From positions 1-42,102 of IMG/VR virus record IMGVR_UViG_3300044726_000069: a stretch of DNA of 42,102 nucleotides. One strand, 5' to 3'. The DNA is from a virus. Position numbers and translations under genes: made by a program. Below are positions 1 to 42,102 of this stretch, piece by piece (the first letter of the stretch is position 1; each line of letters starts with the position of its first letter). The notes below the pieces were generated by a model that saw only the letters and a list, made by a program, of their open reading frames with translations, was not told the DNA's origin and did no database searches.

Positions 1-10
1 AGAACGACAA

Positions 11-55
11 CAGGCCCGTGCACCCGAACCGTCGAGGAAAGGGTGCACGGGCCTG
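11..55 (-). terminator. Strong hairpin ending the leftward left-end operon
   Basis: A perfect 15-bp stem (11-25 with 41-55) encloses a 15-nt loop. It lies 125 nt past the stop of the last leftward gene. The minus-strand sequence after the stem (TTGTCGTTCT) is only moderately T-rich, so this is a terminator by position and stem strength rather than a textbook intrinsic terminator. No T-run follows on the plus side. Confidence 0.55.
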
Positions 56-72
56 CCGTGATCGTACAGACG

Positions 73-129
73 CACCAGCCCCGCTCACCTCGCCGCGCTG
101 ACGGCTTCATGAGGCGATTGGGGCTGGTG
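73..129. repeat. Long-loop inverted repeat CACCAGCCCC / GGGGCTGGTG
   Basis: A 10-bp perfect inverted repeat (73-82 with 120-129) has a 37-nt loop and sits between the last leftward gene (stop at 181) and the terminal hairpin at 11-55. It could be part of a composite terminator or an operator. No tRNA fold or T-loop motif fits. Nothing else is recognisable in 1-180. Confidence 0.35.
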
Positions 130-180
130 GTTAAGGGTGCTGTGATTGGCTCATCAGCAACCCCCCGTGACGTCAGCGTG

Positions 181-456
181 TCAGATTGACGGGGCCTCCA
201 CCAGCTTCAGTCGCTTGAGGTGGTGGAGGATGCGGTGGATGGCGTCCACCCGGTCGTTGAAGTTGACCGCGCTGTTGACCCACACGGTGTTCGAGGCGAT
301 GAGTTCCACCTGGATCAGCACGTCGGTCACCAGGACGCCCTCGTCGACCACGACCTTCATGTACAGGCCGGAGTCCTTGTCCCCGTAGTGCACGTCGGTC
401 ACCGCGCCGTCGTGGATGAGCTTGAGCCACAGGTTGTCGTACAGCGCCCTACCCAT
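181..456 (-). CDS. Hypothetical protein, last gene of left operon
   Basis: 91 aa, ATG start. The sequence has the balance of a folded protein: a beta-rich first half (VDEGVLVTDVLIQVEL) and a helical basic end (RILHHLKRLKLVEAP). There are no cysteines, membrane segments or recognised domain. The start overlaps the end of the upstream gene by 8 nt, so translational coupling is likely. No function can be assigned. Confidence 0.75.
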   Translation of the reverse strand: MGRALYDNLWLKLIHDGAVTDVHYGDKDSGLYMKVVVDEGVLVTDVLIQVELIASNTVWVNSAVNFNDRVDAIHRILHHLKRLKLVEAPSI

Positions 457-652
457 CGGTCACTTCCACGTCGTCGTAGCTGGCGTCGTTGAAGTCGACG
501 TCGAAGCCCGGGCACTGGTGCTGATGGGCCTGCTGAATCAGGTGGGCCAGGCTGCGGCGATTGGCCCGCCCGATCTCCTGGTTGCACGTCAGGCACACCA
601 ACTCCGCAGCGACGGGGCTGACCAGGATGAAGTCATCGAGGAACGCCGCCAT
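449..652 (-). CDS. Small zinc-finger-like protein
   Basis: 67 aa. The start at 652 is chosen because its ATG overlaps the TGA of the upstream gene (TGATG); an upstream in-frame start would run through that gene. C20-x2-C23, then H43, H45 and C47, form a plausible single zinc knuckle, followed by an acidic tail (DVDFNDASYDDVEVTD). Such proteins often bind nucleic acid or a host protein, but nothing more specific is visible. Confidence 0.7.
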   Translation of the reverse strand: MAAFLDDFILVSPVAAELVCLTCNQEIGRANRRSLAHLIQQAHQHQCPGFDVDFNDASYDDVEVTDG

Positions 653-843
653 CACTGCACCTCCAGGTCGCAGGTGATGACCATGCGGGTCGGCGGGACT
701 CCTGTGTGATCCCACTGGGTCTTGAGTTCGTGCAGCAGCCACTGAACCAGGGTCTGACCCACTCCGAGGATCGCATCCTCGGAGAAGGTCAGGCCAGGCT
801 CAACGGACTCCCGCTCGACGATGAGTTCGAGTCCGGTCGGCAT
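652..843 (-). CDS. Hypothetical small protein
   Basis: 63 aa (MPTGLELIVERES...). The start at 843 overlaps the stop of the upstream zinc-knuckle gene and the stop overlaps the next start, so the gene fits the chain of coupled genes. The predicted fold is beta-alpha-beta, with a central helix (AILGVGQTLVQWLLHELKTQW). Length and character suit a small phage accessory protein of unknown role. Confidence 0.7.
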   Translation of the reverse strand: MPTGLELIVERESVEPGLTFSEDAILGVGQTLVQWLLHELKTQWDHTGVPPTRMVITCDLEVQ

Positions 844-1214
844 CAGGTCGCACCCATGTTCCGCTGGGCCAGGTTCAGCTGACTGAGCCGCGCCGGGATG
901 ACCCGGCTGGAGTTGCAGTCGTTGCAGCACCGCCCTTCGTCGAAGGCCACCAGCGGTTCGGGGTTGTTCCCGAACTGCCCGAAGTCCTGGCCGCAGAAGC
1001 AGCACAGGTTGAGTTCGAGCCTGGCAGGCAGGTCCCTCCCGTTGACCACGGCAGGGACCCGCTCCAGCCACTCCGCGATGTCGCCCTCCGGTGTCAGGAG
1101 AACGACAGCCACGTCGTCGCTGTGGGCATCCTCGGGCAGCAGGAACGTGATGGTCTTGCGCACCACGTCGACCTGAGGAGGGGGTGGGAGTTGGTCCTTC
1201 GTGGGCCGCTTCAC
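843..1214 (-). CDS. Zinc-binding hypothetical protein (two CxxC pairs)
   Basis: 123 aa from a GTG at 1214 that overlaps the TGA of the DUF932 gene as GTGA; a longer frame would overlap that gene. After a basic, proline-rich start (KRPTKDQLPPPPQ) comes a beta-rich region, then C71/C72-x-C74 and C96/C97-x2-C100 about 25 residues apart. This is a classical four-cysteine zinc ribbon or treble-clef arrangement, possibly a degenerate HNH-type fold lacking the catalytic histidines. Function unknown. Confidence 0.7.
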   Translation of the reverse strand: MKRPTKDQLPPPPQVDVVRKTITFLLPEDAHSDDVAVVLLTPEGDIAEWLERVPAVVNGRDLPARLELNLCCFCGQDFGQFGNNPEPLVAFDEGRCCNDCNSSRVIPARLSQLNLAQRNMGAT

Positions 1215-2347
1215 ACCGCCTCCAGCACCGCAGCCTGGCTTGCCAGCCACAGCCGGTCGTGCTGCTCCCACGACCCGCCGACCTGCGCCGTCAGCTGAGC
1301 CAGCTTCACGTCGGCCGTGTCACGGTCGTTGCTGTCCCGCTCCGCCACGCCCCACTGGCCCCAGGTGTTGTTCGCCATGAACCCACCCCATGCCGTGTTG
1401 GCGTAGTCGGCCACCCTCGGGTCGTCCCACATCGCCATGATCTCGTCGAAGCGACGGTCCCAGTTGTTGATGGCCCGGGTGTTGGTGACCTTCGTGTCGT
1501 TGCCGTCAGCACCGACGACGACCTCCAACTCCTCGGCGGGCTTGGCCCCGTAGACACGCTTGATCGTGTCGGCCAGCTGGTTCTTCTTCATCTCGGTGTT
1601 CATCAGCTGCTCGACCTCGCGGCTGAACTCGTCGACCTGCCCCTGGAACATCTCCAGGACCTCGCGGGCCTTGGCGATCTCCAGCACGGAGCCGACGGTG
1701 TGCTTCACCTTGAAGCTGGCCTTGTTCTCGCCCATCGCCACGCTGAGGGTGTTGTCACACACCACGCGCTGGCAGCACCACTTGTAGGTCGTGGCGATGC
1801 TGCCGTCGTGTGACGTGGTCGCCAGCAGGTAGGGCAGGTACTTGTCGTCGCCGATGGTCATGGTGTCGCTGGGCCGGACCTGCACCCATGCCTGGGCACC
1901 GACCCTGAGCAGCCCTGCCGACCCGACGCCCATGCCGTCGTCCGTCTCGTCGAGCAGGACCTTGACGTTCTCCAGCAACCACTCGTCGTACTGGTGGATG
2001 GCGTGGATGTCGGTCACGAAGCCGAACACCTTGTTGATGGACTCGGTGCCGTCGTCGTTGCGGTCGACCCGGACGAGGGCCTTGTGGGTGTCGATGGCGT
2101 GGACGATCAACTCCAGGTCACGGTCACGGCCGGAGTCGGCCACGGCGGGGTCGTAGCCCTCGGCCATGATCGACAGCGGGCGGTACTCGGCCTGCCAGTT
2201 GAACAGCCTGCCCTTGATGTCGGCGACGGGGACGAAGCCGTCGTAGTGGTTCTGGGTGATGCCGTCCCAATGCCAGGCATTCCCGTCGATCGCCCTGCAC
2301 CCGATCAGGGTGTTGGCGTTGAGGTACTCGATGCTGTTCTCACTCAT
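1211..2347 (-). CDS. DUF932 / phage-plasmid-like protein (TIGR03299 type)
   Basis: 378 aa, ATG preceded by a good Shine-Dalgarno (ACAGGAGCAC, 7-nt spacing). The central part (LRVGAQAWVQVRPSDT, then YLLATTSHDGS, then RVVCDNTLSVAM and a KVKHT segment) matches the order of motifs I associate with the DUF932 family carried by phages and plasmids of actinobacteria. Length is near the usual 320-400 aa. The biochemical role of this family is not established. The basic and aromatic content does not show catalytic motifs. It sits second to third in the leftward operon behind the HNH gene, consistent with an accessory, possibly anti-host or DNA-metabolism role (inference). Confidence 0.8.
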   Translation of the reverse strand: MSENSIEYLNANTLIGCRAIDGNAWHWDGITQNHYDGFVPVADIKGRLFNWQAEYRPLSIMAEGYDPAVADSGRDRDLELIVHAIDTHKALVRVDRNDDGTESINKVFGFVTDIHAIHQYDEWLLENVKVLLDETDDGMGVGSAGLLRVGAQAWVQVRPSDTMTIGDDKYLPYLLATTSHDGSIATTYKWCCQRVVCDNTLSVAMGENKASFKVKHTVGSVLEIAKAREVLEMFQGQVDEFSREVEQLMNTEMKKNQLADTIKRVYGAKPAEELEVVVGADGNDTKVTNTRAINNWDRRFDEIMAMWDDPRVADYANTAWGGFMANNTWGQWGVAERDSNDRDTADVKLAQLTAQVGGSWEQHDRLWLASQAAVLEAV

Positions 2348-2362
2348 GATGGTGCTCCTGTG

Positions 2363-2533
2363 TCAGTTCTTCGGCCGGATGGCCGAGATGGTTCGCTTGA
2401 TGCGCTTGCCGTGCTCGTCGTGGGTGTGGACGTAGACACGCTGTTCTGGAGGTAGGAGTTTCCCATCCTCGCCGTACAGGTGCCGGTGCGTCGGCATCCA
2501 CGCCGGGCGTGGCTTCTTCTTCGGTGCGGGCAT
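2363..2533 (-). CDS. Small basic hypothetical protein
   Basis: 56 aa from ATG 2533, chosen because GAAGGAAGGGG lies just upstream; a longer form from 2572 is possible but has a poorer context. The protein is rich in Lys, Pro, His and Arg (MPAPKKKPRPAW..., VYVHTHDEHGKRIKRTI). It may bind nucleic acid. It ends 15 nt before the DUF932 start, so the two are probably cotranscribed. Confidence 0.6.
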   Translation of the reverse strand: MPAPKKKPRPAWMPTHRHLYGEDGKLLPPEQRVYVHTHDEHGKRIKRTISAIRPKN

Positions 2534-2580
2534 GCCGCCCCTTCCTTCGACGGGGGATCTCCTCGTCGACATTCACCACC

Positions 2581-2958
2581 TTAGGAAACGGGGGGTGAGG
2601 CAGCGGAAACGTCAATGTTTCCGGGCCTTTCCGCCGATTTGATGAATGCCATTCGTCGCCGCATGTTGCACCGCTGGCAGGCGGCCGCGAGGTTCGCCAG
2701 CGTGTTGTTGCCCCGGTCGTGGTCGCGGTGGTCGACGACGAGGATGCCGTCCCATGACCCGTGCGTCTGGTTGTTGGCGCGCAGCCAGTCGATCTGCTCC
2801 CCGCAGTAGCTGCACCCGTGGGGGCCAAGACCGAGGGCGGCAAACAGGATCTCCCGGTGCTGGTACACGACCTTGCGGTCGACGATCCGGTACACGTAGC
2901 CCGCCTTCGGGTGGATCTTCCACTCCTGGCCGTGCTCGTCGATCAGCGTGTCAGTCAC
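2581..2958 (-). CDS. HNH endonuclease
   Basis: 125 aa, GTG start. The HNH domain spans about residues 46-102: C49-x2-C52, D76-H77 (VVDHRDHDRGNN), N89 and C94-x2-C97 N98. This is the zinc-stabilised type of the fold used by phage homing-type and packaging-associated nucleases. An N-terminal part (EWKIHPKAGYVYRIVDRKVVYQH) may help bind DNA. It is the first gene of the leftward operon and no Shine-Dalgarno precedes the GTG. A TAGATT box 7 nt upstream suggests a leaderless transcript. The gene lies far from the terminase at the other end, so a homing or host-DNA-cutting role is as likely as a packaging role. Confidence 0.85.
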   Translation of the reverse strand: MTDTLIDEHGQEWKIHPKAGYVYRIVDRKVVYQHREILFAALGLGPHGCSYCGEQIDWLRANNQTHGSWDGILVVDHRDHDRGNNTLANLAAACQRCNMRRRMAFIKSAERPGNIDVSAASPPVS

Positions 2959-2965
2959 ACCGTGA

Positions 2966-2995
2966 AATCTACAGGTTGGTGCGTATCCGCTTGAG
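2966..2995 (-). promoter_or_regulatory. Leftward promoter candidate for the HNH operon
   Basis: On the minus strand, TAGATT (2971-2966) lies 7 nt before the GTG start, so transcription would begin at or next to the start codon. Eleven nt upstream is CTCAAGCGGATAC (2995-2983), which recurs exactly at 42101-42089. There it precedes the other leftward unit and is followed 13 nt later by TAGAGC. No good TTGACA box is present, so the repeated 13-mer may be the upstream element. Confidence 0.4.
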
Positions 2996-3030
2996 ACAAC
3001 ACGCCCAGGAAGACCGAGATCCAGGCGCGT

Positions 3031-3044
3031 CGAACATATGTTCT
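3031..3044. promoter_or_regulatory. LexA (SOS) box candidate
   Basis: CGAACATATGTTCT contains a perfect 12-bp palindrome (3032-3043) and fits the Gram-positive/actinobacterial LexA site CGAACRNRYGTTYC at 13 of 14 positions. It is followed by TATAAC (3046-3051), a good rightward -10, so LexA bound here would block a promoter in the divergent control region. No -35 of quality is seen upstream. Confidence 0.6.
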
Positions 3045-3052
3045 CTATAACC

Positions 3053-3099
3053 GGTAACGGTTAACGGTTAATGCCCACCCGAAGGGTTAACCGTTAACC
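3053..3099. repeat. GGTTAAC operator/iteron cluster with 13-bp inverted repeat
   Basis: GGTTAACGGTTAA (3059-3071) pairs perfectly with TTAACCGTTAACC (3087-3099) around a 15-nt spacer. A variant unit GGTAAC (3053-3058) precedes it in the same 6-7-bp rhythm, and the right arm, GGTTAACCGTTAACC (3085-3099), is itself nearly palindromic. This suits an operator for a dimeric phage repressor. Origin iterons, or an RNA stem in the leader, are alternatives. It is one of the most AT-rich stretches in the window. Confidence 0.6.
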
Positions 3100-3173
3100 A
3101 GGTGAGCGGTCAGGGCACAGAACTGACGTGAGGGAGGGGCGGTGGCGACCGTAACACGCCCGTCAAGAGCAGG

Positions 3174-3207
3174 CTGACTGGCGCAGGTGACACCGGTATG
3201 CTAGGGT
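3174..3207 (+). promoter_or_regulatory. Rightward promoter of the early operon
   Basis: CTGACT (3174-3179) is followed after 17 nt by TATGCT (3197-3202), and TAGGGT (3202-3207) overlaps it. The ATG at 3214 is 6 nt beyond TAGGGT, so a transcript started here would be leaderless or nearly so. An AGGGTGG stretch could alternatively serve as a close Shine-Dalgarno for a longer transcript from the upstream -10 near 3046. Confidence 0.45.
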
Positions 3208-3213
3208 GGCTTG

Positions 3214-3687
3214 ATGGATTACCCGACACCGGAACAGATCGTCTCGGCGTACGAGGCCGCTTTCGGCGGAATGGGCTTCGACAAAGAGGTCATCGGCTTC
3301 AAGCCCCACGATGGGATGCGTGGGGCCTGGAACAAGGTCTTCGCCACCCACCCGATGTTCGTCCGCGCCCGGGACCGCTCACTGGCGAAGGAGGTGTTCA
3401 CCATGTCCGACTTTGCCCGGATCGGGGTGGGCTTCCTCCTGGAGTGCTTCCTGCGGGACATGGACGCCGAGGACCAGGAGGAAATCCGGCGAATCATGGC
3501 CCGGGCCTCAGGACCGGAATGGGTGAAGCGGGTCGACAGGCTCGACCCGACCGACGTCGCCGAGGAGTACATCGACACCGACATCGAGTTCCTGACCACC
3601 GTCTCCAACTACGCCCACTCGACCCGGCTTCGTGACGAAGCCACCCGCAAGATCGTCCAACTTCAGGCCAGGAAAGGAACCCCATGA
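3214..3687 (+). CDS. Hypothetical protein, first gene of the early operon
   Basis: 157 aa. ATG 3214 is preferred over TTG 3211. The protein is acidic and mostly helical (PTPEQIVSAYEAAFGGMGFDKEVIG..., DFARIGVGFLLECFLRDMDAEDQEEI), without membrane segments, cysteine pairs or an obvious HTH. As the first gene after the control region it may act on the host or on phage gene expression, but no family is recognised. The stop overlaps the next start as ATGA. Confidence 0.75.
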   Translation: MDYPTPEQIVSAYEAAFGGMGFDKEVIGFKPHDGMRGAWNKVFATHPMFVRARDRSLAKEVFTMSDFARIGVGFLLECFLRDMDAEDQEEIRRIMARASGPEWVKRVDRLDPTDVAEEYIDTDIEFLTTVSNYAHSTRLRDEATRKIVQLQARKGTP

Positions 3688-4022
3688 GTCCATCAGAGCG
3701 TTTCGGCGTCCGCATCCATCCAGACACGGTCGTCCTCGCGAAGGAGATGGGACACGTCCTCCACGACAACCTGGACACGGTCACCAGCCCGACCATGTCC
3801 AACATGGTCGACTACGCCTTCATGTACTGGGCCGCGACGACCCTGCCCGACGACGACCCACGCAAGAGCCGGTACCTACAGAAGTGCCGTGCCGGTGGCC
3901 TGACCGAGGTGTTCGACTCCCTATGGGGCGAACTCGCCGAACTGAAGGACGACGTCGTGGGCTGGAAAGAGGAAGCCCTGATCTACGCCCCGACGGAGGA
4001 ATCCGAAGTCCTGCCGCACTGA
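3684..4022 (+). CDS. Hypothetical protein, possible ribbon-helix-helix regulator
   Basis: 112 aa, start overlapping the previous stop (ATGA). Residues 5-55 have the layout of a ribbon-helix-helix domain: a short strand (RFGVRIHPDT), a helix (VVLAKEMGHVLHD), a turn and a second helix beginning SPTMSNMVDYAFMYWA. An acidic helical tail follows. The position just downstream of the operator region fits a regulator. The assignment is by pattern only; a loop of about 8 residues between the helices is longer than in classical CopG/Arc proteins. Confidence 0.65.
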   Translation: MSPSERFGVRIHPDTVVLAKEMGHVLHDNLDTVTSPTMSNMVDYAFMYWAATTLPDDDPRKSRYLQKCRAGGLTEVFDSLWGELAELKDDVVGWKEEALIYAPTEESEVLPH

Positions 4023-4067
4023 CTGGTACCTGGAACGCGCACCAATGAGGGAGAACGACAATGAGAG

Positions 4068-4175
4068 ATGACACCTATGGCGGGCATCACCGTGTTCGGG
4101 TTCTGGGCGGGCACAGGCACGGTCCTGGTCGGCCTGCTGTGCGCATGGCTGCTGAGGCTGGCCGATGAGTCATGA
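4068..4175 (+). CDS. Single-span small membrane protein
   Basis: 35 aa (32 aa if the ATG at 4077 is used). Nearly the whole chain is one membrane segment (ITVFGFWAGTGTVLVGLLCAWLLRLA) with a charged end (ADES). GAGGGAGA about 12 nt upstream is a possible ribosome site. The stop overlaps the helicase start by 11 nt. An out-of-frame ORF from 4061 has a slightly better placed ribosome site and an ATGA junction with the helicase, but encodes an implausible Gly/His/Arg-rich peptide. Confidence 0.5.
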   Translation: MTPMAGITVFGFWAGTGTVLVGLLCAWLLRLADES

Positions 4176-5745
4176 ACTCCCGGCCTGGGCGGACGAGCTA
4201 CGTCCGCACCAGGTCGACGCGATCGCCGAGATCCTGGACCACTACCAGCACGGCGTGAAGATGGTCGTGCTCGACGCCCCCACCGGCAGCGGGAAGACCC
4301 TGATCGCGGACGTGGTGCGCCAGGAACTGGGCGTCCCGAAGACGCTGTACGTCTGCTCCGGCAAGGCGCTCCAGGACCAGTTCGCCCGCGACTACCCCGA
4401 GTCCCGCATCATCAAGGGTCGCACGAACTACACGCCGAACAAGGTGCCCCGCATCGGGAAGATGGCGCTGACCTGCGACGACTGTAACGGCCCGGCCTGC
4501 ACCTACTGCGACCCTCAGGCCAGCTGCCCGTACCAGGTCGCCCGCACCGAGGCGTCCATCGCCGAGACGGCGGTGCTGAACACGTCGTACTACCTGGCCG
4601 AACTCAACGGGCCAGGGCGGTTCCGTCGCCGGAGCTTCACCATCTTCGACGAGTGCGACACCCTGGAGGAGAATCTCCTGAACTGGTCGCAGCTGGGCAT
4701 CTCGTCAGCCCGGTGCAAGACCCTCGGTGCGACGATGCCGCCGAAGGGTGCCCACTGGAAGACCCTCGTCGCGTGGGTGCGGGACCACCTGCTCACGGCG
4801 GTCGCGCTCCATATCCGGGGCTACAACCTGAAGGACCCGGCCCAGGCGAAGGAGGCCGAGGGCTGGAAGCGGTGGGAGCGGGACCTGGAACGGTTCGTCG
4901 ACAGTCGAGGCGGTGGTGAGGACTGGACGAAGGAGATGATCGGCCAGAAGCACCAGAGCCTCATGCTCAAGCCCACGATGGTGAGCGGGTTCGGGGAACG
5001 CGGGATCTGGCGACACGCGGGAACCGAGGACAAGTGGCTGCTCATGTCGGCCACGGTGCTGTCCGCCGCCGTCATGCTGAAGGAGTTGGGCTGGACCGAG
5101 GACTACCAGGTCGTCCGTGTCCCGATGACGTTCCCTGTGGAGAACCGCCCGATCTACAACCTGCCTCTGGCCCCCGTCATCTACGCGGCCACGGAGCAGG
5201 AGCTACAACGGCTTGCTGGGGGGGTGAGGGGCGTGGTGAACCGGCACCGAAGGGAGTCGGTGCTGGTCCACACCGTCAACTACGCGCTGACGGGACGGAT
5301 CGTCGCTGCGCTGGAGGGCACCGGGCGCAACGTCCACTTCTATACCAACGCCCGAGAGCGGGAGGCCGCGGTGGACGCATATCGACATGATCCTGGCTCC
5401 GTCATGGTAGCTCCGAGCCTGGATCGTGGTGTCGATTTGCCCGGCGACATGTGCCGCGTACAGGTCATCGCGAAGGTCCCGTGGCCCAACAGCAAGGATC
5501 GACGGGTGTCTGCACGCCTTGACGCCGACGGCGGGCAGGCATGGTACGATGTGCAAACCATACGCACCCTTGTGCAGATGACAGGTCGTGCTGTACGCTC
5601 AGCTGACGACACTGCTGTCACCTACATCCTTGACAGCAAGTTCACAGATCTGCACTCGAAACATCACCATATGTTCCCGAAGTGGTGGAACGATGCCGTC
5701 TCGACGCCGTTTCAGCCGCTCGAACTTCTTAATGCAAACACGTAA
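4165..5745 (+). CDS. DinG/XPD-like superfamily 2 DNA helicase
   Basis: 526 aa. Walker A is APTGSGKT (38-45); a Q-motif-like segment (ELRPHQVDAI) precedes it; motif II is DECD (162-165); motif VI is GRAVRS near residue 480. Between motifs I and II lie five cysteines (104, 107, 112, 115, 121), the position where DinG and XPD/Rad3 helicases hold a 4Fe-4S cluster that splits the strands; a zinc site is the alternative. It would unwind DNA 5'->3' or remodel branched or R-loop DNA during phage replication. The protein is shorter than E. coli DinG (about 716 aa). It heads a recombination cluster that includes a Cas4-like (also cysteine-bearing) nuclease. Confidence 0.85.
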   Translation: MSHELPAWADELRPHQVDAIAEILDHYQHGVKMVVLDAPTGSGKTLIADVVRQELGVPKTLYVCSGKALQDQFARDYPESRIIKGRTNYTPNKVPRIGKMALTCDDCNGPACTYCDPQASCPYQVARTEASIAETAVLNTSYYLAELNGPGRFRRRSFTIFDECDTLEENLLNWSQLGISSARCKTLGATMPPKGAHWKTLVAWVRDHLLTAVALHIRGYNLKDPAQAKEAEGWKRWERDLERFVDSRGGGEDWTKEMIGQKHQSLMLKPTMVSGFGERGIWRHAGTEDKWLLMSATVLSAAVMLKELGWTEDYQVVRVPMTFPVENRPIYNLPLAPVIYAATEQELQRLAGGVRGVVNRHRRESVLVHTVNYALTGRIVAALEGTGRNVHFYTNAREREAAVDAYRHDPGSVMVAPSLDRGVDLPGDMCRVQVIAKVPWPNSKDRRVSARLDADGGQAWYDVQTIRTLVQMTGRAVRSADDTAVTYILDSKFTDLHSKHHHMFPKWWNDAVSTPFQPLELLNANT

Positions 5746-5769
5746 CCAACACACTCAGGGAGTACCACT

Positions 5770-6459
5770 GTGGATGACAGCTTCAAGACCAGCACCGGCC
5801 TCGCCGACGAGATGCGCCTGGAGGTGCGGGACGCGGCCTTCGTGCTCGACCCGAAGTACAACCGGGACGGCGAACTCATCCCGCTGCTCAAGCTCACCGG
5901 CATCGCCACGATCGACGGCGTGCCGCGCGAACTGAGCGAGACGTACGGGGTCGGCAAGGGCTGGACGATCGACGCCGACGGGTCCCGGGCCACGTCGGCC
6001 ACGCACTCGAAGTTCAACTCGAACACGGCGTACGGCAAGTTCATCGACGCCTTCGTGGCTGTGGACGGGGCTGTGGACATCCTGGACAAGATCCCCGGGG
6101 CGTCGGCGCTGGTCGCCGAGACGTGGGTGGGGTTCACCCTGGACCTGGAGCGGTCCGAGCCGGAGACGTTCAACATCCGCGGTGAGGCCAAGCCCGTCAC
6201 CCGCAACGGCATCCTGTTGCCCGTCGCGGTCGTGGCGCACAACACCCTCGGCGTGCAGCAGGAACTCCCCGACGCCACCGCCGACGCGACCCTCCCGGCC
6301 GACGTGAAGTCGGAACTGGAGAACGTCGCGCTGAAGGTCGACACGTTCGAGGAGTTCATCGCCGCCGCCTACGAGTTGGGCACGATCGACGGTCAGCCCT
6401 TCGAGGACCACGTCGCCGACGACAGCCCCGCCGGGTTCTACGCGACCGTCAAGGCGTAA
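5770..6459 (+). CDS. Hypothetical protein of the recombination cluster
   Basis: 229 aa, GTG start 24 nt after the helicase stop. It has an N-terminal beta-rich domain (residues 15-75: LEVRDAAFVLDPKYNRDGELIPLLKLTGIA..., YGVGKGWTIDADG) and a C-terminal acidic helical part (ELENVALKVDTFEEFIAAAYEL). Proteins of this shape accompany Cas4, ATPase and ERCC4 genes in other actinophages, where I would expect a DNA-binding or single-strand-binding helper. That role is inference from context; no OB-fold signature is certain. Confidence 0.75.
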   Translation: MDDSFKTSTGLADEMRLEVRDAAFVLDPKYNRDGELIPLLKLTGIATIDGVPRELSETYGVGKGWTIDADGSRATSATHSKFNSNTAYGKFIDAFVAVDGAVDILDKIPGASALVAETWVGFTLDLERSEPETFNIRGEAKPVTRNGILLPVAVVAHNTLGVQQELPDATADATLPADVKSELENVALKVDTFEEFIAAAYELGTIDGQPFEDHVADDSPAGFYATVKA

Positions 6460-6461
6460 CG

Positions 6462-6761
6462 GTGGGGGCCGAGTACGGCCTCCGTCGGGTGGAGCGCCCC
6501 CCGGTCCCGCGTCGGGGCGGGACCGGGCCGCGCAAGTCCGCCCTGATGGGCGAGATCGAGAAGGTCATGGCCGAGCCGAACACCTGGTTCGCCGTGGCCG
6601 TGTACCAGTCGCGGACCGGGGCGTACTCAGCCGCGGCGAGGATGCGGAAGCGGGAGTGGGCGATGCCGATGGTGTTCTGGCCGGTGAGCGAGGACGCGGG
6701 GTCGAGCGAACTGTTCGTGAAGGCCATCGCTGTCACACAGGGTGGGGAGGATGAGGAATGA
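6462..6761 (+). CDS. Small hypothetical protein
   Basis: 99 aa, GTG start 2 nt after the previous stop. A basic, arginine-rich N-terminus (GLRRVERPPVPRRGG) precedes a compact alpha/beta core (NTWFAVAVYQSRTGAYSAAARMRKREW, then a strand MPMVFWPV and SSELFVKAIAV). The core looks like a small DNA- or nucleotide-associated fold, but no family is recognised. The stop overlaps the next start (ATGA). Confidence 0.7.
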   Translation: MGAEYGLRRVERPPVPRRGGTGPRKSALMGEIEKVMAEPNTWFAVAVYQSRTGAYSAAARMRKREWAMPMVFWPVSEDAGSSELFVKAIAVTQGGEDEE

Positions 6762-6961
6762 GTGACGCGTTCTTCGACCTGACCGACATTCAGAGCAAGA
6801 CGTTCAAGGAGATGCTGGAGCTACGCGAGGAGGTGTACCGGCTGCGGGCCGTCGTCGCCGCCCTCCTCGCCATACCCGACGAGTGGGCGGCCGAGAACCG
6901 ATCGTTCGCCGCCCAACGGCTCCGTTCCCGCATGGCTGTCGTGGTGGAGGGGGAGCAGTGA
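6758..6961 (+). CDS. Short coiled-coil protein, paralogue of the next gene
   Basis: 67 aa. A heptad-like helix (TFKEMLELREEVYRLRAVVAALLAIP) is followed by a second helix and the tail AVVVEGEQ. The segment RLRAVVAALLA and the tail are repeated in the next gene at both protein and DNA level, so the two genes arose by duplication or exchange. It is probably an oligomeric accessory protein of unknown function. Confidence 0.7.
   Translation: MSDAFFDLTDIQSKTFKEMLELREEVYRLRAVVAALLAIPDEWAAENRSFAAQRLRSRMAVVVEGEQ
6932..6956 (+). repeat. 25-bp direct repeat copy 1 (gene-end repeat)
   Basis: This block matches 7258-7282 at 23 of 25 positions and encodes the same C-terminal residues (MA-VVEGE) of two consecutive genes. 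A second shared block lies inside both genes: CGGCTGCGGGCC at 6839, 7015 and 7090, followed after 6 nt by GCCGCCCTCCTCGCC in the first and last copies. This is direct evidence of local duplication. Confidence 0.75.
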
Positions 6962-7287
6962 CCTACATCGAGCACGCCGAGCGCAAGATCGTGGAGCAAC
7001 GAGCGGAGATCGACCGGCTGCGGGCCACCAACGAATCGCTGCGGGCCGTGCTCGACGGCGTGGGCCACAACCAGGCCGCTGAAGTCGTGCGGCTGCGGGC
7101 CACCATCGCCGCCCTCCTCGCCGACGATCCGGCCCTGCCGAACCTCGGGTTGGCGACGACACGGGATCTGATTGAGGAACTGACCGCCCGCATCGACGTG
7201 GACTACGCCTCGGGCGGCGGGGGACTCGACTACTCCACGGTCGGAGGACGACCTGGCATGGCTGCTGTGGTGGAGGGGGAGCGATGA
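6958..7287 (+). CDS. Coiled-coil protein, expanded paralogue
   Basis: 109 aa from GTG 6958, which overlaps the previous TGA (GTGA); the longer frame would run through the previous gene. Two coiled-coil stretches (RKIVEQRAEIDRLRATNESLRAVL and AEVVRLRATIAALLA) are followed by a helical segment and a glycine-rich region (ASGGGGLDYS), then the shared tail MAAVVEGER. Compared with its neighbour it has an extra LRA heptad block, as expected from unequal crossing-over. Function unknown. Confidence 0.7.
   Translation: MTYIEHAERKIVEQRAEIDRLRATNESLRAVLDGVGHNQAAEVVRLRATIAALLADDPALPNLGLATTRDLIEELTARIDVDYASGGGGLDYSTVGGRPGMAAVVEGER
7258..7282 (+). repeat. 25-bp direct repeat copy 2
   Basis: Partner of the block at 6932-6956, with two substitutions. 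Recombination between the copies would delete or duplicate one whole gene in frame. Confidence 0.75.
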
Positions 7288-7538
7288 GCGACCGGCACAT
7301 CATCGTGTGCAGCAGCACCACCCGCGACCCGGTCCTCGGATCGCGGCACCTGACCTGCGCGTACTGCCCGACCCGGATCTGGGTCGCGCCGTCTTCCCTC
7401 GCGACCGACGGCACCCCCGTGTGCTTCGCGTGTGCGCAGCGGCTCATCGACGCGGACCGTGACGAGGTGGTCCTCATGCCGGTCACGCCCGAGCAGGAAG
7501 CAGAGATCGTGATGTGGAGGGAGATGCACGGTGAGTGA
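7284..7538 (+). CDS. Small zinc-ribbon protein
   Basis: 84 aa, ATGA overlap with the previous gene. C25-x2-C28 (CAYC) and C47-x2-C50 (CFAC) form a four-cysteine zinc site, followed by an acidic helical tail (TPEQEAEIVMWREMHGE). It resembles many small phage zinc-ribbon proteins. It directly precedes the Cas4-like gene and overlaps it by 8 nt, so it may be coupled to it in expression, but a functional link is not shown. Confidence 0.7.
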   Translation: MSDRHIIVCSSTTRDPVLGSRHLTCAYCPTRIWVAPSSLATDGTPVCFACAQRLIDADRDEVVLMPVTPEQEAEIVMWREMHGE

Positions 7539-8553
7539 CAACAGGCCGAACGTGTACGAGGACGCCGACGGGACCTGGGTGTACCGCGCGTCGTCCGTGG
7601 GGCAGTGTGAACGTGCGCTGCTGCATGCCAGGATCGGGCGGGCGGTGTCTCCTCGCAGCGAGAAGCTGGGGGCTGCGATGGCGGCATCCGCCCGTCTGGA
7701 GGGTCCCATCGCCGACGCGCTGGCCGAGCAGTACCAGATCGTCGTGACCGACAGCCAGACCGAGGTGGAGGTCCCCGTCTCCCCCGGTGTGGTGATCCGC
7801 GGCCACATCGACGGGTTCGGCACGACCGAGCACCGGTCGGGTCTCGTCGAGATCAAGGCGTTCGGTGAGGGGTTCTGGAACGAGTGGCGGAAGGGCGGTA
7901 TTCAGGCGTTCCCTACCTACGTGGCCCAGTTCCACCTGTACTGTGCCGGTCTAGTCTCAAGCGGGTTGCCGGACCTGAAGGGAGGGTGGTTCGTCGTCGG
8001 GAAGAAGGGGGAAACCGGGCACCTGGAATCCCACCTCGAAGGACGGCCGCAGGTCCGCTACGAGTGGGTGGATTTCAAGCCCGCCGTCGTCGCGAAGATG
8101 GTGGCCCGCGTGAAGCGCGTCGAGGCGGCGTACGTGCGCATGCAGGAGGGCGAGAGGGCTGATGAGGAACTGGACTGCCCGGGTGCGTTCGGCTGCCCGT
8201 ACTGGACGCTGCACGACCCTGACGACCGGCCAGTGGAGGTGCACGTCGACCTGAACGACCTGATCCACCGGTACGGCGTGCACAAGGTCACCCAGGAGAC
8301 GGCGAAGATGCAGATGGACATGATCCGCGGCAAGGTCGAAGCCATCCTGGAGGCCGAGGGCGTCACGTCGAAGCGCGTGCTGATGGGACCCGAGCAGGCC
8401 GCGACCGTGACGATGGTGCCCGAGTCCACGTCCACCACCTGGGACTGGAAGAAGGCCGAGGCCGACGGCGTCGAGATGCCGACCCGCTACTGGAAAGTCA
8501 ACACCCGCAAGGGCTACGTGAAGATCACACCACCACCAACGGAGAAGACCTGA
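7531..8553 (+). CDS. Cas4/RecB-like PD-(D/E)XK exonuclease
   Basis: 340 aa, GTG start. Nuclease motifs: D94 (GHIDGF), E107-x-K109 (VEIKAF) and a Q133-x3-Y motif (QFHLYC), which together make the metal-binding core. C26 near the N-terminus and C216/C222 (CPGAFGC) recall the Fe-S cluster that clamps Cas4/AddB nucleases; C138 could be the fourth ligand. The enzyme would resect DNA ends to give single strands for the neighbouring RecA-like ATPase. A C-terminal segment of about 110 aa after the last cysteines (CPYWTLHD onward, with TSTTWDWKKAEADG) is family-typical in actinophages. No cas1/cas2 or CRISPR array is near, so this is a replication/recombination enzyme. Confidence 0.8.
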   Translation: MSDNRPNVYEDADGTWVYRASSVGQCERALLHARIGRAVSPRSEKLGAAMAASARLEGPIADALAEQYQIVVTDSQTEVEVPVSPGVVIRGHIDGFGTTEHRSGLVEIKAFGEGFWNEWRKGGIQAFPTYVAQFHLYCAGLVSSGLPDLKGGWFVVGKKGETGHLESHLEGRPQVRYEWVDFKPAVVAKMVARVKRVEAAYVRMQEGERADEELDCPGAFGCPYWTLHDPDDRPVEVHVDLNDLIHRYGVHKVTQETAKMQMDMIRGKVEAILEAEGVTSKRVLMGPEQAATVTMVPESTSTTWDWKKAEADGVEMPTRYWKVNTRKGYVKITPPPTEKT

Positions 8554-9491
8554 TGCCCATGTACATGTCACCCCACCGATCGCGCGAGCGCATCCTGAAC
8601 TACGGGTTCGCCGGGTCCGGCAAGTCGCAGGGCATCATCGACATCGCCCGGAACTCGAACACGCGTCTCTGGATCGTCGACACCGACCGCGCGTGGGACC
8701 GCATGCTCGACGGTGCCCCTGACATCGAGGGCCAGGTCGCCAGCCTCGCCGACGTGCGCATGGAGGCCCAGGTCAAGGAACTGTCGCAGTGGGAGGTGAT
8801 GTGCGACGCCGTCACGCACGCTGCGCGGAACATGGGACGCGAGGACTGGCTGGTCGTCGACATGATGTCGGTGGCGTGGCCGTGGTGCCAGGCCCACTTC
8901 GCGATGGAGGCGTACGGCAAGGCCATCGACGACTTCATGCTGGAGGCGCGCAAGACCGCGATCCGCATGGAGGCCGAGACGGACAAGCGGTCGAGCAAGT
9001 CAGCCTTCGAGGGCATGTCGGACTGGCCTACGATCAACCGCATCTTCGACACGCAGTTGATCGACCCGATCCTGCTGGCCCGGGGGCACGTCTACATGAC
9101 GGCCGAGCAGGACGACGTGCGCACCAACGCGGGGGAACTCAGCACCTCTGACGAGGTGATGTCGCAGTTCGGGCGCATCGGCAAGATCCCGCGCGGGCAG
9201 AAGGGCGTGCCGTACACGGCGCACACCGTGCTGCACATGGGGGCGACGATGGCCGGGGCGTGGGTGTACACCACCGCGAAGGACCGCATCGGTCGCGAGA
9301 AGAAGACGATGGCTCCCCTCGCCGAGGAGTTCATGAAGGGCTACCTGGTGAAGGTCGCTGGGTGGCGCAACGAAGCAGCAGTACGCGCAGCAGCTGGGGC
9401 TGCCACGACCAGGACGGAGACGGATGATGTTGGTGGCCCCGAGCGAACCGTTGCAGTTCAAACACCTGGGCAAGTCCAGCCCGCAACCTGA
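8553..9491 (+). CDS. RecA-like/Sak4-type AAA ATPase
   Basis: 312 aa, start overlapping the nuclease stop (TGATG). Walker A is GFAGSGKS (18-25), with IVDTD at 42-46 and Walker B at about 99-106 (LVVDMMS). Size and motif order match the short RecA-like core proteins of phages (Sak4/AAA_24), which promote single-strand annealing or recombination with a partner single-strand-binding protein. The C-terminal tail (about residues 275-312) is rich in Ala, Thr and Glu. The 3' end overlaps the ERCC4 gene by 68 nt, so the trio nuclease-ATPase-resolvase is expressed as a unit. Confidence 0.8.
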   Translation: MPMYMSPHRSRERILNYGFAGSGKSQGIIDIARNSNTRLWIVDTDRAWDRMLDGAPDIEGQVASLADVRMEAQVKELSQWEVMCDAVTHAARNMGREDWLVVDMMSVAWPWCQAHFAMEAYGKAIDDFMLEARKTAIRMEAETDKRSSKSAFEGMSDWPTINRIFDTQLIDPILLARGHVYMTAEQDDVRTNAGELSTSDEVMSQFGRIGKIPRGQKGVPYTAHTVLHMGATMAGAWVYTTAKDRIGREKKTMAPLAEEFMKGYLVKVAGWRNEAAVRAAAGAATTRTETDDVGGPERTVAVQTPGQVQPAT

Positions 9492-10107
9492 GCATTTCGG
9501 TGTCGACTTCCTGTGGTGGGTCGGGCACGAACGACGGTTCGCAGGGTGCCAGCGCAAGGAGGTGTCGGACTTCTCGGCATCGGTACGTGATGGTCGTCTG
9601 GCGAAGGAACTGGCGCAGTGGGAACCGCTCTGTCAGGTGCTGGTGGTGATCGAAGGGACCATCGAGGTCCACGGCAACGAGGTCATCATCAACGACTGGA
9701 CGCACATGTCGGTGAAGCAGTGGCAGGCGCTGATCTGGAAGATGCAGGACGTCGGTGCGAAGGTCACCGGCACCGTCAACCAGGCCGACACCGCGGAGAT
9801 CATCACGATGTTCCAGACGTGGACGAAGAAGGTCGCGCACTCGTCACTGTCCGCGCGGGCCGGGGTGAACAGCACCTGGGGCAAGCCGACGTCGCGCGAG
9901 TTCGCCCTGCACCTGCTGCAAGGGTTCGAGGGTGTCGGCAAGGGCCTCGCGGAACGGGTGTACGACCACTTCGGTCGCGTCCCGTTGTCGTGGGACGTCG
10001 GCGTGGAGGGGCTGATGGAAGTGCCCGGCATCGGGCAGCGGAAAGCGCAACGCATGATCGGACAACTGGCCCAGGCCGAACGCGCCTTGGCCGTGGAGGC
10101 AACATGA
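9424..10107 (+). CDS. ERCC4-type (XPF/Mus81-like) structure-specific nuclease with HhH
   Basis: 227 aa. The nuclease motif is QRKEVSDF (43-50), corresponding to ERKxxxDF of the XPF family, with D28 upstream (GVDFLWW). The first position is Gln instead of Glu. Residues about 170-225 hold two helix-hairpin-helix motifs (FEGVGKGLAERVYDHFG and VPGIGQRKAQRMIGQL) that bind branched DNA. The predicted role is cutting of forks, flaps or Holliday junctions made by the helicase, Cas4 and RecA-like set. The start at 9424 (or the adjacent ATG 9427) keeps the conserved opening LQFKHLGKSS, which explains the long overlap with the previous gene. Confidence 0.85.
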   Translation: MMLVAPSEPLQFKHLGKSSPQPEHFGVDFLWWVGHERRFAGCQRKEVSDFSASVRDGRLAKELAQWEPLCQVLVVIEGTIEVHGNEVIINDWTHMSVKQWQALIWKMQDVGAKVTGTVNQADTAEIITMFQTWTKKVAHSSLSARAGVNSTWGKPTSREFALHLLQGFEGVGKGLAERVYDHFGRVPLSWDVGVEGLMEVPGIGQRKAQRMIGQLAQAERALAVEAT

Positions 10108-10472
10108 AGAAGCTCAGACAGGTAGCAATCGGAGCAGGGCTGACCCTTGCGTCGCTGATGCACGGTGTGCATGCGGGCGCAGCGCCCACCGCTCCACCGA
10201 AGGAGGACCCGAGGTGCCACGACGCGGTGAACTTCCTGTGGCCCGAACGGTCACGCGCGTGGGCGCATCGCATCGTGACGCGTGAGTCGCACGGCAACCC
10301 GAACGCGCAGAACCGGAGGTCGTCCGCCGCGGGTTGCTTCCAGACCATCAAGATCCACGCGGCGCGTTATCGCAAACTTGGATTCTCCTGGGCGGACCGT
10401 TACAACCCGGCCATAAATCTGCTGGTCGCGCTCGACCTGTACCAGGAGCAAGGGGCACGACCCTGGAGGTAG
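10104..10472 (+). CDS. Secreted lytic transglycosylase/lysozyme-like protein
   Basis: 122 aa; ATG 10104 overlaps the previous stop. A Sec-type signal peptide (MKKLRQVAIGAGLTLASLMHGVHAGAA) probably ends near residue 26-27. The mature part resembles a compact goose-type lysozyme/SLT fold: catalytic E61 in TRESHGNPNAQN, then SSAAGCFQ, and a terminal YNPAINLLVALDLYQEQGARPW motif typical of these domains. It would cleave peptidoglycan glycan strands outside the membrane. It lies at the end of the early operon, separate from the late lysis cassette, so a role in entry, superinfection or wall remodelling is possible (inference). Confidence 0.8.
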   Translation: MKKLRQVAIGAGLTLASLMHGVHAGAAPTAPPKEDPRCHDAVNFLWPERSRAWAHRIVTRESHGNPNAQNRRSSAAGCFQTIKIHAARYRKLGFSWADRYNPAINLLVALDLYQEQGARPWR

Positions 10473-10475
10473 TGC

Positions 10476-10694
10476 ATGACGTGGGACGAAGACGAGTGGG
10501 CGGAGTTGGCGCGCATCATCGAGGACAGGTTCCCCGGCGCGCTGCTCCTGACCCCGGATGAACCTACGCGGGGTCGGGGGCGGAGGGGTCGGCGTCAGAC
10601 CCCTTCGCCTTCGCCCGGGCTGCCAGGAACCGGTCGCGCGCGTCGACGACGGGCTGGTTCGTCGCCCCCCAGGGACGGCGCTGCGGGTTCGTAG
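10476..10694 (+). CDS. Doubtful small gene overlapping the convergent regulator
   Basis: 72 aa. The first 29 residues (MTWDEDEWAELARIIEDRFPG...) look like a real acidic helical protein. After about nt 10560 the frame turns into Arg/Pro/Gly-rich sequence, as expected for the shadow of the opposite gene, and it overlaps that gene by 131 nt. Either the protein has a non-conserved tail or an end has been lost. It begins 3 nt after the transglycosylase stop. Confidence 0.4.
   Translation: MTWDEDEWAELARIIEDRFPGALLLTPDEPTRGRGRRGRRQTPSPSPGLPGTGRARRRRAGSSPPRDGAAGS
10550..10575. terminator. Weak bidirectional hairpin at the operon junction
   Basis: GACCCCG (10550-10556) pairs with CGGGGTC (10569-10575) around a 12-nt loop that contains the stop codon of the regulator gene (10566-10564). 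No T-run follows on either strand. This is the only hairpin noticed where the rightward early and leftward late operons meet. Confidence 0.3.
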
Positions 10695-10905
10695 GCGCGT
10701 CGTGCTCCGGTGCGTCGGGGTCGTACAGGTCCCCGACGCTGCACTCCAACGCGGACGCGAGGGCAGTGACCTGCGGGGGTGACGGGCGGCGCGAGCGCGT
10801 CGTCCAGTTGAGCAGCGTGCGGACGTGAATGCCCATCTTGTCGGCGACCTTGTCCAACGTCATGCCGCGCTTGCGGGCCTGCACCAGGATCGGTTGTTCC
10901 GTCAT
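10564..10905 (-). CDS. XRE/Cro-CI family HTH regulator
   Basis: 113 aa from ATG 10905, chosen because the protein then starts directly in the HTH domain. Residues about 3-62 form the helical Cro/CI fold: PILVQARKRGMTLDKVADKMGIHVRTLLNWTT, with the recognition helix in HVRTLLNWT, then a sequence like the XRE helix 4-5 pair (PPQVTALASALECSVGDLYD). The tail (70-113) is charged and probably disordered. It lies 16 nt behind the last virion gene and has no good ribosome site, so it would be made late by readthrough. It may repress the GGTTAAC operators or switch off early genes; this is inference. Confidence 0.8.
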   Translation of the reverse strand: MTEQPILVQARKRGMTLDKVADKMGIHVRTLLNWTTRSRRPSPPQVTALASALECSVGDLYDPDAPEHDAPTNPQRRPWGATNQPVVDARDRFLAARAKAKGSDADPSAPDPA

Positions 10906-10921
10906 GGTCTGAAGCGTAGAA

Positions 10922-13900
10922 CTACTGCCCGGTGAGGTTGGTGACCACGCCACGCTGGATGTCCGCGAGTCCCGCGGGGGTGTACTGCGACACCGCACCC
11001 GGGTTGCCGCGCTGGAGGTCCAGGATCTGCTGTTGCAGGGGGCGCAGCTGCGGGTACGGCGACGGGCGCGTCGGGTTCTGCTGTGCCTGCCCGGCGGCCT
11101 GGCGGTACGCGTTGCGACGCGACAGTTCCGCCTTCTGCGCCTCGGCGGACAGGTCGATCTCGCGCGTGAGTGTCGGGATGCCGAACGCGGTGTAGTCCAG
11201 GCGGCGCGCCGCGTCAGGGTCCGACTGCCGGAGTTGTGCGAGGTCCTGGTTCAGACCGAGCCGACCCGTGACGACCTGGGACTGGGGGATCAGGTTCTCC
11301 AGGAACGACAGCCCGATGTTGCGCGTCTCCAACTTCATGCGCCCCGTCTCCGGGTCGTACACCGACTCCGGGTACAGGTTCGCCTGCCCGGTGCGCGGGT
11401 CGATGCCGAACTGTTCGAGCGCGGTGGCGAGCACCGGGTTCACCTGCGACGCGAGGCCCGCGAGGGAGAAGAAGTTCCCGACGTCGGCGAACGGGTTCCA
11501 CCCTGACATGTTCCACGCCGTCTGCACCCCGGGCTTGTAGTCCTGGATGTACATGCCGCGCAGGCGTTCGGGCAGGCCGTCCGCCCAGTCCTTCATCTCG
11601 TTGCGGGCGAACGCCGCGGTGACCGCGAGCCGCGTCGGGTGGTCGACCGCGTAGGAGTAGGCGAACTTCATGACGTGCGACATGAACCCGTAGAACGGGA
11701 AGATCATCCGCATCGTGTTCCGCTCGAACGGGGTCAGGCTGTCCCAGTTGTACATGAACGACCGGACGGCGTGCTCCGCGGCCAGCTGGTTCGGCAGCAC
11801 GTTCGTCTCGCCCGTGCCCGCCTTCAGCAACTCCTGACGCATCGGGGTCAGCCCGCCGCGGGACTTCTCGAACTTGTCGAAGTACACCATCAGCCGGTAC
11901 ATGTCATCGACGGTGCCGTTCGCCTTCGTGAGGAACGACGTCATGTCCTCGAACTTGTTGCCCGCCTTCGAGATCGCGGACCCGAGGCCCTGACGCGTCG
12001 ACTCCCCGCCCGCGAACCGTGCCCACTTCGCCGTGTCCCGGTACGACAGTTCGGCCATCTGCCGTGGCATCTGGGAGAGGGACAGCCGCATCGACTCGGT
12101 CAGCTTCGCCATCGCGGCGGGCGTCTCCAACATCTCCGGGTTGTTGATGAACCGGAGGACCTCGCGCGCCTCGCCCAGGTACTTGAGCGGGCTGACGCCC
12201 TGCCGCATCGCCATCATGAGGGCACCGCCGAGGACGTTGTACAGCTGCCAGCGCGGGGACAGTGTCAGCACCGACGTGCGGAACACCTTCATCACCGGGT
12301 CCCACAACATGTTCACCTGCGGTGGCTTCACCAGTTGGTCGAGCACCGACTTCATCGACTTGTCGATGAGCAGTTCCTCGGTCTGGTGCGCGAAGGACTC
12401 GCGCCGGAAGTTCATCATGTTGCGCGGGTCGAACGTCTCGAACTGGTTGGCGATGAGCTTCTCCAGTTCCACCACCTCGGCCGTGCCGTGCCGCGCCGCG
12501 CGGGCCTGCGCGATCGCGCGGAACTGCTCCTCCACCTCGGCGCGTGTGCCGACGAACGCGGTGATGCCGTGGTCCGCCGACCCGTTCAGCATGATCTCGA
12601 TCATGTCGTCCGCGCCGTTCTTCGCGGCCCACTCCATCGCCGCCTTCTCCACCGCGATCGCCATGTCACCGGCTTCGGGGGCGAAGTCGAGCGTGCGTTC
12701 CTTCGTCTGCTTCACGGTGCGTGGCTTCGGGGAGATGCGCGGCGTGGACAGTGGCCCGGTCGTGTCCATCTTCGGGACGAACTGCGGGTCGAACCCCTGG
12801 TCGCGCATCGCCTGCCACTGGGAGCGTGACTCCTTGCCGAACGTGCGCATGACCTCGGCGACGGACTCGGGGAGTGCGGTGCCCTCGCGCGCGCGCGGAT
12901 AGATGCCACCGAGGTCCTGCTTCGTGACCCCCGCGGCCCGGGCTTCGGCGAGGTGACGGTCGAGGCGGCCGTAGATCCCCTGTGCGACTTCGTCCGCGAG
13001 GATGGTGGCGGCTGCCGGGTCGGTGTTCATCGACTGCGTGAGCGCGTTGGTGAACTCGACCATGCGCTCTTGGGACATCTCCTGGATCTTCGGGTAGAAC
13101 TTCGCGGGCGCGAGGTGAGACTCCTGGGAGACGAGGGCCTTGTTGAACTTGGCGGCTTGACCGGCGAACGGCTTGAGTGCAGCAGCCGTGTCCGCCGCCT
13201 GCTGCGCGCGGTACAGGGCGTTCTTGATCTCGTCGGTGGAGAACGCCATGAACTCGTCGGGGAGGACGACGGACTTCCGGCCGAGGAGGTCACGACGCAG
13301 GTGCCGGTACGCGTCCTTGTAGTTCCCGTTGAGCAGGTTCTCATGGAAGCCGCGCATGTCGGCGGGCACGGAGGTCTGACCGGACCGGCGCTTCTTGTAC
13401 GACGCGATGAGGTCGTCCACGGTGAGGGACTGGTGGACTTCGGGCACCCACATGCGGGCCTGCGCGACCATGTCGGGTGCTTCGAGGCCCGCGGCGCGCA
13501 GACCGTTGACGACCTGGGACATGTCGGCCCCGGCCGCGTGGAGGCGCGACAGGTGCGTGTCGATGATGGCCTTGCGCACCCCGGCCACGCCCTTGCCCGC
13601 CGTGCCCTTCACCTGCTCCGCCGCGACGTCGTTCAGGAACGCGAGGGTGTCGGGGTGCAGCAGTGACTCCGTATCCTCCAACGCGCGAGTCGCCTCGGTC
13701 GCGGCCTGCGCCCGGGACTTGAACACGGCGTGGCGCTGTGCCTGGTTCAGATTGTAAATCTCGGACTTGCCACCGATGTCGACGCGCGCGAACTGGTGGA
13801 GGGGGTCGGTCGACCACGGGTTGTCGGTCAGGTACGGGGCGATGATCTTGTCGACGACGGGGATGGACTCCTCCAACCAGCCGCGCTCGAACGCCGACAG

Positions 13901-15232
13901 GTTCGGGTCGGCCAGCGTCTCGGTCATGCCCTTGTGCTGGATGTCGTAGGTGATCTCCTGTCGCCGCTTCGCCCACTGCGTGTCGGAGTACCCGGACAGT
14001 TCGCGGACACTGTCGGGGTCCAGGTACTTGCGGCGCAGCTTGAACACGTCGGGCACGGCGATGAGCGACGCGTCCTTCGGGGTGAGCGCACCGGGGACGA
14101 GGGATTCCTGGGCCTCGGCCGCCCGCTTCGCACGCGCCGCGTACGAGTGGGGGTTGTCCAGGTCACGCCACATGACCGAGTCGGCGTTCATGATGTCGGC
14201 CAGCGTGTTCGACATGAGTGACGACAGCGACGACACGGTCTGCGCGGTGGTGCCGGTGCGGGACCGCATGGCCTGGCCGAACTGGGACTGGCGGAAGCCG
14301 AGCTTGGCGCGGTCGATGACACGACCGAGGGGCGTGTAGTCGGTGGCGAGTTCGGCGAGTGACACACCAGGTTCGACGTAGCCGCCCTCGGTGGCCCGCT
14401 GCGCCTTCTTGAACGCGGCGACGCGGGCCTGGAGGTCAGGGCCGGTGAAGCGTTGCGTACGGCCCAGGCGTGCGGCGTCGTCAGCGGCCTGCTGTGCGAC
14501 GAGGGACTCCTCCGGGGTGAACCGGCGGCCCAGGGCGATCTCGGGCGTACGCGTGGACGTGAGGGTGTCTCGCAGGGCAGCGGGGAGGACCTTCGCCTTG
14601 GCGTAGGGGGTCAGGTCCAACACGTTCATCAGCGGGTTCTCCGCGATCTCCGCCCAGTCCCCGGCCAGGATGTTCGACCCGGCGTACACCCCTGGGATCA
14701 GGTTGATGCCCGGTACCTCCTGGAGCTTCTGCGGGTCGCCCGACATGAGCGCCTCGGACAGCTTCATCGGGGCCTGGGGCAGCTGCTTCGCCGTCTCGTA
14801 CAGGGCGAACGGGAGCTTCGGGATGCTGGTGAAGATTTCCTTCACGTCGCCGACCGCGTTGCCCATGATGTCGCCCAGCCCGTGCCCCTTCTCCGGGACC
14901 GGGTTGACCGGCTGGAGGGTCTGGCCCGCGAGCAGCAACTCGACGGCTTCGGGGGCGGACGTGGGCTTCTGGCCGCGCTGGATGCGCTGGGCCTGGAGCT
15001 TCTGGAGTGCCCCCATCGACTCGTCGCCGATGAGGCCCGGGTACTGGGCCAGGATGCCGGACAGCTTGTCGTTCAGGCGGCCGTAGGACCGGACGTTCTC
15101 CGGCAGGGCCTTGTTGTACGGCGAGCCGACAGTGGCCGGGACGGAGAACGCCTCGGCCGGGATCTCCTCCGGGCCGAACTGCATCGACTGCCCCCCGGAG
15201 AGGGACAGCATGATGTCCGACAGGCGGGACAC
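10922..15232 (-). CDS. Very large internal virion/ejection protein
   Basis: 1436 aa, GTG start 3 nt after the previous stop. The protein is long, mostly helical and without a signal peptide. It has mid-chain coiled-coil-like stretches and a segment near residues 1165-1200 (ERNTMRMIFPFYGFMSHVMKFAYSYAV) resembling the FPFY-type hydrophobic helix of large podoviral ejection or polyvalent proteins. Another hydrophobic stretch (TLSPRWQLYNVLGGALMMAM) precedes it. In T7-like phages the last and largest internal core protein (gp16, 1318 aa) is ejected into the cell to form the DNA channel; position, size and order agree. No transglycosylase catalytic motif was recognised. The proline/glutamine-rich end is typical of virion proteins. 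Confidence 0.75.
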   Translation of the reverse strand: MSRLSDIMLSLSGGQSMQFGPEEIPAEAFSVPATVGSPYNKALPENVRSYGRLNDKLSGILAQYPGLIGDESMGALQKLQAQRIQRGQKPTSAPEAVELLLAGQTLQPVNPVPEKGHGLGDIMGNAVGDVKEIFTSIPKLPFALYETAKQLPQAPMKLSEALMSGDPQKLQEVPGINLIPGVYAGSNILAGDWAEIAENPLMNVLDLTPYAKAKVLPAALRDTLTSTRTPEIALGRRFTPEESLVAQQAADDAARLGRTQRFTGPDLQARVAAFKKAQRATEGGYVEPGVSLAELATDYTPLGRVIDRAKLGFRQSQFGQAMRSRTGTTAQTVSSLSSLMSNTLADIMNADSVMWRDLDNPHSYAARAKRAAEAQESLVPGALTPKDASLIAVPDVFKLRRKYLDPDSVRELSGYSDTQWAKRRQEITYDIQHKGMTETLADPNLSAFERGWLEESIPVVDKIIAPYLTDNPWSTDPLHQFARVDIGGKSEIYNLNQAQRHAVFKSRAQAATEATRALEDTESLLHPDTLAFLNDVAAEQVKGTAGKGVAGVRKAIIDTHLSRLHAAGADMSQVVNGLRAAGLEAPDMVAQARMWVPEVHQSLTVDDLIASYKKRRSGQTSVPADMRGFHENLLNGNYKDAYRHLRRDLLGRKSVVLPDEFMAFSTDEIKNALYRAQQAADTAAALKPFAGQAAKFNKALVSQESHLAPAKFYPKIQEMSQERMVEFTNALTQSMNTDPAAATILADEVAQGIYGRLDRHLAEARAAGVTKQDLGGIYPRAREGTALPESVAEVMRTFGKESRSQWQAMRDQGFDPQFVPKMDTTGPLSTPRISPKPRTVKQTKERTLDFAPEAGDMAIAVEKAAMEWAAKNGADDMIEIMLNGSADHGITAFVGTRAEVEEQFRAIAQARAARHGTAEVVELEKLIANQFETFDPRNMMNFRRESFAHQTEELLIDKSMKSVLDQLVKPPQVNMLWDPVMKVFRTSVLTLSPRWQLYNVLGGALMMAMRQGVSPLKYLGEAREVLRFINNPEMLETPAAMAKLTESMRLSLSQMPRQMAELSYRDTAKWARFAGGESTRQGLGSAISKAGNKFEDMTSFLTKANGTVDDMYRLMVYFDKFEKSRGGLTPMRQELLKAGTGETNVLPNQLAAEHAVRSFMYNWDSLTPFERNTMRMIFPFYGFMSHVMKFAYSYAVDHPTRLAVTAAFARNEMKDWADGLPERLRGMYIQDYKPGVQTAWNMSGWNPFADVGNFFSLAGLASQVNPVLATALEQFGIDPRTGQANLYPESVYDPETGRMKLETRNIGLSFLENLIPQSQVVTGRLGLNQDLAQLRQSDPDAARRLDYTAFGIPTLTREIDLSAEAQKAELSRRNAYRQAAGQAQQNPTRPSPYPQLRPLQQQILDLQRGNPGAVSQYTPAGLADIQRGVVTNLTGQ

Positions 15233-15235
15233 GGC

Positions 15236-18200
15236 CTACCTCCCCGCGAGGGCGGACTGGTTCTTCTGGAACTCCGCCATCATCTGGAGCGACACCGGGT
15301 CCACCTCCGACGACGACGTGCTGCCCTGCTCCGGGAACGCCTTCGCCAGTTCGATCTGGTTCAGGCGCTGGCGGATCATCTCCTGCATCGCGAGTTCCTG
15401 GTCGATCGCCTTCGTGATCGGCTGGTACGGAATCGCCATCTTCTGCGCGTTCAGGTACTCGATCATCGCCTTGTCCTGGGAGGTGCCCGCGTGGCGGTAG
15501 AAGGCCGCCTGCGCTGGACCCATGCCCGCGCTGGCCTCGTTCGTCGCGGCGGTGTTCAGGCCCGCCCACTTCGAGTAGTCCGCGATCTGCTTGTCGACGT
15601 CGTTGAGGGCCATCTGCTGGAGGGCCATCGTCATCTGCGGGGTCATCGTGAACTGGGGGGACTGGGCGGTCTGGGCGGCGGCGGCCGCCTGCTCCTCGGC
15701 TTCGAGAGCCTGGGCCTGGGTGACCACCTCCTTCATCTTCTCCAGGGCCTCCTTGCGACCCACGCCCGACTCCACCTCGGACCGGTACCCCGACACCGCG
15801 GTGGAGAACGACTGCGTGTCGACGTCCTTGTCGCGGAGCCAGTCCTTCAGGTCGTCCTCCTCCGTGCGGTCCGACGCCCACAGGGCGTTGCCCAGGCCGT
15901 ACGCACCGGCACCCAGGGCAGCGACCCCCCAGCCCGCCGGACCGGAGATGCCCAGACCCGTCGCGATGAGAGGAGCGAGGCCCGCCGCGACCGGAGCGGC
16001 ATGACCGAACCCTCGCAGGCCCTGCCCCCAGTCCTGGGCCGTGCTGCCCGGGGACCCCATCTGACCCTCGATCTTGGAGGCCAGGGCAGAAGCACCGGCA
16101 CCGACACCCATGCCGACGAGTGCCGGACCGACCGCGCCCCGGACCGGGCCGTTCTTCGCGATGAGGTTGCGCGCGCCTTCACGGGTGAACCAGTTGCCGA
16201 CGCCTGCGAGTTCCGGGTTCCACGGAGCGGCGTTCTTGCCGAACGCACCCTTGATGCCGAACGTGCCCGGCGCGCGGGGAGCGGTGGTCGGGGCCTTCCC
16301 CCAGATTTCGTCCGTGTCGAGCGCGTACTTGCCGATGTCGATGCCACCGGTCGGGGATGCCGCGGCAGGACGTGTCGGGATCTTCGGTGCGCCCGCGGGG
16401 GTCGCGATGTCACCGAAGTCGGCGGCCAGACCCGACGCGCGAGGCGCGCCCGCGGGGGTGGCAACCTCCTCGAACAGACCTGCCGCGGTACCCGGGGCGC
16501 GGGGAGGGGGGGTGCGCAGGCCCGACGGCGTGACCGCCTCACCGAACGACGCACCGCCGCGCGTGGTGATCCCACCCGGACCGAACGGCATCGTGGCCTG
16601 CACGGCCGGGGCCGGGCCTGCGGGCATGAACGACGCGGGCTTGCCGACACCGGACAGCATGCGCTGCGGAGCGGTTGTCGCGATCGGCTCGAACGACGGG
16701 ATGGTGCCCGTCGGGATCTCGATGGGGGCCGTGATGCCGGGGAGTTCCGGGGTGAGGGCCTGACCGAGCGAGCCACGCGCCGGGCCGAGGATGCGACTGC
16801 CCGGGGCCGCGTCGGGACCGGCCTTGCGGGGCAACTCGAACGGGTTGCCGAGCGCATCGGTGAGAGGTGGTCGGGTCGGGACCTTCGGAGGGCCGACGCC
16901 GCCACCCGTGCCGCCGACGGGGCGGGTCGGGATGCGCTGACCGGGGACCGGCTGGGCCGGGCCACCGGGAGGGAGGGGTTCCGCGGTGAGGGCCTCGCCC
17001 AGGTTCAGGTGGGACGCGTCGCCCGGGCCGATGTCGGGCAGGCGGTTGATGGGCTGGTAGTTGTCCCACCCGTCGGCGACCGCGATCTTGTTGATCGCCG
17101 CGAACTCATCCGGTGCGCCACCCGACGCGACCATCTGCCGGGCCTCCGCCATGAGTCGCTGATGCCGGAGCTTCATCTCCTCAGTGACAGCCTTCGACCC
17201 TTCCGCACCCCAGAACGGTTCGTGCCCGGTGTGGAGTTCATACGCGAGGGACTGCTGGAGGTTCTTCGGGACGCGCGTCGCGTGGCCTGGGTTGCCCGCC
17301 TGCTTCAGGTACTTCTCCCAGGGCTGGGTCTTCAGACCGCCACGGGTCGCGTGCGCGTCGACTGGGGGCAGGTCGACCGACAGGCCCGTGCCCTCACCGC
17401 GGGCCATGCGGCGCGCCACGGTTTCCGGTCCCGCACCCAGGCGCTCCCGGTCCGAGCCGACGATCTCCTGCACCGGGCCTTCCGGGTCGAAGCCGCCCTT
17501 GATCTCCTTCGGCAGTTCGTCCGCCGCCAGGTCCCAGTTGCGGACCGCCTGGGAGTAGGTGCCCGTCGCGCGGTTGTCCGCTTCCGCGAGGGTCATCTCC
17601 GGGTTCGTCTCCATCAACGCGCGACGCGTGTCGGCGACGCGGGACTGACGTTCGGCGGACTTCGCGATGTCGGACTTCTGCGCCTTGCCGCGCTGGGTCA
17701 GGTCACGCTCGCGGCGCAGCTGCTCGTCGGTCTTGACGGGTCCGGTCTGGAAGTCCTTCGCCTGTTGGACCCGGCGGGCCTCCTTCGCGACGCGCTGGTC
17801 GCGGGGCAGCTTCTGGAACGCGCGGCCCTGCTTCTCGGGGGGCAGGGTCTTCGCCGACAGGGGTGCCTCGTCCGCGATGCGGGCCGCTTCGGCTTCCTGC
17901 TGTGCGGTCAGGGTCTTGCCGAAGTTCCGCTGCCGACCGACCCGGGCGCGCTTGTTCTTCGCGCTGATCTTGCCCGGTTCGGACGGTTCGAGCGGGGGCG
18001 CAGGGTTCGGGCCGGTGAGCTTCGCGATCTCGGCGTCCAGGCGGGTGCGCGCCGCGTCGAGCGACTTGTGCGTGCCGACGACCTTGCCGTCCGGGCCGAT
18101 GACCTGGAACTTGTTCGGGTTCACCTCGCGCAGGGTGTGGTTCGCGCGGGTCGTGATGTCGCGGGGTTCGGGGACCGCCGGAGCGGAGGTGCGGGTGTTC

Positions 18201-18583
18201 GCCGCGCGGGCTGTCTCGCGTTCGGCCTCGCGTGCCAGTTCGGCCTTGCGGGCCTGAGCGGGGGAGAGGGGACGGTTGACCTTCGTGCCCTTCGGCGGTG
18301 GTCCCTCCGGGGTCTTCAACAGGTCGACGACGTGCGCGTTCGCCGCGTCCTTCGAGGGGAGGTTCGCGACCGTCTCACCGGTCCGCCCGTCGATGACGTC
18401 CCAGCCCTTGAACCCGGACTTGACGGTCCTGCGGACGTCGTACTCGGACGCGTTGACGACTTCCGCGGGGGTGAGGTCGGGGGGGCCGGTGCGGGTGGAG
18501 GGCTTCGGGCGCGTCGGGGTCTTCGCTGTCGGCTTGGTCGGCTTCGTCGGCTTCGTCGGCTTCTTCTTGTTCGAGGTCGGCAT
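15236..18583 (-). CDS. Large internal virion protein with disordered KPT/Pro-rich regions
   Basis: 1115 aa. The N-terminus is basic with KPT repeats (residues 7-18), followed by a small repeated beta-beta-alpha-like unit (e.g. KSGFKGWDVIDGRTGETVA and NPNKFQVIGPDGKVVGTHKS). The middle (about 540-790) is Pro/Gly/Ala-rich and probably extended. Residues about 858-900 are strongly hydrophobic (APVAAGLAPLIATGLGIS, GVAALGAGAYGLGNALW), a likely membrane-inserting segment. The C-terminus is helical. The pattern suits an ejected core protein that crosses the host envelope. It lies between the other two large proteins with 3-nt gaps. Confidence 0.7.
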   Translation of the reverse strand: MPTSNKKKPTKPTKPTKPTAKTPTRPKPSTRTGPPDLTPAEVVNASEYDVRRTVKSGFKGWDVIDGRTGETVANLPSKDAANAHVVDLLKTPEGPPPKGTKVNRPLSPAQARKAELAREAERETARAANTRTSAPAVPEPRDITTRANHTLREVNPNKFQVIGPDGKVVGTHKSLDAARTRLDAEIAKLTGPNPAPPLEPSEPGKISAKNKRARVGRQRNFGKTLTAQQEAEAARIADEAPLSAKTLPPEKQGRAFQKLPRDQRVAKEARRVQQAKDFQTGPVKTDEQLRRERDLTQRGKAQKSDIAKSAERQSRVADTRRALMETNPEMTLAEADNRATGTYSQAVRNWDLAADELPKEIKGGFDPEGPVQEIVGSDRERLGAGPETVARRMARGEGTGLSVDLPPVDAHATRGGLKTQPWEKYLKQAGNPGHATRVPKNLQQSLAYELHTGHEPFWGAEGSKAVTEEMKLRHQRLMAEARQMVASGGAPDEFAAINKIAVADGWDNYQPINRLPDIGPGDASHLNLGEALTAEPLPPGGPAQPVPGQRIPTRPVGGTGGGVGPPKVPTRPPLTDALGNPFELPRKAGPDAAPGSRILGPARGSLGQALTPELPGITAPIEIPTGTIPSFEPIATTAPQRMLSGVGKPASFMPAGPAPAVQATMPFGPGGITTRGGASFGEAVTPSGLRTPPPRAPGTAAGLFEEVATPAGAPRASGLAADFGDIATPAGAPKIPTRPAAASPTGGIDIGKYALDTDEIWGKAPTTAPRAPGTFGIKGAFGKNAAPWNPELAGVGNWFTREGARNLIAKNGPVRGAVGPALVGMGVGAGASALASKIEGQMGSPGSTAQDWGQGLRGFGHAAPVAAGLAPLIATGLGISGPAGWGVAALGAGAYGLGNALWASDRTEEDDLKDWLRDKDVDTQSFSTAVSGYRSEVESGVGRKEALEKMKEVVTQAQALEAEEQAAAAAQTAQSPQFTMTPQMTMALQQMALNDVDKQIADYSKWAGLNTAATNEASAGMGPAQAAFYRHAGTSQDKAMIEYLNAQKMAIPYQPITKAIDQELAMQEMIRQRLNQIELAKAFPEQGSTSSSEVDPVSLQMMAEFQKNQSALAGR

Positions 18584-18586
18584 GAC

Positions 18587-20185
18587 CTATCTCCCGTACC
18601 AGGCGTTGGCGGTGCGCTCCTGCTCTGACTGCGCCCACTTGAAGTAGTTCACGTAGTCGACGAACTTCTGCCACGCGACCTGTGGGTTCCCACCGGACTC
18701 CCAGTTGGCGACAATGCCGATCTTCTTGAACTCGTTGTCGTCGATGCCGAGCACGTTGGTCGACGCCCACGACTTCTTGAGCGACGGCGTGAACGGGTTG
18801 CCCTGCTCCCCGAACTTCGCGGTCGGGACGTACGTGCGCCCGTCGGGCATCTTCGGGGCGGCGGCGGCCGCCTTGTTCGCGGACGTCGGGCCGCCCCACC
18901 CGTACTGCTGGGGGGGTGGCGTGCCGAACATGCCCGTCTCCGCGGCGGACGTGCGCAGCGAGTCCTTCTGCGCGTTGATCGCGGCGATCTCCTGCTGGTG
19001 GCGGGCCTGCGCGGCACGTTCGATCGCGCCCGCGCGTGCGATGTCGGCAGCGGCCTGCTTCTTCGCCGCGGCCTTCTTGTCCTTCGCCTCCTTGGCGCTG
19101 ATCTGCTGGGCCTTCTGGCGGTGGTCGATCTCGTTGATGTCGCGCCAGTAGCCGAGGACGAGGAGCTTCTTGCCGACGTCGATCTGGGCGATCTGGTTGT
19201 CGTACTCCTTGGTCCGGTCGCCGATGACCTGGTCGGCCTCGTCGAGTTCGCGGATCTGGCTGATGCGCTTGTCGGTGAGCCGGTTCTTGTCCTCCGCGAT
19301 GAGGCCCATCGCGGAGGTCCAGTCCTTCATGATGTCCGCGCGGTCCATCGCGTAGCCGCGGGACCGGGACCCCGAAGCACGCTGTCCCATCTCGGATTCG
19401 CGGGTGTTGGTGTCGCGACCGCGGGTGACCTGGCCTTCCTGGATGTTGTACGTGGACAGGTCGGCGTTGTAGTTCGTCTCGACGGACTCGCGCATCTTGC
19501 GGACGATCTCCGGCTGGCGCGCGTTGGCCGCCTTCGCGTCGTTGAACGCGGCCTCCTTGAGGCGCTGCGTTTCGATGTCGAGCGCGAGCTTGTCGGCCAG
19601 GAACTTCTTCTGGTCGCCGTTCTCGGCCAACTGGTTCTGGAGGTGCGCCATCGCCGCGTTGTAACCGGCGTCGATCTCGGCCATGCGCGCCGACGCGGTC
19701 GCGCGGGCGTAGTCGGACTCGGCGGTCGCGGCGGCCAGGTCCATCTTCGACGAGGCGAGGTCCATGCCGGTCATCGCGTTCGCGTACGCCTCGATCTGCG
19801 ACGCCCACTGGCTGTTGTACTTCGGGGTCTGGGACGCGGCGGCAGCCTGTTTGGCGGCCCAGTCCTGACCCACCATCTTGCCGACGGCGCTGAGCGTGCC
19901 CCCGCCGAGGCGCTTGCCGTTCGTGCCCCGGTCGTTGCTGGTGTCGCGGAGGGTCTGCGACGTCGCCTTCTTCGCCTGGGCCGACACGGACTTCGGGCCG
20001 CCCAGGTCGGCGATCGTCATGGCCCCGCGGGCCTTGACCTGGGCCGGTGTCGGCTTCGGCTTCGCCCACGCGTACGTGGTGGGCTTCGTCGCCGCGGTGG
20101 CGCGCGGCTTCGCGAAGGACGTGGGCTTGCGAGGGTCGGAGAACGTGTACAGGCCGGACCCGGAGGACTTGAACGGGGTCGTCAT
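18587..20185 (-). CDS. Internal virion protein, coiled-coil rich
   Basis: 532 aa; start overlaps the previous stop (ATGA). A basic extended N-terminus (TSFAKPRATAATKPTTYAWAKPKPT) is followed by a long helical region at about 140-420 rich in Ala, Glu, Lys and Gln, with coiled-coil character, and a globular end (about 470-532: NEFKKIGIVANWESGGNPQVAWQKFVDY). It is likely the first of three internal core/ejection proteins. The ending ANWESGGNPQVAW faintly recalls a lytic-enzyme ES-GG-P-Q motif, but the rest of the fold is missing. Confidence 0.65.
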   Translation of the reverse strand: MTTPFKSSGSGLYTFSDPRKPTSFAKPRATAATKPTTYAWAKPKPTPAQVKARGAMTIADLGGPKSVSAQAKKATSQTLRDTSNDRGTNGKRLGGGTLSAVGKMVGQDWAAKQAAAASQTPKYNSQWASQIEAYANAMTGMDLASSKMDLAAATAESDYARATASARMAEIDAGYNAAMAHLQNQLAENGDQKKFLADKLALDIETQRLKEAAFNDAKAANARQPEIVRKMRESVETNYNADLSTYNIQEGQVTRGRDTNTRESEMGQRASGSRSRGYAMDRADIMKDWTSAMGLIAEDKNRLTDKRISQIRELDEADQVIGDRTKEYDNQIAQIDVGKKLLVLGYWRDINEIDHRQKAQQISAKEAKDKKAAAKKQAAADIARAGAIERAAQARHQQEIAAINAQKDSLRTSAAETGMFGTPPPQQYGWGGPTSANKAAAAAPKMPDGRTYVPTAKFGEQGNPFTPSLKKSWASTNVLGIDDNEFKKIGIVANWESGGNPQVAWQKFVDYVNYFKWAQSEQERTANAWYGR

Positions 20186-20607
20186 GATGTGAACCCTTTG
20201 ACGGAGGCCAGGTGACCGGACTCAGACCCCATCGTCGTGCCGCGGTAGTCGGAGAACGGGGTGCCCGCGCGCGACGCGGGGGAGGTGGGGATGCCGACGG
20301 TGGGCTTGCCGGGCTGGGCGACCTTCGCCGCGTTCGCCGGGCCGGGGAGCGGGGTGACGGCAGGCGTGGTCGTGATGCCGTTGGCCTTCGTCTGGTTCGG
20401 GCGGAACGGGGCGGGCACGGGGAAGGACCGAGGATTCTGCGGCTGCTGGGTGGGGAGCCGGGACTGGGCCAGGATCGCGTTCTGGTACGACGCCCACGGG
20501 GTGGGGGACGGGCGGACGAGAGGTGTGACGATGTTGGGGGACGGGGTGCCCGGCGGGGACGCCTGAGTGGCGCGCCCGGCCCCCGCGAGGATCTGGCCGA
20601 GGTCCAC
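20182..20607 (-). CDS. Proline-rich virion-associated hypothetical protein
   Basis: 141 aa, GTG start overlapping the connector gene's stop. Rich in Pro, Thr, Ala and Gln with no predicted globular core, it probably is extended or disordered. Position between the connector gene and the internal virion proteins suggests a minor head or tail component, such as a linker to the ejection core (inference). Confidence 0.65.
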   Translation of the reverse strand: MDLGQILAGAGRATQASPPGTPSPNIVTPLVRPSPTPWASYQNAILAQSRLPTQQPQNPRSFPVPAPFRPNQTKANGITTTPAVTPLPGPANAAKVAQPGKPTVGIPTSPASRAGTPFSDYRGTTMGSESGHLASVKGFTS

Positions 20608-21290
20608 TACCAGCCACCCTGCGCGAGCCAGGCGGGCAGGTTCCCGGAGACGGGGGAACTGATCTGCCCGGCGGCCTCCACGTACCGACGCGACCGCTCC
20701 ATCAGTCGGACCACGTTCGCCTCATACAGCTGGAACGCCGTCTGCCACTCCGGGTTGCGATCGGTGCGTAGCGCGCGGAACTCGGCGTAGTCGACGACGA
20801 GGTCTTCCCACCCGGCCTGCACGGGGAGCGGGGCGTTGTCGTTCACCGTCTCGATGGGGGTCGAGTAGTAGTGGATGCGCAGGTTCGCGGAGTCCGACGG
20901 TGTCGGGTACAGGACGATGGAGAGTTGGGGCGGGTAGCCCTTCGTGGTGTACGTCCACGGCTCCCCCATCGACGACTCCTGGGACTCCCACCACACCTCG
21001 TCCATGTTGTTGAAGTCGCGGTACTCCAGGGCCTTGATGTCGTCGCTGTTCGCCGACTCCCATTCGACGCGGTAGATGCGGAGGAGGTCCGGGGGGCACG
21101 GGACGATGTTCACGCCGGGGATGACCGGGTTGAACTGGGCGGAGACGAGGACCGTCTCGGCGCGCCGGGACAGGTCCGTGACGCCCTCGTTGATCCATGT
21201 ATTCAGGCGCGCGTCGGTCCAGAACGTGGCGGTTTCCTCGTCGAGGCGGTCCCGGAGCCTGGTACGTGCCTGGAGCAGGGTCAGGGACAT
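20607..21290 (-). CDS. Head-tail connector/adaptor protein (gp11-like)
   Basis: 227 aa. The first 50 residues (LLQARTRLRDRLDEETATFWTDARLNTWINEGVTDLSRRAETV) are typical of the phage adaptor proteins that bind below the portal ring: a TFWTDARLNTWINEG-like motif followed by a beta domain around 50-150 and a helical end (EDLVVDYAEFRALRTDRNPEWQTAFQLYEANVVRLMERSRRY). Length agrees with T7 gp11 and related adaptors (about 190-240 aa). It would join the portal to the tail nozzle. Confidence 0.75.
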   Translation of the reverse strand: MSLTLLQARTRLRDRLDEETATFWTDARLNTWINEGVTDLSRRAETVLVSAQFNPVIPGVNIVPCPPDLLRIYRVEWESANSDDIKALEYRDFNNMDEVWWESQESSMGEPWTYTTKGYPPQLSIVLYPTPSDSANLRIHYYSTPIETVNDNAPLPVQAGWEDLVVDYAEFRALRTDRNPEWQTAFQLYEANVVRLMERSRRYVEAAGQISSPVSGNLPAWLAQGGW

Positions 21291-21302
21291 GGGGCCAGTC
21301 TC

Positions 21303-21848
21303 TCAGGTGAACTTGGTGGTAGGGAGGACTTCGGTGACGGAGAGGGACCAGAAGTCGTTGGCGTCCATGATGTGGGTGCCGCCGCCCGTGCCCCACGCGA
21401 TCTGGACGCTGTGCTTACCCGACGGCATCGTCTCGATCTTGTTGACCCCGGTGGTCAGGCGGTGGGCGTTGATGGCAGGGGGGTGGGAGCCTCCGATTCC
21501 CCCGCTGTACGCGATGCCGTTGAACAAGACGTTGAAGTACGACATGCCCGAAGGGTTGTGGTAGCTGGTGATGTTCAGGTGGAACAGCACCGCCGTCCAC
21601 GACTCCTCCTTGTAGAACACCGACGGGTACACGCGTGGCGCGTCGATGCGGAGAGTGGTGAGCGCGGTGTACCCCCCAGCGGTCGACGAGATGGTCGTGA
21701 CCGGACCGACGCCGTTATAGACCTGCGGCTCGAAGACCGGCGTGCGGTCGTACCGGGACTGGACGTGGTCGAAGTTCGCGTGGACCTGCTCGAACGTCGC
21801 CGCGCGCGGGTACGGGTAGTAGAAACGGGACTGTCCGCCGAGCGCCAT
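21303..21848 (-). CDS. Beta-sandwich structural protein
   Basis: 181 aa, beginning 1 nt inside the previous stop. It starts with an aromatic basic segment (GGQSRFYYPYPRAATFEQVHANFDHVQ), which may anchor it to the tail, followed by alternating strands resembling a TNF/C1q-like jelly roll (SWTAVLFHLNITSYHNPSGMSYFNV, HSVQIAWGTGGGTHI, FWSLSVTEVL). It may be a minor tail or fibre protein. Exact family not recognised. Confidence 0.65.
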   Translation of the reverse strand: MALGGQSRFYYPYPRAATFEQVHANFDHVQSRYDRTPVFEPQVYNGVGPVTTISSTAGGYTALTTLRIDAPRVYPSVFYKEESWTAVLFHLNITSYHNPSGMSYFNVLFNGIAYSGGIGGSHPPAINAHRLTTGVNKIETMPSGKHSVQIAWGTGGGTHIMDANDFWSLSVTEVLPTTKFT

Positions 21849-23836
21849 CAGTTCACCCGGGGCAGGGACTCGCGTGGGGTGAACACCATGTCGACGGAGT
21901 GCACCGACGGGAGGGGACCGTTGCCGTCACCGGTCGCGACGATGGACAGCGTCGTGCCCCAGTTCGTGCCGCGGGTGGAGTTGCGGTTCCGCACCGCTGC
22001 GTCGAGCCGGTACGACTGCGGGTGGTCGGTCACGTCGAACGTGACGGTGGAGGACGCGTCACCGCCTTCGACGACGAACTCCAGACTGCCGCGACCGGAC
22101 GCGACGACCTTGATCTCGCGACAGATCATGGAGCGGGAGTCGAGCAGGTCGGGGAACGGGTGCGACTTCCACGACCAGGACTCCCCGGCCGCGTCCTCGT
22201 ACAGGTCCATGTCGTAGCGGCACCAGAGCGTGTCGGAGTCGGCGGACTGGTACGCGGGCACGGCGTACAGGTGGCCGTCGGGGGAGCATTCGTAGTGCTG
22301 GTACGGAGGGGTGAGGGGGTTCGGCTTGTCCGGCATGCGCCACCACGCCCCGGAGTCGATGTCGCAGAACCAGTCGTTGGGGACGAACACGAACTTGCCC
22401 CACGCGCCGAGCTTGCCGCGACGGTGCGAGAAGAACGCCCGGTCGTACGTGCCGTTGCCGTCGTCGGTCACCCAGAACTTCGGGGGGAGGTTGGCGGACA
22501 GCGTGTCGGCCTGGCTGCCCTCGTTCCAGACGTGGCACCCGGACGCGCCGACGTACACGATGCCCTTGCGCGTCGCGACGGGGGTGGAGAAGTACGTGCC
22601 GGTCGGGGGGACGGCGGGCAGGTACGTCTCCTGGGACTTGTCGAGATCGCCGCGGATGACCGTCGCGCCACCGTTGATCTGCGTGACGAACAGGGTGGAC
22701 GCGTTGACGGAGCACAGGCCGGTCACGCCGTAGTCCTCCCCGCCGAACAGGTTCTTGTCGACATAGACCGGCGGGGTACCTGCCCACCCATCATCCACGA
22801 TGTCGTTCGCCGGGTTGTACGCGACGTTCGAGAAGATCGGCGTGCGGATGACGTGAGCCGGGTTGCCGAAGGTCAGATTGGACTGGTCGGCGGGAGCGGT
22901 GGAGAAGGGGAACGAGGGGTGGACGAACCGGAAGACGTGGTACACCGCGTTAGACGTGCCGCCGAGCGGGTTGGAGGCTTTCGTCGACCGGTTCGGCGTG
23001 GCCCACAGGGTGAGGCCGTCCGGGTCGCCCCAGGTGAACCAGTCCATCTGCTGGGTGGTTTCGGCGGGACCCCACGCGTTGTTGCCGTTGTACGGGCGGT
23101 AGTCGACGCCGTAGGTGGCCGCGCGCCAGAACAAGGTGCGGGTCACCTGGTTGTTCGCGGGGGTCGCGGTGGACAGGGTGTTCCACCCGATGAGCAGGTC
23201 GCCGGTCGGCCAGCGCATCTGCGCGTACGGCCCGGCGTCGGAGTAGTCGGGGACCGTGGAGAACCGGTGCTGCCAGCCGACACCGGCCGGGGTGTCGACG
23301 GGGAGCGTGCGGTCACCGGCCGGGGACGACAGCACCCAGCCCTTGAACATCGCGTTCGGGTAATACTTGGACGTCCCGCGCGCGTCGAAGAACTCATGGG
23401 TCGCGAGGATCATGACGTCGGAGATGCCGTGGTCGACGGTCACGCCGCCCGTGCCGTCGTAGCCGGGGGTGTGGAGCGCGGTCGCGACGATCCAGCGGTA
23501 GGGCGCTTCGGGGGGGCGGTGGGTGGAACCCCACTGGTTGAAGTTGTGGCCGGTCGCAGGCCACGGGGAGGCGGTCAGGGCGGCCCCGGAGCCGTTGCGG
23601 TACGTCGTGAACGTCGGCGGAGTTTCGGTGCGGTGCCGCATGCGCTTGAACGCCGGGCCGATGCTGCCGTCGACATGGGCGAGGCAGCCCTGCGTGCCCT
23701 TCGGCTGGGCCGCACCGGCCGCGACGATCGACGCACCACCGGAGGCCGGGCCACGCTCCTTCGGGTCGACGATCCCCGGCGAGAAGTCCTTGATGGAGAC
23801 GACGACGTCTTCTTCGGAGGCGACGCGTTCCGGCAT
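21848..23836 (-). CDS. Large tail structural protein, possible nozzle (gp12-like)
   Basis: 662 aa with no signal peptide, rich in Gly, Trp, Tyr and Pro, and beta-stranded throughout. The opening (VVVSIKDFSPGIVDPKERGPASGGASIVAAGAAQPKGTQGC) resembles the start of podoviral tail nozzle proteins, in which a DFSPGI-like motif recurs. Repeated WxxP and Trp-rich strands suggest a beta-propeller or multi-sandwich arrangement. The neighbouring connector gene supports the assignment. A receptor-binding tail protein is an alternative. Confidence 0.6.
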   Translation of the reverse strand: MPERVASEEDVVVSIKDFSPGIVDPKERGPASGGASIVAAGAAQPKGTQGCLAHVDGSIGPAFKRMRHRTETPPTFTTYRNGSGAALTASPWPATGHNFNQWGSTHRPPEAPYRWIVATALHTPGYDGTGGVTVDHGISDVMILATHEFFDARGTSKYYPNAMFKGWVLSSPAGDRTLPVDTPAGVGWQHRFSTVPDYSDAGPYAQMRWPTGDLLIGWNTLSTATPANNQVTRTLFWRAATYGVDYRPYNGNNAWGPAETTQQMDWFTWGDPDGLTLWATPNRSTKASNPLGGTSNAVYHVFRFVHPSFPFSTAPADQSNLTFGNPAHVIRTPIFSNVAYNPANDIVDDGWAGTPPVYVDKNLFGGEDYGVTGLCSVNASTLFVTQINGGATVIRGDLDKSQETYLPAVPPTGTYFSTPVATRKGIVYVGASGCHVWNEGSQADTLSANLPPKFWVTDDGNGTYDRAFFSHRRGKLGAWGKFVFVPNDWFCDIDSGAWWRMPDKPNPLTPPYQHYECSPDGHLYAVPAYQSADSDTLWCRYDMDLYEDAAGESWSWKSHPFPDLLDSRSMICREIKVVASGRGSLEFVVEGGDASSTVTFDVTDHPQSYRLDAAVRNRNSTRGTNWGTTLSIVATGDGNGPLPSVHSVDMVFTPRESLPRVN

Positions 23837-23845
23837 GGGGGCAGG

Positions 23846-24163
23846 CTACGGGAGGTGGTACCGGGCAGGGTCGATGGAAGCGGAGTACGGGATGCCGGAA
23901 GCGAACATGGCGGCGGCGAACTCCATCTCGGCCTTCATGACCCACACCTGGCCCTGGAGCCGGATACGCGAGGCACGGAGGTCGGCGGTGTTGAACTTGA
24001 CGGCCTGGTCGCGTTCGGCGGCGGACTTGTAGTTGCCGATGAGGGACGAGGCTTCGGCCTGCGCGACGGCCGCGTCGAGTTCGGCGAGTTCACTGGACGC
24101 GTCGCGGTAGGCGTCCAGGCACAGCGACCAGGACTCGGCCCACGCCTCGGACGGCAGGGTCAC
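23846..24163 (-). CDS. Hypothetical helical structural protein
   Basis: 105 aa, starting inside the upstream gene's stop (ATGA). It is almost entirely helical (EAWAESWSLCLDAYRDASSELAELDAAVAQAEASSL and RIRLQGQVWVMKAEMEFAAAMFA). It could be a head completion protein or assembly factor between the decoration and tail genes. No family recognised. Confidence 0.7.
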   Translation of the reverse strand: MTLPSEAWAESWSLCLDAYRDASSELAELDAAVAQAEASSLIGNYKSAAERDQAVKFNTADLRASRIRLQGQVWVMKAEMEFAAAMFASGIPYSASIDPARYHLP

Positions 24164-24810
24164 GACGTCTTGACGCGCGTGGGGGAGTCGGCCGTGACGG
24201 GGTCGGGAGCGGGGGCCGGGTTGGCCGCGGCCTTGGTGCGCTTCGGCGGGGTGGACGGCAGGTCCAGGGTGGACGGGCGGGGCGGCGCGTCCGGGTCAGG
24301 GATGGGGCCGAGGGATGGGGTGATGTCGGCATCGGCGGGCATGTCGGCGGTGAGGTGGGAACCGGACGTCGCGGCGGCGGCGGCTTCCAGCTGCGCGATC
24401 TGGAGCTTCATCGCGGCGTTCTCCTGCTCGTTCGCGCGCATGCGGGAGACGAGGTAGGACAGGTCGGCCGGGTCGGTGGAGGCGACGGCCCCGTCGTCGG
24501 GATGGGTGTACGGGGTGGGCACGACGTTGCCCTCCTCGTCGGTGAACTTGAGCGGGTGGCGCGACTGCCACGCCGCCTCGTCGGAGTAGATCCCGTAGAA
24601 CGACCGGAGGCGTTCCACCGCGTCTGACCGCAGGTTGCGCCGATCGGTTTCATCGGCGAACGGGTCACCCGCGATGCGCAGCATGTGCTCCCACGGGATG
24701 GGGACGGGGAGGTGCGGCTGGACGATGACCTGGCGGCGCTGGAACGTGTAGGTGAACGGTTCCTCGGCCAGGTTCTCCACGGTGATGAACGAGTCAGGGC
24801 TGAGCGACAT
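24160..24810 (-). CDS. Hypothetical protein with coiled coil and disordered tail
   Basis: 216 aa. An N-terminal domain of about 110 residues has strands (ITVENLAEEPFTYTFQRRQVIVQPHLPVPIPWEHM) that look like a short beta domain, followed by a helical segment with coiled-coil character (LSYLVSRMRANEQENAAMKLQIAQLEAAAAA) and an acidic, Pro/Ala/Thr-rich tail. It lies just after the terminator behind the capsid genes and may begin the tail-gene part of the operon. Confidence 0.65.
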   Translation of the reverse strand: MSLSPDSFITVENLAEEPFTYTFQRRQVIVQPHLPVPIPWEHMLRIAGDPFADETDRRNLRSDAVERLRSFYGIYSDEAAWQSRHPLKFTDEEGNVVPTPYTHPDDGAVASTDPADLSYLVSRMRANEQENAAMKLQIAQLEAAAAATSGSHLTADMPADADITPSLGPIPDPDAPPRPSTLDLPSTPPKRTKAAANPAPAPDPVTADSPTRVKTS

Positions 24811-24849
24811 GGGCTGACACTACCTGAGGTCTAGAGCAGAAACGTGCAA

Positions 24850-24886
24850 CCCCCCGGTCCCTGCCGATGAAGGGAGGACCGGGGGG
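24850..24886 (-). terminator. Hairpin behind the capsid/decoration genes
   Basis: CCCCCCGGTCC (24850-24860) pairs perfectly with GGACCGGGGGG (24876-24886) around a 15-nt loop, 57 nt beyond the decoration gene stop. The minus strand continues TTGCACGTTTCTG, only partly T-rich. It probably limits readthrough so that capsid genes are made in excess of tail genes; it could also protect the mRNA 3' end. Confidence 0.6.
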
Positions 24887-24943
24887 CGGCAACTTCACGC
24901 ACCAACGTGAGGGAGAACAACTCCCACACAACATCGTAGGGGA

Positions 24944-25396
24944 CTAGAGGACCCCCGGTGACACGAACACCCACGACGTGCCGCCGTTCGTGGAGGCATC
25001 GAGCGTGTAGCCGATGTTCTTCACGGTGGCCGAGGGGGTACCGGCGGCCTTCGACGCGCCGAGCGCGGTGTGCCCGACCGCGGTACCGGCGGCGACGACC
25101 GCGGAGCCGAGGAGCTTCGCGGGGCCGTACGTCACGACGGTCACCTCGTCACCCGGCTGGGCGGCCTGCTCCGACACGCCCGCGGCCAGCATCGAGTCGA
25201 CGCCGGACGGGGTCGCGACACGCAGGCCCTTCATGTTGCCCGCAGGTGCGAGGTTGGCCGTGTCGTACACGACGACGGTGTTCGCCGCGATGGCGTTGGC
25301 CGCGGTGAACTTGTGTTCCTCGCGGTACCCGGGCGCGTTGGCCGGGCCGCCATACACGTCCTGGAAGGCGTTGAACTCGTTCGTGATCGTGGGCAT
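24944..25396 (-). CDS. Head decoration-like protein
   Basis: 150 aa, 16 nt after the major capsid gene. It is an alternating strand protein with the layout of DUF2190/decoration proteins: HKFTAANAIAANTVVVYDTANLAPAG..., then GVSEQAAQPGDEVTVVTYG and AKLLGSAVVAAGTAVGHTALG. A Gly/Ala-rich beta-tulip-like core follows. The position immediately after the capsid gene fits a capsid-stabilising decoration protein, expressed at the same high level as the capsid. Confidence 0.65.
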   Translation of the reverse strand: MPTITNEFNAFQDVYGGPANAPGYREEHKFTAANAIAANTVVVYDTANLAPAGNMKGLRVATPSGVDSMLAAGVSEQAAQPGDEVTVVTYGPAKLLGSAVVAAGTAVGHTALGASKAAGTPSATVKNIGYTLDASTNGGTSWVFVSPGVL

Positions 25397-25412
25397 GTCT
25401 GGTCCTCCGGGA

Positions 25413-26387
25413 TCAGGCGGTGATGGCCGAGAGCTTGAAGTTGAGAGCGGGGGCGGTGAGGAGCAGGTTGCCTGCGAACAGCATCTTGGTCGCCATCGCG
25501 TCCTGGTCGATCGGGGTCTGGAAGTCCTCGATCTTCATGTCGGCGCGGGGCGAGACGGCCCACTGGATGTAGTCCTCGTTCAGCATGTAGATGCAGGAGT
25601 TGTTGCCGACGCCGAGCGTGCACTTCGCGTCGATCACCCAGGGCACGCCGTTGAAGACGAGGTTCGTAAAGCCCGCGGAGTACAGCTGCTCGTCGTACAT
25701 GACCGGACCCTGCATGGTGGTCTGGTCGGCGACGGCGATGTTGTAGTACCGGTTGTACTGGTCCTTGCGGGACACGATGAGCGACGGGTGGCGGCCGCCG
25801 GACGAGGCGGACATGAACGCTTCGTTGAGTGCGGGGACCGTGAGGGTCGCGGTCGTCGCGTCCTCACCACCGGCCCACCAGGAGAACGCCGCGCGGGACA
25901 GGCCGCCGTAGAAGCCGCCCGCCGGGTTCGAGGCGTCGATCGCCGCGCCGAGGCCGTCGATGCCGTCACCGCCGACGGTCGAGCCGTAGAGGTCGGTGCC
26001 CAGGTTCTCGGCCATCTCCATCTCGGCCTGCACCATCTGGAGCTTCACGTAGTCGGCGATGGCTTCGGGGCTGTCGGTGTGGATGAGCGTGCGGCCGTCG
26101 ACCGAGACGGGCACGTAATACTGCTTCCACTCCCAGGCAGCGGTGCGCACCGTGTCGTTCGGTGCCATGTTCAGCTGCTGGAACCCGCGGTAGGAACCGC
26201 CGTTCTGGAACTTGGAGTACATGATCGGCGCTTCGATCTGTGTACCACCGCGGATGAACCGCTTCGCCTGGTTGATGCGGAAGAACAGGACGTTGGAGTC
26301 GTAGACCGCGTCGGTGATCTTCGGCAGGATGAACTGCCGAACGATGGAGGTCACCGTCCCGAGGCCGATGGGTTGGGGCTGTGCCAT
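25413..26387 (-). CDS. Major capsid protein
   Basis: 324 aa. ATG 26387 follows GGAGGATCTTGC, an excellent ribosome site; the open frame continues upstream but without such a site. The sequence has features of phage capsid subunits of the HK97 fold: an N-arm (QFILPKITDAVYDSNVLFFRINQAKRFIRGGTQIEAPIMYSKFQN), the spine-type helix region (TDSPEAIADYVKLQMVQAEMEMAENLGTDLY) and P-domain (GRHPSLIVSRKDQYNRYYN). Its place after scaffold and before the decoration gene confirms it. It has its own long leader with alternative hairpins, which may regulate its level. Confidence 0.85.
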   Translation of the reverse strand: MAQPQPIGLGTVTSIVRQFILPKITDAVYDSNVLFFRINQAKRFIRGGTQIEAPIMYSKFQNGGSYRGFQQLNMAPNDTVRTAAWEWKQYYVPVSVDGRTLIHTDSPEAIADYVKLQMVQAEMEMAENLGTDLYGSTVGGDGIDGLGAAIDASNPAGGFYGGLSRAAFSWWAGGEDATTATLTVPALNEAFMSASSGGRHPSLIVSRKDQYNRYYNIAVADQTTMQGPVMYDEQLYSAGFTNLVFNGVPWVIDAKCTLGVGNNSCIYMLNEDYIQWAVSPRADMKIEDFQTPIDQDAMATKMLFAGNLLLTAPALNFKLSAITA

Positions 26388-26490
26388 GCAAGATCCTCCG
26401 GGACGGGGTTCCGGGGCGGGAACCACAGCGGTGTAGTTGGCGACACCGTATCAGCGACACTCGGAGGAAACGGGGGATGGTGACCAGACG

Positions 26491-26551
26491 CGTAACGCCC
26501 CGGCTGGGGTGTTACGGGGGCAAGCGAAACGTGATACGGACCCAGCCGGGG
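26491..26551 (-). promoter_or_regulatory. Alternative hairpins in the leader of the capsid gene
   Basis: Hairpin A: 26491-26501 with 26506-26516 (11 bp with one G-U pair, loop GGCT). Hairpin B: CCCCGGCTGGG (26498-26508) with CCCAGCCGGGG (26541-26551), perfect 11 bp. Both use nt 26498-26508, so they exclude each other. The element lies in the 175-nt gap between scaffold and capsid genes. It could be a terminator/antiterminator, an RNA processing site or a translation control element. No U-run follows A on the minus strand. Confidence 0.5.
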
Positions 26552-26562
26552 CAGCAGGGAAG

Positions 26563-27606
26563 TTAGCTGCCGTTCTGCATGGCCTGCCGGATCGTCTCCA
26601 CCATCGCCGCGTCCGGGTCGAGCGGCTGACGACCGGGGGCCATGACCGAGCCGCTGCCCGCGAGCGCGGAGGACCCTGCGTTCTGACGGGTCTGGGAGGC
26701 CAGGGCCGCGCGTTCCTGTTCGAGCCGGTCCGCGACCTGCGCGTCGATGCGACGCTGGGCGACGATCGGGTCGACCGCGAGGGCCTGGACGAGGGCCTGC
26801 TGCACGGCCTGGCGCGGCTCATGACGCGACGCGTGCTGGATGTACGCGCCGGACTCGATGACCCAGGACTCCAGGCGCGTGCGGTCGTCGGGGGACAGGT
26901 ACGGGTGCTGGGAGAACCACTCGTCCGCGCCCTGGTTGATGTCGGTGCGGGTGATCTCCAACTGGCGGGTCTGGGCTTCCTGGGCGACCTGGGCCTCGGT
27001 CTGTTCGAGCCGCTGCTGGAGTTGGTCGAACCGGGGGTCCGGGGGTGGGAGGTCCGGGTCCTCCTCCCACGCGGGTGCTGGGGCCTGCGCGGGAGGGGGA
27101 GTACCGGTCTGACCAGATTGCCGTGCCTGGTAGAACGCGGTGATGGCGGGGACGTCTTCGAGGGGGACGAGCGCGTAGTTGCCGGACAGGACCGCGTCGA
27201 CCTGGGCGGTGGCCTCCTCGGTCAGGCCGTCGGCCCAGGAGACGAGCGCGCGGGCGCGGTCTTGGTCGTCAGGGTCCCACTCGGCGATGGGGGCGGAGCG
27301 GTCGTAGGGGTCCGGGTCCTCACCCTCGGTGATGTCCGCGGACGCGTCGATAGTGGCAGCGGGGGGGGTCGGGGGCGCGACACCCTCGGCCTCCTCCCCG
27401 CCGCCCTCCTCACCTGAGTCTTCGGACCTGTCCTCAGGGGGAGTTTCGTCGGACGGGGCGGTCCCGGACGAGGCGTCCGGTGGGGGAAGCACCTCGTCCG
27501 AGGCCACGAACTGGGCGACGACCTGGCGTTCGAGTTCGGAGAGCCGGTCGTCGGGGATGTCGAAGGTCTGGGTGGGGTCCGGGTCCGGCTGGGGGACGTC
27601 GCTCAT
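26563..27606 (-). CDS. Scaffolding protein
   Basis: 347 aa. Residues about 1-130 are acidic, Pro/Ser-rich and disordered; a helical and coiled-coil section follows (PDPRFDQLQQRLEQTEAQVAQEAQTRQLEITR at about 195-225, then SWVIESGAYIQHASRHEPRQAVQQALVQALA), with a basic/Gln end. Acidic, helical scaffolding proteins placed directly before the capsid gene are usual in podoviruses and siphoviruses. It would guide capsid assembly and be absent from the mature particle. Confidence 0.75.
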   Translation of the reverse strand: MSDVPQPDPDPTQTFDIPDDRLSELERQVVAQFVASDEVLPPPDASSGTAPSDETPPEDRSEDSGEEGGGEEAEGVAPPTPPAATIDASADITEGEDPDPYDRSAPIAEWDPDDQDRARALVSWADGLTEEATAQVDAVLSGNYALVPLEDVPAITAFYQARQSGQTGTPPPAQAPAPAWEEDPDLPPPDPRFDQLQQRLEQTEAQVAQEAQTRQLEITRTDINQGADEWFSQHPYLSPDDRTRLESWVIESGAYIQHASRHEPRQAVQQALVQALAVDPIVAQRRIDAQVADRLEQERAALASQTRQNAGSSALAGSGSVMAPGRQPLDPDAAMVETIRQAMQNGS

Positions 27607-27654
27607 GGAGAGCGAGAGTACCGGGTCTGAAGCAACGCGAGGGGGACGTGCCCC

Positions 27655-27873
27655 CTACTTCTTCGCTTCGGCCTCGTCCTCGTCCTCGGTGGGAGGCGGG
27701 GCCGCGCGCACGTCGCGGGTGTCAGGGCTGATGCCCCGGGCTGCCGCGGCCGGGTCGAGCCGTTCGGCCTCGGCCTGGGCCTCGTCGACCTCGACGTCCT
27801 CGGCTTCGGTCGCTTCCTTCGCCGCCTTCTCGTCGGCCTTCTCGGCCTTGCGTTCGTCGCGTCGTTCGGTCAT
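27655..27873 (-). CDS. Acidic small protein
   Basis: 72 aa, strongly charged: a basic and Ala/Glu-rich helix (TERRDERKAEKADEKAAKEATEAEDVEVDEAQAEAERL) and an acidic tail (TEDEDEAEAKK). It lies between the Pro-rich protein and the scaffold. Possibly an assembly accessory; no family is recognised. Confidence 0.6.
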   Translation of the reverse strand: MTERRDERKAEKADEKAAKEATEAEDVEVDEAQAEAERLDPAAAARGISPDTRDVRAAPPPTEDEDEAEAKK

Positions 27874-27880
27874 GTCACTC

Positions 27881-28291
27881 CTACGCAGAGCCTGCGAGCA
27901 GGCGGGACAACTCGTCGGGTGGGATCACGGGGTTGGAACCGGGGCCGCCCGGGACGTTCTGCGGGGACGGCGGGATCGGTGGCAGACCCATACCCTCCGG
28001 GCCGGGTGGCATACCGGGCATACCGGGAGGTGGAGGCCCCATGCCCCCGGCAGGCGGCGCAGGAGGCATGGGGCCTTCCGGCGCGCCAGGCATCGGCGGC
28101 GGGACCGGTGCGCCTGGCGTACCCCCAGCCGACATCTCCATCGGACGACGGAGTTCGGCCAGGATCGACGTTTCCAGGGACGTCAGGAACTCCAGGTTCG
28201 CGTCCGGCATCGCCTTCGCCATCGCGAGATCGCCGAGGATCGACTTCAGGATCTCCGCGGACGTGTTGGTGGTCTTGCCACCGACAGCCAT
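27881..28291 (-). CDS. Methionine/proline-rich virion-region protein
   Basis: 136 aa. The helical N-terminal third (TSAEILKSILGDLAMAKAMPDANLEFLTSLETSILAELRRP) is followed by a long Pro/Gly/Met region (PPPMPGAPEGPMPPAPPAGG and similar) and a short C-terminal helix (PPDELSRLLAGSA). The low-complexity middle encodes direct repeats. It may be a second assembly factor near the scaffold or a head protein. No catalytic motif. Confidence 0.65.
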   Translation of the reverse strand: MAVGGKTTNTSAEILKSILGDLAMAKAMPDANLEFLTSLETSILAELRRPMEMSAGGTPGAPVPPPMPGAPEGPMPPAPPAGGMGPPPPGMPGMPPGPEGMGLPPIPPSPQNVPGGPGSNPVIPPDELSRLLAGSA

Positions 28292-28303
28292 CAGGGGTGC
28301 GGC

Positions 28304-28444
28304 CTACTTGAGGCCGTGCTCCTTGACCGTGAGGGTGACCGGGTGCTTCGGGTTCGGAGTGTCCCCGTACTTGCCGGTGGAGGTGTGGCCCTTCTTCATG
28401 ACCGGGGCCTTGGAGTTGGTGTAGGGCTTCGACTGGGCTGCCAT
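28304..28444 (-). CDS. Small basic protein
   Basis: 46 aa from ATG 28444 (MAAQSKPYTNSKAPVMKK...); a longer frame overlaps the tail-fibre gene implausibly. It is Lys-rich with no clear fold. It lies 19 nt behind the fibre gene and 12 nt before the Met/Pro-rich gene. Confidence 0.55.
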   Translation of the reverse strand: MAAQSKPYTNSKAPVMKKGHTSTGKYGDTPNPKHPVTLTVKEHGLK

Positions 28445-28463
28445 GCGGAGGAGTGTAGGGCGG

Positions 28464-30029
28464 TCAGCGCGGCCAGTCAGGGATGAAGGTCGTGATGGTC
28501 TGGTCGCCCTGGAAGGTGCAGTCCGGGCCGACGGTGACGTACAGGTCGTCGAAGTTCGCGGTGACGCCGGTACCGCCACCCATGAGCTTGAACGAGTCGA
28601 ACACGGTCTTCGTGCCACCGAAGCGCGTGTCGATGCCGGACACCGAGATGATCTCGGCCTGGTTCAGGCGGACCACGACCGACCCGACCGTCTCGTCCAT
28701 GAACACCTTCGCCTCGATGTACACCCAGGAGGAGACAGGGACGAGGCCGCCGACGGAGTTGCCGATGACCGCACCCGTCGTACCGCCGCGCTGGACGGTG
28801 ACACTGCCGTCGGTCAGGACGGTGAAGGTGAGGTGGTTCGTGCCGTTCGTGTCGGAGGTGAGTTGGAGGAACGGGCGATTCGAGGTGAGGGAGTTGACCT
28901 TGTACGCCATGCCGAAGGTCAGGTGGGCCGACTCGTTCGGGGTGCCGAGCGCGAGGACCGCGTTCCCGGACCCGGTGATCTGACCCATGTTGCCGGAACG
29001 GCCACCTGCGACGGACGTGATGGAGCCGCCGGTCCATTCGGTCACGTCGGTGAAGGACTCGCGGAGGACTGAGGTGCACGCGCCGACAGGGACGACGGCG
29101 TGCGGGCCGATCCACGGGCCACGGTCCCACATCGTCTGCGACCAGCGCGACACGACCCCTTCCCACTGGTCGTCACCCCACGTCGCCGTACCCCACCGGT
29201 CCGTCGTGTCCCAGTCGTCGACCCCCCAGTGGGCCTTGCCCCAGGTGACGCCCGCGCGGACCGGGCCGAACACCTTCATCGGCTTCAGCACCCAGGCCGT
29301 GCCGTTCCAGTATTTGGACGGCTTCGTGACCCACGCGCTGCCGGTCCACACCTTCACCGGGTACGCGTTCCAGTCGGACTGCGCCGCGCCCGCGATGACA
29401 TGACCGAGGACGGTCAGGTTGATGCCGCCCGTGTCGAGCGTGCCGATGTCGGAGTACGTGCCGGGGTTCGCGTCGCGCCAGACGAGTTGGATGCCACGGT
29501 TGCCGGACCCGGCGGTGGAGAGATGTTTGACGCCTGCCGTGTAGCCGGTGCCTGCGGTGAGGATGCGGCCCGCGTTGATGAACGCCGTCGCGCCGAACAC
29601 GACGGATGAGTCGACCGGGGAGATCGCACCGCCGGACACCGCGGTGGAGGTCGTCTCGTTTGACGCACCGTGGGTGAGCGGAGGGGTGGTCGCGTCGGAG
29701 AACGCGGCGACGGCGATGGTGTGACGCGACATCGACGGGTTGTGCGCGATGAGAATGTTCGCGCCGACGGGGAGCGGGACGACGAGCACGCACGACGCGA
29801 GGGTGACGTTGGATGTCGCACCTGCGGACTGGCGGCCCGACTGCACCGTCCAGGAGTTCGTGCCGACCGAGTCGGAGACGAGGATGGTCGGAGCGGAGGT
29901 CGTGATCGACGCGATGCCGACGACGACGAGGGTGCCCGCCGGGAGGGTCTGGGGGACGGGGACGGCGAGCGGCGTGGTCGTGCCGGTCAGCGCAGAGTCG
30001 ACACCCCACTGGGCGAGAAGGGTGGGCAT
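28464..30029 (-). CDS. Tail fibre/receptor-binding-type structural protein
   Basis: 521 aa. N-terminal half: beta-rich with Thr/Ser/Val repeats (TLVVVGIASITTSAPTILVSDS). The middle has the tandem VWTGSAWVTKPSKYWNGTAWVLKP, a repeat common in actinophage minor tail and fibre proteins. A Trp-rich hinge (VTWGKAHWGVDDWDTTDRWGTATWGDDQWEGV) follows, and the C-terminal part from about residue 320 looks like a laminin-G/ConA-type beta-sandwich (SFTDVTEWTGGSIT..., GNAVLALGTPNESAHLTFGMAY..., FDDLYVTVG). It probably contacts host carbohydrate. The gene starts 6 nt after the upstream gene's stop. Confidence 0.7.
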   Translation of the reverse strand: MPTLLAQWGVDSALTGTTTPLAVPVPQTLPAGTLVVVGIASITTSAPTILVSDSVGTNSWTVQSGRQSAGATSNVTLASCVLVVPLPVGANILIAHNPSMSRHTIAVAAFSDATTPPLTHGASNETTSTAVSGGAISPVDSSVVFGATAFINAGRILTAGTGYTAGVKHLSTAGSGNRGIQLVWRDANPGTYSDIGTLDTGGINLTVLGHVIAGAAQSDWNAYPVKVWTGSAWVTKPSKYWNGTAWVLKPMKVFGPVRAGVTWGKAHWGVDDWDTTDRWGTATWGDDQWEGVVSRWSQTMWDRGPWIGPHAVVPVGACTSVLRESFTDVTEWTGGSITSVAGGRSGNMGQITGSGNAVLALGTPNESAHLTFGMAYKVNSLTSNRPFLQLTSDTNGTNHLTFTVLTDGSVTVQRGGTTGAVIGNSVGGLVPVSSWVYIEAKVFMDETVGSVVVRLNQAEIISVSGIDTRFGGTKTVFDSFKLMGGGTGVTANFDDLYVTVGPDCTFQGDQTITTFIPDWPR

Positions 30030-30035
30030 GGGGGC

Positions 30036-30575
30036 CTAGTTCGTGTCGACCCAGACGTCACCGACCGCGGGTGCGAGGGGTGGGGAAGTACCGGTGCTGA
30101 CCTTCACGCCGATGTTGTTGGCGGTCACGTTGCCGACGGCCTGCACGTCCTTCGCGACGAACACGTCGCCGTCGCCGTAGACCGCGAACAGGTTCGTGTT
30201 CAGGTTGCGGTCGTCGGAGACTTGGAGGACGGGGACGGTCATGTCACGGTTGCCGTCGGCCGTGAATTCCTTCGAGTAGCAGCGCAGCGCGACGGTCGTG
30301 GCCTTCGCCGCGATGGCGCGGATCTCGCCGTACTCGTTGAAGTACCCGGTGCGGCGGATGCGGGTGCCGTCGTCGTAGTTGAAGCGGAGGCGTTCCGGCC
30401 AGGAGGAAGTGGCGGTGTTGTCGTTGCGGATGTTCAGGTTGCCGAGCACGTCGGTGAGCGCGACGAGTTCGACGGGAGTGTCCGCGGTGCCGTGGGACAC
30501 GTCGCCACCGCCCGTGCCGCCACCTCCGATGACGTCGACCCAGGTGCCGCCGACATTGACGCGTAGGACTCCCAT
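30036..30575 (-). CDS. Fibre-type protein with MGVLR N-terminal module
   Basis: 179 aa. The opening (MGVLRVNVGGTWVDVIGGGGTGGG) is shared with the next upstream gene ([18 protein letters not shown]), so the first about 20 residues look like a common attachment module. The remainder is beta-rich with regularly placed strands (NLNIRNDNTA..., LRFNYDDGTRIRRTGYFNEYG, LFAVYGDGDVFVAKDVQAVGNVTANNIGV), similar to trimeric fibre shafts, and ends AVGDVWVDTN. Confidence 0.7.
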   Translation of the reverse strand: MGVLRVNVGGTWVDVIGGGGTGGGDVSHGTADTPVELVALTDVLGNLNIRNDNTATSSWPERLRFNYDDGTRIRRTGYFNEYGEIRAIAAKATTVALRCYSKEFTADGNRDMTVPVLQVSDDRNLNTNLFAVYGDGDVFVAKDVQAVGNVTANNIGVKVSTGTSPPLAPAVGDVWVDTN

Positions 30576-30584
30576 GTCGACTCC

Positions 30585-31436
30585 TTAGGTCTTGATGATG
30601 AAGTGGATGCCGCGGACCGGGTGGACGGTGTTGTGGCCCTGGTTCGCGCCCTGGGCGGCGATGCCGTGAAGGTGGTTGATGTCGGTGCGCCCCGTACCCC
30701 ACCGCGAGTTCATCGTGCCGCCCGTCAGAAGGCCGCCGATGTGGGAGACGGGGCCTTGCGACGTGACGAGCATCTCGCCACCGTTTTCCGCACCGTGAGT
30801 GTGGCCCGAATCGCGGTCCATCGCCCCCGTGTAGCCACTGTGGTTGTGGGACGGCATCTGGTTCAGGTCGATGGCGACGGACTCGTTCCCCCACGCCTGG
30901 CCCATCGTGTAACTGTTGCCCTGACCGGACGGGCCGACACCGACCGGGGACCGGCCGCGGAGATCGGGGAGCACGAAGTTCGGGCCGGAACCGCCGAAGT
31001 TGTACGCGATGGCCGCGAACAGCGCCGGGAACGCGATCGTCGTGAGGGTCTGGCCCTGGCAGAGGAGCCACCCGGTCGGGGAGGACAGGCCACCGAACAT
31101 GGCGACCGTGCCGGTCGGCGTGGACGACATGGGAATCCAGGCCGTGCCGTTCCAGGTGGAGTACAGGTTCGTGTCCTGCGAGTAGGCCATCTGGCCTTCG
31201 ACGGGAGCGGTGATCGCCGCGTCGCGGTCCAGGTCCGACGCGAAGATAGGGACGCGGCCCTCGTAGTCCGAGTCGGCGTCGTAGTAGATGCGACCGTCGG
31301 TGCCGGTGGTGAGATCGTTGCCCGGATCGGCCGAGACGGTCGTGATACCCGACGGACCGGGGGGGCCTTGAGGGCCGGGCGCGCCGACGGTCAGGTCGAC
31401 CCACTCGTTGCCGACGCGCGCGCGCAGGACACCCAT
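30585..31436 (-). CDS. Tail collar-domain protein with collagen-like linker
   Basis: 283 aa. After the MGVLR module (1-18) comes a short collagen-like GPQGPPGPSG stretch, a beta region with FASDLDRDAAITAPVEGQMAYSQDTNLYSTWNGTAW, then a phage tail collar domain at about 95-150 (GTVAMFGGLSSPTGWLLCQGQTL, DLRGRSPVGVG) and a C-terminal region ending HPVRGIHFIIKT, typical of collar/Mdp-type fibre proteins. It would form a trimer at the particle surface and carry host-binding or cell-surface interactions. Confidence 0.8.
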   Translation of the reverse strand: MGVLRARVGNEWVDLTVGAPGPQGPPGPSGITTVSADPGNDLTTGTDGRIYYDADSDYEGRVPIFASDLDRDAAITAPVEGQMAYSQDTNLYSTWNGTAWIPMSSTPTGTVAMFGGLSSPTGWLLCQGQTLTTIAFPALFAAIAYNFGGSGPNFVLPDLRGRSPVGVGPSGQGNSYTMGQAWGNESVAIDLNQMPSHNHSGYTGAMDRDSGHTHGAENGGEMLVTSQGPVSHIGGLLTGGTMNSRWGTGRTDINHLHGIAAQGANQGHNTVHPVRGIHFIIKT

Positions 31437-32071
31437 CAGGGCACCACCGGATCAGCGTCAGGGTCGTACCAGAGTTCGTAAGTCGGGCCGGGTTCCTCCG
31501 TGCCGATCTTCACCTCGTCGAGCGCGCCGAAGTCCGGGTCGGACGACGGGTCGTACCAGAGCAGGTAGGAGAACCCGGGGTCGGTGTCGGTGACGATCAC
31601 CTCCGCGGGAATCGTCATCCACTTCATGTCGTAGTCGGTGGAGGACGCCTTGACGAGCGCCTGGTCGGTCGTACCGCCGGGGATGATGCCGAGGCCCTGC
31701 GGTCCGGCGATGCCGGTGGGGCCAGGGGGGCCGAGGGGGCCTTGCGGACCTGACGGACCGGGGGAGCCGGTCGGGCCTTTCATCGTGCCGCGCTGGGTCC
31801 AGGAGGACGCGCCGGTCTTCTCGTAGAACGCGCCGGACACGGCGTCGATGTACCAGTCGCCGACGTTGTACGAACCGTCGGGCGGCGGGCCGGAGGACGA
31901 GTACCAGCCTTCGCCCTGACCGGCGGGACCGGTCGCGCCCGTGACACCCTGCGGGCCTGCCGGACCGGCGGGGCCGGGAGGGCCGGTCAGCCCCTGCGGG
32001 CCGTTGGGGCCAGCCGGGCCGGGGGCACCGCCGCCGAGTTGGCCGCCGATCTCCCATCCTTGAGTCGGCAT
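31436..32071 (-). CDS. Collagen-like fibre protein
   Basis: 211 aa, stop overlapping the next start. Two Gly-X-Y blocks (about residues 14-50 and 96-122: [20 protein letters not shown]..., [20 protein letters not shown]) would trimerise as a collagen helix; between them lies [29 protein letters not shown], a unit common in fibre proteins. The C-terminus carries a duplicated motif: [16 protein letters not shown] and [17 protein letters not shown] fibre-shaft role is likely. Confidence 0.75.
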
Positions 32072-32072
32072 G

Positions 32073-32345
32073 TCAGGTCGGACTCGCGATGACGTTGATG
32101 GTGACCGCGGACGGTGACCACAGGTACACGGCCTGGTTGCGGACGGTGAGGGACAGGAACTGGGTGGAGACGATCTGGAAGTTGGTCGTGTTGACGGTGG
32201 GGGTGAAGCCGACCGTGATGGTCACGCCGGACGTGTTGTGGATGATGATGTTGACCGGCGACCCGCCCGCGCCGGAGTTCAACGGGATGAGCGGGGTCGC
32301 CCCGTTGACCGGGAACGCGGAGTTCGAGATCGGCTGGATCATCAT
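32073..32345 (-). CDS. Small beta-rich fibre-region protein
   Basis: 90 aa. Two ATGs (32345, 32342) are possible. Strands dominate (NIIIHNTSGVTITVGFTPTVNTTNFQIVS, LSLTVRNQAVYLWSPSAVTINVIA). The layout resembles a small jelly roll or decoration protein. It stands in a run of structural genes, 1 nt ahead of the collagen-like gene. Confidence 0.65.
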   Translation of the reverse strand: MMIQPISNSAFPVNGATPLIPLNSGAGGSPVNIIIHNTSGVTITVGFTPTVNTTNFQIVSTQFLSLTVRNQAVYLWSPSAVTINVIASPT

Positions 32346-32357
32346 GGGGACAGGGCC

Positions 32358-32549
32358 TCAGGCGTAGTCGGAATCAGCGGGGAGGTCGACGGGCTGACGG
32401 TGCAGATCGCGCTCCTCGCACTCCATCTCGTACTCGTCGTCGGAGCGGTACTTCTTGATGACGTACCAGTCGTCGGAGATGGAGGACTGGAGCGGGGACG
32501 CCGGGGTGTCGCCCGACCCGAGCCGCGTGTTCTTGCCGAGCTTCGCCAT
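32358..32549 (-). CDS. Small hypothetical protein
   Basis: 63 aa. The middle (SSISDDWYVIKKYRSDDEYEMECEERDLHRQP) is acidic and aromatic. It starts 1 nt after the previous stop. Too short for family recognition; position suggests a virion or assembly function. Confidence 0.6.
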   Translation of the reverse strand: MAKLGKNTRLGSGDTPASPLQSSISDDWYVIKKYRSDDEYEMECEERDLHRQPVDLPADSDYA

Positions 32550-32550
32550 G

Positions 32551-32892
32551 TCAGGCTCCTGCTACGAGGACGTCGACCGAGATGGCCGACTGGTCGGAAT
32601 GGTTGTTCGCCTGGTTCGACAGCGCCGTGTAGACGCGGAGCTTGCGGGAGGTCCGGTCGTAGTGGACGAGACGGGCCGGGTGCGCGTTCGCGTTGACGCC
32701 GTGACCGGTGAAGATGTGGGCGATGCGGGTCAGGCCGAACTGGGCGGGGGTGATCGGGTAGCCGCCCGTCGGGTAGTCGTCGTCGAACGTGACGCGGGCA
32801 CCGACCAGGCGGATCGGGGACGGGGACGCGGTCGTGATCTTCACCGTGAACCCGGAGGCCGGGTCAGCAGGGGAGGAGATCGTGAGCGGCAT
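32551..32892 (-). CDS. Phage structural protein, GGY-type beta domain
   Basis: 113 aa. The pattern YPTGGYPITPAQFGLTRI followed by a strand-rich end (RKLRVYTALSNQANNHSDQSAISVDVLVAGA) matches small phage structural proteins found near capsid genes, which share a GGY-x-x-TP motif and a final beta strand. It may be a head decoration or minor capsid protein. It starts 9 nt after the portal gene. Confidence 0.65.
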   Translation of the reverse strand: MPLTISSPADPASGFTVKITTASPSPIRLVGARVTFDDDYPTGGYPITPAQFGLTRIAHIFTGHGVNANAHPARLVHYDRTSRKLRVYTALSNQANNHSDQSAISVDVLVAGA

Positions 32893-32901
32893 GGGGCGAG
32901 G

Positions 32902-34722
32902 CTACTGGGGGGCTGCCTGGGCGGTGAGCATGGCCTGGCGTTGCTGCATGACCCGTTCGTACACCTGCGCGTAGTGCGGCCAGCGGTGGGCCTGGAGGAG
33001 CGCGATCTCGTCGATGGCACCCGCGGAGAACAGGAAGTTCGCCTTCTCCGCCATTGCTTGTGGGGAGATCGGGAGTTGGGACCCGGCGTTGATGTTGAGT
33101 TGGAACTTGAGCGGGATCGCGCCCTGTTCGGTGTCGGTCATGAAGTGCCGGGAACGCAATGCCAGGGTGGTGCGCTCCCCGGTCGGACCGACAACTGCCA
33201 CGGTCCGGGGGACTGTGTAGTTACGCACCACCAGCTGGGCGTACTTGGTGAACGCGGATCGAAGGCAATACTCCATGTTGCGGAGGGCCAGTCGGATGCG
33301 GACGAACGAGGACTCCTGAACTGCATTCATCACGTCCGTGGAGTTGCGACCCGTGGGCACGGTGCCGCGGGTCATGGCGGACAGGCCGCTGATCTTCTCC
33401 ATCTCGGCCAGGTGGAACTCGATGAGCCACTTGTGGGCCTCGGCGACCGCGGGCGGGTCCATCCAGTCGACGTCACCGCCGTCGCCGACCTGGATGCGCG
33501 TGCCCGGACGGTTCGTGATCGGCGTGCGGTGCAGGAGGGACCGGACGTTGTCCTTCAGGATCGGGTTACCGGTCAGTTCGAGGTTCTGCTGGATCGCCGC
33601 GAGGGACCGGTTGATCGCGATTTGGGACGGGGTCAGGTCCTCCACCATCGACCGGCCCCAGAAGCTGCCGGTTTCGTGCTGCACGAACCGGTCGTACGGG
33701 TGCCAGTTGTGGCCGAACAGGTTCTCGGCGGAGTCGTCGAGCAGGACGCGGTTGCCGCACACGACGACGCAGCGCCACATCTCCTCGGTGGAGGTCGGGT
33801 ACGCGGTGTCCTCCGCCTCGTTCGGCATGTGGACGTGCTCGCGCATCCAGCACTCGAACACGGTGACGGGCTGGGAACGGACCGGGTCGACCTTGTCGCG
33901 TGACTGGCCGGGCAGGCCGTAGGAGGGAGTGTGCCCGGAGATCGCGCCCGGGTTCGCCATCGGGAGGGAGGTGGAGGGATCGTCCGGGGAGGGTTCGCGG
34001 TCGATGCCCTCCTGGCTGCCCATGAGGAGCGCGTTCGGGTTCTTCGCCGCGCCCGGGTAGCGGCGGTCGAGTTCCTGGAGCGACATCGTGCGGACTTCGA
34101 TGTAGAACGAGCCGTCCTCGGTGGAGGTCGCGTGCGGGTCCGGGTAGAAGTGGTACGGGTTCGTGCGGCAGAGCGCGACGTTGCCGAGGCCGCCGTCGAG
34201 TGACTGGTCCCAGACGGTCTTCACGATGCCCGTGCCGAGCGTGTACGCGTCCCAGGTGCACTTCTCGACTTCACGTTCCTGGGTCTGCGCGATGAACGCG
34301 GACGAGATGACGGTGGTCAGGTCGTCGGACAGGGCGAGCCAGAAGTCGTGGTACGGGGTGTTGGGGGCCGTGAACGGGACCGCGTCGAAGGTGGGACGCG
34401 TGTCGGTCACCCACCCCACGATCGAAGCCAGGATCGGGTAAATCTCAGGGACTTCGGGCGTCGGCATCCATCGGGGACGCGACGCCAGCCACGTCCGGTT
34501 CGCGAGGACTTCGGCGTTGCGGTTCCACTGGGCGGTGCGGCTACGGCGGCCCTCGCGGGACTGGGAGAACAGGTCGCGCACGGCGGCGGCGAGGCCAGCT
34601 TCGGACTCAGGAACAGCGCCGTCACCGAACGTGAAGTTCTCACGCTGACCCTTCCCGGGTGTGGGGGACATGCCGAACGTCTTGTCGCGGACCGGGGTGG
34701 ACGCGCGAGACGCAGTTGGCAT
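32902..34722 (-). CDS. Portal protein
   Basis: 606 aa. Length, the acidic/basic mix, a clip-like helical section and a wing domain agree with podoviral portal proteins. Signs include an N-terminal Ser/Arg-rich arm, a region ALSDDLTTVISSAFIAQTQEREVEKCTWDAYTLGTGIVKTVWDQ typical of portal wing helices, the stem-type segment SLAAIQQNLELTGNPILKDNVRSLLHRTPITNRPGTRIQVGDGGDVDWM, and a helical crown (KYAQLVVRNYTV, then PQAMAEKANFLFSAGAIDEIALLQAHRWPHYAQVYERVMQQRQAMLTAQ). It forms the ring through which DNA is packaged and ejected. Confidence 0.8.
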   Translation of the reverse strand: MPTASRASTPVRDKTFGMSPTPGKGQRENFTFGDGAVPESEAGLAAAVRDLFSQSREGRRSRTAQWNRNAEVLANRTWLASRPRWMPTPEVPEIYPILASIVGWVTDTRPTFDAVPFTAPNTPYHDFWLALSDDLTTVISSAFIAQTQEREVEKCTWDAYTLGTGIVKTVWDQSLDGGLGNVALCRTNPYHFYPDPHATSTEDGSFYIEVRTMSLQELDRRYPGAAKNPNALLMGSQEGIDREPSPDDPSTSLPMANPGAISGHTPSYGLPGQSRDKVDPVRSQPVTVFECWMREHVHMPNEAEDTAYPTSTEEMWRCVVVCGNRVLLDDSAENLFGHNWHPYDRFVQHETGSFWGRSMVEDLTPSQIAINRSLAAIQQNLELTGNPILKDNVRSLLHRTPITNRPGTRIQVGDGGDVDWMDPPAVAEAHKWLIEFHLAEMEKISGLSAMTRGTVPTGRNSTDVMNAVQESSFVRIRLALRNMEYCLRSAFTKYAQLVVRNYTVPRTVAVVGPTGERTTLALRSRHFMTDTEQGAIPLKFQLNINAGSQLPISPQAMAEKANFLFSAGAIDEIALLQAHRWPHYAQVYERVMQQRQAMLTAQAAPQ

Positions 34723-34865
34723 GAGCCGAAGTTACACCGGAGTGGTTCTTGACCCGCGGAAGGGTGACAGGTCAGAGTGAGCGAGCCGCCTTCGGCGGCC
34801 CATCACCGGGGGCAAGGAGGGTGCGGAGAAGGGGGTCGGTCCTCTCTCCCGCCTTCCTTCCCTCA

Positions 34866-34926
34866 GGGTCCAAGTGCGTCCCCGGTGGAAGTAAAGGGGA
34901 ACGGCGTTCCCCTTACATTCGGACCC
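34866..34926 (-). terminator. Nested hairpin between lysis and portal genes
   Basis: Inner stem GTAAGGGGAAC/GTTCCCCTTTAC (minus-strand reading; 34915-34891, one bulged base, 3-nt loop) lies within an outer GGGTCC/GGACCC pairing (34866-34871 with 34921-34926). It sits in the 221-nt gap between the lysis cassette and the portal gene, about 20 nt after the membrane protein stop. A second, smaller hairpin GCCGCC/GGCGGC is at 34785-34799. Such structures could terminate or process the mRNA to raise portal expression separately. No other gene is visible in 34723-34943. Confidence 0.45.
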
Positions 34927-34943
34927 CGGAATGCAAGCAGGCG

Positions 34944-35111
34944 TTACAGAGCGAGCAGGCCGAGCGCGACGAACGCGACCCCCGCCGCGGTGAGCGCGAA
35001 CTCGACGGAACGCGCGAGGAGTGCGATGACCGTGGCGACGGCCGCGCAGATGAACCCGATGAGGAACATGACTTCCGCAGCATCGGGTGAGGACCAGATC
35101 ACGGAGAGCAT
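34944..35111 (-). CDS. Small two-span membrane protein (second holin candidate)
   Basis: 55 aa, ATG 35111, 2 nt after the holin gene. Residues 13-33 (EVMFLIGFICAAVATVIALLA) and 37-55 (EFALTAAGVAFVALGLLAL) are membrane segments with a short basic connector. Size and position just downstream of endolysin and holin fit a second holin, an antiholin or a membrane lysis regulator. Confidence 0.7.
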   Translation of the reverse strand: MLSVIWSSPDAAEVMFLIGFICAAVATVIALLARSVEFALTAAGVAFVALGLLAL

Positions 35112-35113
35112 GG

Positions 35114-35377
35114 TCAGACCGTACCCGTGGGGTCGTCCTCCGAGTCGGGATGCTCATGGCGGCGCTCCCAGACCAGGGCCGCCGCCGCGCCCAGGTACCC
35201 GGCGACCGCCCCCGCCATCACGCCGCCCAGGCCGGTGAGCAACTGGATGCCCGCGTCGGACACGTCGTCGTCGAGCGCGGCGGCCGTCATCGAGATCGCC
35301 CAGCCCGCGGACAGGAACAGGGCGACGATGAACGCAGTCGCCCCGGCCCAACCGTGGGTCGACTGCGGGGCCTTCAC
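35114..35377 (-). CDS. Holin
   Basis: 87 aa from GTG 35377, which overlaps the endolysin stop as GTGA; the longer frame overlaps the endolysin gene. Two membrane spans at about residues 11-35 (AGATAFIVALFLSAGWAISMTAAAL) and 42-70 (AGIQLLTGLGGVMAGAVAGYLGAAAALVW) are followed by a charged tail (ERRHEHPDSEDDPTGTV). This is the usual structure of class II holins, and it sits next to the M15 endolysin. It would form the membrane holes that set the time of lysis. Confidence 0.75.
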   Translation of the reverse strand: MKAPQSTHGWAGATAFIVALFLSAGWAISMTAAALDDDVSDAGIQLLTGLGGVMAGAVAGYLGAAAALVWERRHEHPDSEDDPTGTV

Positions 35378-35580
35378 CCCTGGGTCGCGCGGACGGACTG
35401 CTCGTTGAGCCGGTCCACCAGCCACTGGCGGCCGCCCATCGGGACAGCATCGCCGATGCCCATGATCGGCACCTTCGGGGACGACTCGGTGGCCTGGACG
35501 TACTCGTCGAACTCCTGGAACTCGAACAGGACGTGCCCGATGAGGGCGTACAGGCCGATGGAGTGCACGGACAGGAACAT
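35374..35580 (-). CDS. Probable internal-start product: free C-terminal endolysin domain
   Basis: In frame within the endolysin, ATG 35580 (residue 171) is preceded by AGGAG at 35593-35589 with 8 nt spacing, an ideal ribosome site in a place where the gene encodes a Pro/Thr linker. The product would be the 68-aa C-terminal domain alone. Several known endolysins make such a second product, which assembles with the full-length protein. Prediction from sequence only. Confidence 0.55.
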   Translation of the reverse strand: MFLSVHSIGLYALIGHVLFEFQEFDEYVQATESSPKVPIMGIGDAVPMGGRQWLVDRLNEQSVRATQG

Positions 35581-36090
35581 GGTGGGTTCTCCTGGGAGGG
35601 TCGTGGACGTGGGCGGGACGGGAGTGGGGGCCTGCGAACCGGCGATGCCCGTCGCGAGGTCGGCGGGCGTGCAGTCCACCTCGTAGTGCATCGCGTCCTT
35701 GTTGCCGGACCAGCTACCGCCCCACTCCCAGACGCGCTTGCCGTTGTTCGTCTTCAGCGCGGTGATCTCGTTGACCATCCCCTGGGGCATGTCCGTGACG
35801 AGGTTCGGGCCGTACGGGTTCGTCGACCAGTTGATGTCGAGCGCGATGCCGTACGCGTGCAGGGAGTACCCGGAGCCGCCCGTGATCTGACGGCAGTTGT
35901 ACGCGCCCGTGTCGTTCTTCCGCGTGAAGTAGTTCCACTTCACCAGGACGTCGTTCAGGCGGGTGACGGCTTCGCGCATGCGCGGGTCGACGGTGACGCG
36001 GCCCTCACCGTTCAGGTTGAGCGTGACGAACGTGGAGGCGGCGCACGGGGGTGCCCAGGCGCTACGGAGTTGGCTCGTCGACAGACCCAT
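35374..36090 (-). CDS. M15-family peptidase endolysin
   Basis: 238 aa. The M15 (L-Ala-D-Glu / D-Ala carboxypeptidase-like) domain covers about residues 1-140: H78-x6-D85 in SLHAYGIALDIN and H135 in DAMHYEVD are the zinc ligands, and the WEWGGSW segment (121-127) is typical of VanY-like endolysins. A Pro/Thr linker (153-168) leads to a C-terminal domain of about 68 residues beginning at M171 (MFLSVHSIGLYALIG), of unknown family, probably wall-binding. There is no signal peptide, so export needs the holin. An internal start with an ideal ribosome site precedes M171. The stop overlaps the holin GTG. Confidence 0.85.
   Translation of the reverse strand: MGLSTSQLRSAWAPPCAASTFVTLNLNGEGRVTVDPRMREAVTRLNDVLVKWNYFTRKNDTGAYNCRQITGGSGYSLHAYGIALDINWSTNPYGPNLVTDMPQGMVNEITALKTNNGKRVWEWGGSWSGNKDAMHYEVDCTPADLATGIAGSQAPTPVPPTSTTLPGEPTMFLSVHSIGLYALIGHVLFEFQEFDEYVQATESSPKVPIMGIGDAVPMGGRQWLVDRLNEQSVRATQG
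35589..35593 (-). promoter_or_regulatory. Internal ribosome binding site in the endolysin gene
   Basis: AGGAG on the minus strand, 8 nt from ATG 35580. It decides the internal start described for the C-terminal domain. Confidence 0.6.
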
Positions 36091-36187
36091 CGTCGTCCTC
36101 CTGGTCTTCGAGTTCCGGGTTGGAGCCGTGCGGCGCGACGGGTTGGGACTGGTCGTCGTCGTGTTCGTGGTCGGTGTACTCGCTCAT
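36062..36187 (-). CDS. Short acidic protein
   Basis: 41 aa (MSEYTDHEHDDDQSQ...DEPTP). ATG 36187 overlaps the previous stop (ATGA), and the 3' end overlaps the endolysin start by 29 nt. About a third of the residues are Asp or Glu. It may couple translation of the endolysin to the four upstream genes or be an assembly factor. Confidence 0.55.
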   Translation of the reverse strand: MSEYTDHEHDDDQSQPVAPHGSNPELEDQEDDDGSVDEPTP

Positions 36188-36555
36188 GGCAGGGTCCCCC
36201 ATGCGACTGCGTTGACGGATGTGGACGGCAGGGACGAGTACGTGCCGATGTCGTTGGCGGCCGCGGCGAGTGACGCGAGTCGGACGTACAACCCGGACCC
36301 GTTGGCGGCCGCCCACACTTCGGTGACGACGTTGTGCGTGTCCGCGGTGCCCTGGGCCGCCGAGGCGGCGACACCCCCGACGACCGTGGCAAGACCGAAC
36401 GTGGCCGCCGGGATGACCATGTACCCGTTCGCGTCGGTGCCGAGGGTGACGTGTGCGAACCGCAGCTGGATGGTGCGCGCCGTCTCGTCGTGGACCCACT
36501 GCCCCCACGTCGCGAGGAGTTGGTCGTCCTTGTCGGGACGGTCAGGAACGGCCAT
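36184..36555 (-). CDS. Structural protein with shared WGQWVHD module (4 of 4)
   Basis: 123 aa. Opens MAVPDRPDKDDQLLATWGQWVHDE, the module common to four consecutive genes, then a short beta-rich domain (IQLRFAHVTLGTDANGYMVIPAATFG..., NVVTEVWAAANGSGLYVRLASLAA) distinct from its neighbours. Predicted as a small particle-surface protein held by the common N-terminus. The gene starts 3 nt after the previous stop and ends overlapping the acidic small gene. Confidence 0.7.
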   Translation of the reverse strand: MAVPDRPDKDDQLLATWGQWVHDETARTIQLRFAHVTLGTDANGYMVIPAATFGLATVVGGVAASAAQGTADTHNVVTEVWAAANGSGLYVRLASLAAAANDIGTYSSLPSTSVNAVAWGTLP

Positions 36556-36558
36556 CGG

Positions 36559-37104
36559 TCACCCCCATGTCGCCACCGCCGGGGTCGCAGGCCGGTTCAG
36601 CAGCATGACCGCCAGGTTCGCCTGGTACGTCGTGATCGCCGCGCCCGAATCCTGGTACGTCTTCAGCTGGAGCGTGTCGCCTGCGTTGAGGACGACGATC
36701 GCCGCGGTCGTGATGTACTGCGTCGTGGCCCCACCGGGTGGGACGGACGACCCGATGACGAACGGGACGACGAGGCCCGTCGGTCCCTTCGCGATCTCCG
36801 CGGTACGCGTCGTGCCGCCCGTGTTCGCGTTGTAGATGATGTTGCCGACCACCAGGTACACGCCCGTGTTGTTCGGCGGGACGGTGAGCGTCGTGCCGTT
36901 CGCCGCGATCCAAGTGCCGCCGACCTGGCGTTGGATCGTCGCAACTTCGAGAGTGATGACCGACGGCGTGCCCGACGGGATCGACTGGGCCGTGGCCCGG
37001 CCGATGATGATGCCGGGGACCTGCGCGGTGAGCGAGTCGTGGACCCACTGCCCCCAGAGCGGGTCGACGATCGCGTCGTCGGCGGGGCGGGCGGGGACGG
37101 TCAC
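36559..37104 (-). CDS. Structural protein with shared WGQWVHD module (3 of 4)
   Basis: 181 aa from GTG 37104 (overlap GTGA with the previous gene). Starts VTVPARPADDAIVDPLWGQWVHDS, matching its neighbours at TRP, VP, RP and WGQWVHD. The rest is beta-rich (GTPSVITLEVATIQRQVGGTWIAANGTTLTVPPNNTGVYLVVGNIIYN, TTQYITTAAIVVLNAGDTLQLKTYQDSGAAI), with the strand pattern of a C1q/TNF-like jelly roll. It is likely a trimeric surface protein. Confidence 0.7.
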   Translation of the reverse strand: MTVPARPADDAIVDPLWGQWVHDSLTAQVPGIIIGRATAQSIPSGTPSVITLEVATIQRQVGGTWIAANGTTLTVPPNNTGVYLVVGNIIYNANTGGTTRTAEIAKGPTGLVVPFVIGSSVPPGGATTQYITTAAIVVLNAGDTLQLKTYQDSGAAITTYQANLAVMLLNRPATPAVATWG

Positions 37105-37589
37105 AGCGGGATCACCAGTCGCATCGTGAATCGCGCCCACTGGAAGCCGAGGGAGATGGCCGTGTTCTGGTACAGGACGACGTCGATCGTGTCGTTCAAG
37201 GCGAGCTTGACGTCACCTGCGAGAGACAGGATCGCGACTTCAGCACCCGGCGGAGTCATCTCGACCTGAGGCATCCCCGCCGTCGACCCGTTGAGCCGGA
37301 ACGCCATGTGTCGCCGTGTGCCACTGCTGTTCGAGTCGTAGTAGCCGCCCGCCGTGACGTGATACCAGCCCGCCGCCTTCGCCGTGTACAACGACGCGGA
37401 CGTGCGACACCCGGCGACATCACGATCGACGACGTCGTACTGGATCGCGACGATCGTGGAAGCAGGGGCGGTGAAGGGGGTCGTGCGATGCGCGGCCGCG
37501 CCGTGCGGGGTCGCGACCTGGTCCTGCACCCACCGGCCCCATTCGGCGTCGATGAGTTCGTCGGGGTCGGGACGGTCGGGGACAGCCAT
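37101..37589 (-). CDS. Structural protein with shared WGQWVHD module (2 of 4)
   Basis: 162 aa from ATG 37589, which overlaps the stop of the upstream paralogue. The module reads MAVPDRPDPDELIDAEWGRWVQD; the domain after it is the clearest jelly roll of the four: SLYTAKAAGWYHVTAGGYYDSNSSGTRRHMAFRLNG..., AILSLAGDVKLALNDTIDVVLYQNTAISLGFQWARFTMRLV, as in C1q/TNF-like phage fibre heads. Role inferred: particle-surface or fibre protein. Confidence 0.75.
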   Translation of the reverse strand: MAVPDRPDPDELIDAEWGRWVQDQVATPHGAAAHRTTPFTAPASTIVAIQYDVVDRDVAGCRTSASLYTAKAAGWYHVTAGGYYDSNSSGTRRHMAFRLNGSTAGMPQVEMTPPGAEVAILSLAGDVKLALNDTIDVVLYQNTAISLGFQWARFTMRLVIPL

Positions 37590-38101
37590 CAGACCGGTCC
37601 CACGTCTTCGACCCACACCTGAAGGGGGCAGGACGAGTTCTGGATGTTGATGTTCCCGGTCCCGGCTGCACGTCGGACCTGCCACTTGTAGGTGTGACTC
37701 CCCGCGGTCGGAGTGTCCAGGCAGTCGGCCTGGCCCCACGTCGCGTACGCCGAAGTCAACACTCCTGCTCCGCAGCACACCCCTACGAAGATCCTGTGCA
37801 CGGCTCCGTCCTTGAGGAGTTGCCACCCGTCGTTGTTCCCGGCGTCGGAGTAGAGCGCCATCCCCAGCCGGAACCGGTACCGACGACCGGCGACCGCGGT
37901 GAAGGTGAGGCTCGTACCGACGACGTCGACGTACGTGGCACTCGCGATGCCCATTTGGTCGGTCGAGGTGGTGGCGTAGGCGATGATGCCGCCCGCCGCT
38001 CCGCCGTTGGGCTGGCCCGTGTTCGCGAGGGCGTCGTGGACCCACTGCCCCCAGTCCTCGTCGATGACGTGGTCGTAGTCGGGGCGCGTCGGTACGGCCA
38101 T
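37589..38101 (-). CDS. Structural protein with shared WGQWVHD module (1 of 4)
   Basis: 170 aa. Opens MAVPTRPDYDHVIDEDWGQWVHDA; then a variable linker and a beta domain (TYVDVVGTSLTFTAVAGRRYRFRLGMALYSDAGNNDGWQLLKDGAVHRIFVGVCCG..., HTYKWQVRRAAGTGNINIQNSS..., VWVEDVG). Strand spacing again resembles a C1q/TNF-type sandwich. It stands first of the family, directly after the FmdB-like gene. Confidence 0.7.
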   Translation of the reverse strand: MAVPTRPDYDHVIDEDWGQWVHDALANTGQPNGGAAGGIIAYATTSTDQMGIASATYVDVVGTSLTFTAVAGRRYRFRLGMALYSDAGNNDGWQLLKDGAVHRIFVGVCCGAGVLTSAYATWGQADCLDTPTAGSHTYKWQVRRAAGTGNINIQNSSCPLQVWVEDVGPV

Positions 38102-38466
38102 CAGTGGTCCCCGTGCTGCACGGCGCGCGACGTCGCGATGAACTCCGGGTCGACGCCGAGGGCCTTGTGGTCGGACGGGTCGGCGGGCTGGTAGTTGTGC
38201 TCGATGCCGGTGCGGGTGCTGGCCTCGTCGGACATGCGCTTCATGTTGTCACTGATGCCCTTGGCGCTGGAGGCCGTCCCGTACATGGGGGACGTGTGCT
38301 CATGCACAACGGACGCGATCTGGACGTCGTACACCCGGTGTCCGGTACCGCCGCAGAGCGGGCAGCGCAACAGGACGCCCGCGGGCCGCGACTCGTATTC
38401 GGGGATCGTCAGCGAGTGGTGCCACAGGTAGTCGCACGGGTCGCAGGCGAACTCGTACGTGGGCAT
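38101..38466 (-). CDS. FmdB-type zinc-ribbon protein
   Basis: 121 aa from ATG 38466, overlapping the terminase stop (TGATG). MPTYEFACDPC... is the typical start of FmdB-family zinc ribbons: C8-x2-C11 and C35-x2-C38 (CPLC). A longer helical/charged tail follows (SSAKGISDNMKRMSDEASTRTG...), longer than in standalone FmdB proteins. Such a protein between terminase and structural genes may regulate late expression or packaging; this is inference. Confidence 0.75.
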   Translation of the reverse strand: MPTYEFACDPCDYLWHHSLTIPEYESRPAGVLLRCPLCGGTGHRVYDVQIASVVHEHTSPMYGTASSAKGISDNMKRMSDEASTRTGIEHNYQPADPSDHKALGVDPEFIATSRAVQHGDH

Positions 38467-40220
38467 CACCAGGACCCGGCTGCTTCCATCTCATCCTCGC
38501 GGTCGTACCAGAAGTCAGGAGCCACAGCTTCCCTCACGGTGGTGTGGGCCGGGGTGATGCTGGGGAGCGGGGCCGTCCCGTACGGGGGGAGCGGGGACTC
38601 GGTGCTGGCGCACAGGCAGGCGATGGCGAGCGCGGCGACGGTGTCGTCGTAGCCGTCCTCGTCGGCCGGGCCGTACCCGCCGCCATCCAACGTGACGTAG
38701 TCCTGCATCTCCGCGAACGTCTGGGCGTCGTGGATGGTGATGTCCTGGTCGACGACGAGCTTCAGCAGGTGCCCCACCCACCACTCCTTCGTCTTCACGG
38801 TCGTGTTGAACCCGTACTGGTTGGACAGGATGCCGGGCATCTTGTCGGCGTACCGGTTGCGCCACAGGTGCGGGTACGGCATCTGGATGAGGCGGCCGAT
38901 GGTTTCGGTGCCCGGGCCGGTCGACTCCGGGGCGACCATCGCCTGGTTGTAGTAGTTGCCCAGCTTCGCGATCTCCTCGGCGAACGAGCCGGGGTCGATG
39001 CGGGCACGCCAGCGCGCGACCTGGCGGTAGTCGCGCCGGTTGATGATCTGGATGCACGCCATGTCGCCGCGGGTCGTGCCGGTCGGGTCCGCGCCGCCGA
39101 AGTACACGCCCCACTCGCGATCCTCGGAGGGGTAGCTGAAGATCGTCAGCGGGCCGTCCGGGTCGGGCTGGAAGCGCACCCCGTTGCGCACGTTCGTGTC
39201 GCGGGTCAGGCGGCCCGTGATCCCTGACTTCTTGTCGTAGCAGCCGAGGAGCTTGCGGAACGGGAACACGTTGCTGCCCGACGCGATGAACGCCTCCTCC
39301 GGGAACGACGGGTACTCCTGGTGGAAGTCATCGACGTTGTTGCCCGCCAGCGTGACGATCGCCCACCGCCGCCAGATCAGCGCGTCGAGCACCTCGTCGC
39401 CGGTCATCCTTCCGCGTCCGTCATGGCCCAACAGCATCATCCGTTCCAGCTGCTTCTCCTCCTCCGACATGTCCTTCAGCCGTCCGAGGTTGTTCAGCAT
39501 CGTCCACGACGTGACCGCCATGTTCGGGTCGTGCGGCATCGCGTCGAAGTGCCGACGCGCGTACGACGCCCGGTACTCGTAGTGCCGCCACCACGGGAAG
39601 AACATCGGGACGTATTCGTTCTGCCCGTTACACGCCTCGTTCCACGTCTTGTAGAAGTAGTTGCCGATGCCGTTCGCGGTGGACTCCAGCGCCATGAACG
39701 TGTGCGGCTCGAAGGGGACGGTCTGCTTCATGCCGAGCATGAGCGTGCGCGCGTTGTCCCAGAACCCGACCTCGGAGCAGTGGACGTACCGGAGCGTGCG
39801 GGACCGGGTGGCCGCCTCGTTCTTCGCGGTGACGACCTGGATGCTGCTGTTGTTGTCCTTCCACGCGAGGTGCTTCTTCGAGATGTACTTGGTTGCGAAC
39901 AGCGGGGAGAAGTCGGCGGTTTCGTAGTACCGGCGCGTGATGCCGAGCAGGTGCTCACTGCCGTCCATCTCATGGGCGATGATGAGGCCCGGGTAGTCGG
40001 GGATGACCATGACGAGGCAGAAGCCGATGCCCCCGGTCGCGGTGCTGATGCCCAGCTGGCGCGCCTTGAGGACGATCATGCGGACGGGGCGCTGCTGGTT
40101 CCACTGCCGGTGGAACTCGCCGATGTACTCGTCCTGCGCCCAGTTGCGGTGCCACGGCCCGACGATGCCCGTGCTCCGGTCCTGGATCTTCAGGTCGTCG
40201 AGGATCGGGTAGAGGTTCAT
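38466..40220 (-). CDS. terL: Large terminase subunit
   Basis: 584 aa. ATPase part: adenine-contact region, Walker A KARQLGIST (52-60), Walker B RYVHCSEVGFW (144-154), with the motif III region (LESTANGIG) after it. Nuclease part: Asp/Glu residues of the RNase H-like fold in GGADPTGTTRGD (about 365-376) and EDGYDDTVAALA (about 550-560). It cuts and translocates DNA through the portal. The preceding small gene is the candidate small subunit. Start ATG 40220 overlaps that gene (ATGA). Confidence 0.9.
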   Translation of the reverse strand: MNLYPILDDLKIQDRSTGIVGPWHRNWAQDEYIGEFHRQWNQQRPVRMIVLKARQLGISTATGGIGFCLVMVIPDYPGLIIAHEMDGSEHLLGITRRYYETADFSPLFATKYISKKHLAWKDNNSSIQVVTAKNEAATRSRTLRYVHCSEVGFWDNARTLMLGMKQTVPFEPHTFMALESTANGIGNYFYKTWNEACNGQNEYVPMFFPWWRHYEYRASYARRHFDAMPHDPNMAVTSWTMLNNLGRLKDMSEEEKQLERMMLLGHDGRGRMTGDEVLDALIWRRWAIVTLAGNNVDDFHQEYPSFPEEAFIASGSNVFPFRKLLGCYDKKSGITGRLTRDTNVRNGVRFQPDPDGPLTIFSYPSEDREWGVYFGGADPTGTTRGDMACIQIINRRDYRQVARWRARIDPGSFAEEIAKLGNYYNQAMVAPESTGPGTETIGRLIQMPYPHLWRNRYADKMPGILSNQYGFNTTVKTKEWWVGHLLKLVVDQDITIHDAQTFAEMQDYVTLDGGGYGPADEDGYDDTVAALAIACLCASTESPLPPYGTAPLPSITPAHTTVREAVAPDFWYDREDEMEAAGSW

Positions 40221-40573
40221 CGGTAGAGTTGGGTGCGATCCGCGACGGTGCCCGGTTGATTCGCCGCGGGGGAGTCATCGGGGAGGATGTCGGGGATGTC
40301 GGGGCGTGCGGGCAGCGGGCCAGGATCACCTTCGGCGAGCTTCTGAAAGATGATCTGCTGGGCGGTCTTCAGCACGTCCAACTCGCTGTCGACCTCCTCG
40401 TCGCGCAGTGACCGCATGAGCGCCGGGAAGACCTGTTTGATGAAGTCGTTCTTCGTCTTCGCGGTCCCGGCGCGCATGATCCCGTCGGCGTAGTCGAAGA
40501 CGTCCATCGTGAGCTTCTGGACGCGTTCGTTGACCTTCGCCTCGAAGCTGGCCTGTTCCGGGTCGTCAGGCAC
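40217..40573 (-). CDS. Small terminase subunit candidate
   Basis: 118 aa, immediately before terL with an ATGA overlap. It is almost all helical (SFEAKVNERVQKLTMDVFDYADGIMRAGTAKTKNDFIKQVFPALMRSL, then DSELDVLKTAQQIIFQKLAEG) with a Pro/Asp-rich C-terminus, as expected for a small subunit that forms an oligomeric ring and contacts the large subunit by its tail. No HTH motif is certain, so the call rests on context and character. Confidence 0.6.
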   Translation of the reverse strand: MPDDPEQASFEAKVNERVQKLTMDVFDYADGIMRAGTAKTKNDFIKQVFPALMRSLRDEEVDSELDVLKTAQQIIFQKLAEGDPGPLPARPDIPDILPDDSPAANQPGTVADRTQLYR

Positions 40574-40793
40574 GGAACCCCTCCCACCAGGTCAGCATCC
40601 CCTGTGACTGCATGAGCTTGTGGGGGTCCAGGATCTCCGACGGGATGCTGAGGGTCAGCATGAACTCCCCCGTCGCCGCGTACCTGCCGCCGATGACATG
40701 CGCGAGGAACCCGGCGACCAGGTCCCCCTCGTCGGCCTCGTCCCAGTTGATCGGGTCGGGGAGCGCCGCGATCCGGTCGTCGATCTCACCCAT
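40566..40793 (-). CDS. Hypothetical protein
   Basis: 75 aa: MGEIDDRIAALPDPINWDEADEGDLVAGFLAHVIGG..., beginning acidic and ending with a Trp-rich segment (MLTWWEGFRA). Overlaps the next gene by 8 nt. It may be a DNA-packaging helper given its place, but no family is recognised. Confidence 0.65.
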   Translation of the reverse strand: MGEIDDRIAALPDPINWDEADEGDLVAGFLAHVIGGRYAATGEFMLTLSIPSEILDPHKLMQSQGMLTWWEGFRA

Positions 40794-41199
40794 TCCAGGT
40801 GTCGCCTTCCTTGATGACCTCGCCGCGCAGGATGATCGTCCCGTCGCCGAGGATGGTGGGTTCGTCGGGGCCGTCGCGCAGCTGGTCGATGGTCAGTTCG
40901 GGGTCCACACCGTCGCCTTCGGGCGTGTCGATCAGGTCGTACCGCATACTCGGGTGGACGGTGCGCTGCGGGAACATGTTGGGGGGCATGACGTGGTCGG
41001 TAGGGTCGGTGTCGTCCCATCCCAGCGCGCCGTTGACCAGGTCGTCCACCGTCTCGCCAGGCGAGGTGGCCTGGCGGGGTGCCTGGGGTGGGCGTAACCA
41101 GTCCTTCATGACCACGGCGACGGCCACCACCGCGGCGGACGCGAGGGCCAGGCAGGCGCACGTCAGGAGCACCAGGCAGGCCAGCAGGACGTCTTCCAT
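40786..41199 (-). CDS. Membrane-anchored hypothetical protein, first gene of late operon
   Basis: 137 aa from ATG 41199; a longer frame from 41322 would run through the repeat tract and lacks a site. Residues 3-30 form a strong membrane span (DVLLACLVLLTCACLALASAAVVAVAVV), followed by an exposed domain of about 100 residues (PQAPRQATSPGETVDDLVNGALGWDD..., ELTIDQLRDGPDEPTILGDGTIILRGEV). As first gene of the late operon it may anchor a packaging or assembly step to the membrane or act on the host. TAGGGT lies 7 nt upstream (leaderless). Confidence 0.7.
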   Translation of the reverse strand: MEDVLLACLVLLTCACLALASAAVVAVAVVMKDWLRPPQAPRQATSPGETVDDLVNGALGWDDTDPTDHVMPPNMFPQRTVHPSMRYDLIDTPEGDGVDPELTIDQLRDGPDEPTILGDGTIILRGEVIKEGDTWNG

Positions 41200-41206
41200 C
41201 GCCAGG

Positions 41207-41212
41207 ACCCTA
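41207..41212 (-). promoter_or_regulatory. TAGGGT -10 box of the late operon
   Basis: TAGGGT on the minus strand (41212-41207) is placed 7 nt before ATG 41199, so the transcript would be leaderless or nearly so, as at 3202-3207 and 2971-2966. No strong -35 is visible 16-18 nt upstream; the C-rich tract begins about 25 nt upstream. Confidence 0.45.
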
Positions 41213-41237
41213 CTTCCAGGTCTGAAACACCCGCTGC

Positions 41238-41353
41238 ATCCCCCCCACCCCTCCCGCACCCCTACCCGGCCCCTTCCGCACCCCTCCCAGGCCCCTGCCG
41301 CACCCTTCGCGCCCCTGCGCACCCCTCCCGCACCCCTACCCCACCCTTACCCC
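41238..41353 (-). repeat. C-rich repeat tract upstream of the terminase operon
   Basis: About 116 nt with almost no A/T, consisting of imperfect GCACCCCT units: exact at 41256, 41278, 41319 and 41330 and one variant at 41300, separated by CCC/CCT-rich spacers. The minus strand has many runs of three or more G with short loops, a pattern compatible with G-quadruplexes. With 41354-41512 this gene-free stretch also holds a CGACC/GGTCG stem near 41388-41403, a CGGATAC site (41378-41372) and a terminator. Confidence 0.65.
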
Positions 41354-41458
41354 ACCACTCACAGTGGCGGTGTATCCGTGATATCTCGACCCTTAGTGGT
41401 CGAATCTCCCTCTTGGCCGACCCCCCCAGGCGCAGCCTGGGTAGGGGTAAATCGGGAC

Positions 41459-41502
41459 AAAAAAAAGGGGCGCACCCAGGGCCGTAGGCCCTGGGTGCGC
41501 CC
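41459..41502 (-). terminator. Intrinsic terminator of the right-end leftward gene
   Basis: Perfect 16-bp stem (41468-41483 with 41487-41502, loop GTA) followed on the minus strand by CCCC and eight T (41466-41459), i.e. the classical rho-independent form. It separates the gene ending at 41513 from the late operon starting at 41199, which therefore needs its own promoter. Confidence 0.9.
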
Positions 41503-41512
41503 GGGTGTCGGG

Positions 41513-41935
41513 TCAGGATGCGAGCGCCTGCCAGTACTGAACTCCGTTCAGTACCACGACCTCGAACTCGCCGGTCCCGTCCAGGTCGCCTTCGGCGAGG
41601 TCCCACGTCGGGTCGACCGGAGCAAGCTCCGGCTTGGCGGGCTTGACCGGCTTCGCCGGAGCCTTCGCTGCGGGCTTCGCCGGAGCCTTCGGCTCGTCGG
41701 CCGGGGCCTCGGGAGCCTTCGGCTCCGGTGCGGCGATGTCGTCGCTGAGCGCCGTCTCGGCCAGGTCGCACAAGGCCCGGAGGGCCTTGACCTGCGCTGT
41801 CGTGCGGAGGGTGATCCCGCCCTTCAGGTACCTGACTCGCACGGCTTCATCGGCGGAGCCGATCTTCCTGAACTTCTGGACATCGCCCCCTTCGGGGGCC
41901 GTGCGCTTGATCCCGTACTCGTACTCGCTTGCCAT
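41513..41935 (-). CDS. Hypothetical protein with Ala/Pro/Lys-rich linker
   Basis: 140 aa, ATG with ACAGGAGCAC and 8-nt spacing. The N-terminal about 65 residues look folded (YEYGIKRTAPEGGDVQKFRKIGSADEAVRVRYLKGGITLRTTAQ...). Residues about 70-100 are rich in Ala, Pro and Lys (KAPAKPAAKAPAKPVKPAKP), and a short C-terminal domain follows (LDGTGEFEVVVLNGVQYWQALA). The linker resembles those of histone-like or processivity proteins but no fold is certain. A strong terminator follows, so the gene is transcribed on its own. Confidence 0.7.
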   Translation of the reverse strand: MASEYEYGIKRTAPEGGDVQKFRKIGSADEAVRVRYLKGGITLRTTAQVKALRALCDLAETALSDDIAAPEPKAPEAPADEPKAPAKPAAKAPAKPVKPAKPELAPVDPTWDLAEGDLDGTGEFEVVVLNGVQYWQALAS

Positions 41936-42039
41936 GAGTGTGCTCCTGTCGTTGGTGCGACGGGTCGATCCCGCTGCTGAGAACCACGCTACAAATCCCG
42001 GGGTGAGGCACCGGCTCTACGCGTGGGCGTGTTACGTGT

Positions 42040-42054
42040 GCGCATGTCATGCGC
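42040..42054. promoter_or_regulatory. 15-bp palindrome, operator candidate
   Basis: GCGCATG T CATGCGC (42040-42054) is a 7-bp inverted repeat with a 1-nt centre. A second inverted repeat GACCTG/CAGGTC lies at 42065-42086. Both sit in the leader or promoter region of the leftward gene starting at 41935. A TGTAGCGT box (42-nt upstream region at 41993-41986) could be its -10. Confidence 0.4.
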
Positions 42055-42088
42055 GGGCGTTGGGGACCTGCTCTAGGCCCCAGGTCAG

Positions 42089-42101
42089 GTATCCGCTTGA
42101 G
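42089..42101 (-). repeat. Second copy of GTATCCGCTTGAG (promoter-associated repeat)
   Basis: Exact 13-bp match to 2983-2995, in the same orientation and also just upstream of a leftward unit. TAGAGC lies 13 nt downstream on the minus strand (TAGATT, 11 nt, in the other copy). Repeats this long are unlikely by chance at two such sites, so a shared regulatory element is probable. Confidence 0.5.
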
Positions 42102-42102
42102 T

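Follow-up and report, generated by a model that had tools for sequence, protein, structure and literature searches.

The window analysed here, 42,102 bases long, comprises a whole IMG/VR virus record, and the virus is a metagenomic contig. Four short genes lie side by side on its minus strand: A (37589..38101, 170 aa), B (37101..37589, 162 aa), C (36559..37104, 181 aa, with a GTG start) and D (36184..36555, 123 aa). Each opens with a 24-residue anchor head, encoded at 38030..38101 in A (24 codons), 37518..37589 in B, 37033..37104 in C and 36484..36555 in D (all minus strand), behind which lies a body of type II in A, type I in B and C, and a short type III in D. Neighbouring genes overlap or meet at their junctions (TGATG, GTGA and a 3-nt gap); thus, the four genes probably form one translationally coupled operon. 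Upstream of A is a gene for a Zn-ribbon-like protein (38101..38469, minus strand), which has weak zinc-ribbon matches and is itself preceded by the terminase gene (38466-40220, minus strand). On the other side, the gene for a Peptidase_M15_4 endolysin (35374..36090, minus strand) is directly downstream of the array, and a small acidic ORF containing an HG-x-N motif (36065..36187, minus strand) is present between D and the endolysin. An earlier note on this DNA had described four neighbouring genes with a common N-terminal motif, starting at 38101, 37589, 37104 and 36555 and located between terminase and lysis genes, and both the genes and their setting are confirmed. The HG-x-N motif recurs in acidic ORFs that precede homologous endolysin genes at five other loci (L008, L078, L079, L082 and L091).

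The heads of A (MAVPTRPDYDHVIDEDWGQWVHD), B (MAVPDRPDPDELIDAEWGRWVQD), C (VTVPARPADDAIVDPLWGQWVHD) and D (MAVPDRPDKDDQLLATWGQWVHD) share the consensus VPxRPxxD..I...WG[QR]WV[HQ]D. When a profile built from three heads is used to search for the fourth among the 658 six-frame ORFs of the window, the left-out head is recovered with E values of 3.9e-13 (A), 2.3e-10 (B), 6.8e-8 (C) and 5e-11 (D), while the best unrelated ORF reaches only 0.57. The likeness of the heads is not due to chance. As the earlier note observed, the DNA encoding WGQWVHD is nearly the same in three of the genes; it is in fact identical at 21/21 bases in A, C and D. However, the codon bias of the phage alone would give three identical encodings with a chance of ~5% (17% for a pair) and so accounts for most of this identity, which by itself is no evidence of recent duplication; a recent duplication is a needless explanation. 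In AlphaFold models the anchor is predicted with low confidence (about 40-54), and in the model of A it appears as two short, low-confidence helices. Searches of GenBank phages by tblastn, using A, B, C, D and a 27-aa head as well as the corresponding proteins of four other phages described below (L008, L011, L043 and L044), returned no convincing relative, and no mention of WGQWVHD was found in the literature searched. Given these two results, at the sensitivity used, the head appears to be new.

Behind the heads, the bodies fall into fewer groups than was first thought. The earlier note had the heads diverging into different jelly-roll-like beta domains, and A, B/C and D do differ, having no sequence relation to one another at z>4. 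However, the bodies of B and C are homologous along their length (26% identity, BLASTP E 1e-13; z 9.3 for the bodies only), and there are therefore three body types (A; B and C; D) rather than four. The AlphaFold model of C, a monomer prediction of modest confidence (pLDDT 65.5), is a beta sandwich with 281 PDB matches at E<=0.001 and a probability of 1.00, led by phage spikes, exosporium proteins, C1q, TNF ligands and the BC2L-C lectin. The phi812 central-spike knob (E 9.8e-8) and a cyanophage short tail fibre are among them, and in BFVD the model matches, among others, phage C1q proteins and a minor tail protein from Gordonia. When the C1q-type proteins are combined into a profile, it gives weak matches (E 0.004-0.018) to three minor capsid/spike entries of the PDB (1yq5, 1yq8 and 6q5u). 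A TNF/C1q-like jelly-roll fold is thus supported for C by the predicted structure and for B by homology; the bodies of B, c1, c2 and L044 are homologous to it by sequence. The model of A (again a monomer, pLDDT 65.8) is also a beta sandwich, with 10 PDB matches at E<=0.001 and a TM of about 0.5; the best is the TNF-like tip Bd2734 of a Bdellovibrio MAT fibre, followed by BC2L-C, with scores lower than those of C. A probably has a fold related to that of C, the modelled evidence for a TNF-like fold being weaker than for C itself. The orthologue of A in the close relative described below is DUF7298/phrog_4817-like. D has no family, PDB or profile match below 0.05, and a search for further relatives of its body found only one, in that same close relative. 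No enzymatic domain is detected in A-D.

The exchange of bodies behind the heads can be seen by comparing the window with IMGVR_UViG_3300037119_003439 (L008), the sole close relative that shows it. The portal proteins of the two phages are 97% identical (92% at the DNA level), and L008 carries three module genes in the same slot. The DNA of the heads is 82% (A), 85% (B) and 79% (C) identical, similar to that of the flanking genes for the Zn-ribbon-like protein (84%), the endolysin (88%) and the portal (92%). The bodies, in contrast, are identical at only 54% (A; 50% when shuffled), 46% (B; 45% shuffled) and 61% (C; 52% shuffled). Thus, the heads have been kept like the flanking genes (79-85% versus 84-92%), and the bodies have been replaced behind them. 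The head of gene b of L008 is of the B type, with 19/24 residues identical to the head of B; its body does not match that of B at z>4, but does match that of D (z 10; full-length BLASTP of D against b, E 5e-17). As judged from these matches, gene b is a chimera of a B-type head and a D-type body. Gene c of L008 encodes a second jelly roll, which resembles the body of B (z 7.6) and matches BclA_C (E 1e-5). The search of related genomes for swapped C-termini behind a constant module, proposed in the earlier note, is therefore positive in L008 (heads 79-85%, bodies 46-61%), and the comparison supports a constant anchor with exchangeable bodies.

The module is also present in phages of another tail type. 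Degenerate pattern scans of IMG/VR yielded three siphophage-type contigs with a tape-measure-like gene (L011, L043 and L044), each of which contains one module gene directly after the tail-hub gene, the hub being assigned by position and length, without a family match. The bodies of these module genes are C1q-like in L044, weakly C1q-like in L011 and of another type in L043. In siphophages, small receptor-binding proteins are usually encoded at this position after the tail hub. Conversely, bodies of the array types occur with other heads: in L070-L075 the gene after the tail hub combines the head TTFVSGAVLTAAQMNNLPWG with an A-type body; in L076 a gene just before the tape measure joins an A-type body to a WGNTIRD head; Micromonospora phage pMLP1 (CP058906) encodes a C1q-type body with the head AWTNNVDALDSTNLNAYLRD in the gene next to its tail hub, on the downstream side; and in L096 a C1q-type body is encoded immediately ahead of an acidic ORF and the gene for a homologous M15 endolysin. 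Since A-type and C1q-type bodies are found behind other heads and the module is found on other bodies, head and body assort independently across phages. In the isolated Gordonia phage Erutan (L098, OR475273), a C1q-type protein annotated as hypothetical is encoded right after the terminase, portal and esterase genes (5027-5614). A strict pattern search of genome contigs for the module gave no match; four matches to a looser contig pattern are false positives as judged by their reading frames, and the pattern matches L010, L014-L017 and L045-L052 are not module genes either.

Within a virion setting, A, B and C (and D) might join through their heads into one mixed fibre or baseplate piece rather than serve as separate alternative tips. 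The translational coupling of the genes, which implies similar amounts of the proteins, is consistent with such a heteromeric complex, and gp35/36/37 of mycobacteriophage Mysterious, which form a heterotrimer (PMC13252515), provide a precedent. However, the siphophage records contain a single copy of the module, L008 has only three of the genes, and the A, B/C and D bodies have no mutual sequence relation at z>4, so that a mixed complex seems a rather doubtful arrangement.

The portal (32902-34722, minus strand) and adaptor (20607-21290, minus strand) of the window match the P22/SU10 families. In minus-strand order, the terminase, the Zn-ribbon-like gene, A-D, the acidic ORF, the M15 endolysin, two small ORFs and the portal are followed by tail-fibre-like genes (collagen-like, collar), head genes, a 662-aa putative nozzle inferred from its position (21848-23836, minus strand) and the adaptor; this gene order also includes very large proteins. 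A 181-aa protein encoded between the adaptor and the putative nozzle gene (21303-21848, minus strand) is unrelated in sequence to the bodies of A-D at z>4. Two of the fibre genes (30036-30575 and 30585-31436, minus strand) share another N-terminal start, MGVLR.xVGxxWVD, and thus constitute a second tail set with a shared head. In nearly all portal relatives in which the stretch is readable, the terminase, Zn-ribbon-like and portal genes are adjacent, with the Zn-ribbon-like gene directly preceding the portal gene in most. The array and lysis block is thus an insertion, present only in the window and L008 among the portal relatives read, and the module is not a general trait of this portal family, since L008 alone has it among the relatives whose stretches were read. 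In a distant relative (L007), the terminase/Zn-ribbon/portal slot contains genes for other small, beta-looking proteins (3743-4123 and 4254-4601, plus strand).

This setting bears on two other explanations. Because the array adjoins the endolysin gene, and because the array and lysis block sit together between genes that are adjacent in most relatives, which suggests joint gain, A-D could be non-virion proteins for lysis or cell-wall handling, such as secreted cell-wall binding or superinfection exclusion proteins. This is very improbable, however: by eye, the N-termini of A-D are polar with no obvious signal peptide, phage TNF/C1q knobs are mostly found in spikes and fibres, and the module gene of the siphophages is adjacent to the hub. 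Alternatively, the anchor could bind the capsid or neck, making A-D capsid decorations or head fibres whose knobs provide weak cell adhesion or stability to the head. Such a role would fit the location of A-D in the packaging part of the genome (terminase, portal), the similarly placed Erutan protein, and the match of the B body to phrog_13989, annotated 'head and packaging, virion structural protein' (E 1e-6). However, the siphophages carry the module gene behind the tail hub and well away from their head genes, and bodies of these types fill the same hub-adjacent slot in other siphophages; we therefore consider decoration of the capsid unlikely, though less so than a role in lysis.

The reading we favour, and regard as probable, is that A-D are a set of small, anchored, virion-attached receptor-binding proteins with exchangeable tips. 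The earlier note had suggested a variable particle-surface or receptor-binding set, and the exchange of bodies, the predicted fold of C and the hub-adjacent module in siphophages all point in this direction; from them we infer the presence of A-D in particles, their docking site and trimeric state, sugar binding and a role in host range. Through their first ~24 residues, the four proteins would attach to equivalent sites on the short tail, and each of these short, probably trimeric, virion-attached proteins would expose its C-terminal body as a beta-sandwich knob in contact with the cell surface, where a glycan is the most likely target. The conserved heads may act as short homology blocks across which bodies are exchanged, and through such exchange the phage could change or combine its binding tips. 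Since the window already has fibre-like genes near the portal (28464-32071), A-D would be additional to these. The array adjoins the lysin and terminase genes, whereas in L011, L043 and L044 the module gene directly follows the tail hub; in the window, it is also at a distance from the genes for the SU10-like adaptor and the putative nozzle, which counts against this reading.

A candidate for the site to which the heads dock is a Trp-rich segment (WGxAxWGxDxW). Searching the ORFs of the window and 99 loci, several of which are the same contigs, with the expression W[GDN].[AED].[WF][GDN].{0,4}W matched this segment only in the five module-bearing phages. In the siphophages L011, L043 and L044 it is encoded by the tail-hub gene that immediately precedes the module gene; in the podoviruses it is within a 521-aa tail-fibre-region protein (28464..30029, minus strand; WGKAHWGVDDWDTTDRWGTATWGDDQW, about residues 263-290) and its L008 orthologue. 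The C-terminal part of this protein is homologous to L076 7912-8550. Among seven hubs compared, the segment is present in 3/3 that have the module (L011, L043 and L044) and in 0/4 that have other heads (L070-type, L072-type, pMLP1 and L096), a split expected by chance 1 in 35 times, or about 1 in 10 when related hubs are collapsed. Since the expression was composed after the motif had been noticed, the link is offered as a hypothesis only. A search for the Trp repeat in GenBank phages gave only matches with E>=7; this says little about the background, as queries that are short and of low complexity have poor sensitivity. That the WGxWVxD head and the Trp-rich segment form a transferable plug-and-socket pair is a tentative idea drawn from this correlation, and probably not the correct one. 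If it were true, the socket would allow a phage to take on any body that bears the plug, which would explain both the spread of the module across tail types and the tandem arrays, and the two elements would make a minimal, testable docking pair.

Accounts of host recognition by a constant anchor and a variable tip usually deal with a single gene. Here, very small proteins are encoded in tandem and share an anchor of 24 residues that occurs in phages with short as well as long tails; such a set would amount to a compact, naturally occurring means of host recognition, and the exchange of its tips is directly visible in a pair of near-identical genomes. The earlier note knew of no described system of this form, but a constant N-terminus with a variable C1q/TNF tip has been reported both in pelagiphages (PMC3909814) and in Bdellovibrio MAT fibres (PMC10769870). 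In the putative C1q receptor-binding proteins of pelagiphages, the N-terminus recruits well and the C1q domain under-recruits (PMC3909814), and cryoconite phages also contain variable C1q genes (PMC7468147). As in B and C, the tip of these proteins is C1q-like, and it varies among otherwise near-identical phages; their genes, however, are near or downstream of the tail fibre (PMC3909814, PMC7468147), whereas the module array consists of 3-4 tandem short genes that have a common 24-residue anchor and adjoin the terminase and lysin genes. The C1q-type gene of pMLP1, directly after the hub, differs from the module in its head and in being a single copy. The modular receptor-binding proteins of Klebsiella phages likewise have a constant N-terminal anchor and an exchanged distal domain, but are reported to be depolymerase spikes with anchor domains (PMC6872550, PMC12692247); A-D have only 123-181 aa, a very short anchor and no detected enzymatic domain. 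The MAT fibres of Bdellovibrio, whose likeness to A-D is one of layout, are also paralogues, many in number, with a constant N-terminal domain and swappable tips, including TNF-like ones, but they are cellular, have about 600-1000 aa and are displayed by the bacterium (PMC10769870). SU10, whose portal and adaptor families are related to those of the window, has fibres with a helical proximal domain and T4-like tips (PMC9509320). Three tryptophans on a loop of its nozzle hold the short tail fibre (PMC9509320), and a Trp-based dock for A-D may have its parallel here. The principle is thus already known, and the novel part is the anchor and layout of A-D: this particular anchor, the tandem four-gene array, the spread across podo- and siphophages and the co-occurring Trp-rich segment seem undescribed.
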